From Granulicella sibirica (GTDB lineage: Bacteria; Acidobacteriota; Terriglobia; Terriglobales; Acidobacteriaceae): a stretch of DNA of 64,000 nucleotides. This document shows positions 1-64,000 of this stretch, in pieces (the first letter of the stretch is position 1; every line of letters begins with the position of its first letter). Under the pieces are notes generated by a model that saw only the letters and a list, made by a program, of their open reading frames with translations, was not told where the DNA came from and did no database searches. The stretch spans positions 1 through 64,000 of the forward strand of contig NZ_RDSM01000002.1 in NCBI RefSeq assembly GCF_004115155.1, given 5' to 3'. The position numbers and the translations under genes were made by a program.

Positions 1-120
1 CTTGAATGCCGCTGTGTGGTTCCGACGGGGACGTCTGCTCATTCCATCTCCTCTTTCAGGCCATCTTAGGCCACTTCAGACGAGATCCTCCACCTAAGCC
101 CTTGTTCAGTTTCCCCGAGC

Positions 121-503
121 CACCTCTTATCACACACTCTGGCTATCATCTTGAGGTTGAACGGGTTTGCCGCGGAGTCATTTCATTTTGCTAGCGCGGC
201 TTTGGACGCATCGATCTCACCACCGCCCGACCTGTTGGTTTTCGACGTTTTGATGCCAGGGATGACTGGAGTTGAGTGGGCTATCAAGGTGAAGACTTTG
301 CTTCCTCCTTGCAAGGTGCTCCTGTTCTCGGCGGAGGCTCGCACAGAAACGTTGATGAGTCGCGAACAGCAGGAAGAACGCAGTTTGTTCTGTTTGCAAA
401 ACCGATACATCCTCTGCAACTTCTTGGCGCCATCCGCGACTTGTGTCCCGAACCGCTTGATCTCTCAGATGATCATCTTCGCGGGGTCGTGGGTCGTCCC
501 TAG
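121..503 (+). pseudogene. Response regulator receiver domain, frameshifted and 5'-truncated
   Basis: A receiver domain can be read in two frames. The frame through base 151 gives the middle of the domain, with LLVFDVLMPGMTG carrying the phospho-acceptor Asp and its following Pro. After about base 360 the match moves to the frame through base 276, which supplies FVLFAKPIHPLQLL, the conserved Lys-Pro end of the domain. Upstream, the frame reads DTLAIILRLNGF-like sequence only back to about base 121, and the N-terminal acidic pocket is absent. A one-base shift near 360 and loss of the 5' end make a working product unlikely. The frame ends at 503. It would have been a stand-alone receiver. Remnant status is seen; the function of the ancestor is inferred. 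Confidence 0.6.
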
Positions 504-927
504 ACTTAGGAGTGGAGATAAGCCCGCTCCAATGATCCGTCCTCAACGTTTAGAATTCCGGCTTGACAAAAGCCTGCTCTGCGGATCTTCGCCGGCATGT
601 AGGGTGATATGCCATACACGCGATTCGAACGTTTTTGGGTTAACCATGATCCCGACGGCCTGGACAAAATCGATACGGGGTTCTGCGGTGGGTACCCAAA
701 CGCGGGAGACAAAGTTTTGAAATACCTAGGGTTCGTCTCGAATGGAGACGAACACCAGAGAAGTGATCAGTCAGGCGGTCATGGCTGCCCTTTAGGAAAT
801 GTACTGCATTGCAGATACGGTGTGCACCCGCACTGTGACGCGCTCCATTGGAAGATGGGACCGTCAGATTGAGCTTTTAACGAGACGATTCACTTAGCCC
901 AGTTTAGGGCTTAAGCTTGAGAGGCTG
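504..927. other. Intergenic, no supported gene
   Basis: Reading frames here are short, overlap each other and show no recognisable motif or good ribosome binding site. I see no RNA gene or strong hairpin. It may be decayed sequence behind the broken receiver gene. Confidence 0.4.
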
Positions 928-1308
928 ATGAACGTGAGAGCGCAGCGAGAGGTACAGGTCGCAATCGTCGATGATGATTCTCGCATTAGGGAGTCCCTTA
1001 GTAATCTTGTGGAAGCTGCTGGATATATTTGCGCCGTGTTTCAGTCCGCTGAGGCTTTCTTACTATCGCCGGCTTTGGTCAGAGCCAGATGTTTAATTAC
1101 CGATGTTCGTATGCCGAATATGGATGGCATCGAGTTGCAACGCCGGCTCAAAAAGCAACGACTTGATCTCCCTGTCATTTTCATAACTGCGCACGAGGAT
1201 GACATCGCAGAGAAGCGGGCTCTGGCCGAAGGCGCGGTATGCTTTTTGCACAAGCCCTTTAGTTCTTCAGAACTGCTGAAATGCATCGGACGTGTCTTAG
1301 TGAACTAG
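928..1308 (+). CDS. Single-domain response regulator (FixJ-type receiver)
   Basis: This 126-residue protein is a bare CheY-like receiver. The acidic pocket is VAIVDDDS (residues 11-18), the phospho-acceptor is Asp59 in LITDVRMP, the switch Thr is T87 in FITAH, and the conserved Lys is K109 in LHKPF. All key residues are present, so it should accept phosphate from a histidine kinase. There is no output domain, and the gene ends soon after helix 5. The receiver resembles the FixJ/NodW group seen again in the regulator at 13472-14104, whose partner kinase is a candidate donor. It stands alone on this strand with no operon partner. Confidence 0.85.
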   Translation: MNVRAQREVQVAIVDDDSRIRESLSNLVEAAGYICAVFQSAEAFLLSPALVRARCLITDVRMPNMDGIELQRRLKKQRLDLPVIFITAHEDDIAEKRALAEGAVCFLHKPFSSSELLKCIGRVLVN

Positions 1309-2141
1309 CTTCCGCGAGAACCAGTTCAGGATTTAACGAATCAGGTCGGCAACCATTGTCAGTGCGAAATGTGAGGGGCAGCTTCGACATGCATACAGCG
1401 TTTTTCGATGACCAGAAGAATCCTAGCCGATTTCAGCTCAGCACAGCATAAGAAAACTCGATGGAAACGTTGAGCAGCACAACCGAAGTTTGTGTCGGGA
1501 GAGTGTTCCCGCGCACGGATAGATCGATTGCGACTGCTTGGAGTTTCCAGAACGCAGACCGCCGCAAGCCGTCTGTTTATTAATTTCGCCGTGGTTGATG
1601 CCCGCCATCTCAACAACACCAACGATAACTCAAGCGAAGGATGCTTGCATGTGGCTCGGGTTGCTCCTCATTTCCTCTCTAGACGACTCATCTGCCTACG
1701 AGTACGGGCGTCTGACCCCATCTCACCACCGTCAAGAGAGCCTCAGTCCAATATAAATCGAACAAAGTGCGGAGGCTCTTGCAGACAAGACCTCCCGCTG
1801 ACCGCGTGGAACGGCCCTCTCAGTCAGCCATCGACGAGTGCAAACAACGTGGGAAGGCTGCATCACATTTCCTGTGCCGATGTCATCACGAGAGAAGGTG
1901 CCCGGCACATTTCCCCCTTGAGAGATCGACGGGCTCCATGACCTAACACCGCGGAGCAGGGCCGATGCGCTTACAATCGCAACGTGTTTCGAGCATGTGA
2001 CGCCTTTGCGCGCATTGAGCTACGAATGGCGGGACAGGAACATGGAGAGTAGTCGAGGTCAGTTTGCCTAGCGGAACTTTGCCGAACCAGAAGTCTCGTA
2101 GACGTGAAGGATCTTGCTCGATAAAGCTAATCGAGTGTCAT
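1309..2141. other. Intergenic, no supported gene
   Basis: About 830 bases lie between the receiver gene and the TetR gene. Open frames of up to about 150 codons exist on both strands but have no motif, no plausible start region and unnatural composition. I find no RNA gene. Decayed coding sequence is possible. Confidence 0.4.
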
Positions 2142-2774
2142 TCACTTCCGCATCATTGATTTCAACATATGACGAATGACCTGTCCTGACGTGAGATGGC
2201 CGGCGAGCGGACCAGACGTGATCTGTTCGGCATCAAGCATCGCCAACCCATGCAGCGTAGACCATATCCAGACGGCGTTGACTTGTGCACCCTCCGCTCC
2301 TATGCAACGACGAACTCGATGAAGCAATAAGCTGAATGCGTCGTTCCCCACCTTGCTAAGTTCAGTTCCCGCCGAATCCCTCGAAAGGCGCGATGCGAAC
2401 ATCAGGCGGTATAGACCGCGATTTCTTTGAGCGAAGCTTAAGTATTCGTCACAGGCCTTCGTAAAGTCCCGGCGTGCGCTTATCCCCGAGGCAGGTGCAA
2501 GTTCGGCGCAAAACTCCTGAAATCCCTGCGTCGCCACAGCCCTCAGCAGATCTTCTCGATCGGCAAAGTGCCGATAAGGTGCAGGCTGAGACACACCCAG
2601 GTGAGACGCTAACCCCTTCAGGGATATGTCTTCATGCGCAGTCGTTTCTAGCGCTTCACGGGCGGCAGCGATGAGGGAAGCACGTAGGTCACCATGGTGA
2701 TAGGCCCTCGTGGCGCCCTTCGCTCCTGCAGCGCGAGCAGTTTTGCCCAGTATTTGCGGTGACTCGCGGTTCAT
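2142..2774 (-). CDS. TetR family transcriptional repressor
   Basis: A 211-residue TetR-type regulator. The N-terminal helix-turn-helix lies at about residues 45-80 (LKGLASHLGVSQPAPYRHF), followed by an all-helical ligand-binding part with a YRLMF segment typical of the WHG-type C-terminal domain. I chose the ATG at 2774. The longer frame to 2888 would run across two palindromic operators and into the divergent carotenoid oxygenase gene. The protein probably represses itself and that oxygenase by binding the two inverted repeats at 2810-2849. The ligand is unknown; a lipid or carotenoid-derived aldehyde is a guess from the target. Confidence 0.88.
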   Translation of the reverse strand: MNRESPQILGKTARAAGAKGATRAYHHGDLRASLIAAAREALETTAHEDISLKGLASHLGVSQPAPYRHFADREDLLRAVATQGFQEFCAELAPASGISARRDFTKACDEYLSFAQRNRGLYRLMFASRLSRDSAGTELSKVGNDAFSLLLHRVRRCIGAEGAQVNAVWIWSTLHGLAMLDAEQITSGPLAGHLTSGQVIRHMLKSMMRK

Positions 2775-2809
2775 GATTGGTATTTTCCTGCCTCGGCGCA
2801 CAGCGCGTT

Positions 2810-2849
2810 TATGTAATGTAGCATTACATATGTGATTGAAAATCACATA
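2810..2849. promoter_or_regulatory. Two tandem palindromic operators between tetR and the oxygenase gene
   Basis: Two near-identical architectures lie back to back. At 2810-2830, 9-base arms TATGTAATG and CATTACATA flank a 3-base spacer. At 2829-2849, arms TATGTGATT and AATCACATA flank GAA. Both are perfect inverted repeats of 21 bases, with centres 19 bases apart. They sit between the divergent starts at 2774 and 2867. Cooperative binding of two TetR dimers is the obvious inference. Confidence 0.75.
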
Positions 2850-2866
2850 CTCGAAAGGCGCAATCA

Positions 2867-4225
2867 ATGCCGGAACTCGACCTTGCAAGCATTCATCTTC
2901 CGCACACCAATCCTTATCTCATGGGAAACTTCGCCCCGGTCCTGACGGAAACCACTGCCTTCGACTTGCCTGTAGAGGGTGAGATTCCACGCGAACTGGA
3001 GGGTCGACTTCTTCGGATCGGGCCGAATCCTACGGGAACGCCAGACGAACAGACGCACCACTGGTTTATGGGCTCAGGGATGGCACACGGACTTCGTCTG
3101 CGTGGAGGGAAGGCGGAGTGGTATCGCAACCGCTTTGTGGTGGACGACATCACCGCATCGTCCCTCGGACGGCCTCCCCTGCCAGGCCCACGAAACGGCA
3201 GATACAAGAATGTCGTAAACACAAATATCTTGGACATTGCTGGGCGCACCTACGCCACCGTTGAAGCGGGCGGCCTACCGGTCGAACTTACGTACACTCT
3301 CGAGAGTGCCGCCCGATCTGATTTCCGCGGTAGTCTCCAGCATGGCTTCGTAGCTCATCCGAAGCTGGATCCCAAGACTGGAGAGCTTCACGCGATCACT
3401 TATGAGCCCGGGCTTAGCAACCTGAGCTATATTGTCGTGGGTAAGGATGGCCTCAGTCGTTCGGTCGCCGAGATTGCCGTGCCAAACAACCCAATGGTTC
3501 ACGATATGGGTTTCACTGCGACCAAGGTGATTGTGTTGGATCTCCCCGTAACCTTCAACAAGGCAGAGGTCGGCCGCAGTTTTCCTTATACATGGAACGC
3601 CCAGTCGCCAGCACGAGTGGGCATACTGCCGCGAAGCGGGAATGTTGCCGAGCTGCGCTGGTTCGAGGCTCCCGCATGCTTCGTCTTCCACATCATGAAT
3701 GCCTTTGATCGAGACAACACGGTCGTCTTGGACGTGGTACGCCACTCCCACACGTTCGATCAGGACCGGCGCGGCCCCAGTGAGGCTGTACCGCGCCTTG
3801 CGCGCTGGACGATTGATCTCGCCACCGGTTCTCTTCAGGAGTCAATACTTGAAGAGCGTGGTTGTGAGTTCCCTCGCTTTAACGACGCATACGCTGGCCA
3901 GGCTTACAAGTACGGTTACACCGCTTCGATGGAGGGATTACGCTTCGGTCCGGCCTACAAACATGATGTGAGCACCGGTCGCACGGAAGTGCATGACTAT
4001 GGCCCAAGTTGTGTAACGCTTGAGCCGGTTTTTGTTCCAAAGCAAGCAGCATCCGCGGAGGACGACGGCTGGATCATATCCTTCGTGTACGATGCTGCGC
4101 GCGACGCATCCGATGTCGTCATCGTGGATGCGCAAGCATTCTCCGAGGCACCAGTCGCTAGGATCCGCTTGCCGGTGCGTGTCCCGTTTGGGTTTCATGG
4201 GAATTGGGTCCCTGATCCCGTCTAG
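2867..4225 (+). CDS. Carotenoid oxygenase (RPE65/CCD family)
   Basis: A 452-residue non-haem iron dioxygenase of the carotenoid cleavage family, which cuts double bonds in carotenoids, apocarotenoids or stilbene-like compounds. The four iron-binding histidines are visible at H164 (FVAHPK), H212 (MVHDM), H275 (FVFHIMNAFD) and H444 (FGFHGNWVPD). The seven-bladed propeller length is normal and the C-terminal FHGNW signature is intact. The ATG at 2867 follows a GAAAGG-like ribosome site. No signal peptide is seen, so it should act in the cytoplasm. It is divergent from a TetR repressor and directly downstream of two palindromic operators, so expression is probably ligand-induced. The substrate cannot be told from sequence. 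Confidence 0.92.
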   Translation: MPELDLASIHLPHTNPYLMGNFAPVLTETTAFDLPVEGEIPRELEGRLLRIGPNPTGTPDEQTHHWFMGSGMAHGLRLRGGKAEWYRNRFVVDDITASSLGRPPLPGPRNGRYKNVVNTNILDIAGRTYATVEAGGLPVELTYTLESAARSDFRGSLQHGFVAHPKLDPKTGELHAITYEPGLSNLSYIVVGKDGLSRSVAEIAVPNNPMVHDMGFTATKVIVLDLPVTFNKAEVGRSFPYTWNAQSPARVGILPRSGNVAELRWFEAPACFVFHIMNAFDRDNTVVLDVVRHSHTFDQDRRGPSEAVPRLARWTIDLATGSLQESILEERGCEFPRFNDAYAGQAYKYGYTASMEGLRFGPAYKHDVSTGRTEVHDYGPSCVTLEPVFVPKQAASAEDDGWIISFVYDAARDASDVVIVDAQAFSEAPVARIRLPVRVPFGFHGNWVPDPV

Positions 4226-4463
4226 CTATCGCCGGTAGCTATCTGCGGCTCGGTGTGGAGAACGTCGAATCGTATCGGCTGAGTTTGCGTCGCGCCTCAT
4301 GCCGGAAGCGGCCAGCGACAGTGATCTGCGAAAGGCGGCCCGAGGAGTTCCAACCATTGCCTTCGCGAAGCCACCATCTAGTTTAAGGCATCACATTTCT
4401 TGATTGACATAGTGTCTTCAGAATCCCCAATGCGAACGGTATCCGAGATTCAAGGGACAAATA

Positions 4464-5372
4464 ATGAAAAAGACGATCGAATTTCCGACTTTTGACGGTC
4501 TGTACATCCTTCGCGGAACGGCTTATCTCCCAGACGGCGCGACAGGACCTGTTCCAGCAATCATCGCTTCAAGCGGGTTGGGCGACAGTGCAGAACGCCT
4601 TGAACCGGTCGCCGAGGCCTTCGCTCAACAAGGATTTGGTGTTCTGACATATGACCACCGCAATTGCGGAATCAGTGACGGAATGCCCCGGCTGGAGATC
4701 GATCCGATAGCCCAGGCCCGTGACATGAAGATGGCCATCACTTTCGCCCAATCATTCGAGCATTTTGAATCGAAGCGTCTGGGACTTTGGGGAACCAGCT
4801 TTAGCGGTAGTCATGTATTGGCCGTCGCGGCCTATGACAAACGAATCAAGGCAGTCGTCTCCCAAGTCCCATGGATCTCGGGCGTCGAGGTGGTGCTTCG
4901 CACTGGCGGGCTTCCGCTCATGGAAGCCTTTCAACAGGTCATTGATAGCGAATGGAGCAAGGTCTTGGCTGGGGAACCGTCGCCAACAGTAGTCCTCGGC
5001 CGCACTAAGGACGACCCTTCGACCGAATTTTCGCTCTTCCGAGATGATGATGCAATGAACTACTTCGCCAACGGGCCAATGGGCACGCCTGCCAGTTGGG
5101 TTAACGGACTCACGCTTCGTTCGCTCGCTTATTTTCTCGATCACGACATCCTTGCTCATGCTAAGCGAATTAGCCCGACGCCACTGATGATGATCCTGGC
5201 TTCGGAGGACAAAACAATGCCCGTTGAGCCGGCCTACGACTTTTTTCAAGCGGCGCTTGAGCCCAAGGAAGTCGTAGCCATACCCGGTGGGCATTACGAC
5301 ATTTACATGCCAGACCGTACCTTCACCCAGGCTACGGAAGCCGCTGTTAGGTGGTTCAAGAGCCATCTCTAG
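4464..5372 (+). CDS. Alpha/beta hydrolase (dienelactone/peptidase S9-like)
   Basis: A 302-residue cytosolic alpha/beta hydrolase. The nucleophile elbow is LWGTSFSG with Ser112, the catalytic acid is probably in ILASEDKTMP near residue 249, and the His is H277 in GGHYDIYMP. An oxyanion-type SSGLGDSAER segment lies near residue 37. Family members are esterases or acyl hydrolases of uncertain substrate. The start ATG at 4464 lies after an AAGGGAC-like site. The gene stands 238 bases behind the carotenoid oxygenase on the same strand, too far for clear coupling. Just downstream is a dead transposase. Confidence 0.85.
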   Translation: MKKTIEFPTFDGLYILRGTAYLPDGATGPVPAIIASSGLGDSAERLEPVAEAFAQQGFGVLTYDHRNCGISDGMPRLEIDPIAQARDMKMAITFAQSFEHFESKRLGLWGTSFSGSHVLAVAAYDKRIKAVVSQVPWISGVEVVLRTGGLPLMEAFQQVIDSEWSKVLAGEPSPTVVLGRTKDDPSTEFSLFRDDDAMNYFANGPMGTPASWVNGLTLRSLAYFLDHDILAHAKRISPTPLMMILASEDKTMPVEPAYDFFQAALEPKEVVAIPGGHYDIYMPDRTFTQATEAAVRWFKSHL

Positions 5373-5588
5373 TACAGGCTAGTATGTCGGACTGATCGGA
5401 AGAAATCCTAGCTCGGTGTCCGGACAGACTCGTGCTTCTTTCATCAGTTGTCTGAACTCGACGTAGCAGTCCAGTATTGTTAGGCGACCCGGCGATACTC
5501 GCCCACGAGATAAGCACCTTCTTGCTCGTTCGCAGCCTGTTATTGGCATATCACTGACCACTATGCAATTTGCTTCTGATCTCATAAC

Positions 5589-6408
5589 ATGCCGCAGGCG
5601 CTTTGGGGCACGCGGGTGTCGGCCTCGACGGTGACCGATCTGAACCAGAAGATCTACAAGCAGATCGAGCAGTGGTGCCAGCAACCGCTGGTGGGCGATT
5701 TCCCCTATGTTTTTCCTGGATGGTCTGTGGCTGAAGCGCAGCTGGGGCGGCGAGGTGAAAAACGCCTCGGTGCTGATGGCGATTGGCGTTGCGCAGAGCG
5801 GCTATCAGCAGATCCTGGCGGTGAGCGAAGGCGCAAGGAAGACGAGGCGAGTTGGACGGAATTCCTGCGCGGCTTGAAGGGCCGCGGGCTGAAGGGCGTC
5901 GAGCTCTTGGTGTCGGACAAGTGCCTCGGGCTGGTCGAGAACGTCGTCGACTTCTATCCCGAGGCGAAGTGGCAACGCTGCGTGATCCACTTCTACCGCA
6001 ACGTCTGGACGGCGGTGCCAACCGGCAAGGTCAAGCAAGTGGCGACGATGCTGAAGGCCATCCATGCCCAGGAAGATGCCGAAGCGGCGAAGCAGAGGGC
6101 TTGCCTGGTCGTTGAAAAGCTGCGGGCGATGAAGTTGGCCAGGGCGGCCGAGATCGTCGAGAACGGCATCGCCGAGACGCTGAGTTACTATTCCATGCCG
6201 CCGAACACTGGCGCTGTCTGCGAACCAACAACCCGTTGGAACGGCTGATACGCGAGAACCGGCGATGAACTCGAGTCGTCGGAGCCTTTCCCGACGGCAA
6301 CTCCGCGCTCATGCTGGGCGCCGCTCAACTCCGGCATGTGGCCTCGACTCGATGGGGAAACAAACGCTATCTTGAAATGGACCGGCTCGCCGAGGCCGTC
6401 GCCATCGC
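5589..6408 (+). pseudogene. IS256-family transposase remnant (multiple frameshifts)
   Basis: An IS256/Mutator-type DDE transposase, broken in at least four ways. The first 110-120 residues are missing. From about 5710 the true frame shifts (FLDGLWLKRSWGGEVKN, first catalytic Asp) and returns near 5835 (ASWTEFLRGLKGRGLKG, then LVSDKCLGL with the second Asp). It shifts again near 6200 to HWRCLRTNNPLERLIRE, which holds the catalytic Glu. A TGA at about 6265 then interrupts RENRR-TRVVGAFPDG, and the frame continues to RWGNKRYLEMDRL. All three catalytic residues remain visible, but in different frames. No terminal inverted repeat pair could be assigned. Confidence 0.85.
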
Positions 6409-6418
6409 CAGATCGTTT

Positions 6419-6446
6419 GCTCTTGTCCCCCATGGGGGACAAGAGC
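6419..6446. repeat. 28-base perfect palindrome
   Basis: A perfect palindrome with 14-base half-sites (GCTCTTGTCCCCCA and its complement) lies between the dead transposase and the 3' end of the porin gene on the other strand. It would form a very strong hairpin and may terminate transcription from both sides, although neither flank has a clear T-run. It could also be an insertion-sequence end. Confidence 0.6.
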
Positions 6447-6498
6447 GAGTTGTTCGGGCGCTCTTGATTACTCACCTAGTACGAAGCGTTTTATAGCT

Positions 6499-7845
6499 TT
6501 AGTGATCGAACACCACTCTCAGACCAAGGACGGGAGCATCAGAAACGCGGCGATCTCCACTGGGTTTCCAGACATATTGAAAGTCGGGCCATAGGCTGAA
6601 CCATCGCGAAAAGACGATCTTGTAAGAAACCTCGAGATTCGTCTGTGACGCTCTACCAGGTAGATGTTGCGCCTGCAGATCACGGTTCCAGTCGCGGCTG
6701 AAATGCGCATAGACGATGCCGATAGCAGCAATATCTGAGGGTCTACGCGGCGTGAGCCCGACGAATCGAAACCCATCAGCCGTTTCAAAGTCGCTCCTGT
6801 TTAACACTCGAGGAGCCGCGGCTAGACTTACTTGGGCGTCAACGCCACGATGGCTATATGAGCTATCTGGCTTTCGGGCTCGCCACAGCGCATAGCCCGC
6901 GTTTGCAAATAGGGCATCGTTCCCATGCGTCAAAGCATGAGAGCCGAAACGCTGAAAATAACCAAAGTTTGAAATCAACCCGAACTTGTAAACGCCGGGA
7001 TGGGCCTTGGAAGGGTCGCTCGACTTCCAACCGATGGAGACTGCGGCGAGTGGGGCATTACGGAGGTCGAATCGTGTTCCGTTTTCGTCTCCTTCGAACA
7101 TGTTGTGGGTCCCACTGAGGACGCCAACTTTGAGGAAGATGCTCTTGGTGGGATCGAGCAAGATCAGTAGGCCCGGCTTACCTGCAGGAGGTACAGGGAG
7201 ATATAGCTCCGTGACGGTAGGCAAACCACTTGCGAGGGAGTTATTCACCCAGGTTTTGAACGCACTACCTTGGTCATCGAACCCGATCGCCTGGTTGCCA
7301 AATTCCGTCCCAGCTGCGATTTGGCCCCCGCGGATTGTAAGCTTTTTCTGTAAAAGAACCTGCTGCCAGTAATACTCGTTCACGCGGATGGTGTGCGTTC
7401 CGGCGATCGAGCTCGTTAGATCCCACGCCCCAATATATGTTGTCGCCAGATTTGATCCCGTTTGGAAAAGTCCGCTTGCGAACACCGAAGCGCCGGGAAC
7501 TCCTGCAAGTCTCGTCAGATCTAGGCTGAGGGTCGCGGTCGTGCGACCAAATACAGTTCCCACTTGAGTCCGGCCACCTGACGGGTTTCCCTGAAAATCA
7601 TACATATCTTGTAAGGAGAGCTTTATGCCATGCTTTTCAGCTCCAGCGCGCCAATGCGGCATGAACGCGCCTGGTATCTCGCTCCCATTGCCATCCTCCA
7701 GAGAAGGAGAAGAGCCGGCAGATGTTCTTCCACTTTGCGCTCGTCCGGCACAGACCACCACGCTCATGAGTATGGCTGCAATGATTGCTATCGATCGCGT
7801 GGCACTGTTTCGCAGTCGTGATGTGGTCATTGCAATTTGCCTCAT
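6499..7845 (-). CDS. OprB-type carbohydrate-selective porin
   Basis: About 448 residues. A signal peptide (hydrophobic SIAIIAAILMSVVVCAGRAQ) is followed by an outer-membrane beta-barrel of the OprB family, with repeated aromatic/glycine strand patterns, WQQVLLQKKLTIRGGQIAAGTEFG in the middle and LRVVFDH at the C-terminus. OprB porins admit sugars through the outer membrane. The open frame reaches 7941, but the ATG at 7845 with an AAGG-type site just before the signal peptide is the better start; 7830 is also possible. It is the last intact gene of a minus-strand run behind the broken hxlR gene and the GMC oxidoreductase, which suggests uptake of a compound oxidised by that enzyme. Confidence 0.82.
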   Translation of the reverse strand: MRQIAMTTSRLRNSATRSIAIIAAILMSVVVCAGRAQSGRTSAGSSPSLEDGNGSEIPGAFMPHWRAGAEKHGIKLSLQDMYDFQGNPSGGRTQVGTVFGRTTATLSLDLTRLAGVPGASVFASGLFQTGSNLATTYIGAWDLTSSIAGTHTIRVNEYYWQQVLLQKKLTIRGGQIAAGTEFGNQAIGFDDQGSAFKTWVNNSLASGLPTVTELYLPVPPAGKPGLLILLDPTKSIFLKVGVLSGTHNMFEGDENGTRFDLRNAPLAAVSIGWKSSDPSKAHPGVYKFGLISNFGYFQRFGSHALTHGNDALFANAGYALWRARKPDSSYSHRGVDAQVSLAAAPRVLNRSDFETADGFRFVGLTPRRPSDIAAIGIVYAHFSRDWNRDLQAQHLPGRASQTNLEVSYKIVFSRWFSLWPDFQYVWKPSGDRRVSDAPVLGLRVVFDH

Positions 7846-7959
7846 CCTTGCACCTTCAGAATTTCGACGGACATCCGACGGGGAGTCACGAATCCGTCGG
7901 ACTGGAATGTTGCGAGTTCGTCTCATCATGCGGTGCAGCACCAGCGATGTCTTTTCGAA

Positions 7960-8331
7960 TCACAGGAGCGACTGGTGAACAATGACGCCTTCCCACTCCG
8001 CCGGATGGTCTAGGAGATCTTCGAGAGGTTGCCGCAACTCCTCCGCAAGCTGATATTCGAGATGCAGAGAGAGTGGCCCACCTCCTTGCGTATAACAAGG
8101 CCAGCGGCTCTTAGGTAACGCGATCGAGCTGTAATCGCCTTCTTTGAGGCTGTTGGACTTGCGCTTCACATCGCTCAGCCGAACGGGACGCTCCCGAACT
8201 GGGCAGAGTATTTGAAGTGTCCACTTAACTTCAAGGAGGAGCGTAACTCCAGCTACCCGACTCTGCATATCCAGCTCGCTCTGACCCCGTGCCTCAGCCG
8301 GGGCTGCTTTCTGAGTGAGTCTTTGACTCAT
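7960..8331 (-). pseudogene. HxlR-type winged-helix regulator with two compensating frameshifts
   Basis: The open frame starts like an HxlR repressor (VKWTLQILCPVRERPVRLSDVKR) and ends like one (LHLEYQLAEELRQPLEDLLDHPAEW). The recognition-helix region between them is nonsense in that frame. Shifting by one base from about 8160 to about 8080 restores the expected core, reading SPTASKKAITARSRYLRAAG then LVIRKE. A plus and a minus shift thus scramble some 25 residues of the DNA-binding helices while keeping the frame open. Either the gene is dead or the sequence has paired indel errors. It lies 58 bases behind the GMC oxidoreductase on the same strand and probably once controlled it. Confidence 0.72.
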
Positions 8332-8389
8332 CCGTGTTCGGCTCACGCATAGCTTGTCCTCCTTATCTAGTTCGCGTTCAGCGCCGTCC

Positions 8390-9892
8390 CTAATCAAATC
8401 GCAAACCGCTCGCAATGCGCTCCGCCAGCATAATCACTGTCAGGTTGATCGGAGGTGAGACTATCTCTGGAAACGATGAGGCGTCTGCGACAAAAATCCC
8501 AGATAGACCATGTATCTCCCCCTTAGAATCTGTAACCGACACGTTCGGATCAGCACCCATTGGTGCTGTCGAAGTGGCGTGAAAGTAGATACCGCCGCTT
8601 GCATTGATGGCGGAATCCATGTCGTCATCGCTTTGCACGAGAGCGCCGGGCGCTACCTCCTGTTCGATCCAGTCTGCGAGCGGTCTAGTCTCCGCAATTC
8701 GTCTGGCGATGCGAATGATCTCTCGCTGCCGTTCGCGGTCACTTGGGTCAGCGAGAAGGTTGTAATCAATCCATGGAGTCACCAAGGGATCAGGACTTTT
8801 CAAGCGAAGTAAGCCTGTTGATCTTGGAAGGACCACTGAAGCCCAAATGCGAAGTATGTGAATAGGGGTACCAGTGTGATCAACGTCGGGCTGAAAATAA
8901 GCAGTGAGTTGCAAGTCAAGCTCATCCCCCGTAGCATCTTTCGATTTAGTCCACAGTGCGACACTGCCGTTCGGGGGATCGACCTTCGCATCAGGTTTCA
9001 ACTTGTAGCCCAACGCGAACATCGGCTGCTCCTGCAATCGCGAGCCGACTGGAAGGTCGGCCACAACCTTGATCCCCAGTGTGCTGAGGTGCTCTTTCGG
9101 GCCTACCCCCGAGCGAAGGAGAATTGCTGGCGTTCCGAAGACGCCAGCGCACAGAACGATGCAACCCGCCTTGATAGTTTCTCCCCCTACCAGCACCACC
9201 TCGGAAGCTCGATTCTTCTCAAAGAACAATCGATCTACCTGGGCCATGCCCCGAATCGTGAGGTTTGTTCGGGCGCGCACATCTTCCTTGAGATAAGTCA
9301 TTCCAGCGTTGAATCGAACGTCATTCTCCATGTTCCGCGGTTCGAGACCAACACCCTCTTGATCAGAACCATTGAAATCATCGATCCATTTGTACCCGGC
9401 TTGTATCGCCGTATCGACGAATGCACGTGAGACTGGATTGACCTTGTCGAGTTGCGGCTGCCTTATCGGCCACGGACCGCTCCGTCCATGCCACATGTCA
9501 TCGCCGGAGGGAGTATTCTCAAGAGTCTTGTAGGTCTGTAGAGCATTCTCCCAAGTCCACTCAGTGAGACCATGCTCCTGCCATCGGCTAAAGTCGCTCG
9601 GTCGGGCCCGTCGAGAGATTGCACCATTGATCGCGGAGCCCCCACCCAAAAGCTTGCCTGCAAGTGCTGCAATCGTGTGTGGCCGCCCGGGAGCGCTCTG
9701 GTAGCCCCAGATAAATCGCGGTTCCGAAGTGAGCCCATTCATGTTGGTGAGCGGCTCGGGATAGGTATTCGGGAAGTAAGCCTCACCTGCCTCCAGCAGC
9801 AATACGCTACGCTGGCTTTCCTCGCTCAATCGACTTGCGAGAACACAACCGGCAGAACCCCCGCCAATGACGATCACGTCAAAACTATTCAT
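8390..9892 (-). CDS. GMC family FAD-dependent oxidoreductase
   Basis: A 500-residue glucose-methanol-choline oxidoreductase. The N-terminal FAD-binding site is VIVIGGGSAGCVLASRLSE (about residues 6-25), LLGGGSAINGAI is the first family signature, VLCAGVFGTPAILLRSGVG the second, and the C-terminal part holds FHATSTAPMG with the active-site His and the closing FAD contact. It is full length with no signal peptide. The family oxidises alcohols (choline, sugars, aromatic or aliphatic alcohols); the substrate is not predictable. It follows a broken DUF1772 gene and precedes a broken HxlR regulator on the same strand, apparently the surviving enzyme of a small operon. Confidence 0.92.
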   Translation of the reverse strand: MNSFDVIVIGGGSAGCVLASRLSEESQRSVLLLEAGEAYFPNTYPEPLTNMNGLTSEPRFIWGYQSAPGRPHTIAALAGKLLGGGSAINGAISRRARPSDFSRWQEHGLTEWTWENALQTYKTLENTPSGDDMWHGRSGPWPIRQPQLDKVNPVSRAFVDTAIQAGYKWIDDFNGSDQEGVGLEPRNMENDVRFNAGMTYLKEDVRARTNLTIRGMAQVDRLFFEKNRASEVVLVGGETIKAGCIVLCAGVFGTPAILLRSGVGPKEHLSTLGIKVVADLPVGSRLQEQPMFALGYKLKPDAKVDPPNGSVALWTKSKDATGDELDLQLTAYFQPDVDHTGTPIHILRIWASVVLPRSTGLLRLKSPDPLVTPWIDYNLLADPSDRERQREIIRIARRIAETRPLADWIEQEVAPGALVQSDDDMDSAINASGGIYFHATSTAPMGADPNVSVTDSKGEIHGLSGIFVADASSFPEIVSPPINLTVIMLAERIASGLRFD

Positions 9893-9936
9893 GCCATCCT
9901 CACATTTTCAAAATACAAACTTCATGCGGCCATCTC

Positions 9937-10400
9937 CTACCCGGTGCGTTTAGCTTTTGGGGTAGCCACGATCGCAAGTAGAAAAGCAATCACTACGAAA
10001 AAGGTGGGAGTCCAGTAGTTCCTTAGCCATGCATCGCGTGACATCTGCTAATCAGCCGGAACACCTTTCGACTTCCACCGCCCAATCTGCTGGTTAAACG
10101 GCACCTCGAAGATGACTGTGACGAGCATTACCACCAGCGAAGCGAAGCATGACCCAATCATCAGGTTCTCGCACGTTGGGCTAGCAATCGCGCGCCTGAG
10201 CCAGACGACGCGAGAATGGCCAGAAATACGAATGGCATGACCTTCCGGAACAGTTTGTCATCCATATTCTGGCGGGCTGTCCAGGCGTCACCTCCTAGCT
10301 CTTGAGCGGCACTTTGCTCCAGCGCGACTGCCAGCATCATGCCGGCCAACAACCCCCTGGAGAAGACCGCACCTCCTCCGGCGAATTTGCGCGGAAGCCG
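9937..10400 (-). pseudogene. DUF1772 (anthrone-oxygenase-like) membrane protein, broken
   Basis: Reading leftward, one frame gives GGGAVFSRGLLAGMMLAVAL and DKLFRKVMPFVFLAILASSG, typical of DUF1772 membrane proteins, and stops at 10161. A shift into another frame gives CFASLVVMLVTVIFEVPFNQ and QIGRWKSKGVPAD, the family's conserved C-terminal block. A TAG then replaces the expected Trp codon, after which NYWTPTFFVVIAFLLAIVAT continues to a stop at 9937. One frameshift plus one nonsense change make it nonfunctional. It lies 44 bases upstream of the GMC oxidoreductase on the same strand. Confidence 0.65.
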
Positions 10401-10505
10401 TGAGAATCATTTGTAAACCTCGAGCGTTGCTGTTCCAAAGGTGCCTTGCCGCAGCCCTTCAAGTTCCGGCCGGCAATCATCTTGCCGGCGGGAACTCGAC
10501 ATTGG

Positions 10506-11171
10506 TTAGGCTTCCTTCAAGAGTTCCGTTCGATACCTCGGAGCAAGGGTATGCGCCTTCTCGATGAACTGTTGCTGTTGTTCCTTATCAAGCTTCGGGG
10601 GAGCTGTCGTGCGAGTGGCCACGGGGACTCCAACCTGCTGGAAGAAATTCTCCTGGCCGGCCGGAGAGCAGATGCACAGGAGGCGAACGGGCTTCGAAGA
10701 AATATTATGAAATTGATGCGGGGCGTTGGAAGGAATGTTTACGGTATCTCCGGCCCTCACGATCGACTTCTTTCCGCGGAACGTCGCCTGCATTTCTCCT
10801 TCCAGAAGGATGAAGGTTTCTTCGAAGTCATGACGATGGGGACCGGGTCCACCGTCTGGAGGAATATGCATATCGATCACGCAGAAGCGGCCATTGGTTT
10901 CGTCACCGGACACGGTGATGGTGTACGTGTCACCCACAAGACCGATATGCTGAAGAGTCTGGTCGGTGTCAGGCTTTGCAATGGTGAGAGTGCGCTGTAG
11001 ATCATCGGGGGGAAGCGGGGGATACTGCGATGTTGATTCGGACATGCTTGTTCTCCTTGATGGAACTTGGTTACTTTTCTGTGCAACTGAAACGCGAGGG
11101 CCGCTTGAACAAATTCCAGCACCGACAAGCGCAGCCAACCTAAGCGCAGAGCGGCGCGTGATATGTGCCAT
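10506..11171 (-). CDS. Secreted cupin-domain protein
   Basis: A 221-residue protein with one double-stranded beta-helix (cupin_2) domain. Metal ligands appear in GPHRHDFEETFILLEGEM (two His and a Glu) and the second motif NAPHQFHN. The N-terminus ITRRSALRLAALVGAG is a twin-arginine-type signal, so export to the periplasm is likely. I chose the ATG at 11171, two bases behind the stop of the upstream hydrolase gene, rather than the longer frame to 11252. It is the last gene of a three-gene operon with an alpha/beta hydrolase and an isochorismatase-type hydrolase. Cupins with this layout include dioxygenases and isomerases; the activity is unknown. Confidence 0.85.
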   Translation of the reverse strand: MAHITRRSALRLAALVGAGICSSGPRVSVAQKSNQVPSRRTSMSESTSQYPPLPPDDLQRTLTIAKPDTDQTLQHIGLVGDTYTITVSGDETNGRFCVIDMHIPPDGGPGPHRHDFEETFILLEGEMQATFRGKKSIVRAGDTVNIPSNAPHQFHNISSKPVRLLCICSPAGQENFFQQVGVPVATRTTAPPKLDKEQQQQFIEKAHTLAPRYRTELLKEA

Positions 11172-11173
11172 GA

Positions 11174-12088
11174 CTACTTCACCTTCGCCGCAAACTCTTG
11201 AAAGAGCTTTACCATCTGCACAGGCTCTTCTTCCGGAACGAAGTGTCCACAAGAGGAAATTGTCTTTCCGGTAACGTCGCTGGCGACAGCTTCCACCATC
11301 TCTGCCACTTTTGTTCCAAGGCCCTTCTCTCCTCCAATAGCAAGTATCGGGATCTTTACCTTGTCCTTCTTCAGCGGCGTGGTCTGTTCGATTGTCGTGA
11401 AAGCAGCACGATAGATGCCCATAGACCCGAGCACACCTTCGGCCCCGCTGAACGTGCGGAGCGTCTCGCGAATAGACTCCTCGGTAATGGAATTTTTATC
11501 CACCGTGGCCCGTTCATAAAACCACGAAAGAAAAGCGCGCTCGTTGCCAACAATCAGACGTTCGGGCACACCCGGCGCTAGCGGCAAGAGCCACCACCAC
11601 ATCGATCCTTTTGCCGCAGCCTCCGGTGTATAGACGATCACCTTTGTTAGGAACTCTTCAAGCATGGTGGGAACCTCCATATAGACGAGACCGGCGACTT
11701 CTGTGGGCTGATCGGCAGCCCACAGAAGAGCGGGCAGCGCCCCCATATCGTGAGCGATCAGAAACAACTTTCGACCGTTCCCAAATTCCAGTTCTTTTGC
11801 CAGGGCACGAAACTCTTCTCCTAGGGCACGAGCGTCGTAGCCCGACGTTCCCGGCGGCTTATCGGAGTCCCCATACCCACGCATATCGGGCGCCAGCACC
11901 GCGTAACCGGCCTCTGCCAGCAACGGCATTACCTTGTACCAGCTATGCGCAGTCCCGAGAAAACCGTGCCATAGCAGAACGGGAATGCCATGAGGATTGC
12001 CACCGACCCAATAGTGCAGACGCGTTCCATTCACGATCGCGGTTTCGCGGCGAAACCCGGCTACTTTATTTACGTTTTGGTCTGTCAT
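11174..12088 (-). CDS. Alpha/beta hydrolase (epoxide hydrolase/haloalkane dehalogenase-like)
   Basis: A 304-residue alpha/beta hydrolase. The HG oxyanion motif is LLWHGFLGTAHSW, the nucleophile is the Asp of LIAHDMGALPAL, and the catalytic His is in SCGHFVPEEEP near the C-terminus. An Asp rather than Ser nucleophile places it with epoxide hydrolases, haloalkane dehalogenases and fluoroacetate dehalogenases. A WWWLLPLAPG cap segment is present. The lipase-like DMRGYGDSDKP motif is intact. It is the middle gene of a tight operon, 11 bases behind the isochorismatase gene and 2 bases before the cupin gene. The substrate is unknown. Confidence 0.88.
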   Translation of the reverse strand: MTDQNVNKVAGFRRETAIVNGTRLHYWVGGNPHGIPVLLWHGFLGTAHSWYKVMPLLAEAGYAVLAPDMRGYGDSDKPPGTSGYDARALGEEFRALAKELEFGNGRKLFLIAHDMGALPALLWAADQPTEVAGLVYMEVPTMLEEFLTKVIVYTPEAAAKGSMWWWLLPLAPGVPERLIVGNERAFLSWFYERATVDKNSITEESIRETLRTFSGAEGVLGSMGIYRAAFTTIEQTTPLKKDKVKIPILAIGGEKGLGTKVAEMVEAVASDVTGKTISSCGHFVPEEEPVQMVKLFQEFAAKVK

Positions 12089-12099
12089 ATTAAGGTCTC

Positions 12100-12720
12100 C
12101 TAGGTCATGGGCTGCATCATGGGAGCAGTGGTTACCAACAGCTTGATGAGCTCACTACCCGCGGGCGAGGCCCAATCCTGCACCAACTCCGCGATGGCCG
12201 TATTGGTCGTAGTGAGCACGACGCCCGCGTGCTGCATGCGTTGTCTTGCCAATTCTTCCTGCACAGGCCAGGAAGAACCCGATGCATCGAGAATGGCCTG
12301 AACACTATAACCAAGCTGCACTACGCTGATACTCGGGAAAATGAGGCAGATATCCGTTGTCACGCCACCCATGATGAGGTTCTTTCGCCCTGTCGCCTCA
12401 ACCGCCGCGCTGAAGTTCGGATCTGCCCAGGCGTTTACGATACCCGCTCGCTTTACACGATTCTTGTAGGCGTCCGGTGCAGCTTTCTGCAGGGCTGGGG
12501 CGACCGGACCCTGCGTCTTGTCTTCTTGGCTTGAAGTCAGCACAATTGGCATCTTCAAGGTCGTTGCTGCATTCGCGAGCATCACGGCGTTCCTCAGCGA
12601 AACATCTGAGCTCGTGGATCGAATGAGTTGCAACGTACCGACCTGGTAGTCTACCAAGACGAGTGCGGTGTTTTCGGCCGTGAACTGGCCTCGCATTCGA
12701 AACTGTGGGTTCTTGAACAT
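12100..12720 (-). CDS. Isochorismatase family cysteine hydrolase
   Basis: A 206-residue isochorismatase-like hydrolase close to the YcaC branch. The catalytic Asp is D24 in LVLVDYQVGTL, a Lys lies in the NRVKRAG region (about residue 90), and the nucleophile is Cys125 in GGVTTDICL. The cis-peptide GGVTTD motif is intact. The ATG at 12720 has an excellent AAGGAG site. It begins the minus-strand operon with the alpha/beta hydrolase and the cupin. Upstream lies only a fragment of an NmrA-type gene, so the operon may once have been longer. The natural substrate of this branch is unknown. Confidence 0.88.
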   Translation of the reverse strand: MFKNPQFRMRGQFTAENTALVLVDYQVGTLQLIRSTSSDVSLRNAVMLANAATTLKMPIVLTSSQEDKTQGPVAPALQKAAPDAYKNRVKRAGIVNAWADPNFSAAVEATGRKNLIMGGVTTDICLIFPSISVVQLGYSVQAILDASGSSWPVQEELARQRMQHAGVVLTTTNTAIAELVQDWASPAGSELIKLLVTTAPMMQPMT

Positions 12721-12813
12721 TTCATTCTCCTTTCTATGGATCGAAGAGATAGCAATGCACCTTGAATATTCGTGCTCAGTCTTTGACGACGCGTTGGTAC
12801 GGTATCAAAGGGT

Positions 12814-12960
12814 TTAGCTCTGCAGATTCTTCCATTCAGCCGCTTCTTTCGTAGCGAACGCCTCATAGCTCGGGGGATCGTGCCTCAGAAGCTTGGTGAT
12901 GCTTGCCACTTCCGTCCCGGTGGAAGCAAATCCCCTCTCGAAATAATCTTTGACTTCATG
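12814..12960 (-). pseudogene. 3' fragment of an NmrA-type NAD(P)-binding gene
   Basis: The last 48 codons of an NmrA-like oxidoreductase survive: DYFERGFASTGTEVASITKL, then PSYEAFATKEAAEW and a TAA at 12814. They closely parallel the C-terminus of the intact gene at 16934-17797 (YFERGFASTETEVVRLTKLL, SYEDFATETAEAW). No start or Rossmann part remains upstream; the match ends near 12960 next to inverted repeats. It is a truncated paralogue. Confidence 0.75.
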
Positions 12961-12993
12961 CCCATGAAGTGGTTTTGGGAATCATGTCCACAC

Positions 12994-13020
12994 AGGGCGG
13001 CTCGATAAACGAGCCGCCCT
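12994..13020. terminator. Strong hairpin (11-base stem), possible terminator
   Basis: AGGGCGGCTCG and its exact complement flank a 5-base ATAAA loop. There is no T-run on either side, so intrinsic termination is not certain. It lies between the NmrA fragment and a 32-codon open frame, at what looks like a deletion junction. Confidence 0.5.
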
Positions 13021-13471
13021 TGGTCCTAGTCTGGCCCGACAAGATCAATCAATGAATCAAGAATCCATTTCTGTTCGTCGTAACGTGAAACACGTCGGCT
13101 TACATCGAGCGGCATCGACGGCATGAGTTCTCCTAGGGGATGGTCTGTGGCGAAATCGTCGGAGCGAAAGTGAGCTTCGATTCTTGAATTCTAGATGGGG
13201 GAAAGAGGGCTGCATATAACAGGTTTATTTACGTCCGAACCGAAGCTGGAGGCATCACCATTCGCAAAAACGTTATGCCTGTCAAGTACGAGGGGATAGT
13301 GGCCCGTGCAAGACAGTTCACTGATTGGGTAGTGGGAGCGGCGCTGCGCTCAATCCCCGACAATTGGAAGGTCAATATCTTGAGTTTGCTCTGAGAAGAT
13401 CACGTTGGTCGAGCGCGAGGGAAGCGCTGCCCATGCGACGCAGGAAGAGACAATGGATGTATATCAGAGCA
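13021..13471. other. Intergenic with two short unassigned open frames
   Basis: On the minus strand 13026-13124 reads 32 codons (RRVSRYDEQKWILDSLIDLV) after a good AGGAGA site and stops beside the hairpin. It looks like the first codons of a lost gene. On the plus strand 13275-13394 reads 39 codons (RARQFTDWVVGAALRSIPDN) without a clear ribosome site. Neither can be assigned to a family. Confidence 0.35.
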
Positions 13472-14104
13472 CTAGCAATTGCGGTCTAGTGCGTGAATCC
13501 CCAGCCTATCCGCCATTCTAATTAGCTCGGCTAGTGATTGGGCACCCATCTTTCGCATCACCTGGCCGCGCTGAATCCCGATCGTGAACCCGCTGTTCCC
13601 TAATTCCGCTGCTGTATTCTTGTTCGCGAACCCTGATACCACGAAGGGAAGAACTTCGCGCTCACGCGGAGTCAACTTTGCGTACCGCTTGCGCAACTCC
13701 GATTGCTGAAATCTCGCTTCTCGCGCAGCGCGATCGCGCATGAGCGCCTCCTCTACTACCGGAAAGAGCGTGTCTTTCTTGACCGGCTTGAGGAGAAATT
13801 CAATCGCGCCGGACTTAATAGCCCTAACCGAGGTCGGAATGTCGCCATGACCTGTAATGAAGATAATGGGTGGACCATGACCTTCGCGGATTTGCTTCTG
13901 CACCGCAAGGCCGTTGATATCTGGTAATTCAAGATCAAGTATCAAACAGCTAGGACAATCGGGTTTGCTTGACTCTAGAAACTCAGTCGCTGTCGCAAAA
14001 GCAACCACACAGTAGCCGGCCGAAGTTAATAAACTGCAAAAAGCCTCACGCACCCTAAGGTCGTCGTCGACAATGAAGACCATGGGAGACTCTTGAGTTT
14101 TCAT
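13472..14104 (-). CDS. FixJ/NarL-type response regulator
   Basis: A 210-residue two-domain regulator. The receiver has VDDD at the N-terminus, phospho-acceptor Asp57 (LILDLELPD), Thr84 in FITGHGD and Lys106 in LLKPVKK. The C-terminal LuxR-type helix-turn-helix (about 143-205) begins LTPREREVLPFVVSGFANKN. Its recognition helix is unusual: GNSGFTIGIQRGQVMRKMGA has Gly and Phe where Ile/Glu and Val/Lys are usual. Its ATG overlaps the stop of the upstream kinase gene by four bases, so the two form a translationally coupled two-component pair. Targets are unknown. Confidence 0.93.
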   Translation of the reverse strand: MKTQESPMVFIVDDDLRVREAFCSLLTSAGYCVVAFATATEFLESSKPDCPSCLILDLELPDINGLAVQKQIREGHGPPIIFITGHGDIPTSVRAIKSGAIEFLLKPVKKDTLFPVVEEALMRDRAAREARFQQSELRKRYAKLTPREREVLPFVVSGFANKNTAAELGNSGFTIGIQRGQVMRKMGAQSLAELIRMADRLGIHALDRNC

Positions 14105-16551
14105 GATCGATCCCAGCGCCCTACGGGTAGAGTAAAGCGAAAAGACGCCCCCGGACTCTCACATGGCTCCATCCAAATCCGACCTCTGTGCGCTTCAATA
14201 ATGGATTTGCAAATTGACAGACCCATCCCGATACCGTGATCCTTGGTAGTAAAGAAGCTTTCGAAAACGTCGTTTCCATCCTTCACCCCAATACCCTGGT
14301 CCCGGACTTCAATCAACAGCTCCTCATTGCTTTGTTGGCTCAGCCGCACGATAACTCTTCGTGGCAGCTCGTTGATTCCTTCCATGGCATCCATTGCGTT
14401 GATAAGCAAGTTGAGGATCACTTGTTGGATCTGCACTCGGTCGCCCCATACTACGGGCAGATTGCCTTGCCAGTCAGTCTGAACGGCTATCTGACGTTTT
14501 GAGAGTTCATTTTGGACTAGCCGAAGCACTTCGGAAATAATTTCGGTAAGGTTGAGCGGACTCGCCACCGGGGCCGATCTCCTGAACAGTTCTCTCACAC
14601 GGGTCATGACATCACCCGCCCCATTAGCATCGCGGACAATCCTGCCGATGTCACGACGAGCATTCGGCAGGTTCAAGGTTCTTTCGTCCAACCAGTGCAT
14701 CGAAGCTTCGGCGTTCGATAGGATTGCAGCGACTGGTTGACTGACTTCATGAACAATCGACGCAGCAAGCTCGCCGGCGGTCGCGACTCTCATCGCTCGT
14801 GCAAGACTCAAATGCAGTCGTTGTACCTCTTGCTCTCTGCGATGTGGTTCATTCATATCCACCAGCAATCCATACCAGCGGATGATTTTTCCCGATGAGT
14901 TTCGCAGGGGCCAACCACAACTCTGAAACCAACGATAAGCTCCATCCGGCTGCATGCGTTGAAATTCAGCTTGAAAGGGTTCTCCGGTGGCCACGGCATG
15001 ATTCCATTGGTGGGTGACCTCGTCCACGAACTCCGGATGAATGCGGCTCAGCCAGCTCTGGGCCGCCAACTCACCGGCTTCATCAGCGGGACGGTAACTT
15101 AGGTAGTGTCCATTGATGGAATCGACGTACCCATCCGCCGCCGCGGACCATAGCCCAGGTATCGTCTTGACGGTAAGACGCAGCATTTCTTCGCTTTCAC
15201 GGATTGCCTGTTCTCGAAGATGTTGCTCGTTGACGTCCATGGTCGTACCCACTATCTCAATAACGTCTCCCTTCGCGTTCATTACAGGGTGAGCGATCAC
15301 CTGCATCTGTCTGATTTTGCCGTCCGGATCAACAATCCGAAAATACGATAAGAATTCTGCACGCACCCCGGCCGCGATTTCTTCCAACCCAACGTCTACC
15401 GATGAGAGATCTTCGGGATGGATCCTCCCAGCAATGAGTTCGAACGTGGGAGATGTAGTATCCGGGTCACACCCTAGAATTCGAAACATTTCTTTTGACC
15501 ATGAAGGGAAGCAATTATTCTGTATATCCCATGTCCAGCTGCCACAGTGGGTCATGCGCTGTGCCTCATTCAAAAAGCTCTCGCTTTTCCTCGCCCGTTG
15601 TTCCTCACTTTTTAGGTCGTCGATATTTATACAGGCGCCGTACCACTTCTCAATCTCTCCTGATTCCCCTCGCAGAGGGACAGTGTATGTGCTGAACCAC
15701 CGGTATTGCCCATCCCGGCCACGAAGACGCGCCTCATAATTGCCAGCCCTGCCCGCAGCTATGTCCGCTTGACTCTGTTCAGCGTTCTGAGCGGCATCTT
15801 CGGGGTGCAAGATAACCCTCCATCCATCCCCGCGAGCCTCGTCGGCGGTGAGGCCTGTATAGTCCAGCCAGTTTTGATTGTGGAAGTCTGCGACACCGTC
15901 GCAATCCCGCGTGATCACCAAAATTGGAATGGTGTTCAGGGCTGGCCGAATCCAGTCGTCGGACCGAGGAATTTTAGCATAGAGCTCGACATTGCATAGT
16001 GATTGTGCTCCTTGAGCAGCAATCAGATCGAGAACCGCCCTCCGAGCCGGTGTGAACACCTTCGCCTTGAGGTTGTGTTCGAGGAAGAGGATCCCTTCAA
16101 CCTCGACATCTCGGATGAGAGGAAGACAAAGCATGCAGCGGACTGTAGAGGAACGGAGGTACTCGTCTTCTGAGAAGGGGTGGCCCTCCGCGCAGTCTCC
16201 GATGCTAACCGCCTGCTTTGTGTCGATTAACCGCCTGAACACTTGTAGAGGACCTGCTGATGGTGAGCAATCAGTCTGCAACAGACTGACTTCGACTTCA
16301 CCGCAATCCAAAAGCGCGGACGCTTCAATACGCAAGTTTCCGTCGCGGAGACGCACGAGCAGGCCACGATCCGCACCTCCATGTCTGAATGCTGCCTTCA
16401 TCAGCGCGCTGAGCAGATTGTCATTGACCGTCTCTGAAGAAAGCGTCCGCACAATCTCCAAGGCGGTACTTAGTTCGACGAAACTCTCTAAATCGGTGCT
16501 TGGCGCAGCGGAAGGAACATCCGAAGAAGAATCATTGAAAGAAGAAAGCAT
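14101..16551 (-). CDS. GAF/triple-PAS sensor histidine kinase
   Basis: An 816-residue soluble sensor kinase. Order of domains: GAF at about 28-190, PAS/PAC repeats at about 200-312, 325-445 and 455-570 (each with a WY/RWF-type PAC end), HisKA at about 590-660 with the phospho-acceptor His601 in ASIVHEVSQP, and a HATPase at about 705-812 with an N-box VILNLLINAMDAME and G-box VRDQGIGV. No transmembrane segment is seen, so it senses cytoplasmic signals such as redox, light or a small ligand, like FixL/NodV-type kinases. The start follows a GGGAGGG site. It is coupled by ATGA overlap to the FixJ-type regulator. Confidence 0.94.
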   Translation of the reverse strand: MLSSFNDSSSDVPSAAPSTDLESFVELSTALEIVRTLSSETVNDNLLSALMKAAFRHGGADRGLLVRLRDGNLRIEASALLDCGEVEVSLLQTDCSPSAGPLQVFRRLIDTKQAVSIGDCAEGHPFSEDEYLRSSTVRCMLCLPLIRDVEVEGILFLEHNLKAKVFTPARRAVLDLIAAQGAQSLCNVELYAKIPRSDDWIRPALNTIPILVITRDCDGVADFHNQNWLDYTGLTADEARGDGWRVILHPEDAAQNAEQSQADIAAGRAGNYEARLRGRDGQYRWFSTYTVPLRGESGEIEKWYGACINIDDLKSEEQRARKSESFLNEAQRMTHCGSWTWDIQNNCFPSWSKEMFRILGCDPDTTSPTFELIAGRIHPEDLSSVDVGLEEIAAGVRAEFLSYFRIVDPDGKIRQMQVIAHPVMNAKGDVIEIVGTTMDVNEQHLREQAIRESEEMLRLTVKTIPGLWSAAADGYVDSINGHYLSYRPADEAGELAAQSWLSRIHPEFVDEVTHQWNHAVATGEPFQAEFQRMQPDGAYRWFQSCGWPLRNSSGKIIRWYGLLVDMNEPHRREQEVQRLHLSLARAMRVATAGELAASIVHEVSQPVAAILSNAEASMHWLDERTLNLPNARRDIGRIVRDANGAGDVMTRVRELFRRSAPVASPLNLTEIISEVLRLVQNELSKRQIAVQTDWQGNLPVVWGDRVQIQQVILNLLINAMDAMEGINELPRRVIVRLSQQSNEELLIEVRDQGIGVKDGNDVFESFFTTKDHGIGMGLSICKSIIEAHRGRIWMEPCESPGASFRFTLPVGRWDRS

Positions 16552-16933
16552 AGCCTAGACCCTCCCGATATGGATTTTCCGGACCAACTGCTGGAGCGTA
16601 CGCAGACCCCTCGGCACGGTTTGCATAAGTGCGACTAAGCTGATGCCGAAGCCGACAGACCAAACGGAGTTTCGTCGGCATTGCCGGCAGTAAACGTCAG
16701 CGCGGACAAAGTCCCCCTGTCATGTAGTCATATCGACGTCAAAAGGCTCCACATCAAACTATCGAATTCGGGTCGAGTCTCCGGCCCAAACTTTAACTTC
16801 GGCTGAACCGCAAGCAACGCACGCATAGCAAGCATTGCAGCACGATCTGGCAAGTTTTCCTTATGGTGCTTGATCATCCTTCACTCCAAGTGCTTGCGTG
16901 GTCGCCAGTGCGGACTGCTGGACGGCAGGCAGA
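16552..16933. other. Intergenic, no supported gene
   Basis: The upstream region of the kinase operon. No open frame with a motif, no RNA gene and no strong hairpin is seen. It should hold the kinase promoter. Confidence 0.4.
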
Positions 16934-17797
16934 TTAGGACTTCCATGCCTCAGCTGTTTCTGTGGCAAAATCTTCGTAGCTATGTGGTGTACGACCAAGC
17001 AACTTCGTCAGGCGGACGACCTCCGTTTCGGTTGAGGCGAAGCCGCGCTCGAAGTAGCCCTGAAACATCATGCGGAGGTCGTAGGCGCTCCAGCTTGGCA
17101 TCCGGGCGCGCATCCCGCGCTCCCACTGATCGAAGTCGTGACCGGTGTACTTGATCTCTTTGCCCAGCAATTTGCTCCACAGGGCTGCATTGCCTGGACC
17201 GCTGATAGGAGTAGGCGCAACGATGTCGTAAGTTTGACCTTCATGTCCCTCTTCAGTCAGTGAAATCGCTGCTACTTCGGCAATGTCTCTCACATCTGCC
17301 GCAGCAATGCCGGCGGTGCCGAGCGGCATGGGATACACGCCGGCCTTCGTCAACGCATCCCTGAGGCCCAGATCGTTCTGGATGTAATAGGCCGGACGCA
17401 GGATGGTGTACGGCATTCCAAATTCATGGAGGGCACCCTCCACTGCGAGTTTGGACGCAAAGTGAGGCACATCGCGAAACTGATCAACCTTGAAAACAGA
17501 CAGATAGGTGATGTGCTTCAGGCCGACCCGCTTTGCGATGCCATAAGCGATCAGCGCCTGCGTCAACTCGTCCGTAACGACGGCGTTCAGGAGAAAGAGC
17601 TTATCCACTCCGTCCATTGCCTTTTCGACGGATACTGGGTCGAGCAGGTCTCCGATGGCAACGTCTACACCAGCCTGGGCCTTGCTGGCCTCGGGCTCCT
17701 TGCGCGCAAGCACACGGACGGCCGCACCCCGCTTCAGCAGCTCTGAAACCACGTTGCCACCGACATTGCCGGTGCCTCCAATTGCCAGAATCCTCAT
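16934..17797 (-). CDS. NmrA-like NAD(P)-binding protein
   Basis: A 287-residue atypical short-chain dehydrogenase of the NmrA/QOR2-like group. The Rossmann motif is GGTGNVGG at residues 7-14, followed by RVLARK as a likely NADP-ribose contact, and YILRPAYYIQN-type mid-region sequence. Members are redox-sensing regulators or quinone reductases. The ATG at 17797 with a GGGAGGG site is preferred over the frame start at 17845. It is divergent from a LysR regulator at 18010, which probably controls it. A truncated paralogue of its C-terminus lies at 12814-12960. Confidence 0.88.
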   Translation of the reverse strand: MRILAIGGTGNVGGNVVSELLKRGAAVRVLARKEPEASKAQAGVDVAIGDLLDPVSVEKAMDGVDKLFLLNAVVTDELTQALIAYGIAKRVGLKHITYLSVFKVDQFRDVPHFASKLAVEGALHEFGMPYTILRPAYYIQNDLGLRDALTKAGVYPMPLGTAGIAAADVRDIAEVAAISLTEEGHEGQTYDIVAPTPISGPGNAALWSKLLGKEIKYTGHDFDQWERGMRARMPSWSAYDLRMMFQGYFERGFASTETEVVRLTKLLGRTPHSYEDFATETAEAWKS

Positions 17798-17839
17798 CTT
17801 TACCCTCCCGTAGTGCCTCGTTTGCAGCGTATTAGTCGT

Positions 17840-17872
17840 AGACAATGAACATGCAGATTGCGAACATTGTCT
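17840..17872. promoter_or_regulatory. Inverted repeat, candidate LysR operator
   Basis: AGACAATG (17840-17847) and CATTGTCT (17865-17872) are perfect 8-base complements, 17 bases apart, in the 212-base divergent region between the NmrA-like gene and the LysR gene. The placement suits a LysR recognition site; no direct proof. Confidence 0.5.
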
Positions 17873-18009
17873 TAGTAAAGGATGCCTCGACTTAGTGGAA
17901 TCGATATCTACTCAACCGCAAAGCGATATTGCATGAATGCAATTTGGAGACCAGTAACTGTAAGGGGGAACTTCAAGATTAGAGGATCATTACAGACTAG
18001 AATTGCTTT

Positions 18010-18936
18010 ATGGAAGTAGCCGATCTAAATGACATCCGCATCTTTGCTGTGGTCGGACAGGAAGGCACCTTGACTTCCGCCGCGGGGAAGCTCAAGCTGC
18101 CAACCTCGACGGTGAGCAGAGCCCTGACGCGCTTGGAGAAAAGCTTGGGCGTTTTGCTCATCCGTAGGAGCTCCCGAGGGCTTGTCCTTACCGATTTTGG
18201 CAGAGACTATCTGCAGGTATGCCGACGTGCCCTACGCACCCTGAATGAAGGCGGCGAGACTCTCGTTGCCACGCGTGAGAGGCCTGCTGGTCTATTGAAG
18301 ATCGCGTGCCCAAGCACTATGGGGCGCTTTATTTTTGCTCCCTTGCTCAATGAATTTCTTGAACGGTACCCCGATCTAAGGGTTGAAATTGAGCCGTATG
18401 CTCCTGGAGGCGACCACGAATCGCGAGACGATGTTGACATTTTGTTCAAGGTGCGCGTGCCGCGTGACTCTATTCGGCGGCTACGCCCATACCCTGGAGT
18501 GAGGCGAGGACTTTTTGCGAGTGCAGGCTACATCAAGGCCTCCGGCACTCCAGCCCGACCCGAAGACCTTCTCTCGCATACGTGCATTGGGCATGGACCA
18601 TGGAAGTTGAGTCGAGGTAATCAAACGATTAGTCCAAACATTCAGTTTCGAGTCGCCATTATGGACCCTATGGCGCTGATGGAACTCACCTTGAAACACT
18701 TCGGTATCGCAGTACTGCCGGTGTACATGGCAAAGTGGCCTGAAGCGGCCAACAATCTCGTTTCCGTTCTCCCACGCTGGAATTTGCCTTCACTCACGCT
18801 CTGCGCAATTTTTTCAGGTCAATCCCACTTGACTCCGAAGGTTCGGGTTATGCTTGACTTTTTGGGAGAGTACATTGGCACGGCTCGCGATCCGCGGCTG
18901 CATGGGTGTGACTCCAAAGGGATCTTCACGGATTGA
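18010..18936 (+). CDS. LysR family transcriptional regulator
   Basis: A 308-residue LysR-type regulator. The winged helix lies at about residues 5-65 (GTLTSAAGKLKLPTSTVSRALTRLE then LVLTDFGRDYL), followed by a substrate-binding domain with LLKIACPSTMGRFIFAPLL and GIAVLPVYMA. It belongs to the CrgA/AaeR-like branch in which SAAGKLKLPTSTVSR is usual. It is divergent from the NmrA-like oxidoreductase, the normal arrangement for a LysR gene and its target, with an inverted repeat between them. The inducer is unknown, possibly a quinone or electrophile. Confidence 0.92.
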   Translation: MEVADLNDIRIFAVVGQEGTLTSAAGKLKLPTSTVSRALTRLEKSLGVLLIRRSSRGLVLTDFGRDYLQVCRRALRTLNEGGETLVATRERPAGLLKIACPSTMGRFIFAPLLNEFLERYPDLRVEIEPYAPGGDHESRDDVDILFKVRVPRDSIRRLRPYPGVRRGLFASAGYIKASGTPARPEDLLSHTCIGHGPWKLSRGNQTISPNIQFRVAIMDPMALMELTLKHFGIAVLPVYMAKWPEAANNLVSVLPRWNLPSLTLCAIFSGQSHLTPKVRVMLDFLGEYIGTARDPRLHGCDSKGIFTD

Positions 18937-19243
18937 CAACTCGAAAAGATTACCGTTCAGCCGGAAGGCTGATGCTGTGACCTTCAGCATTAGTTGGTGG
19001 GTTTTCTTTAGCGCTAGTTGGCGGTCCAACGGGTATGTTAAGAGTCGACTGAGTTGCCGCACTAGTCGAATCTGAATCTCGACCCAGTGAGTGACACGGC
19101 CTGTTTCGCCAAATGAGAATGCATGGGCTGATTGCTTCCGGGAAGCTGACTACGAGACGCAGAATTATGCGACATCCAATGGTGTCATTGCTCATGCCGC
19201 GCCAACACTTTGACCGACCAGCCAGAGTTTCTATCGTTGCTGT
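18937..19243. other. Intergenic; weak hairpin only
   Basis: A small hairpin TCAGCC-GGAA-GGCTGA at 18957-18972 lies just behind the LysR stop and may end its transcript. No further gene is recognised up to the YciI-like stop. Confidence 0.4.
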
Positions 19244-19585
19244 TCAACCGAGCAAGGCTGACTGATTGGAGAGGTAAAGGGTGAGCGCGATCCGCCCCTC
19301 GTTGACGTTCCAGGTATGCAGCGAGTACGTCACTGCGCCGGACCGGATCAATGGATCCTGCTGGGCGAGCTCATCGGCGACCTCGCGTGAGGCGGCCTCG
19401 ATGATCGTCAGACCGTTTAGTTCGCTCCCATCGGTCGGCCCCGACATGAACACGCGACCGTCCTTCTCGTTGCCGTGCATCCATTCCAAGTGCTCTGACA
19501 GGTGTTCGTGCAGCTTACCGCCGTCCTTCGTGTGCCGCAGCATGGCGTACAAGATCTTTGGGTTTTTTGTGGGCATTTCGGTCAT
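19244..19585 (-). CDS. YciI-like (YCII-related domain) protein
   Basis: A 113-residue protein with a YCII-related ferredoxin-like fold: ILYAMLRHTKDGG at the start, HLEWMHGNEKDGRVFMSGPT in the middle and a TIIEAASREVADELAQQDPL region. The conserved His/Asp pair of the family appears to be represented by the HLEWM and DGRVFMSGP segments. YciI-type proteins are small enzymes or cofactors of uncertain role, often beside regulators. It is two bases behind the MarR gene on the same strand, so the two form an operon. Confidence 0.8.
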   Translation of the reverse strand: MTEMPTKNPKILYAMLRHTKDGGKLHEHLSEHLEWMHGNEKDGRVFMSGPTDGSELNGLTIIEAASREVADELAQQDPLIRSGAVTYSLHTWNVNEGRIALTLYLSNQSALLG

Positions 19586-19587
19586 TA

Positions 19588-20139
19588 TCAGTCTCCTTTG
19601 GAGCGGGACAAAGTTCTTTTGCTTGAAGTGTTTGGTTGGACCCCTGGTGCTCTCGAGTCGAGATGACGGGAGAGCTTACTCTTGAGCAAGCCGTCTGGCG
19701 CGCCGTCTTGTCGCCGCCGTGAGACAAGTTCACCTTCGATGCGCTGCAACGTCGCGATCAGGTGATCGATCTTGGCCGGATCGGCCTCGATTCCTCCCAA
19801 CAGCCGGTACCATTCTTCGCCGAGCCGCCGGCGGGTCTCGGTTGCAAGTGCAGTTGGATAGAGGCGTACCCGCCGAGCATCGTTCGGGTCAACCGTCCGA
19901 TTTACAAAACCTCTTTCCTCAAGGCCGCGCAGCACCCTACTGAAATTGCTGGAAGTAAGAAGGGTGGCCTCAGAAGCAGCGCGCGCGGAAGTGCCGGGGT
20001 TGTGATTGATAAACCTCAAGACGCTGATCTCGATGGGCGTGCCTGTTGGGAACGTCTGATCGCCCGCAGATTGGATCAAGCGCGCGATCGCTAGGATCAG
20101 CTCCGCGAGATCAGAAAGGTGTGTAACGTCGTCGTCCAC
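19588..20139 (-). CDS. MarR family transcriptional regulator
   Basis: A 183-residue winged-helix regulator. The DNA-binding part reads ISVLRFINHNPGTSARAASE, then SSNFSRVLRGLEERGFVNRT and a wing with DPNDARRVRLYPT, the MarR signature. A C-terminal tail of about 40 polar residues follows the dimer helix and is longer than usual. The start is a GTG at 20139 behind GGGAGG. It is followed by a yciI-like gene and diverges from an NAD(P)-binding gene at 20285. Palindromes at 20166-20194 between them are probably its operator. Confidence 0.9.
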   Translation of the reverse strand: MDDDVTHLSDLAELILAIARLIQSAGDQTFPTGTPIEISVLRFINHNPGTSARAASEATLLTSSNFSRVLRGLEERGFVNRTVDPNDARRVRLYPTALATETRRRLGEEWYRLLGGIEADPAKIDHLIATLQRIEGELVSRRRQDGAPDGLLKSKLSRHLDSRAPGVQPNTSSKRTLSRSKGD

Positions 20140-20165
20140 TCGAAATCCTCCCTTCTGAATATAGT

Positions 20166-20194
20166 TATCACATAATAGCTATCGTGTGATAGCT
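20166..20194. promoter_or_regulatory. Overlapping inverted repeats, candidate MarR operator
   Basis: TATCACA (20166-20172) and TGTGATA (20185-20191) form one inverted repeat. AGCTATC (20177-20183) and GATAGCT (20188-20194) form a second, overlapping one. They sit midway between the divergent marR start (20139) and the start at 20285. The arrangement suits autorepression and control of the oxidoreductase. Confidence 0.6.
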
Positions 20195-20284
20195 TTATGA
20201 CTTCAGCACGGAACAAAGTGCTTCGTGAACCTGAACAACGACACCGGATTGGTATCGCAGAACGTTGCTCCAAGGAGGCAGACA

Positions 20285-20926
20285 ATGAGGATTCTCGTCA
20301 TCGGCGCGACCGGCGGCACAGGGAGAGAGATCGTTCTACAAGCGCTAGCTAATGGCTACCAAGTGAACGCATTGGCGCTCTCAGCCGCGGACGCTACGCC
20401 GCTACTCCCTGGAGCTGACATCATTCAAGGCGACGCCTTGGATGGCCAAGCCGTCGCAAAGGCACTGGCCGGGTGTGATAGCGTCATCAGCGCGTTGGGA
20501 ACGAAACTTGCCCTGCTCCACAAAGAGACGCTTCTCTCGACCGCGACGCGCGTCCTGATCGGCGAGATGCACAAGAAGGCCATCAAGCGTCTGTTGTGCA
20601 TCACCGGGATCGGCGCGGGGGACAGTCATGGTCATGGCGGCTTTCTGTACGACCACATCGCTCAGCCGCTGCTCCTTAGCTCAATTTACAAAGATAAAGA
20701 TCGGCAAGAAGATGAGATTCGCAAGAGCGGTCTCGATTGGACAATCGTTAGACCCACCAACCTGACTGACGACCCCGCCACTGGCAACATACGCGCCCTC
20801 ACGGATTTGACCGACTTCCATGGGGGCAGCATCGCGCGAGCGGATGTTGCCCACTTCCTCATCACCGAGCTTGAGGATCGACGCTGGGCTTGCCAATCGC
20901 CGGTAATTACGTCGGGAGTCGCGTGA
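20285..20926 (+). CDS. NAD(P)-binding SDR-like protein (NmrA/BVR-B type)
   Basis: A 213-residue atypical short-chain dehydrogenase with a glycine motif GATGGTG at residues 7-13 and the usual segments CDSVISALG, RLLCITGIGAGDS and LDWTIVRPTNLTD. The ATG at 20285 follows an excellent AAGGAGG site; an upstream in-frame start at 20225 is rejected because it lacks one. Proteins of this type include flavin or biliverdin reductase-B-like enzymes and redox sensors. It is divergent from MarR-YciI and probably derepressed by the same signal. A classical SDR follows 79 bases downstream. Confidence 0.87.
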   Translation: MRILVIGATGGTGREIVLQALANGYQVNALALSAADATPLLPGADIIQGDALDGQAVAKALAGCDSVISALGTKLALLHKETLLSTATRVLIGEMHKKAIKRLLCITGIGAGDSHGHGGFLYDHIAQPLLLSSIYKDKDRQEDEIRKSGLDWTIVRPTNLTDDPATGNIRALTDLTDFHGGSIARADVAHFLITELEDRRWACQSPVITSGVA

Positions 20927-21005
20927 GCGCAAGGCATCACGAACGCCCGACCACGTTTTCGAGTCGGCAGAACACGCAAGCGAATAGGTGAAGGCTAATA
21001 CAGAT

Positions 21006-21770
21006 ATGAACTTTCTTAATAAAGTTGCAGTTGTGACAGGTGCGAGCCAAGGTATTGGAAAAGCCATAGCTACTCGACTCGCCAGCGATGGAGCAACGGT
21101 CGTCATCGACTATAGAGATCAGTCTGAGATGGCTGACGAATTGATCTCGGACCTGAAGGATAAAGGCTACAAAGCAAGCGCTTTTCAAGCCGACATGAGC
21201 AAAGGTGCAGACTGTGACGCACTCATCGAGCACGTGGTCAGTACCTTCGGAGTCATCGATATCTTGGTCAGCAATGCCGGAGTGGAGCATTTCGGCAAGT
21301 TGGAAGATATCACCCAGGAAGATTTCACCCGTGTGTTTTCCATTAACGTCGCCGGACAGCTTTTCGTGACTCAAGCCGCTTCCCGTCACATCCCGTCCGG
21401 CGGGCGAATAGTGCTGACTTCGTCGGTCAGTGCCCGCCGTTCCGTCTTGCACCATACGCTTTACGCCGCTAGCAAAGCTGCCGTTTCAGCAATGGTCCTT
21501 AATCTGGCGCCAGAGCTGGGCGAACGTGGAATCACCATCAACGCCGTTGCACCTGGGGGCACACAAACGAATATGGCAAAAGATGCGGGGAAGCTATATG
21601 TGCGGCCGGGACTGGAAGACCTGCCGTTTGACCGGTTGATGAAAGCCACGTCAGCGTTGCGACGTCTGGCACAGCCGGAAGAGATCGCCGCCGCTGTGGC
21701 GTTCCTCGCCTCTGATGAGGCGTCCTATATCACCGGCAGTACGCTTGCTGTCGATGGCGGAACGTATTGA
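21006..21770 (+). CDS. Classical short-chain dehydrogenase/reductase (FabG-like)
   Basis: A 254-residue classical SDR. The cofactor motif is TGASQGIG (residues 11-18), NAG is present in LVSNAGVEHF, the catalytic Ser lies in VLTSSVSA and the YxxxK pair in LYAASKAAV. The C-terminus ITGSTLAVDGG is typical. It reduces or oxidises carbonyl/alcohol substrates; the substrate is unknown. I chose the ATG at 21006; a GTG at 20988 is possible. It lies downstream of the NAD(P)-binding gene on the same strand and is followed by a textbook terminator at 21783. Confidence 0.92.
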   Translation: MNFLNKVAVVTGASQGIGKAIATRLASDGATVVIDYRDQSEMADELISDLKDKGYKASAFQADMSKGADCDALIEHVVSTFGVIDILVSNAGVEHFGKLEDITQEDFTRVFSINVAGQLFVTQAASRHIPSGGRIVLTSSVSARRSVLHHTLYAASKAAVSAMVLNLAPELGERGITINAVAPGGTQTNMAKDAGKLYVRPGLEDLPFDRLMKATSALRRLAQPEEIAAAVAFLASDEASYITGSTLAVDGGTY

Positions 21771-21782
21771 CACAAACAGCGG

Positions 21783-21805
21783 CCAGGTGAAGTCACCTGG
21801 TTTTT
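21783..21805 (+). terminator. Rho-independent terminator
   Basis: CCAGGTG and CACCTGG form a 7-base stem with an AAGT loop, followed directly by five T. It lies 13 bases behind the SDR stop and should end the 20285-21770 transcript. Confidence 0.85.
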
Positions 21806-22016
21806 AAGTGGGCTTACCAGTCATCGTGTTACCTGAGGATTTTGCTCTCTGAGCTCACTCTGGAGCAAGAACGCTCGATGTTGTCTGCTGCATCGGTGTG
21901 CCTCATAAATTCTGACACACGCATCGCCTCACAATGTTCCTGGATTGGTGCCAAATCGCCAAAGTACCCACCGAGCACTGAAGCGAACGGCCGATACGCT
22001 TCAAATATTAGAAACG

Positions 22017-22200
22017 TCACGGTCGGGCAGAACGGAGAAGCGTCCGGTATACCGTCGGCCTAGAGATGGAGAATAACTCCGCCAAGTCGCTGATCGTGTA
22101 CTGGCCAGTTCCATGCATGCGGCTCAACTCCTTCTGCTGTTTGTCTGACAGCTTAGGCTGTTTGCCCCGGAGTCTGCCTTTTGCGCGAGCGATCTGTGGA
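22017..22200 (-). pseudogene. 3' fragment of a serine recombinase (resolvase/invertase)
   Basis: The last 60 or so codons of a Tn3-type resolvase survive: IARAKGRLRGKQPKLS followed by the C-terminal helix-turn-helix YTISDLAELFSISRPTVYRT. The catalytic domain is missing; upstream the same frame loses all similarity. It is a remnant of a mobile element. Confidence 0.72.
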
Positions 22201-22403
22201 CGGAGCGCCGGGTACAAGAAAAGGACATTCCTCTTTCGGGCGAGACGAAGCAGGGCGCATTCCACCTGGTTCAAGAGGGGAAGATCTCCTTCTTTGTATC
22301 TGCGTAAGAAATCCCCCCGCGGTGAAGATGCCAAACGTTAAGCCAAACCAAAGCGCTTGCGGCATCGCACTGAGAAATCCTCTGTGCCTCGCTTGCGTAC
22401 CTC

Positions 22404-23882
22404 TCACTCAGAAACGCTCTCGAGAGCTCTCAGGGCGGTATCAGGAGCTTGCTCGTTTCTTCGCGCCGCCGAGTGGGGAAGTCTCATCGCGGCGGCGAAC
22501 AAGAAGGCATGGAAAGCGCAGAGAAGAAGAAAAGCCGCTGTGAACGCTCCCTGCGCTGCGTGGCCGGTGTGGGCAGTACCTAATCTCCACCCTAGAAAGG
22601 TCGCACATACAGTCGTAAGAGTCGGGCCACCGATGCGCATGACGATGTTCAGAGTCGTCGTCGCCATTGGCAGGTCTTGCTTCTTTACCGAGGAGTACGC
22701 GGCAGAGATGGAAGGAACGCCAACACTGCTAAGACCGACGCCTCGGATGAAAAGTGCACATGCGAGAATCGCGATAGCAAGCCCGTGACACGCCATGTAG
22801 ACAAAAGGCAAAGTGCCAACAAGCGCCAATAACGCCCCTCCAGCCGATACCTTACGGTTCCCGAACCGTTTCACCCATGTTCCTACAAATGGATAGCCGC
22901 ACATCATGCCCAGACCAAGTGGAGCCAGCAGCAGACCAGTTGCGCTGGGAGAACGTCCCCCGACGCGGATGAGAAAGATAGGAATGAGCATCTGTCCGGC
23001 GAAAGAGGTGCCGTTCGCCATGAATTGAGTAATGGCAGCCGCCGAAAAAGCCTTGCCCTTGAACAAGCGCAGGTCAAGGAGAGCGCGATCTCCCTTTTTG
23101 GTTGCCCACTTGAGAAAACCGATGAACAAGACAATGGAGAAAGCGAGAAACAGAAAACCCGAGCGATCGAGAATGTGATCTGATCCGTAAAGAAACAGCA
23201 CCAGACCAGGAGACAAAAGTGCGAGGCCGAGAAGGTCAAGATCGCGGGGCTTCGTCTCTGCACGATCGTTAGGCAGGAACAGGAAAGCAAGGAAAATCGC
23301 TAAGACGCCGATCGGAAGGTTTACCAGAAAAAGCCATCGCCAGGATGCGAATTGCAGGATCGCACCTGCGATCACTGGGCCCAGGATGGGCGCTATCAAG
23401 ATGGGCATTGCCGCAAAGCCCATCACGCTAGCCATTCGTTTTCCGGCAGCGCGCGCCATCATCATTTGAGCCATCGGCGCCAACAGGCCTCCGCTCATAC
23501 CCTGTAGAACGCGAAATCCAATCAACGAATTCGCGGACCAGGCAAGTCCACAGAACGCTGAAGAGATGGTGAACGCGGATAAGCACCAAAGATAAAGGGC
23601 CTTAGCTCCAAGGCGGTCAACCAGCCAGCCGCTCAGCGGCAGCATCAGCGCTAGTGCGAGAAGATAGCCGCTTGTGACCCATTGGATCGTCGAAAGGCTG
23701 CTGTGTAACGTAGCAGCAAGACTGGAAAGAGAAACGTTAACAACCGTCGCATCCAGTTGCGAGATAAAAGAACCGAGTACGGCGACCGAGCTTATCTTCC
23801 AGATCAAAGGATCAAGGAGATCCGATTCAGCAGAGTCGTCAGTGGGTGTCGGCACTGGAGTCCTCCGGAGAATTACCGCCAT
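22404..23882 (-). CDS. MFS drug efflux transporter (DHA2/EmrB-QacA type)
   Basis: A 492-residue membrane protein with about 14 hydrophobic helices. Helix 1 contains FISQLDATVVNVSL, the DHA2-family motif with a membrane Asp. The motif-A loop reads GWLVDRLGAKALYLW, and motif C-like GPVIAGAILQF and RWLFLVNLPIG are present. Such carriers export drugs, dyes and lipophilic toxins by proton antiport. It is the last gene of a minus-strand operon with a small membrane protein (44-base overlap) and a MarR regulator whose palindromic operator lies upstream. This is a classical substrate-inducible efflux unit. Confidence 0.92.
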   Translation of the reverse strand: MAVILRRTPVPTPTDDSAESDLLDPLIWKISSVAVLGSFISQLDATVVNVSLSSLAATLHSSLSTIQWVTSGYLLALALMLPLSGWLVDRLGAKALYLWCLSAFTISSAFCGLAWSANSLIGFRVLQGMSGGLLAPMAQMMMARAAGKRMASVMGFAAMPILIAPILGPVIAGAILQFASWRWLFLVNLPIGVLAIFLAFLFLPNDRAETKPRDLDLLGLALLSPGLVLFLYGSDHILDRSGFLFLAFSIVLFIGFLKWATKKGDRALLDLRLFKGKAFSAAAITQFMANGTSFAGQMLIPIFLIRVGGRSPSATGLLLAPLGLGMMCGYPFVGTWVKRFGNRKVSAGGALLALVGTLPFVYMACHGLAIAILACALFIRGVGLSSVGVPSISAAYSSVKKQDLPMATTTLNIVMRIGGPTLTTVCATFLGWRLGTAHTGHAAQGAFTAAFLLLCAFHAFLFAAAMRLPHSAARRNEQAPDTALRALESVSE

Positions 23883-24183
23883 AGAAGTGGCCGAAATGGC
23901 GCGCGGCCTGCAAACCCATCAGGAGAAAACCGAATCCGAAGGCAGCCGCGTGGGTTGTGGAACGCAGCCTGAAGTCTCCCACGCGACAGATCAAGACATA
24001 CGAAATGAGTAGATTGAGAAACCCCCACAGCATGTTTACGGTCGAAGAAGAGAGTCCCCTACCGGGCGGCTTGGCAAAGGGGCTTTGAAAGGGACGACCT
24101 GTCATTCCGCTCACGAAATGTGGAATCGTATTGCAGAGGAAGAAGCCACCAAAAAAATAAGAGATGTAATGCAACCATTCCAT
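23839..24183 (-). CDS. Small membrane protein of unknown function
   Basis: A 114-residue protein with about three or four hydrophobic segments (ISYFFGGFFLCNTIPHFVSG at the N-terminus, MLWGFLNLLISYVLI, then AAAFGFGFLLMGLQAARHFG). I do not recognise a named family. It lies between MarR and the DHA2 exporter, overlapping the exporter start by 44 bases, so it is probably translated with it and may assist efflux. The C-terminus is short and acidic. Confidence 0.75.
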   Translation of the reverse strand: MEWLHYISYFFGGFFLCNTIPHFVSGMTGRPFQSPFAKPPGRGLSSSTVNMLWGFLNLLISYVLICRVGDFRLRSTTHAAAFGFGFLLMGLQAARHFGHFYGGNSPEDSSADTH

Positions 24184-24219
24184 TGTTCAACCCGCCTTTT
24201 GTTGAGTAGATCCGCGAAC

Positions 24220-24672
24220 TTAAAAATCGCCAACGCGGTTAAGCAATTCCACCGCGGAGGAGAGCGCTTCCTGTTCTCTGGGTGCGAGCTGTGCATGGAG
24301 GGCTCGAAGGAGCCAGTCCTCACGTGCCACGCGGCCGGTCTTGAGAGACTTCTGAAAGACGGGTGTCAGGGAGAAGATGGTTTGTCGTCCATCGGTTGGA
24401 TCGGGCTCACCGCTCACAACTTTGAGCGTTTCCAAGCTGGCGACCGTTACACGCATCGATTGGTGACGAACGCTTTCGGCCTTCGCGAGGCCCGCAACCG
24501 TTGCGGGGCCATCTCGCTCCAAGCGATGAACGACTGATTTCTGAGCCGAGGTAAAGTCGCCTGGATGCGCCTGCTCCCGAAGACGTCGATTGAGTTTGCC
24601 AATCGAAACGCGGAGTTCACCCGCTAGTGCCGCTAGTCGTGATCCTTCTGAGGCTTTTGAGTCAGTAACCAT
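24220..24672 (-). CDS. MarR family transcriptional regulator
   Basis: About 150 residues. The winged-helix core reads FTSAQKSVVHRLERDGPATV, then RHQSMRVTVASLETLKVVSG and a wing GEPDPTDGRQTIFSLT, all typical of MarR. The start is uncertain: ATG at 24672 or GTG at 24678, neither with a strong ribosome site. It heads the operon with the small membrane protein and the DHA2 exporter and probably represses it through the repeats at 24690-24721. A truncated SDR diverges from the same control region, so that gene may have been a second target. Confidence 0.88.
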   Translation of the reverse strand: MVTDSKASEGSRLAALAGELRVSIGKLNRRLREQAHPGDFTSAQKSVVHRLERDGPATVAGLAKAESVRHQSMRVTVASLETLKVVSGEPDPTDGRQTIFSLTPVFQKSLKTGRVAREDWLLRALHAQLAPREQEALSSAVELLNRVGDF

Positions 24673-24689
24673 AAGCACAGAATAACAGG

Positions 24690-24721
24690 TACACAGTATT
24701 ACTGTACAGTTTTACTGTGTA
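24690..24721. promoter_or_regulatory. Palindromic operator upstream of the marR-efflux operon
   Basis: TACACAGTA (24690-24698) and TACTGTGTA (24713-24721) are perfect 9-base complements. Between them lies a further perfect palindrome, ACTGTACAGT (24701-24710). Related ACAGTA/TACTGT half-sites are thus repeated four times in 32 bases. It is likely bound by the adjacent MarR. Confidence 0.65.
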
Positions 24722-24811
24722 TTGGTTTATATTGAAGTTCTATGACGGAGGCAGAGAACAATGACTGGGTTGAAATCGATGGGTGAGGGTGGCCTATCGT
24801 ATCGACGGGAA

Positions 24812-24921
24812 AGTGGGAACGTCTCGGATACGTCGCTCAGGCGATCGCGTTCCTGCTGCATGATGACTTCATTTCAGAGAAAACATTGATTTGCAACGGC
24901 GGGCTGCGCTTTTCGGCTTAA
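24812..24921 (+). pseudogene. 3' fragment of a short-chain dehydrogenase gene
   Basis: The reading YVAQAIAFLLHDDFISEKTL then NGGLRFSA and TAA is the standard SDR C-terminus. The rest of the enzyme is missing. Upstream at 24761 an ATG behind GGAGG opens a different frame, so an intact start region and the surviving 3' end seem joined by an internal deletion. It diverges from the MarR-controlled efflux operon. Confidence 0.65.
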
Positions 24922-24955
24922 GCGGGTCTATGCTGCCCGCCTTGGAGGCGTGACC

Positions 24956-25156
24956 TTGAAAAGCAAGAATGAAGGTCCTTTATCACCCCACCTTATCCAC
25001 GTCCACGTCTGCCTCAAATGCGGGCGTGCATCGCGGCGGGAAGATCCGGATGGGACGCCTGATGTTGCCGGTGTTTTTCATTGTTCACAATGTGAACATG
25101 AAGGTCCCTTGAACGAGGCGGTGATTGAAGAGACAGACGAGCGTCTCCGCCGCTAG
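24956..25156 (+). CDS. Small zinc-ribbon-like protein
   Basis: About 66 residues with two CxxC knuckles (CLKCGRAS and CSQCEHEG) about 24 residues apart, as in small zinc ribbons. The ends are acidic and charged. The best start is a TTG at 24956 behind GGAGG; a GTG at 24950 lies too close to that site. No family name can be given. It converges with the LysR gene and overlaps it by four bases. Confidence 0.6.
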   Translation: MKSKNEGPLSPHLIHVHVCLKCGRASRREDPDGTPDVAGVFHCSQCEHEGPLNEAVIEETDERLRR

Positions 25157-26088
25157 ACGGCCAATGGAAGCCTCTGCTGGTCGCCGTCGCTCTTCCGTTC
25201 GAACTTCCTCTTAGCTGATCTCACGTACTCGCTGGTCAAACGAGTTCGGTCGTCCGCGCGAGTAATGAGCGTTGTTTTCACCGTAAGGGTTGGTTCATCC
25301 AGAGGGCGCATCGTTAATCCGTTTCGTGCGACCCGCCAAGCGCCAGTGCGAGTCAAGAATGCTACTCCTTCATGCTTGACCACAAGGTGCGCTGCCTCTT
25401 CTGCTGTCGTGAAATATTGAATTTCGCGAGGCGCAATTCCGAGCTCTTTGGCCCGAGAGAGGATCGAATCATGCATCGTAGGATGGACATGTTTTCCAAA
25501 TAGCACCCACACTCGATCATCAAAGTCGTCCAAATATGCGGCTCGCTTTCGCGCGATGGCGTCCTCCGCTTGCATAAGGGCGAATAAGTGATGACTTTCA
25601 AGTTCTAAGAAATTCAGCCGTGAGTTTTCTTCTCCCGCCGCGACGATGGCAATGTCTAATTCGCCCGAACTGACTTGGCGCATCAGTTCTTGCGAGAAAT
25701 GACTGTGAGTATGAACACGCATGGTTGGAAAGAGTGGAAGCCGGACAGAAAGCATCGTCGAAATGATGTACGGGTCAATGTATGGAGAGCTTCCAAAGTT
25801 GACGACGACCTCCGCTCCTTTGGCCGCCGCGCGAGTCAAATGTACGGCGCGTTCCAAATGAAACACCGCGAGTTTCGCGTGTTCAATGAAGACCAGGCCA
25901 GGTTCTGTGACCTCAACTCCTTGGCTGCTTCGCACAAATACTTTGACGCCCAGTTGCGACTCCAGATCCTGTATCTGCTTGGTGAGCCCAGGTTGGGTCA
26001 GATGGAGGCGGGAAGCGGCACGAGAGAAGTTCAACTCATCGGCTAACACGATGGCGGATTGAAGGAGACGAAAATCAATCTGACTCAT
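25153..26088 (-). CDS. LysR family transcriptional regulator
   Basis: A 311-residue LysR-type regulator. The winged helix at about residues 3-60 reads LNFSRAASRLHLTQPGLTKQ with IQDLESQLGVKVFVR, a strong match to the family. The effector domain follows, with VVVNFGSSPYIDPYI and GELDIAIVAAG segments. A basic C-terminal tail (SAKRKFERKSDGDQQRLP) is longer than usual. No divergent gene remains as an obvious target: upstream is the short HTH protein at 26265 pointing the other way. Confidence 0.91.
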   Translation of the reverse strand: MSQIDFRLLQSAIVLADELNFSRAASRLHLTQPGLTKQIQDLESQLGVKVFVRSSQGVEVTEPGLVFIEHAKLAVFHLERAVHLTRAAAKGAEVVVNFGSSPYIDPYIISTMLSVRLPLFPTMRVHTHSHFSQELMRQVSSGELDIAIVAAGEENSRLNFLELESHHLFALMQAEDAIARKRAAYLDDFDDRVWVLFGKHVHPTMHDSILSRAKELGIAPREIQYFTTAEEAAHLVVKHEGVAFLTRTGAWRVARNGLTMRPLDEPTLTVKTTLITRADDRTRLTSEYVRSAKRKFERKSDGDQQRLPLAV

Positions 26089-26264
26089 GGGCCCAAAACT
26101 CCGGACAAGACCTGTGGAACCCCTGCCTCCTAACTAAGATGTGACTGACTTTCTTCTGGGTTGGCCGAAGCACTATTCCGCCGAGTAATAGTTCCCGCAC
26201 AACTTTTCATTGGACGGGAATCGAAAGAGTACACATGCTTAGGCATAGCGTTCGGGAGCGACGT

Positions 26265-26528
26265 ATGAGCCTAGATTATCCGCCACGTAAACCGCCGCAG
26301 TCGGAGCGGCCGCACTCCGTTGCCCTCGAAAGGCATTACTCCGTAGGAGAGGTCTCGGAGATGTGGCATCTCAGTGAGAAAGTTATCAAAAAGATATTTG
26401 AAGGCGAAGACGGAGTGCTCTGGTGGGGACACGGTGAAACCCGTCATAAGCGACCGTATGTAACGCTCAGAATCCCCGAAAGCGTTTTGATTCGAGTCCA
26501 TCATCGGAGACGTACTGCCGCCTCCTAG
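26265..26528 (+). CDS. Small helix-turn-helix (excisionase-like) protein
   Basis: About 87 residues. YSVGEVSEMWHLSEKVIKKI resembles the MerR/excisionase helix-turn-helix, followed by a wing-like GHGETRHKRPYVTLRIPESV region. I prefer the ATG at 26265 behind GGGAG; 26235 is also possible. It converges on the integrase gene, with six bases between their stops. Such proteins near an integrase often act as directionality factors, so a role in excision of the island is plausible but not shown. Confidence 0.7.
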   Translation: MSLDYPPRKPPQSERPHSVALERHYSVGEVSEMWHLSEKVIKKIFEGEDGVLWWGHGETRHKRPYVTLRIPESVLIRVHHRRRTAAS

Positions 26529-26534
26529 CGTGTT

Positions 26535-27731
26535 CTAAGCTCTAGTCTCGACCAGTGCTGGGCCGCTAGCCCAGGTCGCCATTACGAGATCATCCAATCG
26601 ATCTTGTCTCGCCTTCACCCACTTCGCGTAATACTTCTCAGTCGTCTTGATCGACGTGTGTCCGAGTAATTTCGACACCTCTTCCAGTGGGACTCCTCTC
26701 TCAAGCAACGACACTGCGAACGTATCCCGAAGCTGGTGAGGATGGCCCTCCAGTTGTCCTGCTGCCCTGAAGATCTGCCTGAGATCGTGCTGCCAGTTGG
26801 TGACCGCCGTCTGAAGCTTTCCGGTCCCGGTGTTCCAGAAAATGTGTTTTGGATGGCGATTGAGTTTCATTGCGGAGATGACCTCGGAAGCGACCTGTGG
26901 CGGAAGTGCTACAGAGACATCAGTCCCTGTTTTCTGCCGGTCTGTTACGACCCTGTATATTCTCTTTTTTGAATCAAAGAGGAGTTCGTCCCTCTCCAGT
27001 CTCACCGTGTCCCCCACTGCGAGTCCACTGAACCGCATGAGCTGAACGAAAGCGTGAACCCTTTGAGCTTTTGGAGCGGGGAATTCATCGGGAATGACTT
27101 CAAGGAGACGACTATATTGCTCTGGAGCGAGAGGCATGGTGGGAGGTTCATCGACTTTAATCGGGGAGAGGCTAGGTACCCGGTCGATCAGACGTGCTTC
27201 GTAGCAATACCGCAGAAATCCTCGGAGTCGTTCCTGGACCTTCGCGCGGGTGGTTGATGACGGGTAGGTATCACTCCACTCGGCGCGGAACTCCGTGAGT
27301 GTATCCAAGGCAATTTCATGGGGAAAGCGTTTTGAACGCTGAGCCATAAAATTGGCGAACCGTTCCAGCTCCCGCTCGTATTTCTTGAGGACTCCGCCCC
27401 CTAGACCCTGCGATCGCTTGTCAAGGACGTATAGCTGCACGGCCCGTTCGATTGTGACCGCAGCCTTTGCCTCTACCGAGACCGACTGGATAGGCTTTGT
27501 TGGGTCTGCGGCCTCATACTGGGCCTCAATCTTCCGGCGAGCGTCCTCAGCAAGTTTCCAAATTCTGGTACGTGCTGCTTGTCGATGTTGTCGTCCAGCA
27601 TAGGTCCAGCGGAGGTGCTTGTGGCACCGGCAGTTCTTATAGAACTCATCCGCTTTACGAGGGCACTCGTTCGTATGGCGGACGAAGATCGTTATGGAGG
27701 GCACGGCCGAAATTTGAACGGGTTGTGTCAT
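26535..27731 (-). CDS. Tyrosine recombinase / integrase
   Basis: About 398 residues. A Cys/His-bearing N-terminal patch (ECPRKADEFYKNCRCHKHLRW) precedes a SAM-like core-binding domain and the catalytic domain. Visible catalytic residues are Lys in the beta-hairpin TDRQKTGTD, HPHQLRD (His-x-x-Arg), LLGHTSIKTTEKYY with the His and nucleophilic Tyr. The first catalytic Arg is expected in a GLR motif, but here the segment reads RFSGLAVGDTVRL, with Ala at that place; a neighbouring Arg may substitute. The start is uncertain (27731 ATG or 27773 GTG). The gene begins about 100 bases from the 3' end of tRNA-Cys, its probable attachment site. Confidence 0.9.
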   Translation of the reverse strand: MTQPVQISAVPSITIFVRHTNECPRKADEFYKNCRCHKHLRWTYAGRQHRQAARTRIWKLAEDARRKIEAQYEAADPTKPIQSVSVEAKAAVTIERAVQLYVLDKRSQGLGGGVLKKYERELERFANFMAQRSKRFPHEIALDTLTEFRAEWSDTYPSSTTRAKVQERLRGFLRYCYEARLIDRVPSLSPIKVDEPPTMPLAPEQYSRLLEVIPDEFPAPKAQRVHAFVQLMRFSGLAVGDTVRLERDELLFDSKKRIYRVVTDRQKTGTDVSVALPPQVASEVISAMKLNRHPKHIFWNTGTGKLQTAVTNWQHDLRQIFRAAGQLEGHPHQLRDTFAVSLLERGVPLEEVSKLLGHTSIKTTEKYYAKWVKARQDRLDDLVMATWASGPALVETRA

Positions 27732-27836
27732 CGGAGCGGGGTCTTCGGATCGAATCTCCGAAGAGGTTAGCACACGAATAGCACAAAACTAAAACTGATA
27801 AAGTCAAGCCGTTTATTTTCAATGAGATAAATTTGG

Positions 27837-27908
27837 AGGCGCGGGTCGGGATCGAACCGACGCATAAAGGTTTTGCAGACCTCTCCCTTACCACTTGGGT
27901 ACCGCGCC
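27837..27908 (-). tRNA. tRNA-Cys (GCA)
   Basis: A 72-base cloverleaf on the minus strand. The acceptor stem is GGCGCGG with CCGCGCC, the anticodon GCA lies at 27874-27876, and the T-loop reads GGTTCGATCCC. Discriminator U; CCA is not encoded. The 3' end points toward the integrase, as expected when a tRNA gene is the integration site. Confidence 0.95.
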
Positions 27909-28014
27909 TCGTATCAACGTGTCAGACTGCGTTCAACTCAGGAGCACGTCCGAGCAAGACGTCACGCCGACTCTGAATTGTATGGAGAGTGTATCGCAGA
28001 TGAGGTTGATTTGG

Positions 28015-28086
28015 AGCGGGAGACCGGGGTCGAACCGGCGACATCTTCCTTGGCAAGGAAGCACTCTACCACTGAGCTACTCCCGC
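28015..28086 (-). tRNA. tRNA-Gly (GCC)
   Basis: A 72-base cloverleaf on the minus strand with acceptor GCGGGAG/CTCCCGC, D-arm AGCTCAGTGGTAGAG, anticodon GCC at 28052-28054 and T-loop GGTTCGACCCC. It lies 106 bases from tRNA-Cys on the same strand and may be cotranscribed with it. Confidence 0.95.
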
Positions 28087-28161
28087 TCGCACAAGATTGA
28101 GTATACCGGGCTTCGGGGTTTTGGGTCAACGAACCGCACGCCTCTGCAGAGGATAAGCGGA

Positions 28162-30135
28162 TCAGTCTTCGCGCGAAGACGGCGGCACATTGACCGCGAT
28201 GCGAGGCCCGGCGAGATTGCTTGCACGATGCCGGACGACGTGAGGCGTGATCAGCAGAACGAGCTCGCTCGAGTCCGTGGTCACGTTCTGCTCGGTCGGA
28301 ACCTGGAAGCCGGGGAGCTCCGTGAGACCAGGCAGGCCGGTGACAGCCGAGGACTCGCTCTTGCTGACGGTGCTCACCAGGAGGGCGGTTTCGCCTTCGT
28401 TGACCGTTACATCCGAGGTCAGGGTTCGGCTCGCGAGGACTGGTATGGCGTTCAACGCGCTTCCGGTGAGCGCTTCGAGCTTGAGATCAAGGTGCATGCT
28501 CACGCGGCCGGATTTCTGCACGTTCGGCGTGGCTTTCAGCGTGAGGCCGAGGTCTTCGTAGGAGACCTGGGGAATCGTCAGCGCGCTGCTTGTGCCGAGG
28601 TACTGCGACAGCAGGCTCGACGCGCTCTGGCCGTTCACGCTCACGCCGGAGAGTGCCGCGGTCGAAGGTGTGCTGTAGGTTGACGTCGTGATCGGGTAGC
28701 GCATCCCCGACCGAAACGTCGCGGTCTGACGATCGCCTACGCGCGCCTGCACATCTTCAAGAGCGCGCGAATCACTAGAATTCAGCGCAAGGTTGAACGT
28801 GAGGGTCGAGGATGAGGTGATTCCGGTGGTCGTGAACTCGTTGCTGACCGCGCCGGTCGTCGGATCGATCGTTCCACCCAGGATGCCGATCGTGCTGCTC
28901 AACAGCGTGCTCGAGACCAGTCCGGAGGCGATCAGCTTGAATGCCTGGGCAACGATGCTGTCGGTAGCACTGATGAGCCCCTGTGAGATTGCCTCGTTCA
29001 CCAGCGTCTGGTTCGCCGAGACGAGCTGCTGGGCGGCGGCCGAGACGTTATAGGCACCGAACTGCGGCGGCTGGCCACCGATGTCGTGGGTGCGAGAGGT
29101 GTCGATCGAGTAGAGCTTCATCTCGACGATGACCTCGGAGCCGCCGTCGAGAAGATCGGCAAGCGTGATGTTGATCGCCTTTACCGTGTCTGTGGGCGCC
29201 CGCAGGACGAGGCTGCCCTGGGTCTGCTGCAGGGTCAGTTGCTTCACGTCGAAGAGGTTGCGGATGACGTTGCCGAGGTCATTCATCTGTTCCACGGTCT
29301 GGCCGGGGACGAAGATGGTCTCCTCGACCTGGCGTTCGAACTTCTGGTGGTTTTCCGCCGTGTCCTTGGCGATGAGGACAGTCTTTGCATCGAGCGGGAC
29401 GGCAAACACGTGGCTCATGGAAAAGAGTATGGGCACGGCCTGGGAGTATGTGGTGTCGTCAAGATCGAAGCGAAGATTCTGGTGCCCGGCGGACTCGTCG
29501 AAGTCGGTCTTGATGCCGAAGGCCTGCATGACCTGACGGATCGCATCCTGCCGATCCCCCTTGATATGGAAAGACTTGGTCGTGGTGTCCGGCTTGAGGA
29601 CGACGGCGTCCGTGAATCCGACGCCCGGTATGATCCTCGGCTCGATATCGAGCATGGAATGACGCGGCTCGGGTGTTCCCGGCACAGGATGCTGGGCGAT
29701 GACGCTGTTCTGCGGATCGAGGATGCGAGCCTCGGCCAGGAACTTCTCCGCATCGGCATTCCTGCCACGTTCTCGTGCATCTGCGGCGTTGTGTACGAGG
29801 TCGGTGAGGTGGTGCTCGCGCGCGACGGCGAGAGAGAGGGCGTAGTCCTTGTTTGCGGGATCGAGAGCGACGGCGCGGGCGAAATGCTTCTCGGCAACTG
29901 CCGACTCGTTGTGCTCGAGGGCACGCGCCCCGGCGATGTAGGCGTCGGCGGCCGAGCGATTCTGCGGCTCCGGCAGGGGTGGAGCCGTGACGGGAGTGCC
30001 CGCGGCTGTGGCCGAAGGGGCTGCGGGTTGCTGGGCGCGGCTGTCGCCAGGAAAAAGCCCCATCGCCGCTACCGCGATGGCCAGGGAAGCGCGCCGGGCT
30101 TTGCGGGACGATCGGCGGTGGGAGGGGAGGGTCAT
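28162..30135 (-). CDS. TPR- and secretin-domain outer-membrane protein (GspD/PilQ-like)
   Basis: A 657-residue protein. A signal peptide ends near DSRAQQ (residue 35), followed by a TPR-like helical part (about 60-150), an STN/N-type domain (KSFHIKGDRQDAIRQVMQAF), and a secretin core from about 420 to 635 with SRTLTSDVTVNEGETALLVS and the closing ELVLLITPHVVR. Secretins form ring pores in the outer membrane for type II secretion or type IV pili. No other secretion gene is beside it. It ends the minus-strand run purC-cvpA-fis-type-secretin, 57 bases behind the Fis-type gene. Confidence 0.9.
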   Translation of the reverse strand: MTLPSHRRSSRKARRASLAIAVAAMGLFPGDSRAQQPAAPSATAAGTPVTAPPLPEPQNRSAADAYIAGARALEHNESAVAEKHFARAVALDPANKDYALSLAVAREHHLTDLVHNAADARERGRNADAEKFLAEARILDPQNSVIAQHPVPGTPEPRHSMLDIEPRIIPGVGFTDAVVLKPDTTTKSFHIKGDRQDAIRQVMQAFGIKTDFDESAGHQNLRFDLDDTTYSQAVPILFSMSHVFAVPLDAKTVLIAKDTAENHQKFERQVEETIFVPGQTVEQMNDLGNVIRNLFDVKQLTLQQTQGSLVLRAPTDTVKAINITLADLLDGGSEVIVEMKLYSIDTSRTHDIGGQPPQFGAYNVSAAAQQLVSANQTLVNEAISQGLISATDSIVAQAFKLIASGLVSSTLLSSTIGILGGTIDPTTGAVSNEFTTTGITSSSTLTFNLALNSSDSRALEDVQARVGDRQTATFRSGMRYPITTSTYSTPSTAALSGVSVNGQSASSLLSQYLGTSSALTIPQVSYEDLGLTLKATPNVQKSGRVSMHLDLKLEALTGSALNAIPVLASRTLTSDVTVNEGETALLVSTVSKSESSAVTGLPGLTELPGFQVPTEQNVTTDSSELVLLITPHVVRHRASNLAGPRIAVNVPPSSRED

Positions 30136-30192
30136 CGCGTGCAGGTTAGACGTCGAAGGGCAGGGAAGAGCGTCAGGCGATTGCCCAATCGG

Positions 30193-30486
30193 CTAGAGAT
30201 TCGCAACCTTCCGGGGCGCAGTTCGTTCGCTGGGCATGCCACGTTCGCTCGCCACAGGCCGCTTCATCCCATTGCGGATCTGTGTGGAATCCATATCGAG
30301 CTCGGCAAGGGTACGGCTGAGAGTATTGCGATGCATACCCAGTTCTTCCGCGGCCTTGCACTGGTTTCCCTTGTGGTGAGCGAGGACCATCAGCAGATAG
30401 CGCTTCTTGAACTGGCGGACGGCCTCGGCATAGGAGACTCCGGAGCTGTGCATTTGCGTAATGAGTCCGTCGAGTTCGCGCTTCAC
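30193..30486 (-). CDS. Fis-type helix-turn-helix protein
   Basis: A 97-residue protein. The Fis-like HTH lies at about residues 28-66 with GNQCKAAEELGMHRNTLSRT, as found at the C-terminus of NtrC-type activators, but here without the AAA+ part. A basic tail follows. The start overlaps the cvpA stop by four bases (ATGA), so it is translationally coupled. It may act as a nucleoid-associated or local regulator; targets are unknown. Confidence 0.87.
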   Translation of the reverse strand: MKRELDGLITQMHSSGVSYAEAVRQFKKRYLLMVLAHHKGNQCKAAEELGMHRNTLSRTLAELDMDSTQIRNGMKRPVASERGMPSERTAPRKVANL

Positions 30487-31127
30487 AAGGATCCTTCTTT
30501 GCTGTCCGAGGCTGCTATGCGTTTCGAACGTACTGGGAGTGATGACACCGGTGTTTCATTGTCGCGCTGCGAGTGTGGCTTGATCCAGCCCGGGGCATTG
30601 TGCTTGAGTTCTTCGGCGCCGTGCAGGATCTTTCGTTGAAGGTCGTTCGGTACCACGAAGGATACCGCATGTGCTCCATCTAGGAAATAGGGGGCGAGAC
30701 GAGAACGTGCAATCCACTCAGAACCCGGGAGAAATGCCGCAACGGCCATCATGACGGCGACTCCGAGAAGGCATCCTCGGGCAAATCCGAAGAGCGCGCC
30801 GAGCAGACGGTCGGGCAATCCAAGGCCGATGGCCTTCGCGGTTCGACTCACCAGACGGCCGACGAGCCCGACAAAAACCATGACCGCAATCGCAATGAGA
30901 AGAAAGGAGATGATCTCGGCTGCGGCTTTGGTGGCGATCCAGTGAGAGAGGCGCACGGCGAGATCGTGATAGTACCAACCGGCGAGTACGATGCCGGCGA
31001 TCAGTCCGGCGAAGGAGAAGAGAACGCGGATGATGCCGCGCAAAAATGCCATGATCGTCGACCATGCGAGCAAGGCGACGAGGAACCAGTCGAAGGCGTT
31101 GAAGGTCTGCGGATTCGGAAGCTGCAT
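30483..31127 (-). CDS. cvpA: CvpA family membrane protein
   Basis: A 214-residue protein with four hydrophobic helices in the first 150 residues (FNAFDWFLVALLAWSTIMAF start, LLGALFGFARGCLLGVAVMM later) matching CvpA, the colicin V production/envelope-associated family. The C-terminal 60 residues are polar and cytoplasmic or periplasmic. The start codon shares one base with the purC stop (TGATG), so purC and cvpA are coupled, an arrangement echoing the purF-cvpA link of proteobacteria. Confidence 0.88.
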   Translation of the reverse strand: MQLPNPQTFNAFDWFLVALLAWSTIMAFLRGIIRVLFSFAGLIAGIVLAGWYYHDLAVRLSHWIATKAAAEIISFLLIAIAVMVFVGLVGRLVSRTAKAIGLGLPDRLLGALFGFARGCLLGVAVMMAVAAFLPGSEWIARSRLAPYFLDGAHAVSFVVPNDLQRKILHGAEELKHNAPGWIKPHSQRDNETPVSSLPVRSKRIAASDSKEGSL

Positions 31128-32062
31128 CAGGCTTCGAGCGAGGTGCGACCGGTAAGGAGATGGAAGGCCTCTAGATACTTCGCACGCGTCTTTTCAACGA
31201 CTTCACTCGGCAGCGAGGGAGCGGGCGCCTGCTTGTTCCAGCGGATGGACTCGAGGTAGTCGCGGACGTATTGCTTGTCATAGGAGGGCTGCGGGCCCCC
31301 GGGCTCGTAGGTTGCCGCAGGCCAGAAGCGGCTCGAATCCGGCGTCAGAACCTCGTCGCAGAGGGCAATCTGCGGCATTCCCTGGTCGTTGGGGTCCAGG
31401 CTGGGCAGGATGCCGAACTCGAATTTCGTATCGGCGAGGATTAGACCCTTCGACGCAGCGTGTTCGCTTGCACGCTTGAAGAGGTCGAGGGTGAGGTCGC
31501 GCAGGCGCCGTGCGATTTCGGCGCCTACGGTGCGTTCTACGGCCTTGTAGCTGATGTTTTCGTCGTGGCCGCCGGTGTTGATTTTGGCGGCGGGGGTGAA
31601 GATCGGCTCGGGGAGGCGGTCGGATTCGCGCAGGCCGGGGGGGAGGGGAATCCCACAAACCCCGCCAGTTTGCTGGTAATCCTTCCATCCGGACCCGGAG
31701 AGATAGGCGCGGGCGACGCACTCGACAGGGAACATCTGGGCGCGGCGCACGACCATGCTGCGGCCCTCGATGACCTCAGAAAACGGTTGTAAACGCTGGA
31801 TAGCTTCCGGGCCAATGTACGGTTGAAGGTGATTCTGGACGGTATCCGACAGGTAGTCGAACCAGAAGGCGGAGATCTGGGTGAGGATGCGGCCCTTGTC
31901 GGGGATGCCGCTGCCGAGGACGTGGTCGAAGGCCGAGATGCGGTCGGTGGCGATGAAGAGGAGGTCCGAGTCTGGCTCGGGACCGAGCGAGTAGATGTCG
32001 CGAACCTTGCCGCGTGCGATCAGGGGGAGGGGCGAGAGGTCGGTCGTCAGGAGAGCTGGCAT
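31127..32062 (-). CDS. purC: Phosphoribosylaminoimidazole-succinocarboxamide synthase
   Basis: A 311-residue SAICAR synthetase, which joins aspartate to CAIR with ATP in purine synthesis. Recognisable segments are ARGKVRDIYSLG (ATP loop), FIATDRISAFDHVL, VECVARAYLSGSGWKDYQ, the INTGGHDENIS region and LADTKFEFG. Its length matches the longer, eukaryote-like bacterial form. It heads the minus-strand operon with cvpA, the Fis-type gene and the secretin. An AraC regulator diverges 181 bases away. Confidence 0.96.
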   Translation of the reverse strand: MPALLTTDLSPLPLIARGKVRDIYSLGPEPDSDLLFIATDRISAFDHVLGSGIPDKGRILTQISAFWFDYLSDTVQNHLQPYIGPEAIQRLQPFSEVIEGRSMVVRRAQMFPVECVARAYLSGSGWKDYQQTGGVCGIPLPPGLRESDRLPEPIFTPAAKINTGGHDENISYKAVERTVGAEIARRLRDLTLDLFKRASEHAASKGLILADTKFEFGILPSLDPNDQGMPQIALCDEVLTPDSSRFWPAATYEPGGPQPSYDKQYVRDYLESIRWNKQAPAPSLPSEVVEKTRAKYLEAFHLLTGRTSLEA

Positions 32063-32243
32063 CTACAAAACGGTATCACTTTGGCCGTTGTGCGTCAGTG
32101 CCGACCTGTCTAGTCGGTTCGTGTACCCATCACGGCGAGACTGTCGGATTTGTACTAGCGGAAGCCTCCGCACAGGGCTTAGCCTTGACCGCATATGCCA
32201 TCGGCGATTTCAGCCGCGTGGCAGGAGTGCATTCTAGGAGCCT

Positions 32244-33080
32244 ATGCTCAACGTTCAAAGCGCCTCTCCGGAATCCGCCTTGCGGCCTTTCATCCGCGCG
32301 TATGTGCAGCGCGAGGCGCGCCTTGGCGTGCAGGAGCTGGTTGAGCCTGTGGTGGCGCGGCTTGGGGTCATGCTTGAGTTTGAGTTCGCGGGCTCCTATG
32401 AGGTGCGTAACTATGGGTCGGAGACGCTGGAAGATCCAAACGAAATCTCGGTCATCGGGCCCCAGGGCTGGCGGCGTTCCCGGCTGATTATCAGGGGACA
32501 CATCGAATCGCTGGTCATCATGTTCCAACCCTGCGGCTTTCACGCACTCTTCGGCGTGCCCACCGCGCCGCTTTCGAACGCTGGAACGGAAGGGCACTCG
32601 CTTCTTGGCCCTTCGGTCTCTCAGCTTCACGAACGGCTTGGGAATTTGCGCACCTTTTCAGAGCGAGTGAACGCTCTGGACGCTTACTTCTCCCGCCAGG
32701 TCGCACGGGTGAACTTCGCGGACCCGGTATACCGGGCGCTTCACCTCCTTACAGTGACTGGCAGCGGCCTGAAGGTGGCGGATGTGGCGCGGCAGATGGG
32801 TGTGAATGTTCGTCAGCTTGAGCGAAGGTCGCTTGCGTACGCTGGAGTCTCCCCGAAGGCGCTGAGCCGGATCTCGAGGTTTAGTCATGCGCTCCGTCTG
32901 AGAGCGGAGAGATCCATGAGCTGGACTCAGATCGCACATGCGGCGCAGTATCACGACCATATGCACATGATTCGCGACTTCCGGGAACTGGCTGGCGAGG
33001 CTCCAACGTCCGCGATCCAGGAGATCGCGCCGGAGCATCTCATCCACTTCGCGAGGAACCGGCTATTCGACGGCAACTGA
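32244..33080 (+). CDS. AraC family transcriptional regulator
   Basis: A 278-residue regulator. An N-terminal sensing part (about 1-150, DUF6597-like) precedes a C-terminal double helix-turn-helix at about 175-262 with VADVARQMGVNVRQLERRSL and SWTQIAHAAQYHDHMHMIRD, the AraC signature with FRELAGEAPTSA at the end. The ATG at 32244 follows AGGAG. It converges with a membrane protein gene 16 bases downstream and diverges from purC. Its target is not evident. Confidence 0.9.
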   Translation: MLNVQSASPESALRPFIRAYVQREARLGVQELVEPVVARLGVMLEFEFAGSYEVRNYGSETLEDPNEISVIGPQGWRRSRLIIRGHIESLVIMFQPCGFHALFGVPTAPLSNAGTEGHSLLGPSVSQLHERLGNLRTFSERVNALDAYFSRQVARVNFADPVYRALHLLTVTGSGLKVADVARQMGVNVRQLERRSLAYAGVSPKALSRISRFSHALRLRAERSMSWTQIAHAAQYHDHMHMIRDFRELAGEAPTSAIQEIAPEHLIHFARNRLFDGN

Positions 33081-33096
33081 ACTCTTGCCGGGGCGA

Positions 33097-33843
33097 TCAC
33101 AACAGCCAGCGATCCACGACGGAATGCCATACAGGCGCGTGAGAAGCAAGCACAGGGAATGGCGGCATGGTGAGGATGAGAAGTGGTACACCCCATCGAT
33201 ATGCCGGGTGAATAGACCTTCTAGTCAGGTAGTCGTAGAGTGGCCCGGCAAAATAAAAGCACAGGGCAAGCAAGAGCGCCAGCAGACTGATGCCTTGCAT
33301 CAAACGCCCGAATGCCGGGAAGAAGAAGAGCTGCGTCGCCATGAGGATGAAGCGTTTGTGGCTCTCACTATCTCGTCGCAGGCGCAAACCGAGGAACAGG
33401 AACACGCCGAACAAAGCCATCTGACCGGCAGAGACGGCGAGGGAGCTGTATACATCGGGAAAGGGAAAAGACCGTCCCAGACGCGCCTGACGCAGAGCAA
33501 CAGCGGATCCCATCACGACAACACCCGAGGCGAGCAGGCCGCCGGCAAGTCCAAGACTGCGATGCAGGTTCATCCGCCCATACATGGCGAGCAGGTTCTG
33601 GAGCAGGTAGAAGAGAATCCAGCCGGTGAAGACCGCGCCGTGAACATGAACCCAGAACGGAATCGAGGGGCTATGGAAATAGCTGATCGCATAATACGTC
33701 CTGCTGAACCCAGCAAAGACGCCTGCCGCAATCGCAAATGCCATCCCTGTATAGAAGCGGTGATCCCATTTGCGCCTGTGAGCTGTCAGGCCAACGCTGC
33801 GATCCCCGCGAGCGCCCCCCAGTAGTGCCGTGCTGCTTCCCAT
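33097..33843 (-). CDS. Multi-pass membrane protein of unknown function
   Basis: A 248-residue protein with about seven hydrophobic helices (MAFAIAAGVFAGFSRTYYAI; HVHGAVFTGWILFYLLQNLL; then AGGLLASGVVVMGSAVAL and others). The HVHGAVFTGW and NLHRSLGLAGG motifs resemble those in DUF2306-like or haem-related membrane proteins, where His residues may bind haem, but I cannot name it firmly. The ATG at 33843 follows GGAGGGG and is preferred over the frame start at 33909. Confidence 0.72.
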   Translation of the reverse strand: MGSSTALLGGARGDRSVGLTAHRRKWDHRFYTGMAFAIAAGVFAGFSRTYYAISYFHSPSIPFWVHVHGAVFTGWILFYLLQNLLAMYGRMNLHRSLGLAGGLLASGVVVMGSAVALRQARLGRSFPFPDVYSSLAVSAGQMALFGVFLFLGLRLRRDSESHKRFILMATQLFFFPAFGRLMQGISLLALLLALCFYFAGPLYDYLTRRSIHPAYRWGVPLLILTMPPFPVLASHAPVWHSVVDRWLL

Positions 33844-34330
33844 GTCTCCCCTCCAACAAGAACGTTTGGAAAGAGAGTAGGAGCAGCCGTCCGTCTCTCG
33901 ATAGTACAAACGCGACAGAGAGGGATCGTTCGGGAGGTTGCGTTACACCCTTTGTGCGTCACTGCTCCGTTACAGCGTTGAGGACGCAATGCCCGTTGGA
34001 AAGGCGGGAGATGCCATCATTGGCGGCGCATGTCCTGCTCGCCGGATTACACACCGATCTCGTCGAGGAAATGATCGCGGAACGGCTGACGATTGAGCCA
34101 ATCCGGAAGGCGCAAGCGGCGCACGTGAGAGCCGCGATCGACAGTGCCCGAGACGATCGAAGATGACCTTACAGGGGCCTATGCCCCATCAACCTCGCGG
34201 AATGCCTAAGCAGGTCTCCGGACGATCGAACCGAATATGCGGACTCCCAGCATAGTTCGTCTGGCGAGTGGATGCCATCTAGGTAAGCACACGGGTCGAG
34301 TGCGGCCCCCTCACGCTGCGAAGGAGATGG
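33844..34330. other. Intergenic; one doubtful short frame
   Basis: A plus-strand frame of 51 codons at 34011-34166 (SLAAHVLLAGLHTDLVEEMI) has an AAGG 7 bases before its ATG but no recognised relative. Otherwise the stretch holds only the upstream regions of the genes on both sides. Confidence 0.35.
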
Positions 34331-35218
34331 ATGATGAAGGTATTTTTGACGGGCGCTACAGGGTTTATCGGAACGCGGATTATTCCGGAGTTGCTGGGTG
34401 CGGGACACACCGTGCTTGGGCTGACGAGGTCGGAAGAAGGCGCGAAGAAGTTACAGGCGGCAGGCGTTGAAGTGCATCACGGCAACATCGAGGACCTGGA
34501 CAGTTTGCGGAAGGGTGCTGAGAAGGCTGATGGTGTGATTCATTGCGCGATGAACCATGACTTTTCGCAATTCGTAAAGAACTGCGAGGACGATAAAAAC
34601 GCCATCCTTGCTATGGGCGACGTGCTGGTTGGATCGAAGCGTCCGTTCCTGGTGACGTCGGGCACGGGTGTGGGCAGCAATGGGCCCGGTAAGCTGGCGA
34701 CGGAAGATCAATTTGATACACAGCATCCCAATCCGCGGATAGGTTCAGAGCTGGCAGGCGCCGCGGCGAGTGAGAAGGGTGTGAGCGTGTCGGTGATTCG
34801 CTTGCCGCAAGTGCATGACACGGTGAAGCAGGGATTGGTGACCTACACCATCGCGATTGCGCGCGAGAAGGGCTTCACGGCTTATCTCGGCGAGGGCAAG
34901 AATCGCTGGCCCGCGGCGCATGTGAACGATGTGGCGCGGCTCTATCGTTTGGCGCTCGAGAAGAACGTGGCGGGGAGCCGGTACAACGCGGTTGCGGAGG
35001 AAGGAATCACGGCGAAAGAGATCGCGGAGGTGACTGCGAAGGGCCTGAAGCAGGAGGTCAGGAGTCTCACCCCCGAAGAGGCGAAGGACTACTTCGGATG
35101 GATGGCGATGTTCGCAGGGATGGACCTGGCTGCCTCGAGCAAGATGACTCGGGAGCAGTTGGGGTGGACCCCGACGGGGCCCGGCTTGATTGCTGACCTG
35201 GAAGCGATGAAGTACTAA
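34331..35218 (+). CDS. NAD-dependent epimerase/dehydratase (extended SDR)
   Basis: A 295-residue extended SDR with glycine motif GATGFIG (residues 8-14). The expected TSS/YxxxK catalytic residues are poorly conserved: TSGTGVGSNG stands at the Ser site and no clear YxxxK is seen, so it may be an atypical member. The mid part IRLPQVHDTVKQG and WPAAHVNDVARLYRLALE match epimerases of the NAD(P)H-binding group often annotated as nucleoside-diphosphate-sugar epimerase. It follows an AAGGAG site and is single, ending at a hairpin terminator at 35234. Confidence 0.87.
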   Translation: MMKVFLTGATGFIGTRIIPELLGAGHTVLGLTRSEEGAKKLQAAGVEVHHGNIEDLDSLRKGAEKADGVIHCAMNHDFSQFVKNCEDDKNAILAMGDVLVGSKRPFLVTSGTGVGSNGPGKLATEDQFDTQHPNPRIGSELAGAAASEKGVSVSVIRLPQVHDTVKQGLVTYTIAIAREKGFTAYLGEGKNRWPAAHVNDVARLYRLALEKNVAGSRYNAVAEEGITAKEIAEVTAKGLKQEVRSLTPEEAKDYFGWMAMFAGMDLAASSKMTREQLGWTPTGPGLIADLEAMKY

Positions 35219-35233
35219 ACACCATACGACTGG

Positions 35234-35261
35234 GCGCCGGCGGCTTGAAAGCTGCTGGCGC
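35234..35261 (+). terminator. Hairpin terminator behind the epimerase gene
   Basis: GCGCCGGCGGC and GCTGCTGGCGC pair over 11 positions with two G-T wobbles around a 6-base loop. It starts 15 bases behind the stop. The tail (TTCGTTGCG) is only moderately T-rich. Confidence 0.6.
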
Positions 35262-35538
35262 TTCGTTGCGTCTCGTAGTTCTCGCGTAAGTGAGTATGGA
35301 TCATGAACCTTGGTACGCCCCAGGGATTTACGGACGTTGTGCATGAGAGGAACCGATGTGTCTCCCACACGATTCCACGCGCACGTTATGGATGCGCACT
35401 TCGCTTGGTTCCGTACTTTATGTACTGCAATAGTCCATTTCGGACAAACTGGCTTTCCCTCCCAGGGCCAGGCGAACCGATACAAGCGGTGGCTTGCGAC
35501 TTCCCACGAGAGGGTGTCAAACCATTTATCGTTGCACC
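35262..35538. other. Upstream region of the metal-type cluster
   Basis: Open frames on both strands here have no motif. The promoter of the 35539-41071 cluster should lie in this stretch; I saw no clear Fur/Zur-type palindrome. Confidence 0.35.
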
Positions 35539-35868
35539 ATGAGCCAGAAGCGCGACGTTCGTTCATGGGCGTGGTTGCTCTGCGGATTGCTGTTCTGGCT
35601 TGCGGTGAATCCGCCTCACTGCGATCTCTGCGACAGCGTATCGATTGTTTTCGCTTCGTCTCAGCATTCGACCGTCCAGCATCCCCATCCGGTGGCGCCG
35701 GATAGCTGCAACGGCATCTGCTCCTGCTGCGGGTTCCACGGCTTACCAGGTGTCCAACTAACCCTGATTCCATCGGACACCACCATTGCGAACGTTTCGC
35801 CAGAGCCGGCTCGAACCGCAATGGCACCACGGATGACCATCTTTCGACCGCCACGCATCGCCTCCTAG
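35539..35868 (+). CDS. Short secreted Cys-rich protein, unknown
   Basis: A 109-residue protein. A signal-like hydrophobic segment (WAWLLCGLLFWLAVN) is followed by PPHCDLCDS and later DSCNGICSCCGFHG, so seven Cys and several His are clustered in the mature part. This points to metal or disulfide chemistry in the periplasm. No family is recognised. The ATG at 35539 was preferred to the frame start at 35494. It heads a same-strand cluster with an outer-membrane-like protein, two further His/Cys small proteins, a TonB receptor and a MerC protein. Confidence 0.68.
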   Translation: MSQKRDVRSWAWLLCGLLFWLAVNPPHCDLCDSVSIVFASSQHSTVQHPHPVAPDSCNGICSCCGFHGLPGVQLTLIPSDTTIANVSPEPARTAMAPRMTIFRPPRIAS

Positions 35869-35925
35869 CCCAAAATCCTCCGCTTCGAGCGGAATAAATC
35901 AGCACAAAAAGGACTGGAGATTCCC

Positions 35926-36492
35926 ATGCGTACACGCGTGTTCGCGCTCGTTGGGGCGCACATACTTCTGTTCCTCTGCCTCCACGTCCACGGGCAGATG
36001 GCTCATGACCGAAAGGAACAACCACCAACCGACGCGGCGACGAACGAAGAGGACGAGATCGCCATTCTCGAAATCGGGGCTTCGACGAACTGGAACCTCA
36101 AAGGCGGTGCTGCCACGTTCGCACCAAACCTTGCCGCCGAATGCACGCCCATCGAACATTGGCTGGAGCTGGAGGCCGGTGTCTCGCCGTTCTTCACCCG
36201 AAACTCGACGGAATGGGATACCGACTTTCTGTTCAAGAAGCCCTGGACGATTTCGAAGCGGGCGGAATTCATGGCGGGCGTCGGGCCGCAGTGGGCGCAC
36301 CTCAGACAAAACGGGAGGACATCCGACACCTTTTCCGGAGAACTTGCCGGAGACTTCATGTTCTGGCCGTCGGGCCGGCACCGTTTTGGCTGGTATCTGG
36401 AGCCTGCGTATGACTACAGCTTCGCCGGGGGCCACCCGCAATCCATCGGGATGTCCGGTGGACTCCTGATTGGGATCCGCAGAAGGCGTTAG
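35926..36492 (+). CDS. Outer-membrane beta-barrel-like protein, unknown
   Basis: A 188-residue protein with a signal peptide (FALVGAHILLFLCLHVHGQM). The mature part has alternating beta-strand patterns: LELEAGVSPFFTRNS, MAGVGPQWAHLRQ, ELAGDFMFWPSG, HRFGWYLEPAYDYSF and GMSGGLLIGIRRRR at the end. This fits a small outer-membrane barrel of the type found beside metal efflux or uptake genes. A GGAGA site precedes the ATG. It is the second gene of the cluster, 57 bases behind the Cys-rich protein. Confidence 0.72.
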   Translation: MRTRVFALVGAHILLFLCLHVHGQMAHDRKEQPPTDAATNEEDEIAILEIGASTNWNLKGGAATFAPNLAAECTPIEHWLELEAGVSPFFTRNSTEWDTDFLFKKPWTISKRAEFMAGVGPQWAHLRQNGRTSDTFSGELAGDFMFWPSGRHRFGWYLEPAYDYSFAGGHPQSIGMSGGLLIGIRRRR

Positions 36493-36692
36493 ACTACGCT
36501 GCGTGACCCACCACGTTCTTACGTGTGCGAAAGGTCGATGCCATTGGTTATCTTATTGAGAACACATGTGCGACAAGTCGAGATGCCGCCACTTCCTGCC
36601 GAGGCATCGGGATACAGGGCAATTCATATCGAATAGGAAGCACGCGCTCACTTGACACGCCCGCTCATTCCAAGGAAGCTTGAGAAACCAGC

Positions 36693-37001
36693 ATGCTGAC
36701 CAGAGTTCTAGAACGAGTACCACGCAAGCACATTGTCCTGTGTTTGTTGCTCCTCGTTGCGGTTCTCGGTATGAGCATCATGGCAGCGGCTCATACCGAT
36801 CAGAAGGCAGACGTTCACGAAGGCCAATGTGCCGTGTGTATGTCTTGTGCTCAGATGGTTTCGGTTTGCGCCGCGGTAGCTATCGGTTTGCTGCTGCTGG
36901 CAGAAACCGAGACTGAGGCTGCCGTCTCAGAGCATGAATCGCGACGGGTAGCGATCTGGATTCCTCCCGCTCAACGCGTTCGACCTCCTCCTTTCGCTTA
37001 G
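36693..37001 (+). CDS. Small DUF2946-like membrane protein
   Basis: A 102-residue protein. A hydrophobic N-terminal segment (IVLCLLLLVAVLGMSIMAAA) is followed by a metal-site-like patch HEGQCAVCMSCAQM, a second hydrophobic segment VCAAVAIGLLLLAE, and a C-terminal proline-rich end RVRPPPFA. The CxxCxxC arrangement and PPP end resemble DUF2946-type proteins beside copper or metal TonB receptors; this assignment is inferred. The ribosome site is weak. Confidence 0.66.
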   Translation: MLTRVLERVPRKHIVLCLLLLVAVLGMSIMAAAHTDQKADVHEGQCAVCMSCAQMVSVCAAVAIGLLLLAETETEAAVSEHESRRVAIWIPPAQRVRPPPFA

Positions 37002-37102
37002 TTCGACTCTACGGGCAGATATAGTTTGCCGCGCATTCTCGCGCGGCGCTTCGACCTATCTGCATTCCGGTGTCGCTCTTCTAACGCGATTGGATTTTCC
37101 CC

Positions 37103-37480
37103 ATGCTGAAAGGTGAGTCGGCCGTAAGGCGGCCCTCACATTGTCTCTTTGCTTTCGTGCACTTGGCTGCATTGCTCATGCTGTGGATGAGCGTTGCCCA
37201 GGCGACGCACCACCACGGGTCGTGGACCGGAGGTACGGAAGCTCATGCCTCGGATCATCGGCAATTTCTTCACATAATCCAGTCGAATGATTCCGAGCTG
37301 ACTTGCCCGCTCTGCATGGCCGGGCATTCAACGTTACTGGCCTTTGCAGTGTTGACCGAACGTCTGCAGGTCGATCCTGAACCTCTCTCGATCTGTCTTG
37401 AATTCACAGAGCCTGCCCTCTTCTGGAGTTTTGACCTCTTCGGTCGCCCGCCGCCTTCTCTTGAATCCCTCGCTGTGTAA
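37103..37480 (+). CDS. Small DUF2946-like secreted/membrane protein
   Basis: A 125-residue protein with a signal-anchor (FAFVHLAALLMLWMSVAQAT), a histidine cluster THHHGSW, a CPLCMAGH motif in the middle and the ending LFGRPPPSLESL. The pairing of His, CxxC and a terminal PPP motif matches the preceding gene and suggests a metal-handling helper of the TonB receptor 88 bases downstream. No biochemical role can be stated. Confidence 0.66.
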   Translation: MLKGESAVRRPSHCLFAFVHLAALLMLWMSVAQATHHHGSWTGGTEAHASDHRQFLHIIQSNDSELTCPLCMAGHSTLLAFAVLTERLQVDPEPLSICLEFTEPALFWSFDLFGRPPPSLESLAV

Positions 37481-37567
37481 GTCGCAGACCGCAAGCATCC
37501 GTGCAGGATGACGGTCTTCCCCTTCTCGTTCCCCATTGAGGGACACAGGCACAATAGGAGATTCTTC

Positions 37568-40303
37568 ATGAAGAGGCCGAACCCATTCCGGTTCATTCTC
37601 GCAGTGCTGCTCGTTGGCATGGTGGCAGCTTTTGCCGCTGGTGCCATGTATGGGCAGAGTACCTCAGGCAACGTTGCTGGCATCGTCAAAGACCCTTCGG
37701 GGGCGACGGTCGCAGATGCATTGGTCCGCTTGGAAAACATTGTCAGCGGCTACTCGCGTGAGACAAAGACGAACGCTCAGGGTGCCTACAGCTTCCCGAA
37801 CCTTCCCTTCAACCCGTATCGGGTCATCGTGCGACGCGATGGATTCAATACGGCGAGCAGGAGTGTCGAGGTTTCAAACACGGTACCGGTTGCACTCTCC
37901 TTCACCCTGGCGATTGGAACCAGTACGGTCGTGACCGTCGAAGCCGGCCCGGAACTGGTTGAGAACGATCCGACCTTCCATGCCGATATCGACCGCTCCG
38001 TCATCGACCATCTGCCGATTGAAAGTCCTTCGAGCGCACTTAGTTCGATCGTCACACTTGCTTCTCCGGGCGTTGCGGCGGATTCGAACGGCCTGATGCA
38101 TGGGCTGGGAGATCACGCCGAAAACTCGTTCAACATCGACGGGCAACCGATCACGGATCAACAGAGCAAGGTCTTCTCGAACCAGGTCCCGGCAGCCGCG
38201 GTGCAGTCGCTGGAAGTGATTGACGGCGCGCCTCCGGCCGAGTTCGGAGATAAGACCTCCCTGGTCGTCAAAGTAACGACACGCTCTGGGCAAGGAGTAC
38301 ACCAGCCAACAGGGGATGTGCGGCTCTCTTATGGAAGCTTCGGATCAAGCTACCTCTCGTTCGATACCGCAGTTGGCGGAGAAAACTGGGGCAATTTTCT
38401 GGCGGTGGACGGATTACAAAGCGGCCGGTTTCTGGATGGTTCGGAGTTCTCGGTTTTCCACGACAAGGGCAACGAGGAGAACTTCTTCGACCGTGTGGAC
38501 TACAACTTCACCCGCAAGGACTCCATTCACTTCAACGCTCAGTACACGCACTCATGGTTTCAGACGCCGAACGACTATGAGAACGTCAACGTCGTCGATG
38601 GGAACGGTAACCCCGTTGGCAACACGGATCAACGGTCGAAGATTGGCACGATTAACTTCGCTCCTACCTACACGCACGTGATCAATGACAGTGGTGTCTT
38701 TAATCTTGGCTTCTATGTGCGGCGCGACGCGTACAACTACTATCCAAGCGCTAATCCGCTTGCGGATTTTGCTGTCGATCAGCAACAGGAGTCCGTCCAG
38801 CAGTTCCGTACTCTGACCAATGCCGGTGTGCATGCTGACGTTTCGTACGTTTTCGGCATGAACAACTTCAAGCTCGGAGCCCAGTATCAACAGACCTTCC
38901 TGCGCGAGAATGACTCGATCGGTATCGTCGATCCCACCATCACACCGGCTTGCGTGGACTCCTTCGGAAATCCCGCGAGTTGCACGGCACCCGGTGCCAC
39001 CGGGAACCCGAGTGTGAATCCGGTTCTATTGCCCTACGACCTGACCCAGGGAGGACAGTTCTACCTATGGCAGGGTCGCGCGGACGTGAAGCAGACCGCG
39101 CTCTACGGCGAAGATCAGATCAAAGCGGGCAACTGGTTGTTCAATCTCGGGATGCGCGGCGACTTCTACAACGGTCTTACCAAGCAGTACCAAGCCGAGC
39201 CACGTGCCGGTATCTCCTACAACATCAAGCCGAGTGGAACCGTTCTTCGTGTCTCTTATGCTCGAACCCAGGAAACTCCGTTCAACGAGAATCTGGTTCT
39301 TTCGTCCAAGGGCTGCGCGGACACCGTGCTCTACAACATCTTCGCGACCCTCTCGGATGGCTCCTGCCAAACGTCCACTCCTCAGGCAACTCCGTTCAAT
39401 CCCGGCTTCCGCAATGAGTTCCACGCTGGCTTTGGACAGGCGATCGGCAAACACCTTGCCTTCAACGGAGAGTACCTCTGGAAGTACACGCACAACGCGT
39501 ATGACTTCAGCGTGCTGGGTACGACCCCCATCACATTTCCTATCGAATGGCACAGCTCGAAGATCCCGGGCTACGCGATCAGTGCTACGTTGACGGATTT
39601 GCATGGCTTCAACGCACGCTTCAACGCCTCTTCCGTCGCGGCCCGCTTCTTCAATCCGCAACTTGGCGGCGTTGGCGCGACCCCGGTCAGTACGAATTCG
39701 GCTAGTGGAAATGTGCCGTTCCGTATTGACCACGACGAGAAATTCAATCAAACAACGCACCTCGAATACCATGTGCCGTTTCACAAGAGCCTTTGGGTTG
39801 GATTCAACTGGCGGTACGACTCCGGTCTGGTGGCCGGCGCGGCGCCGTGCTACAACCCAAATGGGGCGAACACGGACTGCGATCCGGCTACTGCAATCAC
39901 CTTGCCCAATGGTCAGCCGGGTATCGATCTTTCCGGGCTTTCGCCAGACCAGCAGTTTCAGGCTGGACTGACGTGCGACGGTGTGAAGGCCACGCCAACC
40001 TCTGGTTTCCAGGCTTGCGATGTTGCCGGCTTGAAATCGAAGCTGCTGACGATTCCTGCGCCCAACACCGAAGATGCGGATAAGAACCCGTCCCGCATTG
40101 CCCCTCGTCATGTCTTCGATATGGCGGTTGGCGACGACAACATCGTTCGCTTCGGGGAGCAAGGCCGTTATCGCTTCGGAGCTACGCTGACGGCTATTAA
40201 CCTCGCCAACAAGTATGCCCTCTACAACTTCCTCTCTACCTTCTCGGGAACCCATTACCTGACTCCGAGGACAGTAACGGGGGAGATCGCGTTTCACTTC
40301 TAA
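37568..40303 (+). CDS. TonB-dependent receptor with carboxypeptidase-regulatory-like domain (Oar type)
   Basis: A 911-residue outer-membrane receptor. A signal peptide (residues 1-33) precedes a carboxypeptidase-regulatory-like beta-sandwich (about 35-115: GNVAGIVKDPSGATVADALV), a plug (about 120-235: NIDGQPITDQQSKVFSNQVP) and a long 22-strand barrel ending TVTGEIAFHF. These receptors import large or chelated substrates using TonB energy and are abundant in Acidobacteriota. The ATG at 37568 follows AGGAG. Neighbours with His/Cys motifs and MerC suggest a metal ligand, but that is inferred. A hairpin lies 9 bases behind the stop. Confidence 0.93.
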   Translation: MKRPNPFRFILAVLLVGMVAAFAAGAMYGQSTSGNVAGIVKDPSGATVADALVRLENIVSGYSRETKTNAQGAYSFPNLPFNPYRVIVRRDGFNTASRSVEVSNTVPVALSFTLAIGTSTVVTVEAGPELVENDPTFHADIDRSVIDHLPIESPSSALSSIVTLASPGVAADSNGLMHGLGDHAENSFNIDGQPITDQQSKVFSNQVPAAAVQSLEVIDGAPPAEFGDKTSLVVKVTTRSGQGVHQPTGDVRLSYGSFGSSYLSFDTAVGGENWGNFLAVDGLQSGRFLDGSEFSVFHDKGNEENFFDRVDYNFTRKDSIHFNAQYTHSWFQTPNDYENVNVVDGNGNPVGNTDQRSKIGTINFAPTYTHVINDSGVFNLGFYVRRDAYNYYPSANPLADFAVDQQQESVQQFRTLTNAGVHADVSYVFGMNNFKLGAQYQQTFLRENDSIGIVDPTITPACVDSFGNPASCTAPGATGNPSVNPVLLPYDLTQGGQFYLWQGRADVKQTALYGEDQIKAGNWLFNLGMRGDFYNGLTKQYQAEPRAGISYNIKPSGTVLRVSYARTQETPFNENLVLSSKGCADTVLYNIFATLSDGSCQTSTPQATPFNPGFRNEFHAGFGQAIGKHLAFNGEYLWKYTHNAYDFSVLGTTPITFPIEWHSSKIPGYAISATLTDLHGFNARFNASSVAARFFNPQLGGVGATPVSTNSASGNVPFRIDHDEKFNQTTHLEYHVPFHKSLWVGFNWRYDSGLVAGAAPCYNPNGANTDCDPATAITLPNGQPGIDLSGLSPDQQFQAGLTCDGVKATPTSGFQACDVAGLKSKLLTIPAPNTEDADKNPSRIAPRHVFDMAVGDDNIVRFGEQGRYRFGATLTAINLANKYALYNFLSTFSGTHYLTPRTVTGEIAFHF

Positions 40304-40312
40304 TGCCTTCCG

Positions 40313-40345
40313 GTGGCTGCGACCTCACAGAGAGGACGCAGCCAC
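40313..40345 (+). terminator. Hairpin behind the TonB receptor gene
   Basis: GTGGCTGCG (40313-40321) and CGCAGCCAC (40337-40345) form a perfect 9-base stem with a 15-base loop and no T-run. It separates the receptor from the next two genes and could attenuate, rather than end, their transcription. Confidence 0.55.
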
Positions 40346-40357
40346 ACAGGAGCGTGT

Positions 40358-40603
40358 GTGGAACAGCAGAACGGCTTTCACAAGCTATTGTTTCTTCGAA
40401 AGCGCAACCGCCGTGCGCTGTTGAGACAAGTGCGCCGCGAGGCGGGGCTTGGCCGTCTGCGGCGAGATAACGCACGGCTGCAGGTCAGATTTTCTCGCAC
40501 AGACCGCGTTCTGCTTATCGCGCTGACTCTGCTCATGATTCTCGCCATGGCGATTGGCGCTTATTTGGGTCACAGCTTCAAGGACGTGATCCTCGACGAC
40601 TGA
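40358..40603 (+). CDS. Small single-pass membrane protein, unknown
   Basis: About 81 residues from a GTG at 40358 behind AGGAG (a GTG at 40313 would lie inside the hairpin). A strongly basic N-terminal half (RKRNRRALLRQVRREAGLGR) precedes one transmembrane helix (VLLIALTLLMILAMAIGAYL) and a short acidic end. The basic part should stay in the cytoplasm. It stands between the TonB receptor and the MerC gene and has no recognised family. Confidence 0.6.
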   Translation: MEQQNGFHKLLFLRKRNRRALLRQVRREAGLGRLRRDNARLQVRFSRTDRVLLIALTLLMILAMAIGAYLGHSFKDVILDD

Positions 40604-40636
40604 CGAGGGATTCTTGACGAACAGAAGGAGATTATT

Positions 40637-41071
40637 GTGAGTAGCGGAACGAATGCATCTTTCATCACGCCGGGATCCCGCTGGCCGGATGGCATTGGAC
40701 AATGTGCTTCTGCCCTGTGCGTTGTCCATTGCCTGCTGACGCCGGTATTGCTGTCGATGTCGGCGGTCGCCGCCCATTTTCTGCCGTCGGAAGAATCCAC
40801 GCACCGCTGCCTGGCGGTCGGGGTCGCGGCGATTGGTGCGCTTGCACTCGCGAACGGGTATCGCGTGCATGGCAGAAAACTGACGATTCTCATGATGTGC
40901 ATCGGCCTGAGCTTAGTCGCCACGGGAGCCTTTTATGGGGATCTCCTCCCAGGACATTGGGTTGAGGTGGGGGTAACTTTAACAGGCAGCCTGTTCATGA
41001 TCGCGTCCCACCGCATCAATCACACTTTCTGCAAAGACTGCGTCTGTGCAACGGCGAACGAGCACCCCTAG
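40637..41071 (+). CDS. MerC-domain membrane protein
   Basis: A 144-residue MerC-type protein with four hydrophobic helices. Helix 1 holds ASALCVVHCLLTP, whose CxxxxHC pattern is the family's metal site, and the C-terminus has CKDCVCATANEHP, extra Cys near the end. MerC proteins carry mercuric or other soft metals through the inner membrane; many chromosomal ones are of unknown metal. The GTG start at 40637 has a good AAGGAG site. It is the last gene of the metal-type cluster. Confidence 0.82.
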   Translation: MSSGTNASFITPGSRWPDGIGQCASALCVVHCLLTPVLLSMSAVAAHFLPSEESTHRCLAVGVAAIGALALANGYRVHGRKLTILMMCIGLSLVATGAFYGDLLPGHWVEVGVTLTGSLFMIASHRINHTFCKDCVCATANEHP

Positions 41072-41459
41072 CGAGCATCCGAAATCACAATGACTTCCGC
41101 TCGAAGGGTCACTTCAGGTTCTGAGAGCGTGTTGCCAAAGCCGCGGCAGATGCGAAGCGAAAGGAAGCGATGACCGCATCCTCGTCGTGCAGGGGGTGAC
41201 GGTCGCATGCATGCTTGTCGACTGCTCGCTCGCGTTGCACGTTGCTATCAAGGGCACGCTTCATCAACAAGCTGTTCGAAGGCTTCACGATCAATGCTTG
41301 ATCGACAAACACAAGGCCGGACAGTGCCAACCGGAGGTAACGCAACAGAGCCGCCAACGCCCGCTAAACCTTTATCGTTTGCGCGAGGGCCCATCCACCC
41401 GAATGGCCGCGCCCATTTCGGTGGATGTTCGTCGGTTCTGACTCGTGTAGCATTTCGTC
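41072..41459. other. Intergenic; one doubtful minus-strand frame
   Basis: A minus-strand frame of 82 codons at 41109-41357 has one hydrophobic stretch (LRLALSGLVFVDQALIV) but no motif or good start site. Otherwise it should hold the promoter of the sigma-54 activator. Confidence 0.35.
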
Positions 41460-42914
41460 ATGCTGAGGACGTCCGGCTTGCAGGCACGAGGTTCCAGGAC
41501 ACGAGACTTCGTACCGGTACACGGACCGACGTCGACAGAGGCCGCGGAGCTACCCGTCGCCTGTGTCATCACGGCAAATGCAGCTCTTCGCGATGAGGTC
41601 GCAGACGAACTCGGTCCGTGGGTTCGCGTTGTCCCCGGAGAGAGTCTCCGAGGGGTTGCTGGATGGACGCAAGAGGTAGGAGCTGCGGCCGTCCTCATGG
41701 ATTTGGAACTCTGCGATCTAGACCCACGGATGGGCGTTGCTGTGGTCGAGCAATTGCGGCATCTGAGTGACAGGCTGGTGCTGATTGCCATAGGCAGCTC
41801 GCGCGTGCGCGGGGTCTCCACCCAATACGCCGCGCCAGGCGTCGACGCATACTTGCCGCGACCGTTGAATGTCTCCGAACTGCGCCAGACTCTCATTGAA
41901 CTGTTGCGTACTCGTGGCCACAACTGGGACCAACCCGCGCAGCGAGAGGCGGCAGAGGACGGCGGGTTCCAGGACTTCATCGGGGCGAGTGAGCCGATGC
42001 GGCTCGTCTATGAGGCGATCCGGCAGGTGGCGAACAGCAATATTACCGTTCTTATCCGGGGAGAGAGTGGCACGGGAAAGGAACTCGTGGGGCGGGCGCT
42101 TGTCGCCCTGAGCCGACGAGCGAACAAACCTTTTATTCGGATCAACTGCGCGGCATTGCCTGAGAATCTGATCGAGTCGGAACTCTTCGGCAGTGAGAAG
42201 GGTGCCTTTACCGGGGCGACCGAGTCGCGGCCCGGACAGATCGAGCTGGCGGACCAGGGCACGCTCTTCCTCGACGAAATTGCGACGCTTGCCCTACCGC
42301 TGCAGACGAAGCTGTTGCGCGTTCTGGAAGATCGCCAGGTGCAGCGGCTCGGTGGACGAACGCTGCGCAAGATTGATTTTCGTCTGGTCTGCGCGACGCA
42401 CGAGCCGCTCGAAGAGCTGGTCGCGCAAGGCCGGTTTCGCGAAGACCTCTTCTATCGCATTCATGTCGTGCCCATTCATCTGCCACCGTTGCGCGAGCGG
42501 GCCGATGACATCTCACGCCTTGCCGAATTCTTCCTCCGCGTTCACTGCGAAGCGAACGGAGTGCCGGTCAAGCGTCTGGCCGAAGCTGCCAGCCAGGTCT
42601 TTCGTGAGCATCGATGGCCGGGCAATGTGCGCGAATTGGAGAATCTAATTCAGAGACTGGTGATCACGGTTCGACCGGACGAGATCGGCGCAACCCACCT
42701 GCCGCCCGGCATGATGGCAGGTGGTTTGCCCGTGCGGAGGACTGAGCTGCTGCCGGAGTCTGGAACAGACTTCGATAACGAAATAGAAAGCCTGGAAATC
42801 TCGCTGCTAACAGAAGCTCTTCACAGGGCAAAGGGAAGCAAATCCACTGCCGCCCGATTGCTGCGGTTGGATGTGCAACGTCTCAAATATCTATGTCGAA
42901 AATACTCTTTGTAA
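41460..42914 (+). CDS. Sigma-54-dependent response regulator / enhancer-binding protein
   Basis: A 484-residue NtrC-type activator. The N-terminal receiver-like domain (about 30-150) keeps the Asp in LMDLELCD but has Arg in place of the conserved Lys (YLPRPLN), so phosphorylation is doubtful. The AAA+ domain (about 170-400) has Walker A GESGTGKE (201-208), the sigma-54 contact GAFTGA (248-253), Walker B LFLDE (269-273) and WPGNVREL. The C-terminal Fis-type HTH reads KSTAARLLRLDVQRLKYLCR. A terminator follows. A near-ideal sigma-54 promoter 170 bases downstream, in front of a short peptide gene, is its likely target. Confidence 0.94.
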   Translation: MLRTSGLQARGSRTRDFVPVHGPTSTEAAELPVACVITANAALRDEVADELGPWVRVVPGESLRGVAGWTQEVGAAAVLMDLELCDLDPRMGVAVVEQLRHLSDRLVLIAIGSSRVRGVSTQYAAPGVDAYLPRPLNVSELRQTLIELLRTRGHNWDQPAQREAAEDGGFQDFIGASEPMRLVYEAIRQVANSNITVLIRGESGTGKELVGRALVALSRRANKPFIRINCAALPENLIESELFGSEKGAFTGATESRPGQIELADQGTLFLDEIATLALPLQTKLLRVLEDRQVQRLGGRTLRKIDFRLVCATHEPLEELVAQGRFREDLFYRIHVVPIHLPPLRERADDISRLAEFFLRVHCEANGVPVKRLAEAASQVFREHRWPGNVRELENLIQRLVITVRPDEIGATHLPPGMMAGGLPVRRTELLPESGTDFDNEIESLEISLLTEALHRAKGSKSTAARLLRLDVQRLKYLCRKYSL

Positions 42915-42930
42915 AGCGGTGGCGTTATTT

Positions 42931-42955
42931 TTTCACCTGTGGGTGAAATTTTTTT
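42931..42955 (+). terminator. Rho-independent terminator
   Basis: TTTCACC and GGTGAAA form a 7-base stem with a TGTG loop, followed by seven T. It lies 17 bases behind the activator stop and separates that gene from the sigma-54 promoter downstream. Confidence 0.85.
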
Positions 42956-43015
42956 ATCTAGGCCATCACGGTGGAATAACGCTGCTCTGTCCCCTGTGCA
43001 AGCGGTTGTTCAGAA

Positions 43016-43029
43016 GTAAAAGCGCTTAC
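43016..43029. promoter_or_regulatory. Candidate upstream activator site
   Basis: GTAAAAGCGCTTAC is an imperfect palindrome with a perfect AAGCGCTT core. It lies about 65 bases upstream of the -24 element, a normal distance for an enhancer-binding protein. The assignment is inferred from position and symmetry. Confidence 0.4.
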
Positions 43030-43080
43030 ATAATCTCAACATTCCAGGCAAGTTATCCGGTTATGTGTCGGTTAGATGGT

Positions 43081-43097
43081 TTGGCGCGCCAGTTGCT
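43081..43097 (+). promoter_or_regulatory. Sigma-54 (-24/-12) promoter
   Basis: TTGGCGCGCCAGTTGCT matches the consensus YTGGCACG-N4-TTGCW with one change in the -24 block. The GG (43083-43084) and GC (43095-43096) pairs are exactly 12 bases apart. The transcript should start near 43108, leaving about 38 bases before the ATG of the 42-codon gene. Confidence 0.8.
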
Positions 43098-43145
43098 TTT
43101 CCAAAGATGTAGTCGCAGTTCAATCAATCATCCGAGGGTTCCACC

Positions 43146-43274
43146 ATGGCAATCGCGAAGAAGTCCATCGTTTCAAGCTCGAAGTCCGCCGCTGTCTCCA
43201 CCACCACACCCAGCGTCAAGCTGACGCCCGCCGTTGCGATGCAGATTGCTGCTCCGCGTCCTTCCTTTTTCTAA
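43146..43274 (+). CDS. Small basic peptide of 42 residues, unknown (candidate exported peptide)
   Basis: A short gene with an ATG at 43146 behind GAGGG at a spacing of 7 and a TAA at 43274. The peptide begins MAIAKKSIVSSSKS and ends AMQIAAPRPSFF. It has no Asp or Glu, four Lys and one Arg, nine Ser, no Cys, and ends in two Phe. Third codon positions are mostly G or C, like real genes here. It has no classical signal peptide. The only promoter is the sigma-54 element at 43081; a 12-base-stem hairpin follows. It faces the operon of a PqqD-like/M50/HlyD fusion and two adaptors. A substrate or signal peptide handled by that operon is the leading idea, but unproven. Confidence 0.68.
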   Translation: MAIAKKSIVSSSKSAAVSTTTPSVKLTPAVAMQIAAPRPSFF

Positions 43275-43289
43275 ACATCTCGCATTACA

Positions 43290-43323
43290 AACTGCGTCGA
43301 TTGCTCTGGCGATCGACGCAGTT
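43290..43323 (+). terminator. 12-base-stem hairpin behind the peptide gene
   Basis: AACTGCGTCGAT (43290-43301) and ATCGACGCAGTT (43312-43323) pair perfectly around a 10-base loop. The tail is not T-rich. It begins 15 bases behind the peptide stop and may end or stabilise its short transcript, and may also act on the convergent operon. Confidence 0.7.
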
Positions 43324-43451
43324 CCCTCCGCTATGGGCAGCCTGCTTTGCGGTCTGCCCTGAGGCTCGTTGGAGCACGATCGTTGTACGACTCTTTCGTC
43401 CCGCCATCATCCCGAAGGAGCAAGCCTACTCAGAAGCTCATATTCGGGCCT

Positions 43452-45602
43452 TTACCAGACGTGAGCGCAGAAGAGGTTCGACCCCACGTTCCATGCCCGA
43501 GCGAAGAGACTGCGGCGAGCCCCGAAGAGAATAACGTCGCCAGACATGCCAAGCTCCAGCCGCCCGGTCGGATCATCGAGGCGGATGCGGGCGTAGTAAT
43601 ACGTTGGGGCCGCGACGCCCTTCAAGCCGGTATTCGTTGCGAGACCGGGTGGTAATGCGACGGCATCGCCCTCGAGGGCAGGCAGCCTGGCATGCAGTAC
43701 ACCAAATTGCCCCGGCTCGATCAAGGCAACCTCGGCGTTCGGCTGGATGCGATTGAGGGCCGCGGCGGGGATGAAGATACGTGCCACGCGCGAGCCGTAT
43801 TCCGCCACGGTCAAGAGCGGCTCGCCTGAACCCACACTCCGATCCGTCAAGGCTGCAGGGTCCCGCGTGAGAATGACACCATCGGCTGGTGCGCGCACGA
43901 GAAGCGAGGCCTGCGTTCTGCCGGCCAGAGCTTCGGAGCGCAACGCGGCGTCGCGCCCGGAGGCTGCCGATCCCAGGCTGCTATGCGAAAGCTGCGCGTT
44001 GAAGGTTGCAAATCGCGCCGCGTCGCTTTGGGCAGTGGCAGAGGAACGCAGGGAATCGACTGTGACGCTCCTGACCTGCAAGAGCGGTTCTCCCATGCGA
44101 ACCTCCTCGCCTTCATCCACGAAGACCGCGCTGACGGTGCCTTCTTCCGGGGCATGAAGCACCGAGGAGTGCTCCGGCTCGATGACGAACAAGCCGCTTT
44201 CGCGGTCGCGCCGAATGGGCAAAAGAACCAGCGCGAGCAGGATAAGAAGGGAAGCCGTCAGGGCCGGCGTCATCCGCCCTGTGCTTACGTGTTTCGACCA
44301 GACCCGTTTGAGCACCCCGCGCAGCGCGGCGAGGCGAGAATGAAAGACCTTGTAAGCCAGCAACACAGCGGGGATGAGGGCAAACTCGCCAAGCCAGTGC
44401 GATCCTATGTTGTAGGTCAGGCGGACTACGGTCGAAAGGAGTACGTAACTGTAAAGACCGGATAGGAATGCGTAAGCAACGAAAAAGGGCACATGCCCTC
44501 GAGCAACGACTGGAAGCTCCGCGTCCAGACCAAGCAGACCGCGCTGCACCCATCCGGAGAGAAATGCTGTCGAGCGCTCTTTCAGGTCGGGAATCCCAAT
44601 CCACTCTGTCATCAGGTAGTAGCCATCGAACTTGGCCAACGGATTGAGATTGAGGACAATCGCAGCGACTCCAGTCATCAGGATGACCTCGTAGCAGAAA
44701 TTGTGGCCCCATTGTCCGGGTTGCGTATTCAGCCAGACGATCATGGAACTTCCGCAAAAGATGAGCTCGATCCAGATGCCGGCAATGATCGCGTAGGAAC
44801 GATGGCGTCTCGAGGAACACAACCAGATCTCGGTGATATCAACGAAGAATGCCGGGGTGAGATACAGCAGCAGGAAACCCATCTTGTGGACCTGGCCGCC
44901 GAAATGCTTGCAGGTGAGGCCGTGAGCCATCTCATGGAAGAAGCCGATGACAAAAAAGAGCAGCCAGAACTGTGCGAGCTCCGCGAAGCTCTTGCTGGTG
45001 AACGTGTAGAAGAGGACCAGGTCCGGGGCGAAAAAATCCCACCTCGTCACAAAGATGAATGCTTCTACGAAGAAAAGCAGCAGGGCAAGAAGAGTGAATC
45101 CCGAACTGTAGAGGAAGCTGCCGATCTTACCGTCGAGCCAGGTGAGGAAGCCGTCCGGGTCGATGACCGAGAAGCTGATCTGGGCTAGAGCGTTCTTTGT
45201 CGGGCGTCGGGAGAGGCGATTGCGCGGAGCATTCAGCACATCGTTCAGGGCAAAGGTCCGCTCTTGCGCGGATCGATACCAGAAATCGCTCTCCTCAAGA
45301 CTTTCCGCAAGCGTCCGAACCTCCTCTACTGCGACGGTCAAGGAGGTCTGCTGGCTGAAGAGGTCCGCGACCTCATCGTACGTGCGGACGCCGTCGAACA
45401 ACTGCAGCAGTGTCCACTGCACGGGCGGAAACCTGAAGAAGTTGCCACGGCCCCGATGGAAGACGCCGACGACCCGTTCCCCCCCAAGCATCTCCTCGCG
45501 CACCACCAACTCCGGGTCCAGGCATGGCGGACGGCTGATACGTAGTCTTTCCGGGGAAATATCAAGCATCGCGATATTACGCGCCGCCACCAGATTCATC
45601 AT
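43452..45602 (-). CDS. PqqD-like / M50 metalloprotease / HlyD fusion membrane protein
   Basis: A 716-residue protein with three parts. Residues about 28-110 resemble a PqqD-type peptide-recognition domain (RFPPVQWTLLQLFDGVRTYD). Residues about 160-465 are a polytopic site-2-type protease with zinc motif HEMAHG at 223-228 and the second motif NLNPLAKFDGYY at 318-329. Residues about 480-700 form a biotinyl-lipoyl/HlyD adaptor (APEEGTVSAVFVDEGEEVRM; LVRAPADGVILTRDP). YydH-type M50 proteins act on ribosomal peptides; this protein adds a periplasmic adaptor. Its start overlaps the lipoprotein adaptor stop by four bases. It converges on the small peptide gene. Confidence 0.86.
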   Translation of the reverse strand: MMNLVAARNIAMLDISPERLRISRPPCLDPELVVREEMLGGERVVGVFHRGRGNFFRFPPVQWTLLQLFDGVRTYDEVADLFSQQTSLTVAVEEVRTLAESLEESDFWYRSAQERTFALNDVLNAPRNRLSRRPTKNALAQISFSVIDPDGFLTWLDGKIGSFLYSSGFTLLALLLFFVEAFIFVTRWDFFAPDLVLFYTFTSKSFAELAQFWLLFFVIGFFHEMAHGLTCKHFGGQVHKMGFLLLYLTPAFFVDITEIWLCSSRRHRSYAIIAGIWIELIFCGSSMIVWLNTQPGQWGHNFCYEVILMTGVAAIVLNLNPLAKFDGYYLMTEWIGIPDLKERSTAFLSGWVQRGLLGLDAELPVVARGHVPFFVAYAFLSGLYSYVLLSTVVRLTYNIGSHWLGEFALIPAVLLAYKVFHSRLAALRGVLKRVWSKHVSTGRMTPALTASLLILLALVLLPIRRDRESGLFVIEPEHSSVLHAPEEGTVSAVFVDEGEEVRMGEPLLQVRSVTVDSLRSSATAQSDAARFATFNAQLSHSSLGSAASGRDAALRSEALAGRTQASLLVRAPADGVILTRDPAALTDRSVGSGEPLLTVAEYGSRVARIFIPAAALNRIQPNAEVALIEPGQFGVLHARLPALEGDAVALPPGLATNTGLKGVAAPTYYYARIRLDDPTGRLELGMSGDVILFGARRSLFARAWNVGSNLFCAHVW

Positions 45603-46543
45603 GGCGCTCTCGTCTTTGCGGCAGCGGAACTCCCGAGCGTCACCTGCATGGACATGCCCGGTTTCAGCAGGACAGACGCATGCGCGATGGAGCCAATCAC
45701 CTGCACGCTGTCGCTGGCCGGATCGACGACCGGACTGACGCGGAGGATGCGCGCCGCCTGATGCAGGTCCGGATATCCGGGAGTTGTGAGATCGAGCGGA
45801 GCACCCACCGAGTATGCCGCCATGGCGGATTCCGGAACGGTAAACAGGATGCGCAGCGGAGCCTCTGCGGTCACCCAGAAGAGCACATCGCCCGTCTTCA
45901 CCTCCTGTGCGAGCCTGAGGGACTGTCGACCTACGACCCCATCAAACGGCGCGACGATGTGGCACTGGTCCAGTTGCAGCTCCGCGTATTTCAGGTCAGC
46001 CTCCGCAGCCAGCGCATCGGCGCGATAGCGTGCAATCTCGGCCGTCACTTCCTCGAGCCTGAACCTGACGTGCTCCCATGCCTCTTGGCTTACGATGTTC
46101 ACCGCCCGTAGCTCGTCGGAGCGGCGCAGGTCCGCGGCATCCATCTTCTCTTCAGCCTGCAATTCCAGCACCCTGGCCCGCACCGACGCCAACTTGGCAT
46201 TTTGCGACTCGACAGTCGCCTGCAGCACGCGACTGTCGAGCGACGCCAGCAACTGCCCGCGCCTCACGTGGTCCCCAATCTCCACCGCGATGCCGGCGAC
46301 GCGGCCATCGCGCTCCGCGGCAACATCCGATTGCTGCTCGGCGACCAGCGGTCCTGTCGTTTTGAATGGCGCCGCCTCGGTCACGCCGGCCTCCGTCACA
46401 GTAGAAGGCATCGGACGCTCCGGTAATGCGGACGTGGATATTACGGCCGCCGCCGCGACGGGGTGGGACTCACATCCACTCAGCAGCGCTGGCGCCAAGA
46501 AAGCGACTGCAAGGACTAAAGAGGAACGACGAGAAAGAAACAT
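45599..46543 (-). CDS. RND/HlyD-type periplasmic adaptor lipoprotein
   Basis: A 314-residue membrane fusion protein. The lipobox LAPALLSGC at about residues 17-25 indicates an inner-membrane-anchored lipoprotein. The lipoyl halves (AERDGRVAGIAVEIGDHVRR; CHIVAPFDGVVGRQ) flank an alpha-hairpin, followed by a beta-barrel (PLRILFTVPESAMAAYSVGA). The ATG at 46543, 5 bases behind the previous stop and with a GGTGAGG site, is preferred to the frame start at 46639. No RND pump gene is beside it: its partner appears to be the M50/HlyD protein with which it overlaps by ATGA. Confidence 0.88.
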   Translation of the reverse strand: MFLSRRSSLVLAVAFLAPALLSGCESHPVAAAAVISTSALPERPMPSTVTEAGVTEAAPFKTTGPLVAEQQSDVAAERDGRVAGIAVEIGDHVRRGQLLASLDSRVLQATVESQNAKLASVRARVLELQAEEKMDAADLRRSDELRAVNIVSQEAWEHVRFRLEEVTAEIARYRADALAAEADLKYAELQLDQCHIVAPFDGVVGRQSLRLAQEVKTGDVLFWVTAEAPLRILFTVPESAMAAYSVGAPLDLTTPGYPDLHQAARILRVSPVVDPASDSVQVIGSIAHASVLLKPGMSMQVTLGSSAAAKTRAP

Positions 46544-46548
46544 AGGCC

Positions 46549-48006
46549 TCACCAACCAAACCAATTCCACAACGTTTGCCAGATCCACAACGCGGGCCGC
46601 CGCAGCAGCACGTACCCTGCGGGCCGGTATCCAACCCATACCTTTGCCTGTCCCGTCATTCCCGCGCGCAGGACAGCATCGGGATTAGGCAGCGGAACCC
46701 GTGCGGCAAAGGTGCGTTCTCCATCGCCGGCCTGCGCCTGCGCACTGACGAGCCCGACGCGGCCGCGCCATAACCTCTGCGGATAGCTGTCGAGCTTGAT
46801 GACCGCTCCTTCACCGGAGCGGAGTTGCGACACATTGGCTTGGGGAATGGCGATATCAACCACTGCCGCCGAGAGGTCGAGCACCTCGGCAAAGCTATCG
46901 CCCGCAGCAAGGTGCTTGCCGGCAGCATTCTCAATGGAGGGCGTCATGACGACGCCGGTGATGGGCGAGCGAAGCTGTGCGCTCTGTATGCGGTCGCGGG
47001 CGCGATCTGCTTCCGCTCGAAGATACTCCACCTGGGCACGATCCGCTCCGGCCTGCGCCGCGCCACGGGCGAGATCCGCCTGCATGGTCAGCATCGCATT
47101 ATGGAAGCGGGCTTCGGCTGCGGCGAGATCGGTGCGCCACTGGAGGTCATTCATCGACGCGATCACCTGCCCTGCTTCGACGTGCTGTCCTTCTCGCGCG
47201 AAAACAGTGGTGATGTTGCCGTCGACGGGAGCGGCCAGCGTCACGATATGCTGCGCGCCGACCGTGGCCTCACCCGTCAATCGCATCGGCAGCGGACAGC
47301 AGGCAAGGAAAAGCGCTCCCGCGATTGCTCCAGCCGCAAAGCCGGTACGCCGATTTCTGCTGGTGCGCAGGAGCGCCCGCTTTCCCCTGACCAGAAATTC
47401 GAGCAGGCCGATCATTGGCAACTCGCGATAGCTGATGGCATGGCGGAGCGCGACGGTCGCCTGCCCACCGAGGATCTGGATGATCTCGGTATGTGCGAGG
47501 CTGAAAGACTCCGGGTCGGCACTTTCGTACAAAAGCAGCCCGACGCGCCCATCGTCATCTCGGAGCGGAAAGGCAAGAAGCCCGCGGTAACCGGTCGCTG
47601 TACAGTATGCGGCCACCATATCGGGAAGGTCTCCCTCAGCACCCCTTTCGTGCTGCCGAAAATGGAGAACCTCGGCTTTGTCGGAGAGCCAGCCGATGAG
47701 TTCGGAGAGTTCTTTGACCTTTGTATCCCCATACGGAAGGCTGGTCCGTCCCGACACTGCCTTCAACCGCAGCTTGCCGCGATGGTCCAGTGAGAGCGAG
47801 CACCGCTCGAAGGGCAAAACCCTCTGCTGGCTGTTGACGATAATCTGCGACACTCGATCGAGGCGCAGCGTTGACGTCATCTGCGTACTGACCTGCATCA
47901 ACTCCTCGAGAACCTCGGCTTTTCGCCCGGCGACCCTATGACCAGCACGCCCCAGGACATCGCTGACGGTCTTTGGAGAGGGTGTGGAAGAGCTCTTCCT
48001 CTTCAT
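46549..48006 (-). CDS. GAF-HlyD membrane adaptor protein
   Basis: 485 residues in the open frame. A GAF domain (about 35-195: QIIVNSQQRVLPFERCSLSL; GLLAFPLRDDDGRVGLLLYE) precedes one transmembrane helix (about 222-245: AAGAIAGALFLACCPLPM), then a HlyD/lipoyl adaptor (LAAPVDGNITTVFAREGQHV; QLRSPITGVVMTP) and a barrel. A cytoplasmic sensor joined to a periplasmic adaptor is unusual. The ATG at 48006 has no ribosome site and lies inside the preceding GAF gene. The text around TVSDVLGRAGHRVAG continues that GAF protein by a +1 shift, so both frames may be one gene. Confidence 0.82.
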   Translation of the reverse strand: MKRKSSSTPSPKTVSDVLGRAGHRVAGRKAEVLEELMQVSTQMTSTLRLDRVSQIIVNSQQRVLPFERCSLSLDHRGKLRLKAVSGRTSLPYGDTKVKELSELIGWLSDKAEVLHFRQHERGAEGDLPDMVAAYCTATGYRGLLAFPLRDDDGRVGLLLYESADPESFSLAHTEIIQILGGQATVALRHAISYRELPMIGLLEFLVRGKRALLRTSRNRRTGFAAGAIAGALFLACCPLPMRLTGEATVGAQHIVTLAAPVDGNITTVFAREGQHVEAGQVIASMNDLQWRTDLAAAEARFHNAMLTMQADLARGAAQAGADRAQVEYLRAEADRARDRIQSAQLRSPITGVVMTPSIENAAGKHLAAGDSFAEVLDLSAAVVDIAIPQANVSQLRSGEGAVIKLDSYPQRLWRGRVGLVSAQAQAGDGERTFAARVPLPNPDAVLRAGMTGQAKVWVGYRPAGYVLLRRPALWIWQTLWNWFGW

Positions 48007-48556
48007 GCCGGAAGGGTTCCCCGGAGATCGGATTTACCGCCTCCAGGACACCGATCTCGGCGTCGTCTTGAATGAGCGGCACAAGCATTGCCGTGAAGAT
48101 CGGCGGACTACCTTCCCGATGACGTCCCTGCAGCCGTGGGTCGGCTGGATCGGTAATCCGTAAGGAAACGCCAGTCTCCGCCATATCAACCACGTACCCC
48201 GTGCCCGGCGCTTGCTGCATGCCGGTGCTCACGGAGGAGTCGACGCCGGCCGATGACACCACGGTCAAAACATCGTTGTCGAAGAGCCAGACATGTACAG
48301 CCTGGCACTCCAGCGTGAGTCTCACTTTCTCGGGAATTAGCTGCAAGAGTGCGTCGAGCTCAAGCGGAACGTGCAGGGAGGCTTCGAAGTTGTAAAGTAA
48401 TGTCATCCGATGCAACGCGCGGCGCAACGCCAACGTTTCTTTTTCGCGTGATGCCTGATCAGCGATGCCTGCTTGTTCTTCCGGGACTTCCGCGTAGAGG
48501 AGCGGGGTGTCCCCATTTCGGCCATTGGCCCAGGAAGTGACAGAGTTGCCCATCAT
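47936..48556 (-). CDS. GAF-domain protein (possible first half of a GAF-GAF-HlyD protein)
   Basis: About 206 residues with one GAF domain (ALHRMTLLYNFEASLHVPLE; CQAVHVWLFDNDVLTVVSSA; AMLVPLIQDDAEIGVLEAVN) ending at EEEELFHTLSK. After that Lys the frame reads DRQRCPGACWS and stops, whereas the +1 frame continues smoothly as TVSDVLG into the GAF-HlyD protein. The overlap is 71 bases. Start is uncertain: ATG at 48556 or TTG at 48604. It is the first gene of the operon; the region to 48773 is shared with a divergent wHTH/PD40 gene. Confidence 0.72.
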   Translation of the reverse strand: MMGNSVTSWANGRNGDTPLLYAEVPEEQAGIADQASREKETLALRRALHRMTLLYNFEASLHVPLELDALLQLIPEKVRLTLECQAVHVWLFDNDVLTVVSSAGVDSSVSTGMQQAPGTGYVVDMAETGVSLRITDPADPRLQGRHREGSPPIFTAMLVPLIQDDAEIGVLEAVNPISGEPFRHEEEELFHTLSKDRQRCPGACWS

Positions 48557-48772
48557 GTGGCAGTGTGACCCCAGTTCGTTTCGCTTGTCGACAGACCGCC
48601 CCAACCACAGGAGGTCTCTCTGAAAACACTTGGAGCGATCCTAGAGACATCCATCCGCAATGCCACCAAAATTCGGCCTAAAATCGACATAACCGTCTAA
48701 GCCATTTATTGCCAGTTATTTACCTTCGAATATGAGACTGACGGAGCACACTTTGAACTCTGAACACCTTCC

Positions 48773-51193
48773 ATGGCTATGACGGTTAATTTGAAAAAGG
48801 TTCGCTTCGGGTCCTTTCAATTCGACCCACGGCGACAAGAGTTGCGGAAACACGGCTACAGGATTCGAATGTCCGCGTCACAGATTCGGCTATTGAACCT
48901 GTTCATAGAGCGTCCCGGCGACTTGATCAGCCGGGAAGACATCAGCGCGCGGCTCTGGGTCGACACCCGCAACATAGACGTCGCCACAGGTATCAACACG
49001 GCGATCAATCGCCTTCGAAGCCATCTTGATGATTCGCCGGAAGCGCCCGCCTACATCGAAACCGTCATCGGCCTCGGCTATCGATTCATCGCAGTCCTCG
49101 AAGACGATGCTGCACCGGAACCTGCTCCCCACAGCGTGGCGCCAGCAGGTGGCGATCTCTTGGTAGCGGGCTCTCACACCTTATTGATGGTGGCGGAACC
49201 TTCAGGAGGTGACAGCCTCGACCTTCGAATCCCGAAGAGCGAGATCGCCGAGGCCATGAGCCAGCAGACCGAAGTTTTCTTCCCGGCAAACGCGTCTGCC
49301 AAGGCTTTGCCTCTACCAGAGTGGATCGGTTCGGCGCCTGCAGTTACAAAGGCTTTCGCTCGAAGCCGCCAATGGAAGTTGATTCTCGCCGTGGCTGGCA
49401 TTCTCTTGATTGGCGTTGCAGGCTGGGTTGCTTTCACGCGATTCACCACATGGCGGCCGATGGCGCAGTCACCTAGCGCGGACATTCCCTCCAGCAGGAA
49501 CGGGGCTGGGCTGAATCCGGTCACATCGCAGGGAAAAGCCGACCCGGTTTCATCCGCCGCAGTATCGCCGGACGGAACAAGAGTGGCTTACGGCAATCAT
49601 GCCGGCGTCCTGGTCCACAGCTTCGGAGGCAGCGATGAGTTGCTTGCCTCCCGGCCCGCTTTCGAGGTGAGCCGCATCTCGTGGTCTCCGGATAGCAAAC
49701 AACTCCTTGTAAGTGGAACCGATGGATCGACAGGTCGGCATCAGGTCTGGCGCGTGCCACTGGTTGGAAGCTATCCCCGTCTCATGATCTCCGATGCCGA
49801 TCTCGCGACGTTTTCGGCGGATGGTATTTCGATCGCTTACACTCGCGAGCACGACACGGAAGTTTGGGTCGCTGCTGCGGACGGCCGGAACCCACGCAAA
49901 GTGGAAAGCGATGCCACCGGAAGTTTTCCATACCTCCTCTGGGCATTCTCGGGAGACCATCTGCTCCTCGATCACATCCATGCCGCACCGCCATCTGGTC
50001 TCGGGCTGACGTCGACGACTGCTTCGCTGCCACCTCATGGCGAAGAGTTCTATGAATCGGTCGACTCGCAATCAGGAGCCCTGTTGGACCGGGAGGCGGA
50101 TACCACCTTCCGCTCTGGCTACGTTCTCCGAGATGGGAGTGTCTACTTTGCCGTCGCTGATGCGGTGAGCCCAGTCGCCGGCCAGACACGCCTGATGAGG
50201 GTTCTGACCGATCCCAAGACGGGACGCTTCTTGGAGAAGCCAAAGGTTGCGGACAGCTTTGGAGGGTACGGCAGGAGCCTCTCGGCATCTGCCGACGGTA
50301 AGAGGCTCGCACTCGTGCTGCAGCGATCGTTTGTCGACACCTTTGTTGCAGACGTGCGCCGTCCCGGCCCAACGCTTTCAGGAGTCAGGGAGCTCTCGAA
50401 CAAGAACGTCGAGAGTTATCCGCATGCTTGGACTCCAGACGGGTCAGCGGTACTGATGGAAGACGCATCGCTTGGCAGATGGGCCATCTTCGCTCACCCT
50501 CTCGACGGATCACCAGCCTATCTGATTGCCAAAACGGATGACTCGGCTGTCTTGCCGCAACTGACACCAGACTCACGCTGGGTCATGTTTCTTCAGTTCA
50601 GTCCAAACGCGCCAACCGCGAATGCCATCTTACGAGCTCCTGCGATCGGTGGCGTTGCGGAAATCGTCCCGACCACAGGGAAACTGGGAGATTTCAGTTG
50701 CTCCGTGCAGCCCGGTGGAACCTGCGTGGTCCGAGAGTCGCTAGGCAACTCGGAATTGGTGTACTACGCCCTGGACCCGCTGAAAGGCATGGGACAGGAA
50801 CTCGCGCGCACACCATGGCACGCGATTCTGCTTGGTGACTGGGGTGTTTCTCCGGACGGATCCACGGTCGCAGTCGTCGATCACGATACGGTCCATCCAG
50901 GCGTAAAACTTCTTCGCTTGGGTACCTCTCCTTTGCAGGCCCGCGATATTCCCCTGGCGGGATTTGGCACACCTCTTGGAGCGGGGTGGGCTGCCGATGG
51001 CCGTTCGCTGTATGTGCAATGCAGGACAGATGATGGCTTCCAATTGCTCGACTTGGACCTGCGTGGAGCAGCAAAGGTCCTGCGCAAGAGTACGGTGCCT
51101 CTCTGGGCCATCCCCTCACGCGATGGCAAAAAAATTGCTTTCCCAGGTTACTCAACGAGCGACAACGTGTGGACTCAGGAACTCTCTCCCTAG
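48773..51193 (+). CDS. CadC-like membrane wHTH protein with PD40 propeller
   Basis: An 806-residue protein. An OmpR/CadC-type winged helix (about 5-112: FGSFQFDPRRQELRKHGYRI; SREDISARLWVDTR; IETVIGLGYRFIAV) is followed by a linker, a transmembrane helix (about 201-223: LILAVAGILLIGVAGWVAF) and a periplasmic TolB/WD40-like propeller with repeated S-PDG-R motifs (AVSPDGTRVAYG, SWSPDSKQLLVSG, TPDSRWVMFLQF, GVSPDGSTVAVVD). This layout, common in Acidobacteriota, suggests a one-component regulator sensing the periplasm. It diverges from the GAF/HlyD/M50 operon and may control it. Confidence 0.9.
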   Translation: MAMTVNLKKVRFGSFQFDPRRQELRKHGYRIRMSASQIRLLNLFIERPGDLISREDISARLWVDTRNIDVATGINTAINRLRSHLDDSPEAPAYIETVIGLGYRFIAVLEDDAAPEPAPHSVAPAGGDLLVAGSHTLLMVAEPSGGDSLDLRIPKSEIAEAMSQQTEVFFPANASAKALPLPEWIGSAPAVTKAFARSRQWKLILAVAGILLIGVAGWVAFTRFTTWRPMAQSPSADIPSSRNGAGLNPVTSQGKADPVSSAAVSPDGTRVAYGNHAGVLVHSFGGSDELLASRPAFEVSRISWSPDSKQLLVSGTDGSTGRHQVWRVPLVGSYPRLMISDADLATFSADGISIAYTREHDTEVWVAAADGRNPRKVESDATGSFPYLLWAFSGDHLLLDHIHAAPPSGLGLTSTTASLPPHGEEFYESVDSQSGALLDREADTTFRSGYVLRDGSVYFAVADAVSPVAGQTRLMRVLTDPKTGRFLEKPKVADSFGGYGRSLSASADGKRLALVLQRSFVDTFVADVRRPGPTLSGVRELSNKNVESYPHAWTPDGSAVLMEDASLGRWAIFAHPLDGSPAYLIAKTDDSAVLPQLTPDSRWVMFLQFSPNAPTANAILRAPAIGGVAEIVPTTGKLGDFSCSVQPGGTCVVRESLGNSELVYYALDPLKGMGQELARTPWHAILLGDWGVSPDGSTVAVVDHDTVHPGVKLLRLGTSPLQARDIPLAGFGTPLGAGWAADGRSLYVQCRTDDGFQLLDLDLRGAAKVLRKSTVPLWAIPSRDGKKIAFPGYSTSDNVWTQELSP

Positions 51194-51275
51194 TGCTCCG
51201 TCGCGGTAAGTAATGTTCTGTGCCGCGGATGCCCCGCTGGGCGTAACTCTCCGTGGCTGGCTTGTGAAACCGTTG

Positions 51276-54170
51276 CTATTGCCAGTTTCCGACGAGGACG
51301 AAGGGAGCCCAGAAGAAAGGGTGGGAGAAGTCGGGGCCGCTCTTCCCGTCAAGGAGATCGATCTGGGCCTGGCGGAGAGCTTCGACCTTCTGGACCTTGC
51401 CATGGCCGGCGACCCAGCGCTGGTAGAAGTCTGCCATGAGCGTGCTGGTGCTTGTGTCTCTGACATTCCAGAGGGAAGAGATGACGGATTTGGCACCCTT
51501 CTCCTGCGCGATGGTGGCGAGGCCATCGACCTCGCGACCATCCCTGGTCTTGCCGAAGAGGCCCGTGTCGCAGGCGGACAGAGTGAGGAGTTCGGTGTCA
51601 CGCAGACCGAGCTTCTGGTTGTGGAGAAACTCGAATACGGTGAGGTGGTAGCCCTCTGTGGGCTGATCTTTGCCTGCGAGCAAGAGGTAGTCTGGGAGGC
51701 CGTCTTTGCCTGCGACGAAATGACTGGCGATATGTACCACGAGATGCCTGCTTCTGAGCTGGTCCTCGAAGGCGCGCTCGGTAAAGCTGGAGTTGATGAG
51801 GAGCGTACCCGGGATGATTCCGTTAGATCCCTTAACGGACGGGTCTTTGACGATCTGATTCAGTTCGTCGACAACGCCAGGCAGTGGATCGAGCTTACTG
51901 TCGTACTTGGCTGATATCCCCATGCCACTGATGTTGATGTGGGTCATGTCGGGTTTTTCTGTCATGTGGGGGAAGTCGATGGGGAGCATGCCGACGGACT
52001 GGTAGTTTTTGATGAGGTACTGTTTCCCATCGTAGAGCGCATTCATCGGGAGATAGCGAAGCTTGCCATCCAGAACCCAAACGAGAGTCTGAGCGTGGGC
52101 CTGCGCAAGCTCTCTCTGGATGGGTCCGATGAGGATATCGTAAAGCTCTTTGCCGAGCGAATGTGGGTCTAACTCGGGCTCCTGGAGAGCGGCGCGGAAG
52201 TCATCGACCCGCTTTTCAAGGTCTGTCCGGCCGATGGGGTAGGTACGAACGACACTGATCGACGCGGTGACCAGGATGATAGTGTAGGTCGTGTCGCCGA
52301 CGATGGTGTAAAGCGCAACGGTGCGCGGCATGAGGGCGAGGTTCTGGGTAAGAGAAGTGACGTCACTTTTGACCGAGCCCACGAGTTTGTTGGCATTGGC
52401 TCCTGTCCCGAAGGCGACGTAGAGGCGCTTGTAGAGGGCCTCGGTGCCTTGATCCGCCTTACTAAGTTGAGCGGCGAGACGCTGATACTCCTGCTCCTGG
52501 TCTGGCGTGCGAGAGGCAAGACCCTTTAGGGTGGCAAAGCGTTCTGCAATGGTGACAATCTGGGCGGTGGCTTGTTCGTAGTCTTTCTGCGCCTGCTCCT
52601 CCGCGACGGTGGACGGCGTGGCATTCGCTGCGGCAGTCGATGGTGGCCGACTGTGATCGACTCCAGAGCGGGTGGGTGACCGCGGAGTCGGGGGAGGAGT
52701 TGGCGTTATCTCCGGTTGGGCTGATGAGGTTGTGGGTGGAAGTGAATCGGTGTAGCTCGCAAACTCCTGTTGCTTGAGCAGACCGAGCACCTGTTGGGCT
52801 TCGGACAGGCGGTTCTGCTGCGCGAGAAGCTGGGCGAGGTTGCGATAGTAGTCGGTGATTGGCATGAGGCCCGCATCGCGCCGGTCAAGGAAGCTGTTCT
52901 TGACCTCGTCGGTCATGGTGGTGATGTTCTGGCGGACCCGCTCGATGTCGTTCACGGCCTGCTTGCCGAAGAAGATGGCTAGTGTGGGTTGGGAAGTTCG
53001 AGTGACCACGCAGAGGCGAGCGAAGATGGCGGCTTCGAGCAGAGGTTGGGCCTTGGCGAGGGGGAGTGCCTGGCCGTAATACTGGATGGCCTTGTTGTTG
53101 TCGGTCCCCTGATAGAGCATTCCGAGTCCGGCGTCGACCTGTGCCTGCGCGGTACGATTGCCGGCGTCCCGGGCGATGACGAGACCCTCCTGATAAAACG
53201 CGGCGGCCTTCTCGCGATTGCCCAATGTCATGTTGACGAAACCCTCGTTGGCGAGTGCCGTGGCAACGTAGCCCTTGCGTCCGGTTCTGCGATAGATGGC
53301 GAGAGCGGCGTCGTACTGCTGGAGGGCGAGCTTGTAGTCTCCCTGACGGCTGTTGATGGTGGCGAGGTTGTTGAGGGCATTCGCTTCGCTGAATGGATTG
53401 TTGATCGCCTGCTCGATGGTGAGGGCAGCCTGGAAGGCCTGTTTGGCCTGATCGTCCTGGCCGAGGGCGACCTGGGCCGCGCCAAGATTGATCAGCGCGG
53501 TGCCTTCGGCGGCTTGGTTTTTGAGCTCGCGCGCCATGGCGAGGGCCTGGGTGAGAAGGGTGACGCCACCCTGAAGGTCTCCCTTCTCCGTGCGGAGGAC
53601 ACCGAGACTTTCGGTGTCGGCGGTCTGCTCCAACTTGTTGCCTGCGGCGATCGAAAGAGCGAGGCCCTGCTTGAGACTGTCTTCTGCCTTGTCGTAGTCG
53701 TACAGGAGGCTATAGACCCGGCCCAGGTTCCGGAGGGTCTTTGCCTGATTGACCTGGGCAGGTTTGCCCGATTGCGACTGCCAGATGGTGAGGGACTGCT
53801 GGAGGTTGGCGAGGGCATCGTTCGTCTGGCTGAGGTTGATCTGGGCCGTGGCGAGGTTGTTGAGGACAGCTGCCTGGGCGGCGGGATTGCCGGCATTGAG
53901 AGCAACGAGCGGACGGAGCCAGAAGATGACAGCATTCCAGTCCGACATCTTGCCGAAGAGATCGCCAAGCTCCAAGGCATGGATCGTCATGAACTTGATG
54001 TCGTGCCTTTTCTCCTCCATGCCGAGGTCAAAGACGAGCTTCTTTTCCTGCTTCTGCAGGTCGGCGGGCCAGTCTGGGCCGGGTTGCGGGGGCCCCTGGG
54101 CTGCTGCGAACGAAGAGGCGAGGGCGAAGGACAGTGCACAGCTAAGGGCCGATGAAATCAGACGGGACAT
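51276..54170 (-). CDS. Secreted TPR-CHAT domain protein
   Basis: A 964-residue protein. A signal peptide (ALSCALSFALASSFAAAQ) precedes a long array of TPR repeats (about 60-430: AVLNNLATAQINLSQTNDAL; TALINLGAAQVALGQDDQAK; GNREKAAAFYQEGLVIARDA), a Pro/Thr/Ser-rich linker (about 475-510), a short coiled coil and a C-terminal CHAT caspase-like peptidase domain (about 640-964). The catalytic pair is His817 (IASHF) and Cys867 (LSACDTG). CHAT proteins with TPRs act as proteases in several systems, but an exported one is less usual. It is alone on its strand; no gasdermin or other obvious substrate is near. Confidence 0.92.
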   Translation of the reverse strand: MSRLISSALSCALSFALASSFAAAQGPPQPGPDWPADLQKQEKKLVFDLGMEEKRHDIKFMTIHALELGDLFGKMSDWNAVIFWLRPLVALNAGNPAAQAAVLNNLATAQINLSQTNDALANLQQSLTIWQSQSGKPAQVNQAKTLRNLGRVYSLLYDYDKAEDSLKQGLALSIAAGNKLEQTADTESLGVLRTEKGDLQGGVTLLTQALAMARELKNQAAEGTALINLGAAQVALGQDDQAKQAFQAALTIEQAINNPFSEANALNNLATINSRQGDYKLALQQYDAALAIYRRTGRKGYVATALANEGFVNMTLGNREKAAAFYQEGLVIARDAGNRTAQAQVDAGLGMLYQGTDNNKAIQYYGQALPLAKAQPLLEAAIFARLCVVTRTSQPTLAIFFGKQAVNDIERVRQNITTMTDEVKNSFLDRRDAGLMPITDYYRNLAQLLAQQNRLSEAQQVLGLLKQQEFASYTDSLPPTTSSAQPEITPTPPPTPRSPTRSGVDHSRPPSTAAANATPSTVAEEQAQKDYEQATAQIVTIAERFATLKGLASRTPDQEQEYQRLAAQLSKADQGTEALYKRLYVAFGTGANANKLVGSVKSDVTSLTQNLALMPRTVALYTIVGDTTYTIILVTASISVVRTYPIGRTDLEKRVDDFRAALQEPELDPHSLGKELYDILIGPIQRELAQAHAQTLVWVLDGKLRYLPMNALYDGKQYLIKNYQSVGMLPIDFPHMTEKPDMTHINISGMGISAKYDSKLDPLPGVVDELNQIVKDPSVKGSNGIIPGTLLINSSFTERAFEDQLRSRHLVVHIASHFVAGKDGLPDYLLLAGKDQPTEGYHLTVFEFLHNQKLGLRDTELLTLSACDTGLFGKTRDGREVDGLATIAQEKGAKSVISSLWNVRDTSTSTLMADFYQRWVAGHGKVQKVEALRQAQIDLLDGKSGPDFSHPFFWAPFVLVGNWQ

Positions 54171-54366
54171 CTTGCTTGCCTCGGTCTTCCGGATCTTTGG
54201 AGGGAGACAGGATAGCAGAGGGTTTTCTACCGTCGCTGCGTTGAGTATCGGACTCTCGAAGACGCTCGAACGAGACTCGACTGCGGCTCGACTTCCCGTG
54301 ATCGACTTCAGTTATCATGAACGAGTTCAGAGCACAGTCATGCAGTTATTTTGAAAGAGCGAACCC

Positions 54367-54612
54367 ATGTCTGAAGTCATACACTACCGCTGCGATATCT
54401 GCGGCACCGAGAGTTCGAATCCCGTTCATTGGTTCATGATCCAGTGCAATAGCGACGAGCTTAAGCTACTCAGGTGGAAGACCGAATCATCTGGACCAGG
54501 AGTTCACCACTATTGCGGAGAAGCACATGCCAGCATCTATATCAGTCGTTGGTTAGAGTCCGCTTGTGCTCCGGCGAGACAAGACTTCAACCGCCCCACT
54601 GCGACGTCCTGA
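54367..54612 (+). CDS. Small CxxC protein, unknown
   Basis: An 81-residue protein with an N-terminal CDICGTESSN knuckle, a central WFMIQCNSDELKLLRW and HYCGEAHASIYIS, whose Cys and His could complete a zinc site. AAAGAG precedes the ATG at 54367. It resembles short hypothetical zinc-binding proteins; no function is known. A hairpin terminator follows immediately. It diverges from the CHAT gene. Confidence 0.62.
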   Translation: MSEVIHYRCDICGTESSNPVHWFMIQCNSDELKLLRWKTESSGPGVHHYCGEAHASIYISRWLESACAPARQDFNRPTATS

Positions 54613-54615
54613 CAT

Positions 54616-54648
54616 CATTCCGTCCTGGTCTAAGCGTGTGACGGAATG
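54616..54648 (+). terminator. Hairpin behind the CxxC protein gene
   Basis: CATTCCGTC (54616-54624) and GACGGAATG (54640-54648) form a perfect 9-base stem with a 15-base loop, starting 4 bases behind the stop. The tail is only weakly T-rich. From here to tRNA-Gln the only gene-like sequence is an integrase remnant. Confidence 0.6.
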
Positions 54649-54769
54649 TGATTTATCCAGGCACCTTTGTCCGTGCGCGACTCCTGCAACCCGAAGGTTT
54701 TCCGCGGCCTGTAGTCAGCGGTTTTGCGGGTTTATCCCCTATTGATTGTGATGAGGGCCCTTCAATTTC

Positions 54770-54920
54770 TTCGCTTGTGCGCACAGATGCGCAGGCAATG
54801 AGTTTCGAGGCAAAGCGCGTGATAGCGTCCCCGTTGTAATAGTCCATCTCCGCGAGAAGTTCGGGCAGTTCCTTAGCGTCTACACAACGAGCACAATTTC
54901 CTGTCTTAGCTACGGCCGGA
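54770..54920 (-). pseudogene. Fragment of a P4-type integrase
   Basis: The minus frame reads DAKELPELLAEMDYYNGDAI then TRFASKLIACASVRTSE, which matches the start of the catalytic domain of P4-type tyrosine integrases (the Arg of VRTSE is the first catalytic Arg). Both sides are lost. It lies about 180 bases from the 3' end of tRNA-Gln, so it is probably the last trace of an element that used that tRNA. Confidence 0.6.
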
Positions 54921-55041
54921 ATGTTCTCGGCTTGAAATCCGCAGCGGGGTTCCACGAGGCGAGGTCACGAGCGAAGGCGAATCGAAAGATCTGGTATGTC
55001 ATCTCACAGCCTAGTCTCGTGTAAGTAGTTGTAACGCAACA

Positions 55042-55063
55042 ACATCCTCGCGTGCGAGGATGT
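55042..55063 (-). terminator. Terminator-like hairpin downstream of tRNA-Gln
   Basis: ACATCCTCGC and GCGAGGATGT are perfect 10-base complements separated by two bases; a hairpin would use the outer eight pairs. It is 37 bases behind the tRNA 3' end on the minus strand, followed by TGTTGCG. Confidence 0.6.
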
Positions 55064-55100
55064 CTGGAGAGGTGCGAGGAGGGATGGATCTTAAGAGTTT

Positions 55101-55174
55101 TGGTTGCCCCCCAGGGATTCGAACCCCGATTGATCGGTTCAGAGCCGACTGTCCTACCATTGAACGAGGGGGCA
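55101..55174 (-). tRNA. tRNA-Gln (CTG)
   Basis: A minus-strand tRNA with acceptor TGCCCCC/GGGGGCA, D-arm GTTCAATGGTAGGAC, anticodon loop CTCTGAA (anticodon CTG) and T-loop GGTTCGAATCC. The discriminator is A and a CCA (55101-55103) is encoded. An integrase remnant lies on its 3' side. Confidence 0.94.
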
Positions 55175-55439
55175 ACACGGTGCTTCTGGCGTCGCGCAAC
55201 CGCTCGCTGACTGCCTCATTGAGTGTACGTTCTGGGCGACGGCAGGTCAATGGAACTACAACCTTCGTCCGCTCCGTTGGCCCTGGTTGCAAAGGCGCAC
55301 CCCATTGCGCGTCTGAAGTTTTGAGCGAAGAACGCTCTGTGGTCGGCTAAGAGAAGTGGGCCGAGTCTGTCACCAAGCATTCACAAACGGTCCAACATAT
55401 TTCCAGGGGTTTCCCGGAAACAGAGCTACTATCGGTGTC

Positions 55440-55607
55440 ATGGCGGACAAAGCAGTGACGCTGGTCTGTAGCCGCTGCAGCTGTGCGGACGTGAGAGTCT
55501 CTCGTCGCCGTTGGTACGAATACGTCTTCAGTACGTTCAACTACCTCCCATTCCGCTGCATGGCCTGCCACTCCCGTTTCTTCCAGCGCATGGACGAGTC
55601 GCGCTGA
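55440..55607 (+). CDS. Small zinc-ribbon protein
   Basis: A 55-residue protein with two CxxC knuckles, CSRCSCADV and RCMACHSRFF, spaced about 27 residues apart, the standard layout of a small zinc ribbon; the middle is aromatic and basic (RRRWYEYVFSTFNYLPF). The ATG at 55440 is preferred to the frame start at 55356. No partner gene on this strand; it converges with the peptide-binding lipoprotein gene. Function unknown. Confidence 0.62.
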   Translation: MADKAVTLVCSRCSCADVRVSRRRWYEYVFSTFNYLPFRCMACHSRFFQRMDESR

Positions 55608-55616
55608 TTTGCGTTC

Positions 55617-57170
55617 TCAGCGAATCCAGGAATCTCGCAGAAAATCAAACGTGCCGGACCCTCTAGGCCTGACACCCTCGATGCGGCGCGTATGGACGAC
55701 CTCATTGGTGGGGTACCAGAGCGGGATGACGGGCATATCTTCGGCCACAATCCTTTGAATCTCGACGTAGGCCGCCCTGCGCTTCGCTTCGTCGGTCTCG
55801 GCCGAGGCCTGGGCTATAAGTGCGTCGACACGCGGGTTCGAGTAGTGTCCGCGGTTACCCCCCTTTGGCGGGAAACTTGCGGTGGCGTAGGCGTAGCGGA
55901 AGATGTCCGGGTCCTCGTTGCTTCCGATCCAGCGCAACGCGTACATCTGGAAGGCTCCCTTCGTGATATCGGCGTAGAAGGTGCCAAACTCGGCCGAGCG
56001 GATCGATAAGTCGATCCCGACCTCGCGCATCTGCTGCTGCAGCACGGCAGCGAGCAGGCGAGTGGTTTCATCGGTCGAGGTCTTCAGCGTGATGTGAAGT
56101 CGCATGCCGTCTGGGCCGGCAGGGAAGCCAGCTTCGTCCAGGAGACTCTTTGCCCGTTCGGGGTCATGCGTATACATGGGGATTTCGCTGGGTCCGGCGG
56201 CGGCCCAGTGTCCCTCAGGGAGAAGCGTATTCGCCGGGCGCGCTTTGCCGCGCCATAGTGCCTGGATGATCGCGGGCTTGTCGATCGCGAGCGCAATAGC
56301 CTGACGAACACGACGGTCCTTGAGGGAAGGGTCCAGGACATTCAGCGTCGTGTAAATAGCAACGGAACTTGGCGCGGCCTCAACCTCCAGGTTCGGTGCC
56401 TGCTCGAGAGCGTGCACCATGTCGAGCGTGACGACGTTGCTTTCGATGTCGGCTGAGCCGCGCTTGAGTTCGAGAGCGGTCGTGATGGCGTCCGGAACCA
56501 CGGGGAAGCGCACATGTTCGATTCTCTGGCCGCCCGCCGGAGGGTCGGGCTCGGGGTGCCAGTAGCTGGGGTTGCGCTCGAGGACGACCTCCTTATCCTG
56601 GACCTGGCTGACGAAACGGAACGGGCCAGAGCCGATGGGGTGCAGGCCAAAGTCCTTTCCTGCGCCGCTTGGGACGACGCCGAAGAGGCCGTCGCTCATG
56701 TTGAACAGGAGGCCCGAGTCAGGGCGTCTGGTCTTGACGACGACAGTCAACCGGTCGGGCGTCTCGATATGGTCGACTGTGGCGAAGCTTCCGCTCTTCG
56801 ACGAGGTGACCGTGCCGTTGAGCAGGCTGCGGATCGTCCACGCAACGTCCTCGGCTTCGAGCGGGCGGCCGTCGTGAAAGCGGACGCCGTCGCGCAGGTG
56901 GAACACCCAGGTAAGCGGGTCCGGGCGATCCCAGCTTGTGGCGAGCCAGGGCTGCAGGACGAAGTGCTCATCCTTGCGGACGAGCGCGTCGAAGATGAGG
57001 CCGCCGACCCGCTCGGATTGCGCGTCGGTCCCTTGGCGGAGATCGAGGTTGTTCGGGCTCGACTCGATAATCATGGTGACGGAGCCGGGTGGCTCCTTGT
57101 GGGGGCGGCAGCCTGCAAGGAGGAAGAGCAGAAGAAGGCACACACGCGAGCGCGCCCGTTCACGCTCCAT
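55617..57170 (-). CDS. ABC-type peptide/nickel substrate-binding lipoprotein (SBP family 5)
   Basis: A 517-residue lipoprotein with lipobox LLLLFLLAGC near residue 21. The family 5 binding fold is clear: ESSPNNLDLRQGTDAQSERV, LTWVFHLRDGVRFHDGRPLE, the AIALAIDKPAIIQALWRGKA region, and RWIGSNEDPDIFRYAYA. Such proteins bind oligopeptides, nickel or sugars for import, but no permease or ATPase gene adjoins. It overlaps the anmK stop by 11 bases, so it is coupled to cell-wall recycling and may bind murein peptides; that is an inference. Confidence 0.9.
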   Translation of the reverse strand: MERERARSRVCLLLLFLLAGCRPHKEPPGSVTMIIESSPNNLDLRQGTDAQSERVGGLIFDALVRKDEHFVLQPWLATSWDRPDPLTWVFHLRDGVRFHDGRPLEAEDVAWTIRSLLNGTVTSSKSGSFATVDHIETPDRLTVVVKTRRPDSGLLFNMSDGLFGVVPSGAGKDFGLHPIGSGPFRFVSQVQDKEVVLERNPSYWHPEPDPPAGGQRIEHVRFPVVPDAITTALELKRGSADIESNVVTLDMVHALEQAPNLEVEAAPSSVAIYTTLNVLDPSLKDRRVRQAIALAIDKPAIIQALWRGKARPANTLLPEGHWAAAGPSEIPMYTHDPERAKSLLDEAGFPAGPDGMRLHITLKTSTDETTRLLAAVLQQQMREVGIDLSIRSAEFGTFYADITKGAFQMYALRWIGSNEDPDIFRYAYATASFPPKGGNRGHYSNPRVDALIAQASAETDEAKRRAAYVEIQRIVAEDMPVIPLWYPTNEVVHTRRIEGVRPRGSGTFDFLRDSWIR

Positions 57171-58368
57171 AGGTCACCTTGCCGAGAACAACGCAGCGTG
57201 ATGCTCCCGTGGCCGCTGGAACGTTTCCGGCGAGGCGGTTCCAGGTGAGCCACGCCAGGAGCGCGAACGCCACGCCTTCCTTGGCCTGCGCTGGAACTCC
57301 CAACTCCTCCATATCCCGCACCGTGACGCCGAGCGGCTCGAAGCGCTCGCGCAGGAGACGCATCAGGAACGCATTTCGTGCGCCCCCACCCGCGATGCAG
57401 AGGTCGATGCCTCGGGCAAGAGGCGCGCGCTGGCCGAGATGCGCCCAGACGAAGCGGCGGTAGGCGTCGGCGATGGAATCCGCGGTCAGCGCGGTCGCCG
57501 TGGCGATGATGTCTTGTTTCTTCAGCTTCGATCCGGCAGACACCTCGCACACCGCGAGGAAGCGTCCGACATAGGCTTCGCCGAACTCTTCACGTCCGCA
57601 GGACTTTGGCGGAGTCGCCGCGAAGTACGGGTCTTTCGCAAGGGCAGCGACAACCTCACTCAAGACCCGTCCACGTTGACCGGTGGCGCCATCGCTGTCG
57701 AACCGTTTGTGGAAAAGCCGTTCCATGCAGGCGTCGATCACCATGTTGGCCGGGCCGGTGTCGAAGGCCATGACAGCATCAGCACCCGCGCCTGCGGGGA
57801 TCGCGGTGAGGTTCGCGATACCGCCGAGGTTGAGGAGGATGCGGCTGCGCGTCTTATGGGAGAAGAGCGTCACGTCGAGCTTGGGGACGAGAGGTGCTGC
57901 CTGTCCACCCGCGGCCAGGTCAGCCGGGCGGAAGTCGCTGACGACCGGCACGCGAAGCCGCTCGGCGATCACGGACGGCTCGCCGAGCTGCCACGTGGCT
58001 CGGACCGGCTCGCCCAGAAACTTCGCTGGCGTGCCCTGGTGGTAGATCGTCTGTCCATGGCATCCGATGAGTGCCAGCTTCACCCCTAGTTTTTTCGCCG
58101 TGGCCTCGACTGCATCCGCGTAGATAGACCCGAGCCTCCAGTGCAGACGGCTCATATTGGCAACGCTCATCGCTTCAGCGTTCATGGCGGCCAGAACGGC
58201 GCGGCGGACCTCAGGCTTGTAAGGGTACTCGGTAAACCCGATCAGCTTGATCTTCGGTCGGCCGTCGGCTGCGGACGAGATACGGCAGACAGCGACATCC
58301 ACTCCGTCGGCAGAGGTTCCGCTCATGATGCCCGCCACGATCATCGCGCCGCTCTTCGCCTGGACCAC
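57160..58368 (-). CDS. anmK: Anhydro-N-acetylmuramic acid kinase
   Basis: A 402-residue AnmK, which hydrolyses and phosphorylates anhydroMurNAc during peptidoglycan recycling. Signature segments are VAGIMSGTSADGVDVAVCRI at the N-terminus, LIGCHGQTIYHQG, FDTGPANMVIDACMERL and LCIAGGGARNAFLMRLL (ATP site). It starts at a GTG at 58368, two bases behind the mutS stop, using an AAGGGA site inside the mutS end. It sits between mutS and the binding lipoprotein in a coupled operon. Confidence 0.95.
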   Translation of the reverse strand: MVQAKSGAMIVAGIMSGTSADGVDVAVCRISSAADGRPKIKLIGFTEYPYKPEVRRAVLAAMNAEAMSVANMSRLHWRLGSIYADAVEATAKKLGVKLALIGCHGQTIYHQGTPAKFLGEPVRATWQLGEPSVIAERLRVPVVSDFRPADLAAGGQAAPLVPKLDVTLFSHKTRSRILLNLGGIANLTAIPAGAGADAVMAFDTGPANMVIDACMERLFHKRFDSDGATGQRGRVLSEVVAALAKDPYFAATPPKSCGREEFGEAYVGRFLAVCEVSAGSKLKKQDIIATATALTADSIADAYRRFVWAHLGQRAPLARGIDLCIAGGGARNAFLMRLLRERFEPLGVTVRDMEELGVPAQAKEGVAFALLAWLTWNRLAGNVPAATGASRCVVLGKVTYGA

Positions 58369-58370
58369 GA

Positions 58371-61106
58371 TTATCCCTTCAACTCGCGCTGGAGGTCGGC
58401 CAGCAGGTTGAGCGCCTCGCGCGGCGTCATCTCGTCGACGTCGATTTCGCCTAGGCGGTCGACGATCCTTTGCGAGAGAGGCGTAAACATCGTCATCTGC
58501 ATGGATGCGGAAGCGGCCTCGCGGACCTGCTGCGTCTCGGCCCGTTCATGAACCTTCAGAACCTCGCGGGCGCGTCCGATCACAGCTTGCGGCAGACCGG
58601 CGAGCCGCGCGACCTCGATGCCGTAGCTCTTGCTTGCCGGGCCGGATTCGACAGTGTGCAGGAAGACGATGCCCGCGGCCGTCTCCTTCACCGTGACGCG
58701 CAGGTTTCGAAGCCGGGTAAGCTTCTCCGATAGCAACGTCAGCTCATGATAGTGAGTCGCAAACAGCGTCCGCGCACCAATCCGGTCGTGGAGGTATTCG
58801 ACCGTCGCCCATGCCAGCGAAAGCCCATCGTAGGTCGCCGTGCCACGTCCCATCTCATCGAGCAGGACCAGCGAGCGGGAAGTTGCCGTGTTGAGAATGG
58901 CCGCCGTCTCGGTCATCTCGACCATGAAGGTGGAGCGGCCACGCGCCACATTGTCGCTTGCTCCGATGCGTGTGTAGATGCGATCGACGAGGCCAACCCG
59001 CATGCTCTCGGCCGGAACAAAGCATCCGCACTGCGCCATGATGACAAGCAGCGCAGCTTGCCGCAGATACGTACTTTTACCACCCATGTTGGGCCCGGTG
59101 ATAAGCGCAATGGATGGGCCGCCCTCGGCATCGAGATGAACGGAGTTTGGCACGAACCGCCCCATGCCGCTCTCCTCCATGCGCCGTTCGACCACGGGAT
59201 GACGCGCTCCGGTGAATTCAAGCACCCCACCCTCTTCGATCGTTGGCCGAACCCACCCGCGCAGCGCCGCGAGGTGGGCAAAGCAGGCAAGCAGATCGAT
59301 CTCGGCGACACACCGTGCGGTCTCGCGCATGCGCGGCGCGGCGGCGAGTAACTGGCGTCGAAGCTCACCGAAGATGCGCCGCTCGATCTCCATCGACCGA
59401 TCCTGCGCGGTAAGGATCTTCGACTCGTAGTCCTTCAACTCGGGCGTGGTGAAGCGTTCCGCGTTGACGAGCGTCTGCTTCCGTTCGTAGTCGGCCGGAA
59501 CCGACTTGGCGTTGGCCTTCGTGACCTCAAGGTAGTAGCCAAAGACAGAGTTGAACCGAACCTTGAGCGAGCCGATGCCCGTGCGCTGGCGCTCGCGTTC
59601 CTCAATGGCGACGAGCGCCTGCCGCCCACTGCGGCTGAGTTCGCGAAGCTCGTCGAGTTCGGCGTCAACTCCTGCGCGGATGACGTTTCCGTCGGCGAAG
59701 CTGACCGGCGCATCCTCCGCAATGACGACGGCGACCATCTCGTGAAGATCGTCGAGGATGTCGACCTGTGTGGCAAGCTCCTGCCACCGTGCGCTTTTGA
59801 ACTCGCGGACGGCTGCGACGACGCCGGGTAAAGCGGCCAGGGTCGCCGCCAGCGAGAGAACTTCGCGCGGCCCAGCCGAGTCCATGGCGACACGCCCGAG
59901 CAGACGCTCAAGGTCAAGAACGTTGTCCATCGAGCGCCGCAAGGTCTCACGCTGCCGGAGCTTTCCAGCCGCCTCGCCGACGGCGTCGAGCCGTGCGCCG
60001 ATCTCGGCGAGGCCGCTCGCCGGCCGCAGCAGCGTAGCACGCAGAAGCCGTTTGCCCATCGGCGTGCAGCAGGCATCGAGCGTGTAGAAAAGGGTCGTCT
60101 GGGCGGTCTCGCCGGAGAAGAGCGGCTCGACGAGTTCGAGATTGCGCACGCTAACCGCGTCGAGTTCCAGGCAGGAAGACCGCTCGTAGAAGCGCACGCC
60201 GTCGATGTGCTCGAGCGCGCCCTGCTTGGTGGCGCGGAGGTAGTGCAGCATGGCTCCGGCAGCAACGGCGGCGGTCTCGTGCCCGGCGAGCCCGACGCCA
60301 TCGAGCGAGTGCAGCTTGAATTGGTTCTGCAGCAGGGGAAGGGCGTAGTCGTTGGTGAACACCCAGTCGTCGAGCGCGGTCTTGGTGCGGATCGCTTCCA
60401 GGCTGCCGGAGCCCTCGTCCTCTTTCGGTTTCGCGGCACCATCGCGGAATGCGGGAAGAATGCCGGTCGGTCCAGCGCCCGCCATGCCAAGCCCGCCGCT
60501 GGCATAGAGAAGCTCAAGGGGCTTCACCCGTCCAAGCTCATCGACGGTCGCGGCCCAGGCACCCGGTCCTGTGAACTCGGTAGCCCGGAACTCGCCCGTG
60601 GAAAGATCCATCAGCGCCAGTCCAGCAGTCGCGCCCGCTCCCGTACCCCGCAGCGCAAGGCTCGCCAGCCAGCAGCTCTCCGACGCCGCAATTCCCGGGT
60701 CGACCGCCGTCCCGGGAGTGAACACCCGGGTGACCTCGCGCCGGACGAGGGTCTTCGTCAGCTTGGGATCCTCAATCTGCTCGCACAGCGCTACCTTGTA
60801 GCCCATCCGCAGCAGCTTCTGGATGTATCCCTCGGCCGCGTGGTAAGGGACGCCGCACATCGGCTGCTTCTTCTCCCGGTCACGCGCCGTCAGCGTAAGC
60901 TGCAACAGCCGCGCGACGAGGATGGCGTCGTCGTAGAAGAGCTCGTAGAAGTCGCCGATGCGGGCGAAGACGAGGCAGTCCGGGTGTTGCTGCTTGGCGG
61001 CGAAGATCTGCCGCATGGCCGGGGTCAGCCCCGCGATATCCGTCCCGGGAAAGCCGCCGATGAGGGCCGCCTCCGCTATCACCGCCGATGTCGTCTCGTC
61101 CGCCAC
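58371..61106 (-). CDS. mutS: DNA mismatch repair protein MutS
   Basis: A 911-residue MutS. Domain I holds the mismatch-reading motif IGDFYELFYDD (Phe-x-Glu), then connector, core/lever, clamp and the C-terminal ATPase with Walker A TGPNMGGKSTYLRQ, Walker B LVLLDEMGRGTATYDG and FATHYHEL. It binds mismatches and recruits MutL. It heads the minus-strand operon with anmK and the peptide-binding lipoprotein. The N-terminal 25 residues before FPGTDIAGLTPAMRQ are nonconserved, so the start could be slightly internal. It is divergent from the ccsA/hemX-type gene. Confidence 0.97.
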   Translation of the reverse strand: MADETTSAVIAEAALIGGFPGTDIAGLTPAMRQIFAAKQQHPDCLVFARIGDFYELFYDDAILVARLLQLTLTARDREKKQPMCGVPYHAAEGYIQKLLRMGYKVALCEQIEDPKLTKTLVRREVTRVFTPGTAVDPGIAASESCWLASLALRGTGAGATAGLALMDLSTGEFRATEFTGPGAWAATVDELGRVKPLELLYASGGLGMAGAGPTGILPAFRDGAAKPKEDEGSGSLEAIRTKTALDDWVFTNDYALPLLQNQFKLHSLDGVGLAGHETAAVAAGAMLHYLRATKQGALEHIDGVRFYERSSCLELDAVSVRNLELVEPLFSGETAQTTLFYTLDACCTPMGKRLLRATLLRPASGLAEIGARLDAVGEAAGKLRQRETLRRSMDNVLDLERLLGRVAMDSAGPREVLSLAATLAALPGVVAAVREFKSARWQELATQVDILDDLHEMVAVVIAEDAPVSFADGNVIRAGVDAELDELRELSRSGRQALVAIEERERQRTGIGSLKVRFNSVFGYYLEVTKANAKSVPADYERKQTLVNAERFTTPELKDYESKILTAQDRSMEIERRIFGELRRQLLAAAPRMRETARCVAEIDLLACFAHLAALRGWVRPTIEEGGVLEFTGARHPVVERRMEESGMGRFVPNSVHLDAEGGPSIALITGPNMGGKSTYLRQAALLVIMAQCGCFVPAESMRVGLVDRIYTRIGASDNVARGRSTFMVEMTETAAILNTATSRSLVLLDEMGRGTATYDGLSLAWATVEYLHDRIGARTLFATHYHELTLLSEKLTRLRNLRVTVKETAAGIVFLHTVESGPASKSYGIEVARLAGLPQAVIGRAREVLKVHERAETQQVREAASASMQMTMFTPLSQRIVDRLGEIDVDEMTPREALNLLADLQRELKG

Positions 61107-61231
61107 GTGAAAGGCCAGAATACCGCACCGGGCAGAGGAGATCCCGGGCCGTAAAGCCGCAGCGGCTATACTGGAAGTTCCGTGCCTGGAGCATCCGCGT
61201 CACGTTCCGCCATTCCGGCACACTATCTCTC

Positions 61232-62041
61232 ATGTCTCTGATCTGGCTTCGAGTCGCGGTGATCTTGTACGGCATAGCATCGCTCGCGGTGCTACCGGCT
61301 GCGCTCTACGACCGGCCACGCTGGAGGCATGTCGCGGTTCCGGCCACCGTGGCGGCGATCCTGTTCCACTTCGTCAGCTTCGCCGAGATGCTGAACGCCG
61401 CGCACCACATGCTTCCGGTGGATACTCACGAGACCCAGGCCCTACTCGCCCTCCTCCTCGCCCTGGCGTTTCTTTTGGTGTACTGGCGATACAAGACGGT
61501 CTCTCTCGGCGTCTTTGTCTTGCCGATCGTCGTGCTTCTCACGCTGGTTCCGGCGTTTCGTCCAAGCCAGGAGACGCTTCTTCTCGCGCATTCCAATTGG
61601 ATCCTCCTGCACGTCGCCTTGCTGCTCGCCGGGTATGCGGCCCTCATTCTCTCGCTTCTCGCCTCTCTGCTCTACCTGATCCAGGAACGGCGGTTGAAGT
61701 CGAAGTCCACGGCTCCGAGTTGGCTTAGGCTTCCGCCGCTCGATACCATCGATCAGATAGCCCTGAAAACGCTTCTCTTCGGTCTGCCATGCATGACGGC
61801 CGGCCTGTTGATCGGATCGTGGGTGGCTGCGGTCACGGTGGGGCCGGCGTTCTTTCTCGATTACAAAGTGCTTCTTTCCTTCGCCATGTGGATCGCCTAC
61901 GTCGGCATGATCCACATCCGGCGCATGTCCGGGCTCCGCGGACGCCGCGCGGTCTATCTCTCCTCCTTCGTATTCTTCGTCGTCGTCACGGTGTGGGCGG
62001 CGAACCAGTTCTCAGCCGTACACAGGTTTACAACGCCATGA
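61232..62041 (+). CDS. CcsA/HemX-type cytochrome c assembly membrane protein
   Basis: A 269-residue protein with eight hydrophobic helices (LRVAVILYGIASLAVLPAAL; LLLALAFLLVYWRY; LLHVALLLAGYAALILSLLA; MWIAYVGMIHIRRM). It fits the CcsA/CcmC/HemX family that handles haem at the cytoplasmic membrane. The tryptophan-rich haem-binding motif of full CcsA is weak, so a HemX-like role in controlling HemA is equally likely. The ATG at 61232 was chosen over an upstream frame that overlaps mutS. Its stop overlaps the hemA start (ATGA), coupling both genes. Confidence 0.87.
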   Translation: MSLIWLRVAVILYGIASLAVLPAALYDRPRWRHVAVPATVAAILFHFVSFAEMLNAAHHMLPVDTHETQALLALLLALAFLLVYWRYKTVSLGVFVLPIVVLLTLVPAFRPSQETLLLAHSNWILLHVALLLAGYAALILSLLASLLYLIQERRLKSKSTAPSWLRLPPLDTIDQIALKTLLFGLPCMTAGLLIGSWVAAVTVGPAFFLDYKVLLSFAMWIAYVGMIHIRRMSGLRGRRAVYLSSFVFFVVVTVWAANQFSAVHRFTTP

Positions 62042-63303
62042 GCCAACAGAATCTTGTCCTCCTCGGCGTGAACCACAACACGGCCCCCATCGAGGTCCGC
62101 GAACGCCTCGCCATTCCCGCAGGACGACTCGCCGACGCGACACGGACCCTTCTGCATCAGCCGGGTATCCGCGAGGGCCTCATCCTTTCGACCTGCAACC
62201 GCGTCGAGCTGGTGACGCTGCAGGAGAATGAAGCCTCGCACAAGGCCGATTTGCTGCGCTTCCTTGACGAGTACTTTTCCGTCCCCGCTGCGACCATTCA
62301 GCCGCATCTCTACGAGTTTCGCGAGCGGGAAGCGGTCCGCCATCTCTTCCGCGTCGCTAGTTCGCTTGATTCCATGGTCGTCGGAGAGCCGCAGATCCTT
62401 GGGCAGGTCAAGGAGTCGTACACGGTCGCCCGCGAAGTGGGAGCCGTCTCCGGAACGCTGGATGGACTGCTGCAGCGCGCCTTCACCGTCGCAAAGCGCG
62501 TCCGCACCGAGACTCAGATTGGCTCCTCCTCCGTTTCAATCGCCTCGGTGGCCGTCGATCTCGCTCGCAAGATCTTCGGATCTTTATCCGGAAAAACAAT
62601 CCTGCTCGTGGGCGCAGGGAAGATGTCCGAACTCGCCGCCCGCCACCTCATCCAGCAGGGCGCCGCTTCGATCCTGGTTTCCAACCGGACCCCGGAGCGC
62701 GCCGAAAAGATCGCCGCAACGATCGCGGCTTCCATCACGGACAGGCACTGCGATACCGAAGTCCTGCCCTTTGAGGCGCTCTACACGCAGGCCCACCGAG
62801 CCGATATCGTCATCACCTCGACCGGATCGCCAGACAAGATCTTTACGCGCGCACATGGCCGCGCCTTCCTCGACCGCCGCCGCAATCGCCCCATGTTCTT
62901 CATCGACATCGCCGTCCCCCGCGACGTGGATCCCGAGATGAACAAGGTCGAGGGCTGCTTCGTCTACGACATCGACGACCTTCAGCAGACCGCTTCGGCG
63001 AACCTCGCCGATCGCAGCCGCGAAGCTGCCGCCGCTGAAACGATCGTTTCGGGCGAAGTCGAGCGCTACCAGAAACGCCTGCTTACGCTCGACGCCGTCC
63101 CCGCGATCAAGGCATTGCAACAGAGCGCCGAGACGATCCGGCAGAATGAGATTCTCCGCGCTCAGTCGAAGCTCGCGGGACTGTCACCTGACCAGCGCGA
63201 GGCAGTGGAAGCACTCACCCGGGCGCTGACGGCGAAGCTCCTGCATCCGCAGCTTACGGCTCTTCGCCAGGGCGTACCAGGCCGCGAGCGTCCCGAGGAA
63301 TAG
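62038..63303 (+). CDS. hemA: Glutamyl-tRNA reductase
   Basis: A 421-residue HemA, which reduces glutamyl-tRNA to glutamate-1-semialdehyde, the first step of tetrapyrrole synthesis by the C5 route. Key parts are LGVNHNTAPIEVRERLAIP, the nucleophile Cys in LILSTCNRVEL (about residue 50), the substrate region SSLDSMVVGEPQILGQVKES, the NADPH fold LLVGAGKMSELAARHL and a C-terminal dimer helix. The ATG at 62038 overlaps the stop of the ccsA/hemX-type gene by four bases. Confidence 0.96.
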   Translation: MSQQNLVLLGVNHNTAPIEVRERLAIPAGRLADATRTLLHQPGIREGLILSTCNRVELVTLQENEASHKADLLRFLDEYFSVPAATIQPHLYEFREREAVRHLFRVASSLDSMVVGEPQILGQVKESYTVAREVGAVSGTLDGLLQRAFTVAKRVRTETQIGSSSVSIASVAVDLARKIFGSLSGKTILLVGAGKMSELAARHLIQQGAASILVSNRTPERAEKIAATIAASITDRHCDTEVLPFEALYTQAHRADIVITSTGSPDKIFTRAHGRAFLDRRRNRPMFFIDIAVPRDVDPEMNKVEGCFVYDIDDLQQTASANLADRSREAAAAETIVSGEVERYQKRLLTLDAVPAIKALQQSAETIRQNEILRAQSKLAGLSPDQREAVEALTRALTAKLLHPQLTALRQGVPGRERPEE

Positions 63304-63305
63304 AC

Positions 63306-64000
63306 CTACTTCGAAACCTGCACCGTTCTGCCATTCCAGGGCTGGAGAGGGCGCGCATTGTTTGGAAAGAGCTTCGCGAACGCCTGCTCCTCCGCGACGG
63401 AGATTTTGAGCGGCGACTTCATCACGAACCATCGCACGCCTTCCGTACAGGGGGGTGTCGTGAGCGAGCCCTCAAAGGTGTAATAGCCATGCGCCACCGG
63501 CAGCAACTGAGTCGGATCGAGCGTCGCGGCCACTGGCTTCACCTCGTTCTCGCTCTTCGGCAGGCTGTCCCACAGCTTCTGGATCACCGCATTGTTGTCG
63601 CCATCCGCAAGCAGCACCGCGACGACCGCGAGATGACCGTCCGCGTCCTTGTGCACCATGTGGATCACCATGTCGAAGTGCTTGCCTGCGATGGCCTCTT
63701 CGCTCGGGTGGTGGAAGTGGAACTGCACGAGTTCATAGCGGTGTCCGCTCGAAATCATCGAGCTCCCCGGTGGCACGATTACCTGCACGGTATGCCCGTT
63801 GTCGACGATCTTCCACTCCGCCGGGTGATAGTCGAAGGTAAGCTCCGGCAACGCCACACGCTTCGCGCCACGCAGGTCGATAGGCGACTCCATGTGTCCG
63901 AGGGCGCAGGCAGAGTTCGCCGGATCAAGCTGGCTCCAGTGTTCCGGGCCGTCCGCGCCGGCGTATCCCCAGTGTGCCGGGATGGGCTGCTGTGCAAGGA
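63306..64000 (-). CDS. Alpha-type carbonic anhydrase (5' end beyond window)
   Basis: The visible 231 codons are an alpha-carbonic anhydrase, a zinc enzyme that interconverts CO2 and bicarbonate, usually in the periplasm. HWGYAGADGPEHWSQLDPAN is the N-terminal family block, followed by CALGHMESPIDL, then zinc ligands in QFHFHHPSEE (two His) and HMVHKD (third His), and the closing block GSLTTPPCTEGVRWFVM. An ATG at 63893 is internal to the domain, so the real start and its signal peptide lie past base 64000. It converges with hemA, two bases between the stops. Confidence 0.93.
   Translation of the reverse strand, partial: LAQQPIPAHWGYAGADGPEHWSQLDPANSACALGHMESPIDLRGAKRVALPELTFDYHPAEWKIVDNGHTVQVIVPPGSSMISSGHRYELVQFHFHHPSEEAIAGKHFDMVIHMVHKDADGHLAVVAVLLADGDNNAVIQKLWDSLPKSENEVKPVAATLDPTQLLPVAHGYYTFEGSLTTPPCTEGVRWFVMKSPLKISVAEEQAFAKLFPNNARPLQPWNGRTVQVSK

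Follow-up and report, generated by a model that had tools for sequence, protein, structure and literature searches.

A conserved sigma-54-linked peptide gene facing an RRE-M50-HlyD operon in Acidobacteriota: a candidate leader-guided processing and export system

We show that one unit is conserved in Acidobacteriota: a sigma-54 activator gene and a -24/-12 promoter, followed by a short precursor gene that faces an operon for three envelope proteins with adaptor parts. We propose that the locus is probably a sigma-54-controlled, leader-guided system for peptide processing and export that operates without a linked ABC pump.

Locus layout and predicted sigma-54 control

The 64-kb window (the whole stretch of DNA analysed) contains all parts named in a preceding sequence-only reading. 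The forward strand carries the activator gene (484 aa, 41460..42914), the promoter (43082..43097), a ribosome site GAGGG 7 nt 5' of the start (43134..43138), the 42-codon putative precursor gene (43146..43274) and, past its stop and between the convergent genes, a perfect 15-bp hairpin (43290..43323) with a folding energy of -29 kcal/mol (z -4.2, over a folded stretch of 71 nt). Facing them on the reverse strand are genes for a 716-aa RRE (PqqD-like)/M50 site-2 protease/HlyD fusion (43452..45602), a lipoprotein adaptor of the RND_mfp family (45599..46543) and a GAF-HlyD protein. The GAF-HlyD gene is not the single intact gene that had been described, its frame changing and its N-terminus being gone.

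The activator, which matches Sigma54_activat in Pfam (E 8.6e-68), combines a degenerate receiver-like N-terminus, an AAA+ domain whose GAFTGA motif is seen directly in the sequence, and a Fis-type HTH. Its putative target, TGGCGCGCCAGTTGCT, is the only strict -24/-12 match across the window and reaches the maximal score. A promoter test on 53 first peptides (one per near-clade locus) found a box scoring at least 14 at 41 of the peptide genes vs 0.4% of 1,590 control starts, and the activator gene lies 5' of the peptide gene at 51 of these 53 loci. RpoN is encoded in the genome, such that promoter, activator and sigma factor, the sequence hallmarks of a sigma-54 regulon, are all present. In an earlier 61-row promoter count, two rows (L147 and L152) proved to be starts inside the activator gene rather than peptides, and another row is the second precursor of L080.

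Conservation and precursor peptides

Relatives were taken from an alignment-based scan (best 80 of 231 matches); a single-sequence scan of named genomes gave no match. Because the fetched sets of named and unnamed loci overlap, many on the same contigs, counts were restricted to the named set, in which some loci are near-copies (L099/L100, L079/L087 and L091/L098). Of the near-clade acidobacterial loci, 64 with the window and drawn from the best 80 of 231 matches, 53 have a short gene facing the PqqD/M50/HlyD operon, and the remaining 11 end at contig edges. The proposal of a peptide tied to this operon had been made dependent on the short gene and its promoter recurring near other such operons; both are kept in place and orientation across Acidobacteriota. 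Outside these loci, a model of the leader picks up few such genes, and the leader is present in 49 of 60 genomes with the M50 gene vs 3 of 240 without it (Fisher p 1e-41). Conversely, the M50 gene is found in 49 of the 52 genomes with the leader, the other three being contig-edge loci. Tight linkage is broken in two of the 49 genomes with both genes (G024 and G146), which are real departures, while G120 and G136 have activator-precursor pairs at contig ends and G126 has a weak leader match (E 0.0078) with no locus around it.

Near-clade peptides share a constant, Lys-rich N-terminal leader, MxIxKKSLI, followed by a hypervariable core, an arrangement that by sequence resembles the leader-bearing precursors of RiPPs. 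Cores of 45 of the 53 peptides are tandem repeats, with units of ~3-10 residues whose period varies and of which none is common to all; one core comprises 20 LSGGKG units in 15 DNA versions with zero amino-acid change. The window peptide has the leader MAIAKKSIVS... and a short core without significant tandem repeats (repeat test p 0.115). Significant repeats are also lacking in seven other near-clade peptides, while the peptide of the sister locus (L076) contains LAKSTN seven times. The leader model, which includes the window leader among its 18 rows, matches once in the window genome (E 2.8e-5). Neither the tandem-repeat cores nor the break in the GAF-HlyD gene nor the alphaproteobacterial relatives described below were part of the sequence-only reading. 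The window ORF, at only 42 codons, has no family match in Pfam or NCBIfam, as might be expected of a chance reading frame; this explanation is already contradicted by the conserved leader, place, promoter and co-occurrence, and we give it virtually no credence. Library matches of the peptides (EntB/EntC, histone H1-like, TigB, antifreeze, DUF963 and others) were judged to reflect low complexity, including a DUF963 match in L036 slightly above its cut-off.

Distant loci separate from the near-clade set in a tree; the leader groups were labelled by clade, so the tree does not test leader type independently. Their type-2 precursors are mostly 22-35 residues long and non-repetitive. A strict type-2 leader pattern matches 12 of 17 distant loci, with 19 matches in 21 kb of gap and 0 in 444 kb elsewhere, a count that is descriptive only because the pattern was built after inspecting the peptides of these loci. 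Candidates in L146, L148, L150 and L151 were recognised by eye alone, and L142 yielded none by eye.

The facing operon and a proposed export route

A structure search with the whole model of the M50 fusion was dominated by the HlyD part and uninformative on the N-terminus, which was therefore modelled separately. Residues ~23-112 (45267..45536, reverse strand) are predicted to adopt the winged-helix PqqD-like fold of leader-binding RRE domains, the neighbours of the model being solved RRE-leader complexes, with RiPP proteins, TigE among them, the closest. This predicted fold, together with Pfam PqqD matches in 10 of 56 relatives (the window protein itself has none), bears out the earlier PqqD-like assignment. 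The HExxH and NPxxxxDG motifs of M50 site-2 proteases are both present, as an HExxH zinc motif (residues 223-227, 44922..44936) and an NPLxKxDGYY motif with Asp326 (44616..44645), in which H223, E224, H227, N320, P321, L322, D326, G327 and Y328 are invariant in 56 sequences. Pfam M50 scores the window protein at 19.1 bits, under the cut-off of 27.2, and matches all 56 sequences at E of at most 0.1. The C-terminal HlyD/MacA-like part (residues ~463-706, 43485..44216) has a predicted adaptor fold.

The lipoprotein adaptor probably starts at 46543 (MFLSRR...LLSGC) rather than at 46639, to which its ORF is open; a signal-like stretch with a Cys is seen in 20 of 20 related adaptors by eye and in 11 of 20 by a strict pattern. 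The GAF-HlyD gene is broken into a 5' part (GAF, 48604-47936) and a 3' part (GAF, TM and HlyD, 48006-46549), both on the reverse strand, which align to successive parts of one ~800-aa protein of relatives with a shift of frame at ~47972/47973; the first 146-213 residues of four relatives' proteins have no counterpart in the window. Because this gene is broken and the peptide lacks repeats, the window copy looks degenerate in sequence. It could well be a decaying relic, nonfunctional whatever the intact systems do, given the frame change, the lost N-terminus and a 42-aa peptide where the sister locus has its LAKSTN array. We lean slightly away from this reading: the M50 and lipoprotein genes are open with catalytic residues intact, the promoter score is maximal, the frame change could stem from a sequencing error, and the lack of significant repeats is shared with other near-clade peptides.

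Only adaptor/M50 (80), activator (60) and STAS (32) gene clusters recur widely in the 81 loci (relatives from the best 80 of 231 matches). Each of the next clusters covers 5-7 loci, an RsbW-like one alone being identified by Pfam; STAS and HATPase_c_2 genes are linked to the locus in a subset of relatives. The absence of ABC, radical SAM and YcaO proteins that had been noted before holds for the 20 window ORFs scanned, and a scan of the ten ORFs of 37508-54170 gave no ABC transporter or C39 peptidase. The window genome has 41 OEP/TolC domain matches.

We propose that the activator turns on the precursor gene and that a cytoplasmic RRE domain would hold the leader of the product while the M50 part separates it from the core. 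Together with a general TolC, the HlyD-type parts of all three proteins (M50 fusion, GAF protein and lipoprotein) could form a trans-envelope conduit through which the core passes out, gated by the GAF domains in the cytoplasm and, in loci that have them, by STAS and RsbW-like proteins. If so, the locus would represent a precursor-peptide family that is widespread and has tandem cores specific to each lineage, in a poorly understood phylum of high abundance in soil, and would tie leader recognition of the RiPP type directly to export across the envelope with no ABC pump linked to it. Leader, box and trio provide clear search keys.

Regulatory roles are common among site-2 proteases and GAF domains, and with STAS and HATPase_c_2 genes linked in some relatives, the peptide could instead be an intracellular or membrane-side ligand of M50 and GAF-HlyD sensors that feed back on the activator, without export. 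We regard such a circuit as unlikely, since three adaptor parts occur in a single locus, repeat arrays are long, and related adaptor sets adjoin TolC and giant proteins. Under the export reading, the repeat peptide, once released, may serve as an extracellular signal or weapon specific to its lineage, a role that we suggest tentatively. A structural role of the exported repeats, as matrix, coat or adhesive polymer, would fit their tandem organisation and the surface-like annotation of the giant proteins; it appears rather improbable to us given the varying period, the lack of a common unit and the short, non-repetitive type-2 precursors.

Comparison with known systems

The daptide report describes a site-2 protease with an RRE fused to its N-terminus, and precursors with an ELExMEAP motif (PMC10036551). 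A C-terminal Thr is a further mark of daptide precursors. The locus is similar to these daptides in that a short precursor with a leader lies next to a fusion of an RRE with an intramembrane site-2 protease, and the daptide protease model NF041824 is the best NCBIfam model for the M50 fusion. However, its score of 154.4 bits is far under the cut-off of 300, and daptide membership was rejected; the window fusion carries an additional HlyD part, the acidobacterial leaders read MxIxKKSLI rather than ELExMEAP, and a C-terminal Thr occurs in 1 of 53 near-clade peptides. YydH/LiaK epipeptide systems likewise tie an M50 protease to a small peptide, but differ from the locus, whose scanned window ORFs include no radical SAM or ABC protein. 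Membership was rejected here too, with NF058609 scoring 42.1 bits, far under its cut-off of 225.

In type I and peptidase-containing ABC exporters, leader removal is coupled to an HlyD-type adaptor; in the locus the protease is of the M50 type, and the ORFs scanned include neither a C39 nor an ABC protein. TigB is a tandem-repeat precursor, and the repeats and the TigE RRE as fold neighbour recall that system, whereas a radical SAM enzyme was not seen and the TigB model scores two peptides at 26.8 and 21.4 against a cut-off of 70, matches that rest on small-residue repeats.

An ordinary RiPP cluster, in which modifying enzymes would be linked, was rejected on the widely recurring genes of the 81 loci, no tailoring gene being recognised nearby. 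The peptide could still be a true RiPP whose core is modified by enzymes encoded elsewhere, the locus providing leader handling and export only, as the closeness of the predicted RRE fold to RiPP proteins and the best NCBIfam model might suggest. We consider this improbable: apart from the adaptor/M50 proteins, activator and STAS, no gene is shared by more than 7 of the 81 neighbourhoods, the repeat units have no single modifiable residue in common, and Cys is present in just 1 of 53 near-clade peptides.

The open-licence literature that we searched contained no paper on such a locus, nor a description of the alphaproteobacterial M50/adaptor loci in which an adaptor set related to the acidobacterial trio adjoins giant proteins. 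By Pfam, the trio of PqqD-M50-HlyD, GAF-HlyD and RND-type adaptor is found in the window and in Pseudosulfitobacter (L209), with a similar trio by annotation in Methylosinus and Thalassospira. The alphaproteobacterial loci share the trio and an N-terminal motif, LEPR, on several of the neighbouring proteins; they differ in that this neighbour is giant, resembles surface proteins by annotation and is accompanied by TolC or SecA-like genes, and a sigma-54/peptide pair was not noticed. The pattern LEPR.[LMF], which misses an IEPR variant, had 1 match in 1.13 Mb of acidobacterial loci and 0 within the first 120 residues of frames >1000 aa. It is conceivable, though we offer this more cautiously than the signal or weapon role, that RRE-M50-HlyD, GAF-HlyD and lipoprotein adaptor constitute a distinct ABC-free secretion route that recognises an N-terminal leader, removes it and passes cargo through the envelope. 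In Acidobacteriota the cargo would be hypervariable repeat peptides, acting in many copies as signals or weapons of each lineage; in Alphaproteobacteria it would be the giant proteins with the LEPR motif, whose exit from the cell the route could help to explain.

Gene content of the locus

The sequence-only reading described a sigma-54 activator, a -24/-12 promoter and a short gene with ribosome site and hairpin facing an operon, and each of these elements is present in the window. The activator gene (41460-42914, +) precedes a -24/-12 box (43082-43097, +), the sole strict match within the 64 kb, and a 42-codon peptide gene (43146-43274, +) with GAGGG 7 nt 5' of its ATG and a perfect 15-bp hairpin on its 3' side (43290-43323). 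The opposing operon, on the reverse strand, encodes a 716-aa fusion of RRE (PqqD-like), M50 site-2 protease and HlyD (45602-43452; hereafter the M50 protein), a lipoprotein adaptor (46543-45599) and a GAF-HlyD protein (46549-48604). Whole-genome searches returned one match for RpoN and one for the peptide's leader model. A MerC-like membrane protein is encoded 5' of the activator (40637-41071, +).

The GAF-HlyD gene belongs to the operon as proposed, but is not intact. Relatives encode a single protein of ~800 aa, in which Pfam recognises HlyD together with two or three GAF stretches (three proteins scanned); in the window, matches to these relatives switch frame at ~47972/47973, and residues 1 to 146-213 of four relatives are unmatched anywhere in it. 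A sequencing error might account for the shift in frame, though not for the absent start, and this copy of the locus may no longer be fully functional. The broken end adjoins a gene for a protein that joins an OmpR-type DNA-binding domain to a WD40/TolB-like propeller (48773-51193, +), followed by a gene for a 964-aa TPR-CHAT protein (51276-54170, -).

Conservation of activator, precursor and M50 operon

Within the family, 60 of 300 genomes yielded the M50 protein, and a search with an alignment detected it in 49 of 297 genomes of the phylum; a scan of named genomes yielded 80 loci (the best 80 of 231), all Acidobacteriota going by record title and including Granulicella aggregans and Edaphobacter lichenicola. 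In the near clade, comprising the window and 63 acidobacterial loci, the short gene lies just past the M50 gene's end and faces it in 53/64 loci, the other 11 having at most 323 nt left there before the contig end. An activator gene sits 5' of the short gene on the same strand in 51/53; the sequence of locus L135 is too short there to hold one, and at L080 none occurs within 4 kb, a true absence. The initial region set, which overlaps the named set, shows the same arrangement. Box scores of at least 14 precede 41/53 short genes versus 0.4% of 1,590 control ATGs, and scores of at least 13 precede 51/53 versus 4.4%, the box ending 43-78 nt 5' of the ATG in 49 of these 51. The short gene and its sigma-54 promoter are thus conserved near other such operons, and activator, precursor and M50 operon form a gene association. 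A STAS anti-anti-sigma-like gene is linked to the locus in 32/81 loci (e.g. L105:5179-5520, -; L104:9325-9789, +) and an RsbW-like ATPase in five.

A 24-residue leader model, run on the same 300 family genomes (E up to 8e-4), matched in 52: 49/60 M50-bearing versus 3/240 M50-less genomes (Fisher p 1e-41). Each of these three has the leader beside a sigma-54 activator at the edge of a contig, and one locus still shows an M50 fragment. Leader and M50 share one contig in 44/49 genomes and are separated by contig ends in G060, G120 and G136. Two genomes genuinely depart from this linkage. In G024 an activator and a precursor are paired, and no M50 gene occurs within 9 kb on their contig. In G146 the precursor is an orphan (L238:5963-6178, -) with its own box (TGGCATGCATGTTGCT); neither an activator nor an M50 gene was found in the ~6 kb to one side of it or the ~12 kb to the other, and the gap in this genome's activator-M50 fragment shows no leader gene. 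Eleven M50 genomes fall outside the leader cut-off: G109 lies slightly above it (E 0.0013), four (G257, G278, G214, G226) have a peptide visible in the initial region set, G025 and G091 give weak matches at the correct position, the loci of G112, G116 and G273 stop at contig edges, and G137 holds M50 fragments only.

Constant leaders and changing cores

Near-clade leaders read M[AS]IxKKSLI[SN]..., often followed by KKA(I/L)xA, and the core varies by lineage (LAKSTN, LSGGKG, AADAGSM, NVASG, IKPA, SRVQ, GHSPKV and others), with up to ~20 copies of a repeat unit. Core repeats are significant in 45/53 peptides, the window core showing none in this test; core net charge is positive in 51/53, and Cys occurs in 1/53. 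Counting exact units only, the LSGGKG array holds 20 units constant in protein in 15 DNA versions and the AADAGSM array 15 units in 13. Codon pairs in the 30 most repetitive arrays, scored over the whole post-leader region, were 697 identical, 663 synonymous and 579 non-synonymous, so protein constancy holds strongly for the best arrays but not for all. Because the core changes behind a constant leader, a signal or weapon role fits better than housekeeping; a structural role for the core is possible. Tandem precursor genes, two or three per locus (L039:8183-8344 and 8475-8615; also L140, L145, L147 and L150), suggest several products per system; the locus L039/L080, with two precursor genes, also has no activator.

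At 17 sister-clade loci, separated from the near clade with full support in a tree of 56 M50 proteins, the same site mostly holds Lys-rich peptides of 22-35 residues (MAKxKPVKKGKKLGSVKPL...-like), sometimes two or three genes in series, along with the repeat forms LQRAS and LQRGAGV; 12/17 carry the strict type-2 leader pattern. Five loci farther away were also inspected: four show a third kind of N-terminus (VTIKLTExQRxQIKxATG-like), followed in two by long repeats (LASKSA, SAKSLRA), and the fifth has a type-2-like peptide.

Possible export relatives and known systems

M50 relatives with 23-29% identity (20 best rows) occur on alphaproteobacterial plasmids. By Pfam, Pseudosulfitobacter combines PqqD, M50 and HlyD in a single protein, followed by a GAF-HlyD protein, with a small adaptor and a SecA-like ATPase; a SecA-like protein also occurs in Alisedimentitalea. 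Among 12 loci, a small sample not inspected blind, an adjoining giant protein carries a LEPR-like motif in its first ~60 residues at five (Methylosinus, Pseudosulfitobacter, Azospirillum brasilense, Thalassospira, Niveispirillum), and a LEPR-motif protein lies 5-10 kb away in Tistrella and Azospirillum B510; the motif was not found at the Alisedimentitalea, Magnetospirillum and Phyllobacterium loci, nor within 20 kb in Indioceanicola and Ensifer. TolC genes are annotated next to the set in Methylosinus, A. brasilense, Magnetospirillum, Thalassospira and Niveispirillum. Given these LEPR motifs and TolC/SecA-like neighbours, the 12 loci suggest that the M50/adaptor set is an export device reading an N-terminal address. 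At seven plasmid loci (L208-L212, L230, L232), M50-HlyD and further adaptor genes adjoin giant proteins, several with N-terminal LEPR, and TolC and sometimes SecA-like genes lie in the same cluster, apparently an undescribed export cluster.

The acidobacterial locus is best explained by leader-guided processing and export controlled by sigma-54: sigma-54 would govern the precursor, whose leader would then guide processing before export of the core. Judged from listings, the open-licence literature holds no description of such a locus that we found. On the defining features tested, it matches neither daptides nor epipeptides nor ABC exporters, and we file it as a new variant among leader-guided peptide systems; a bolder reading would make it a separate, ABC-free secretion route.
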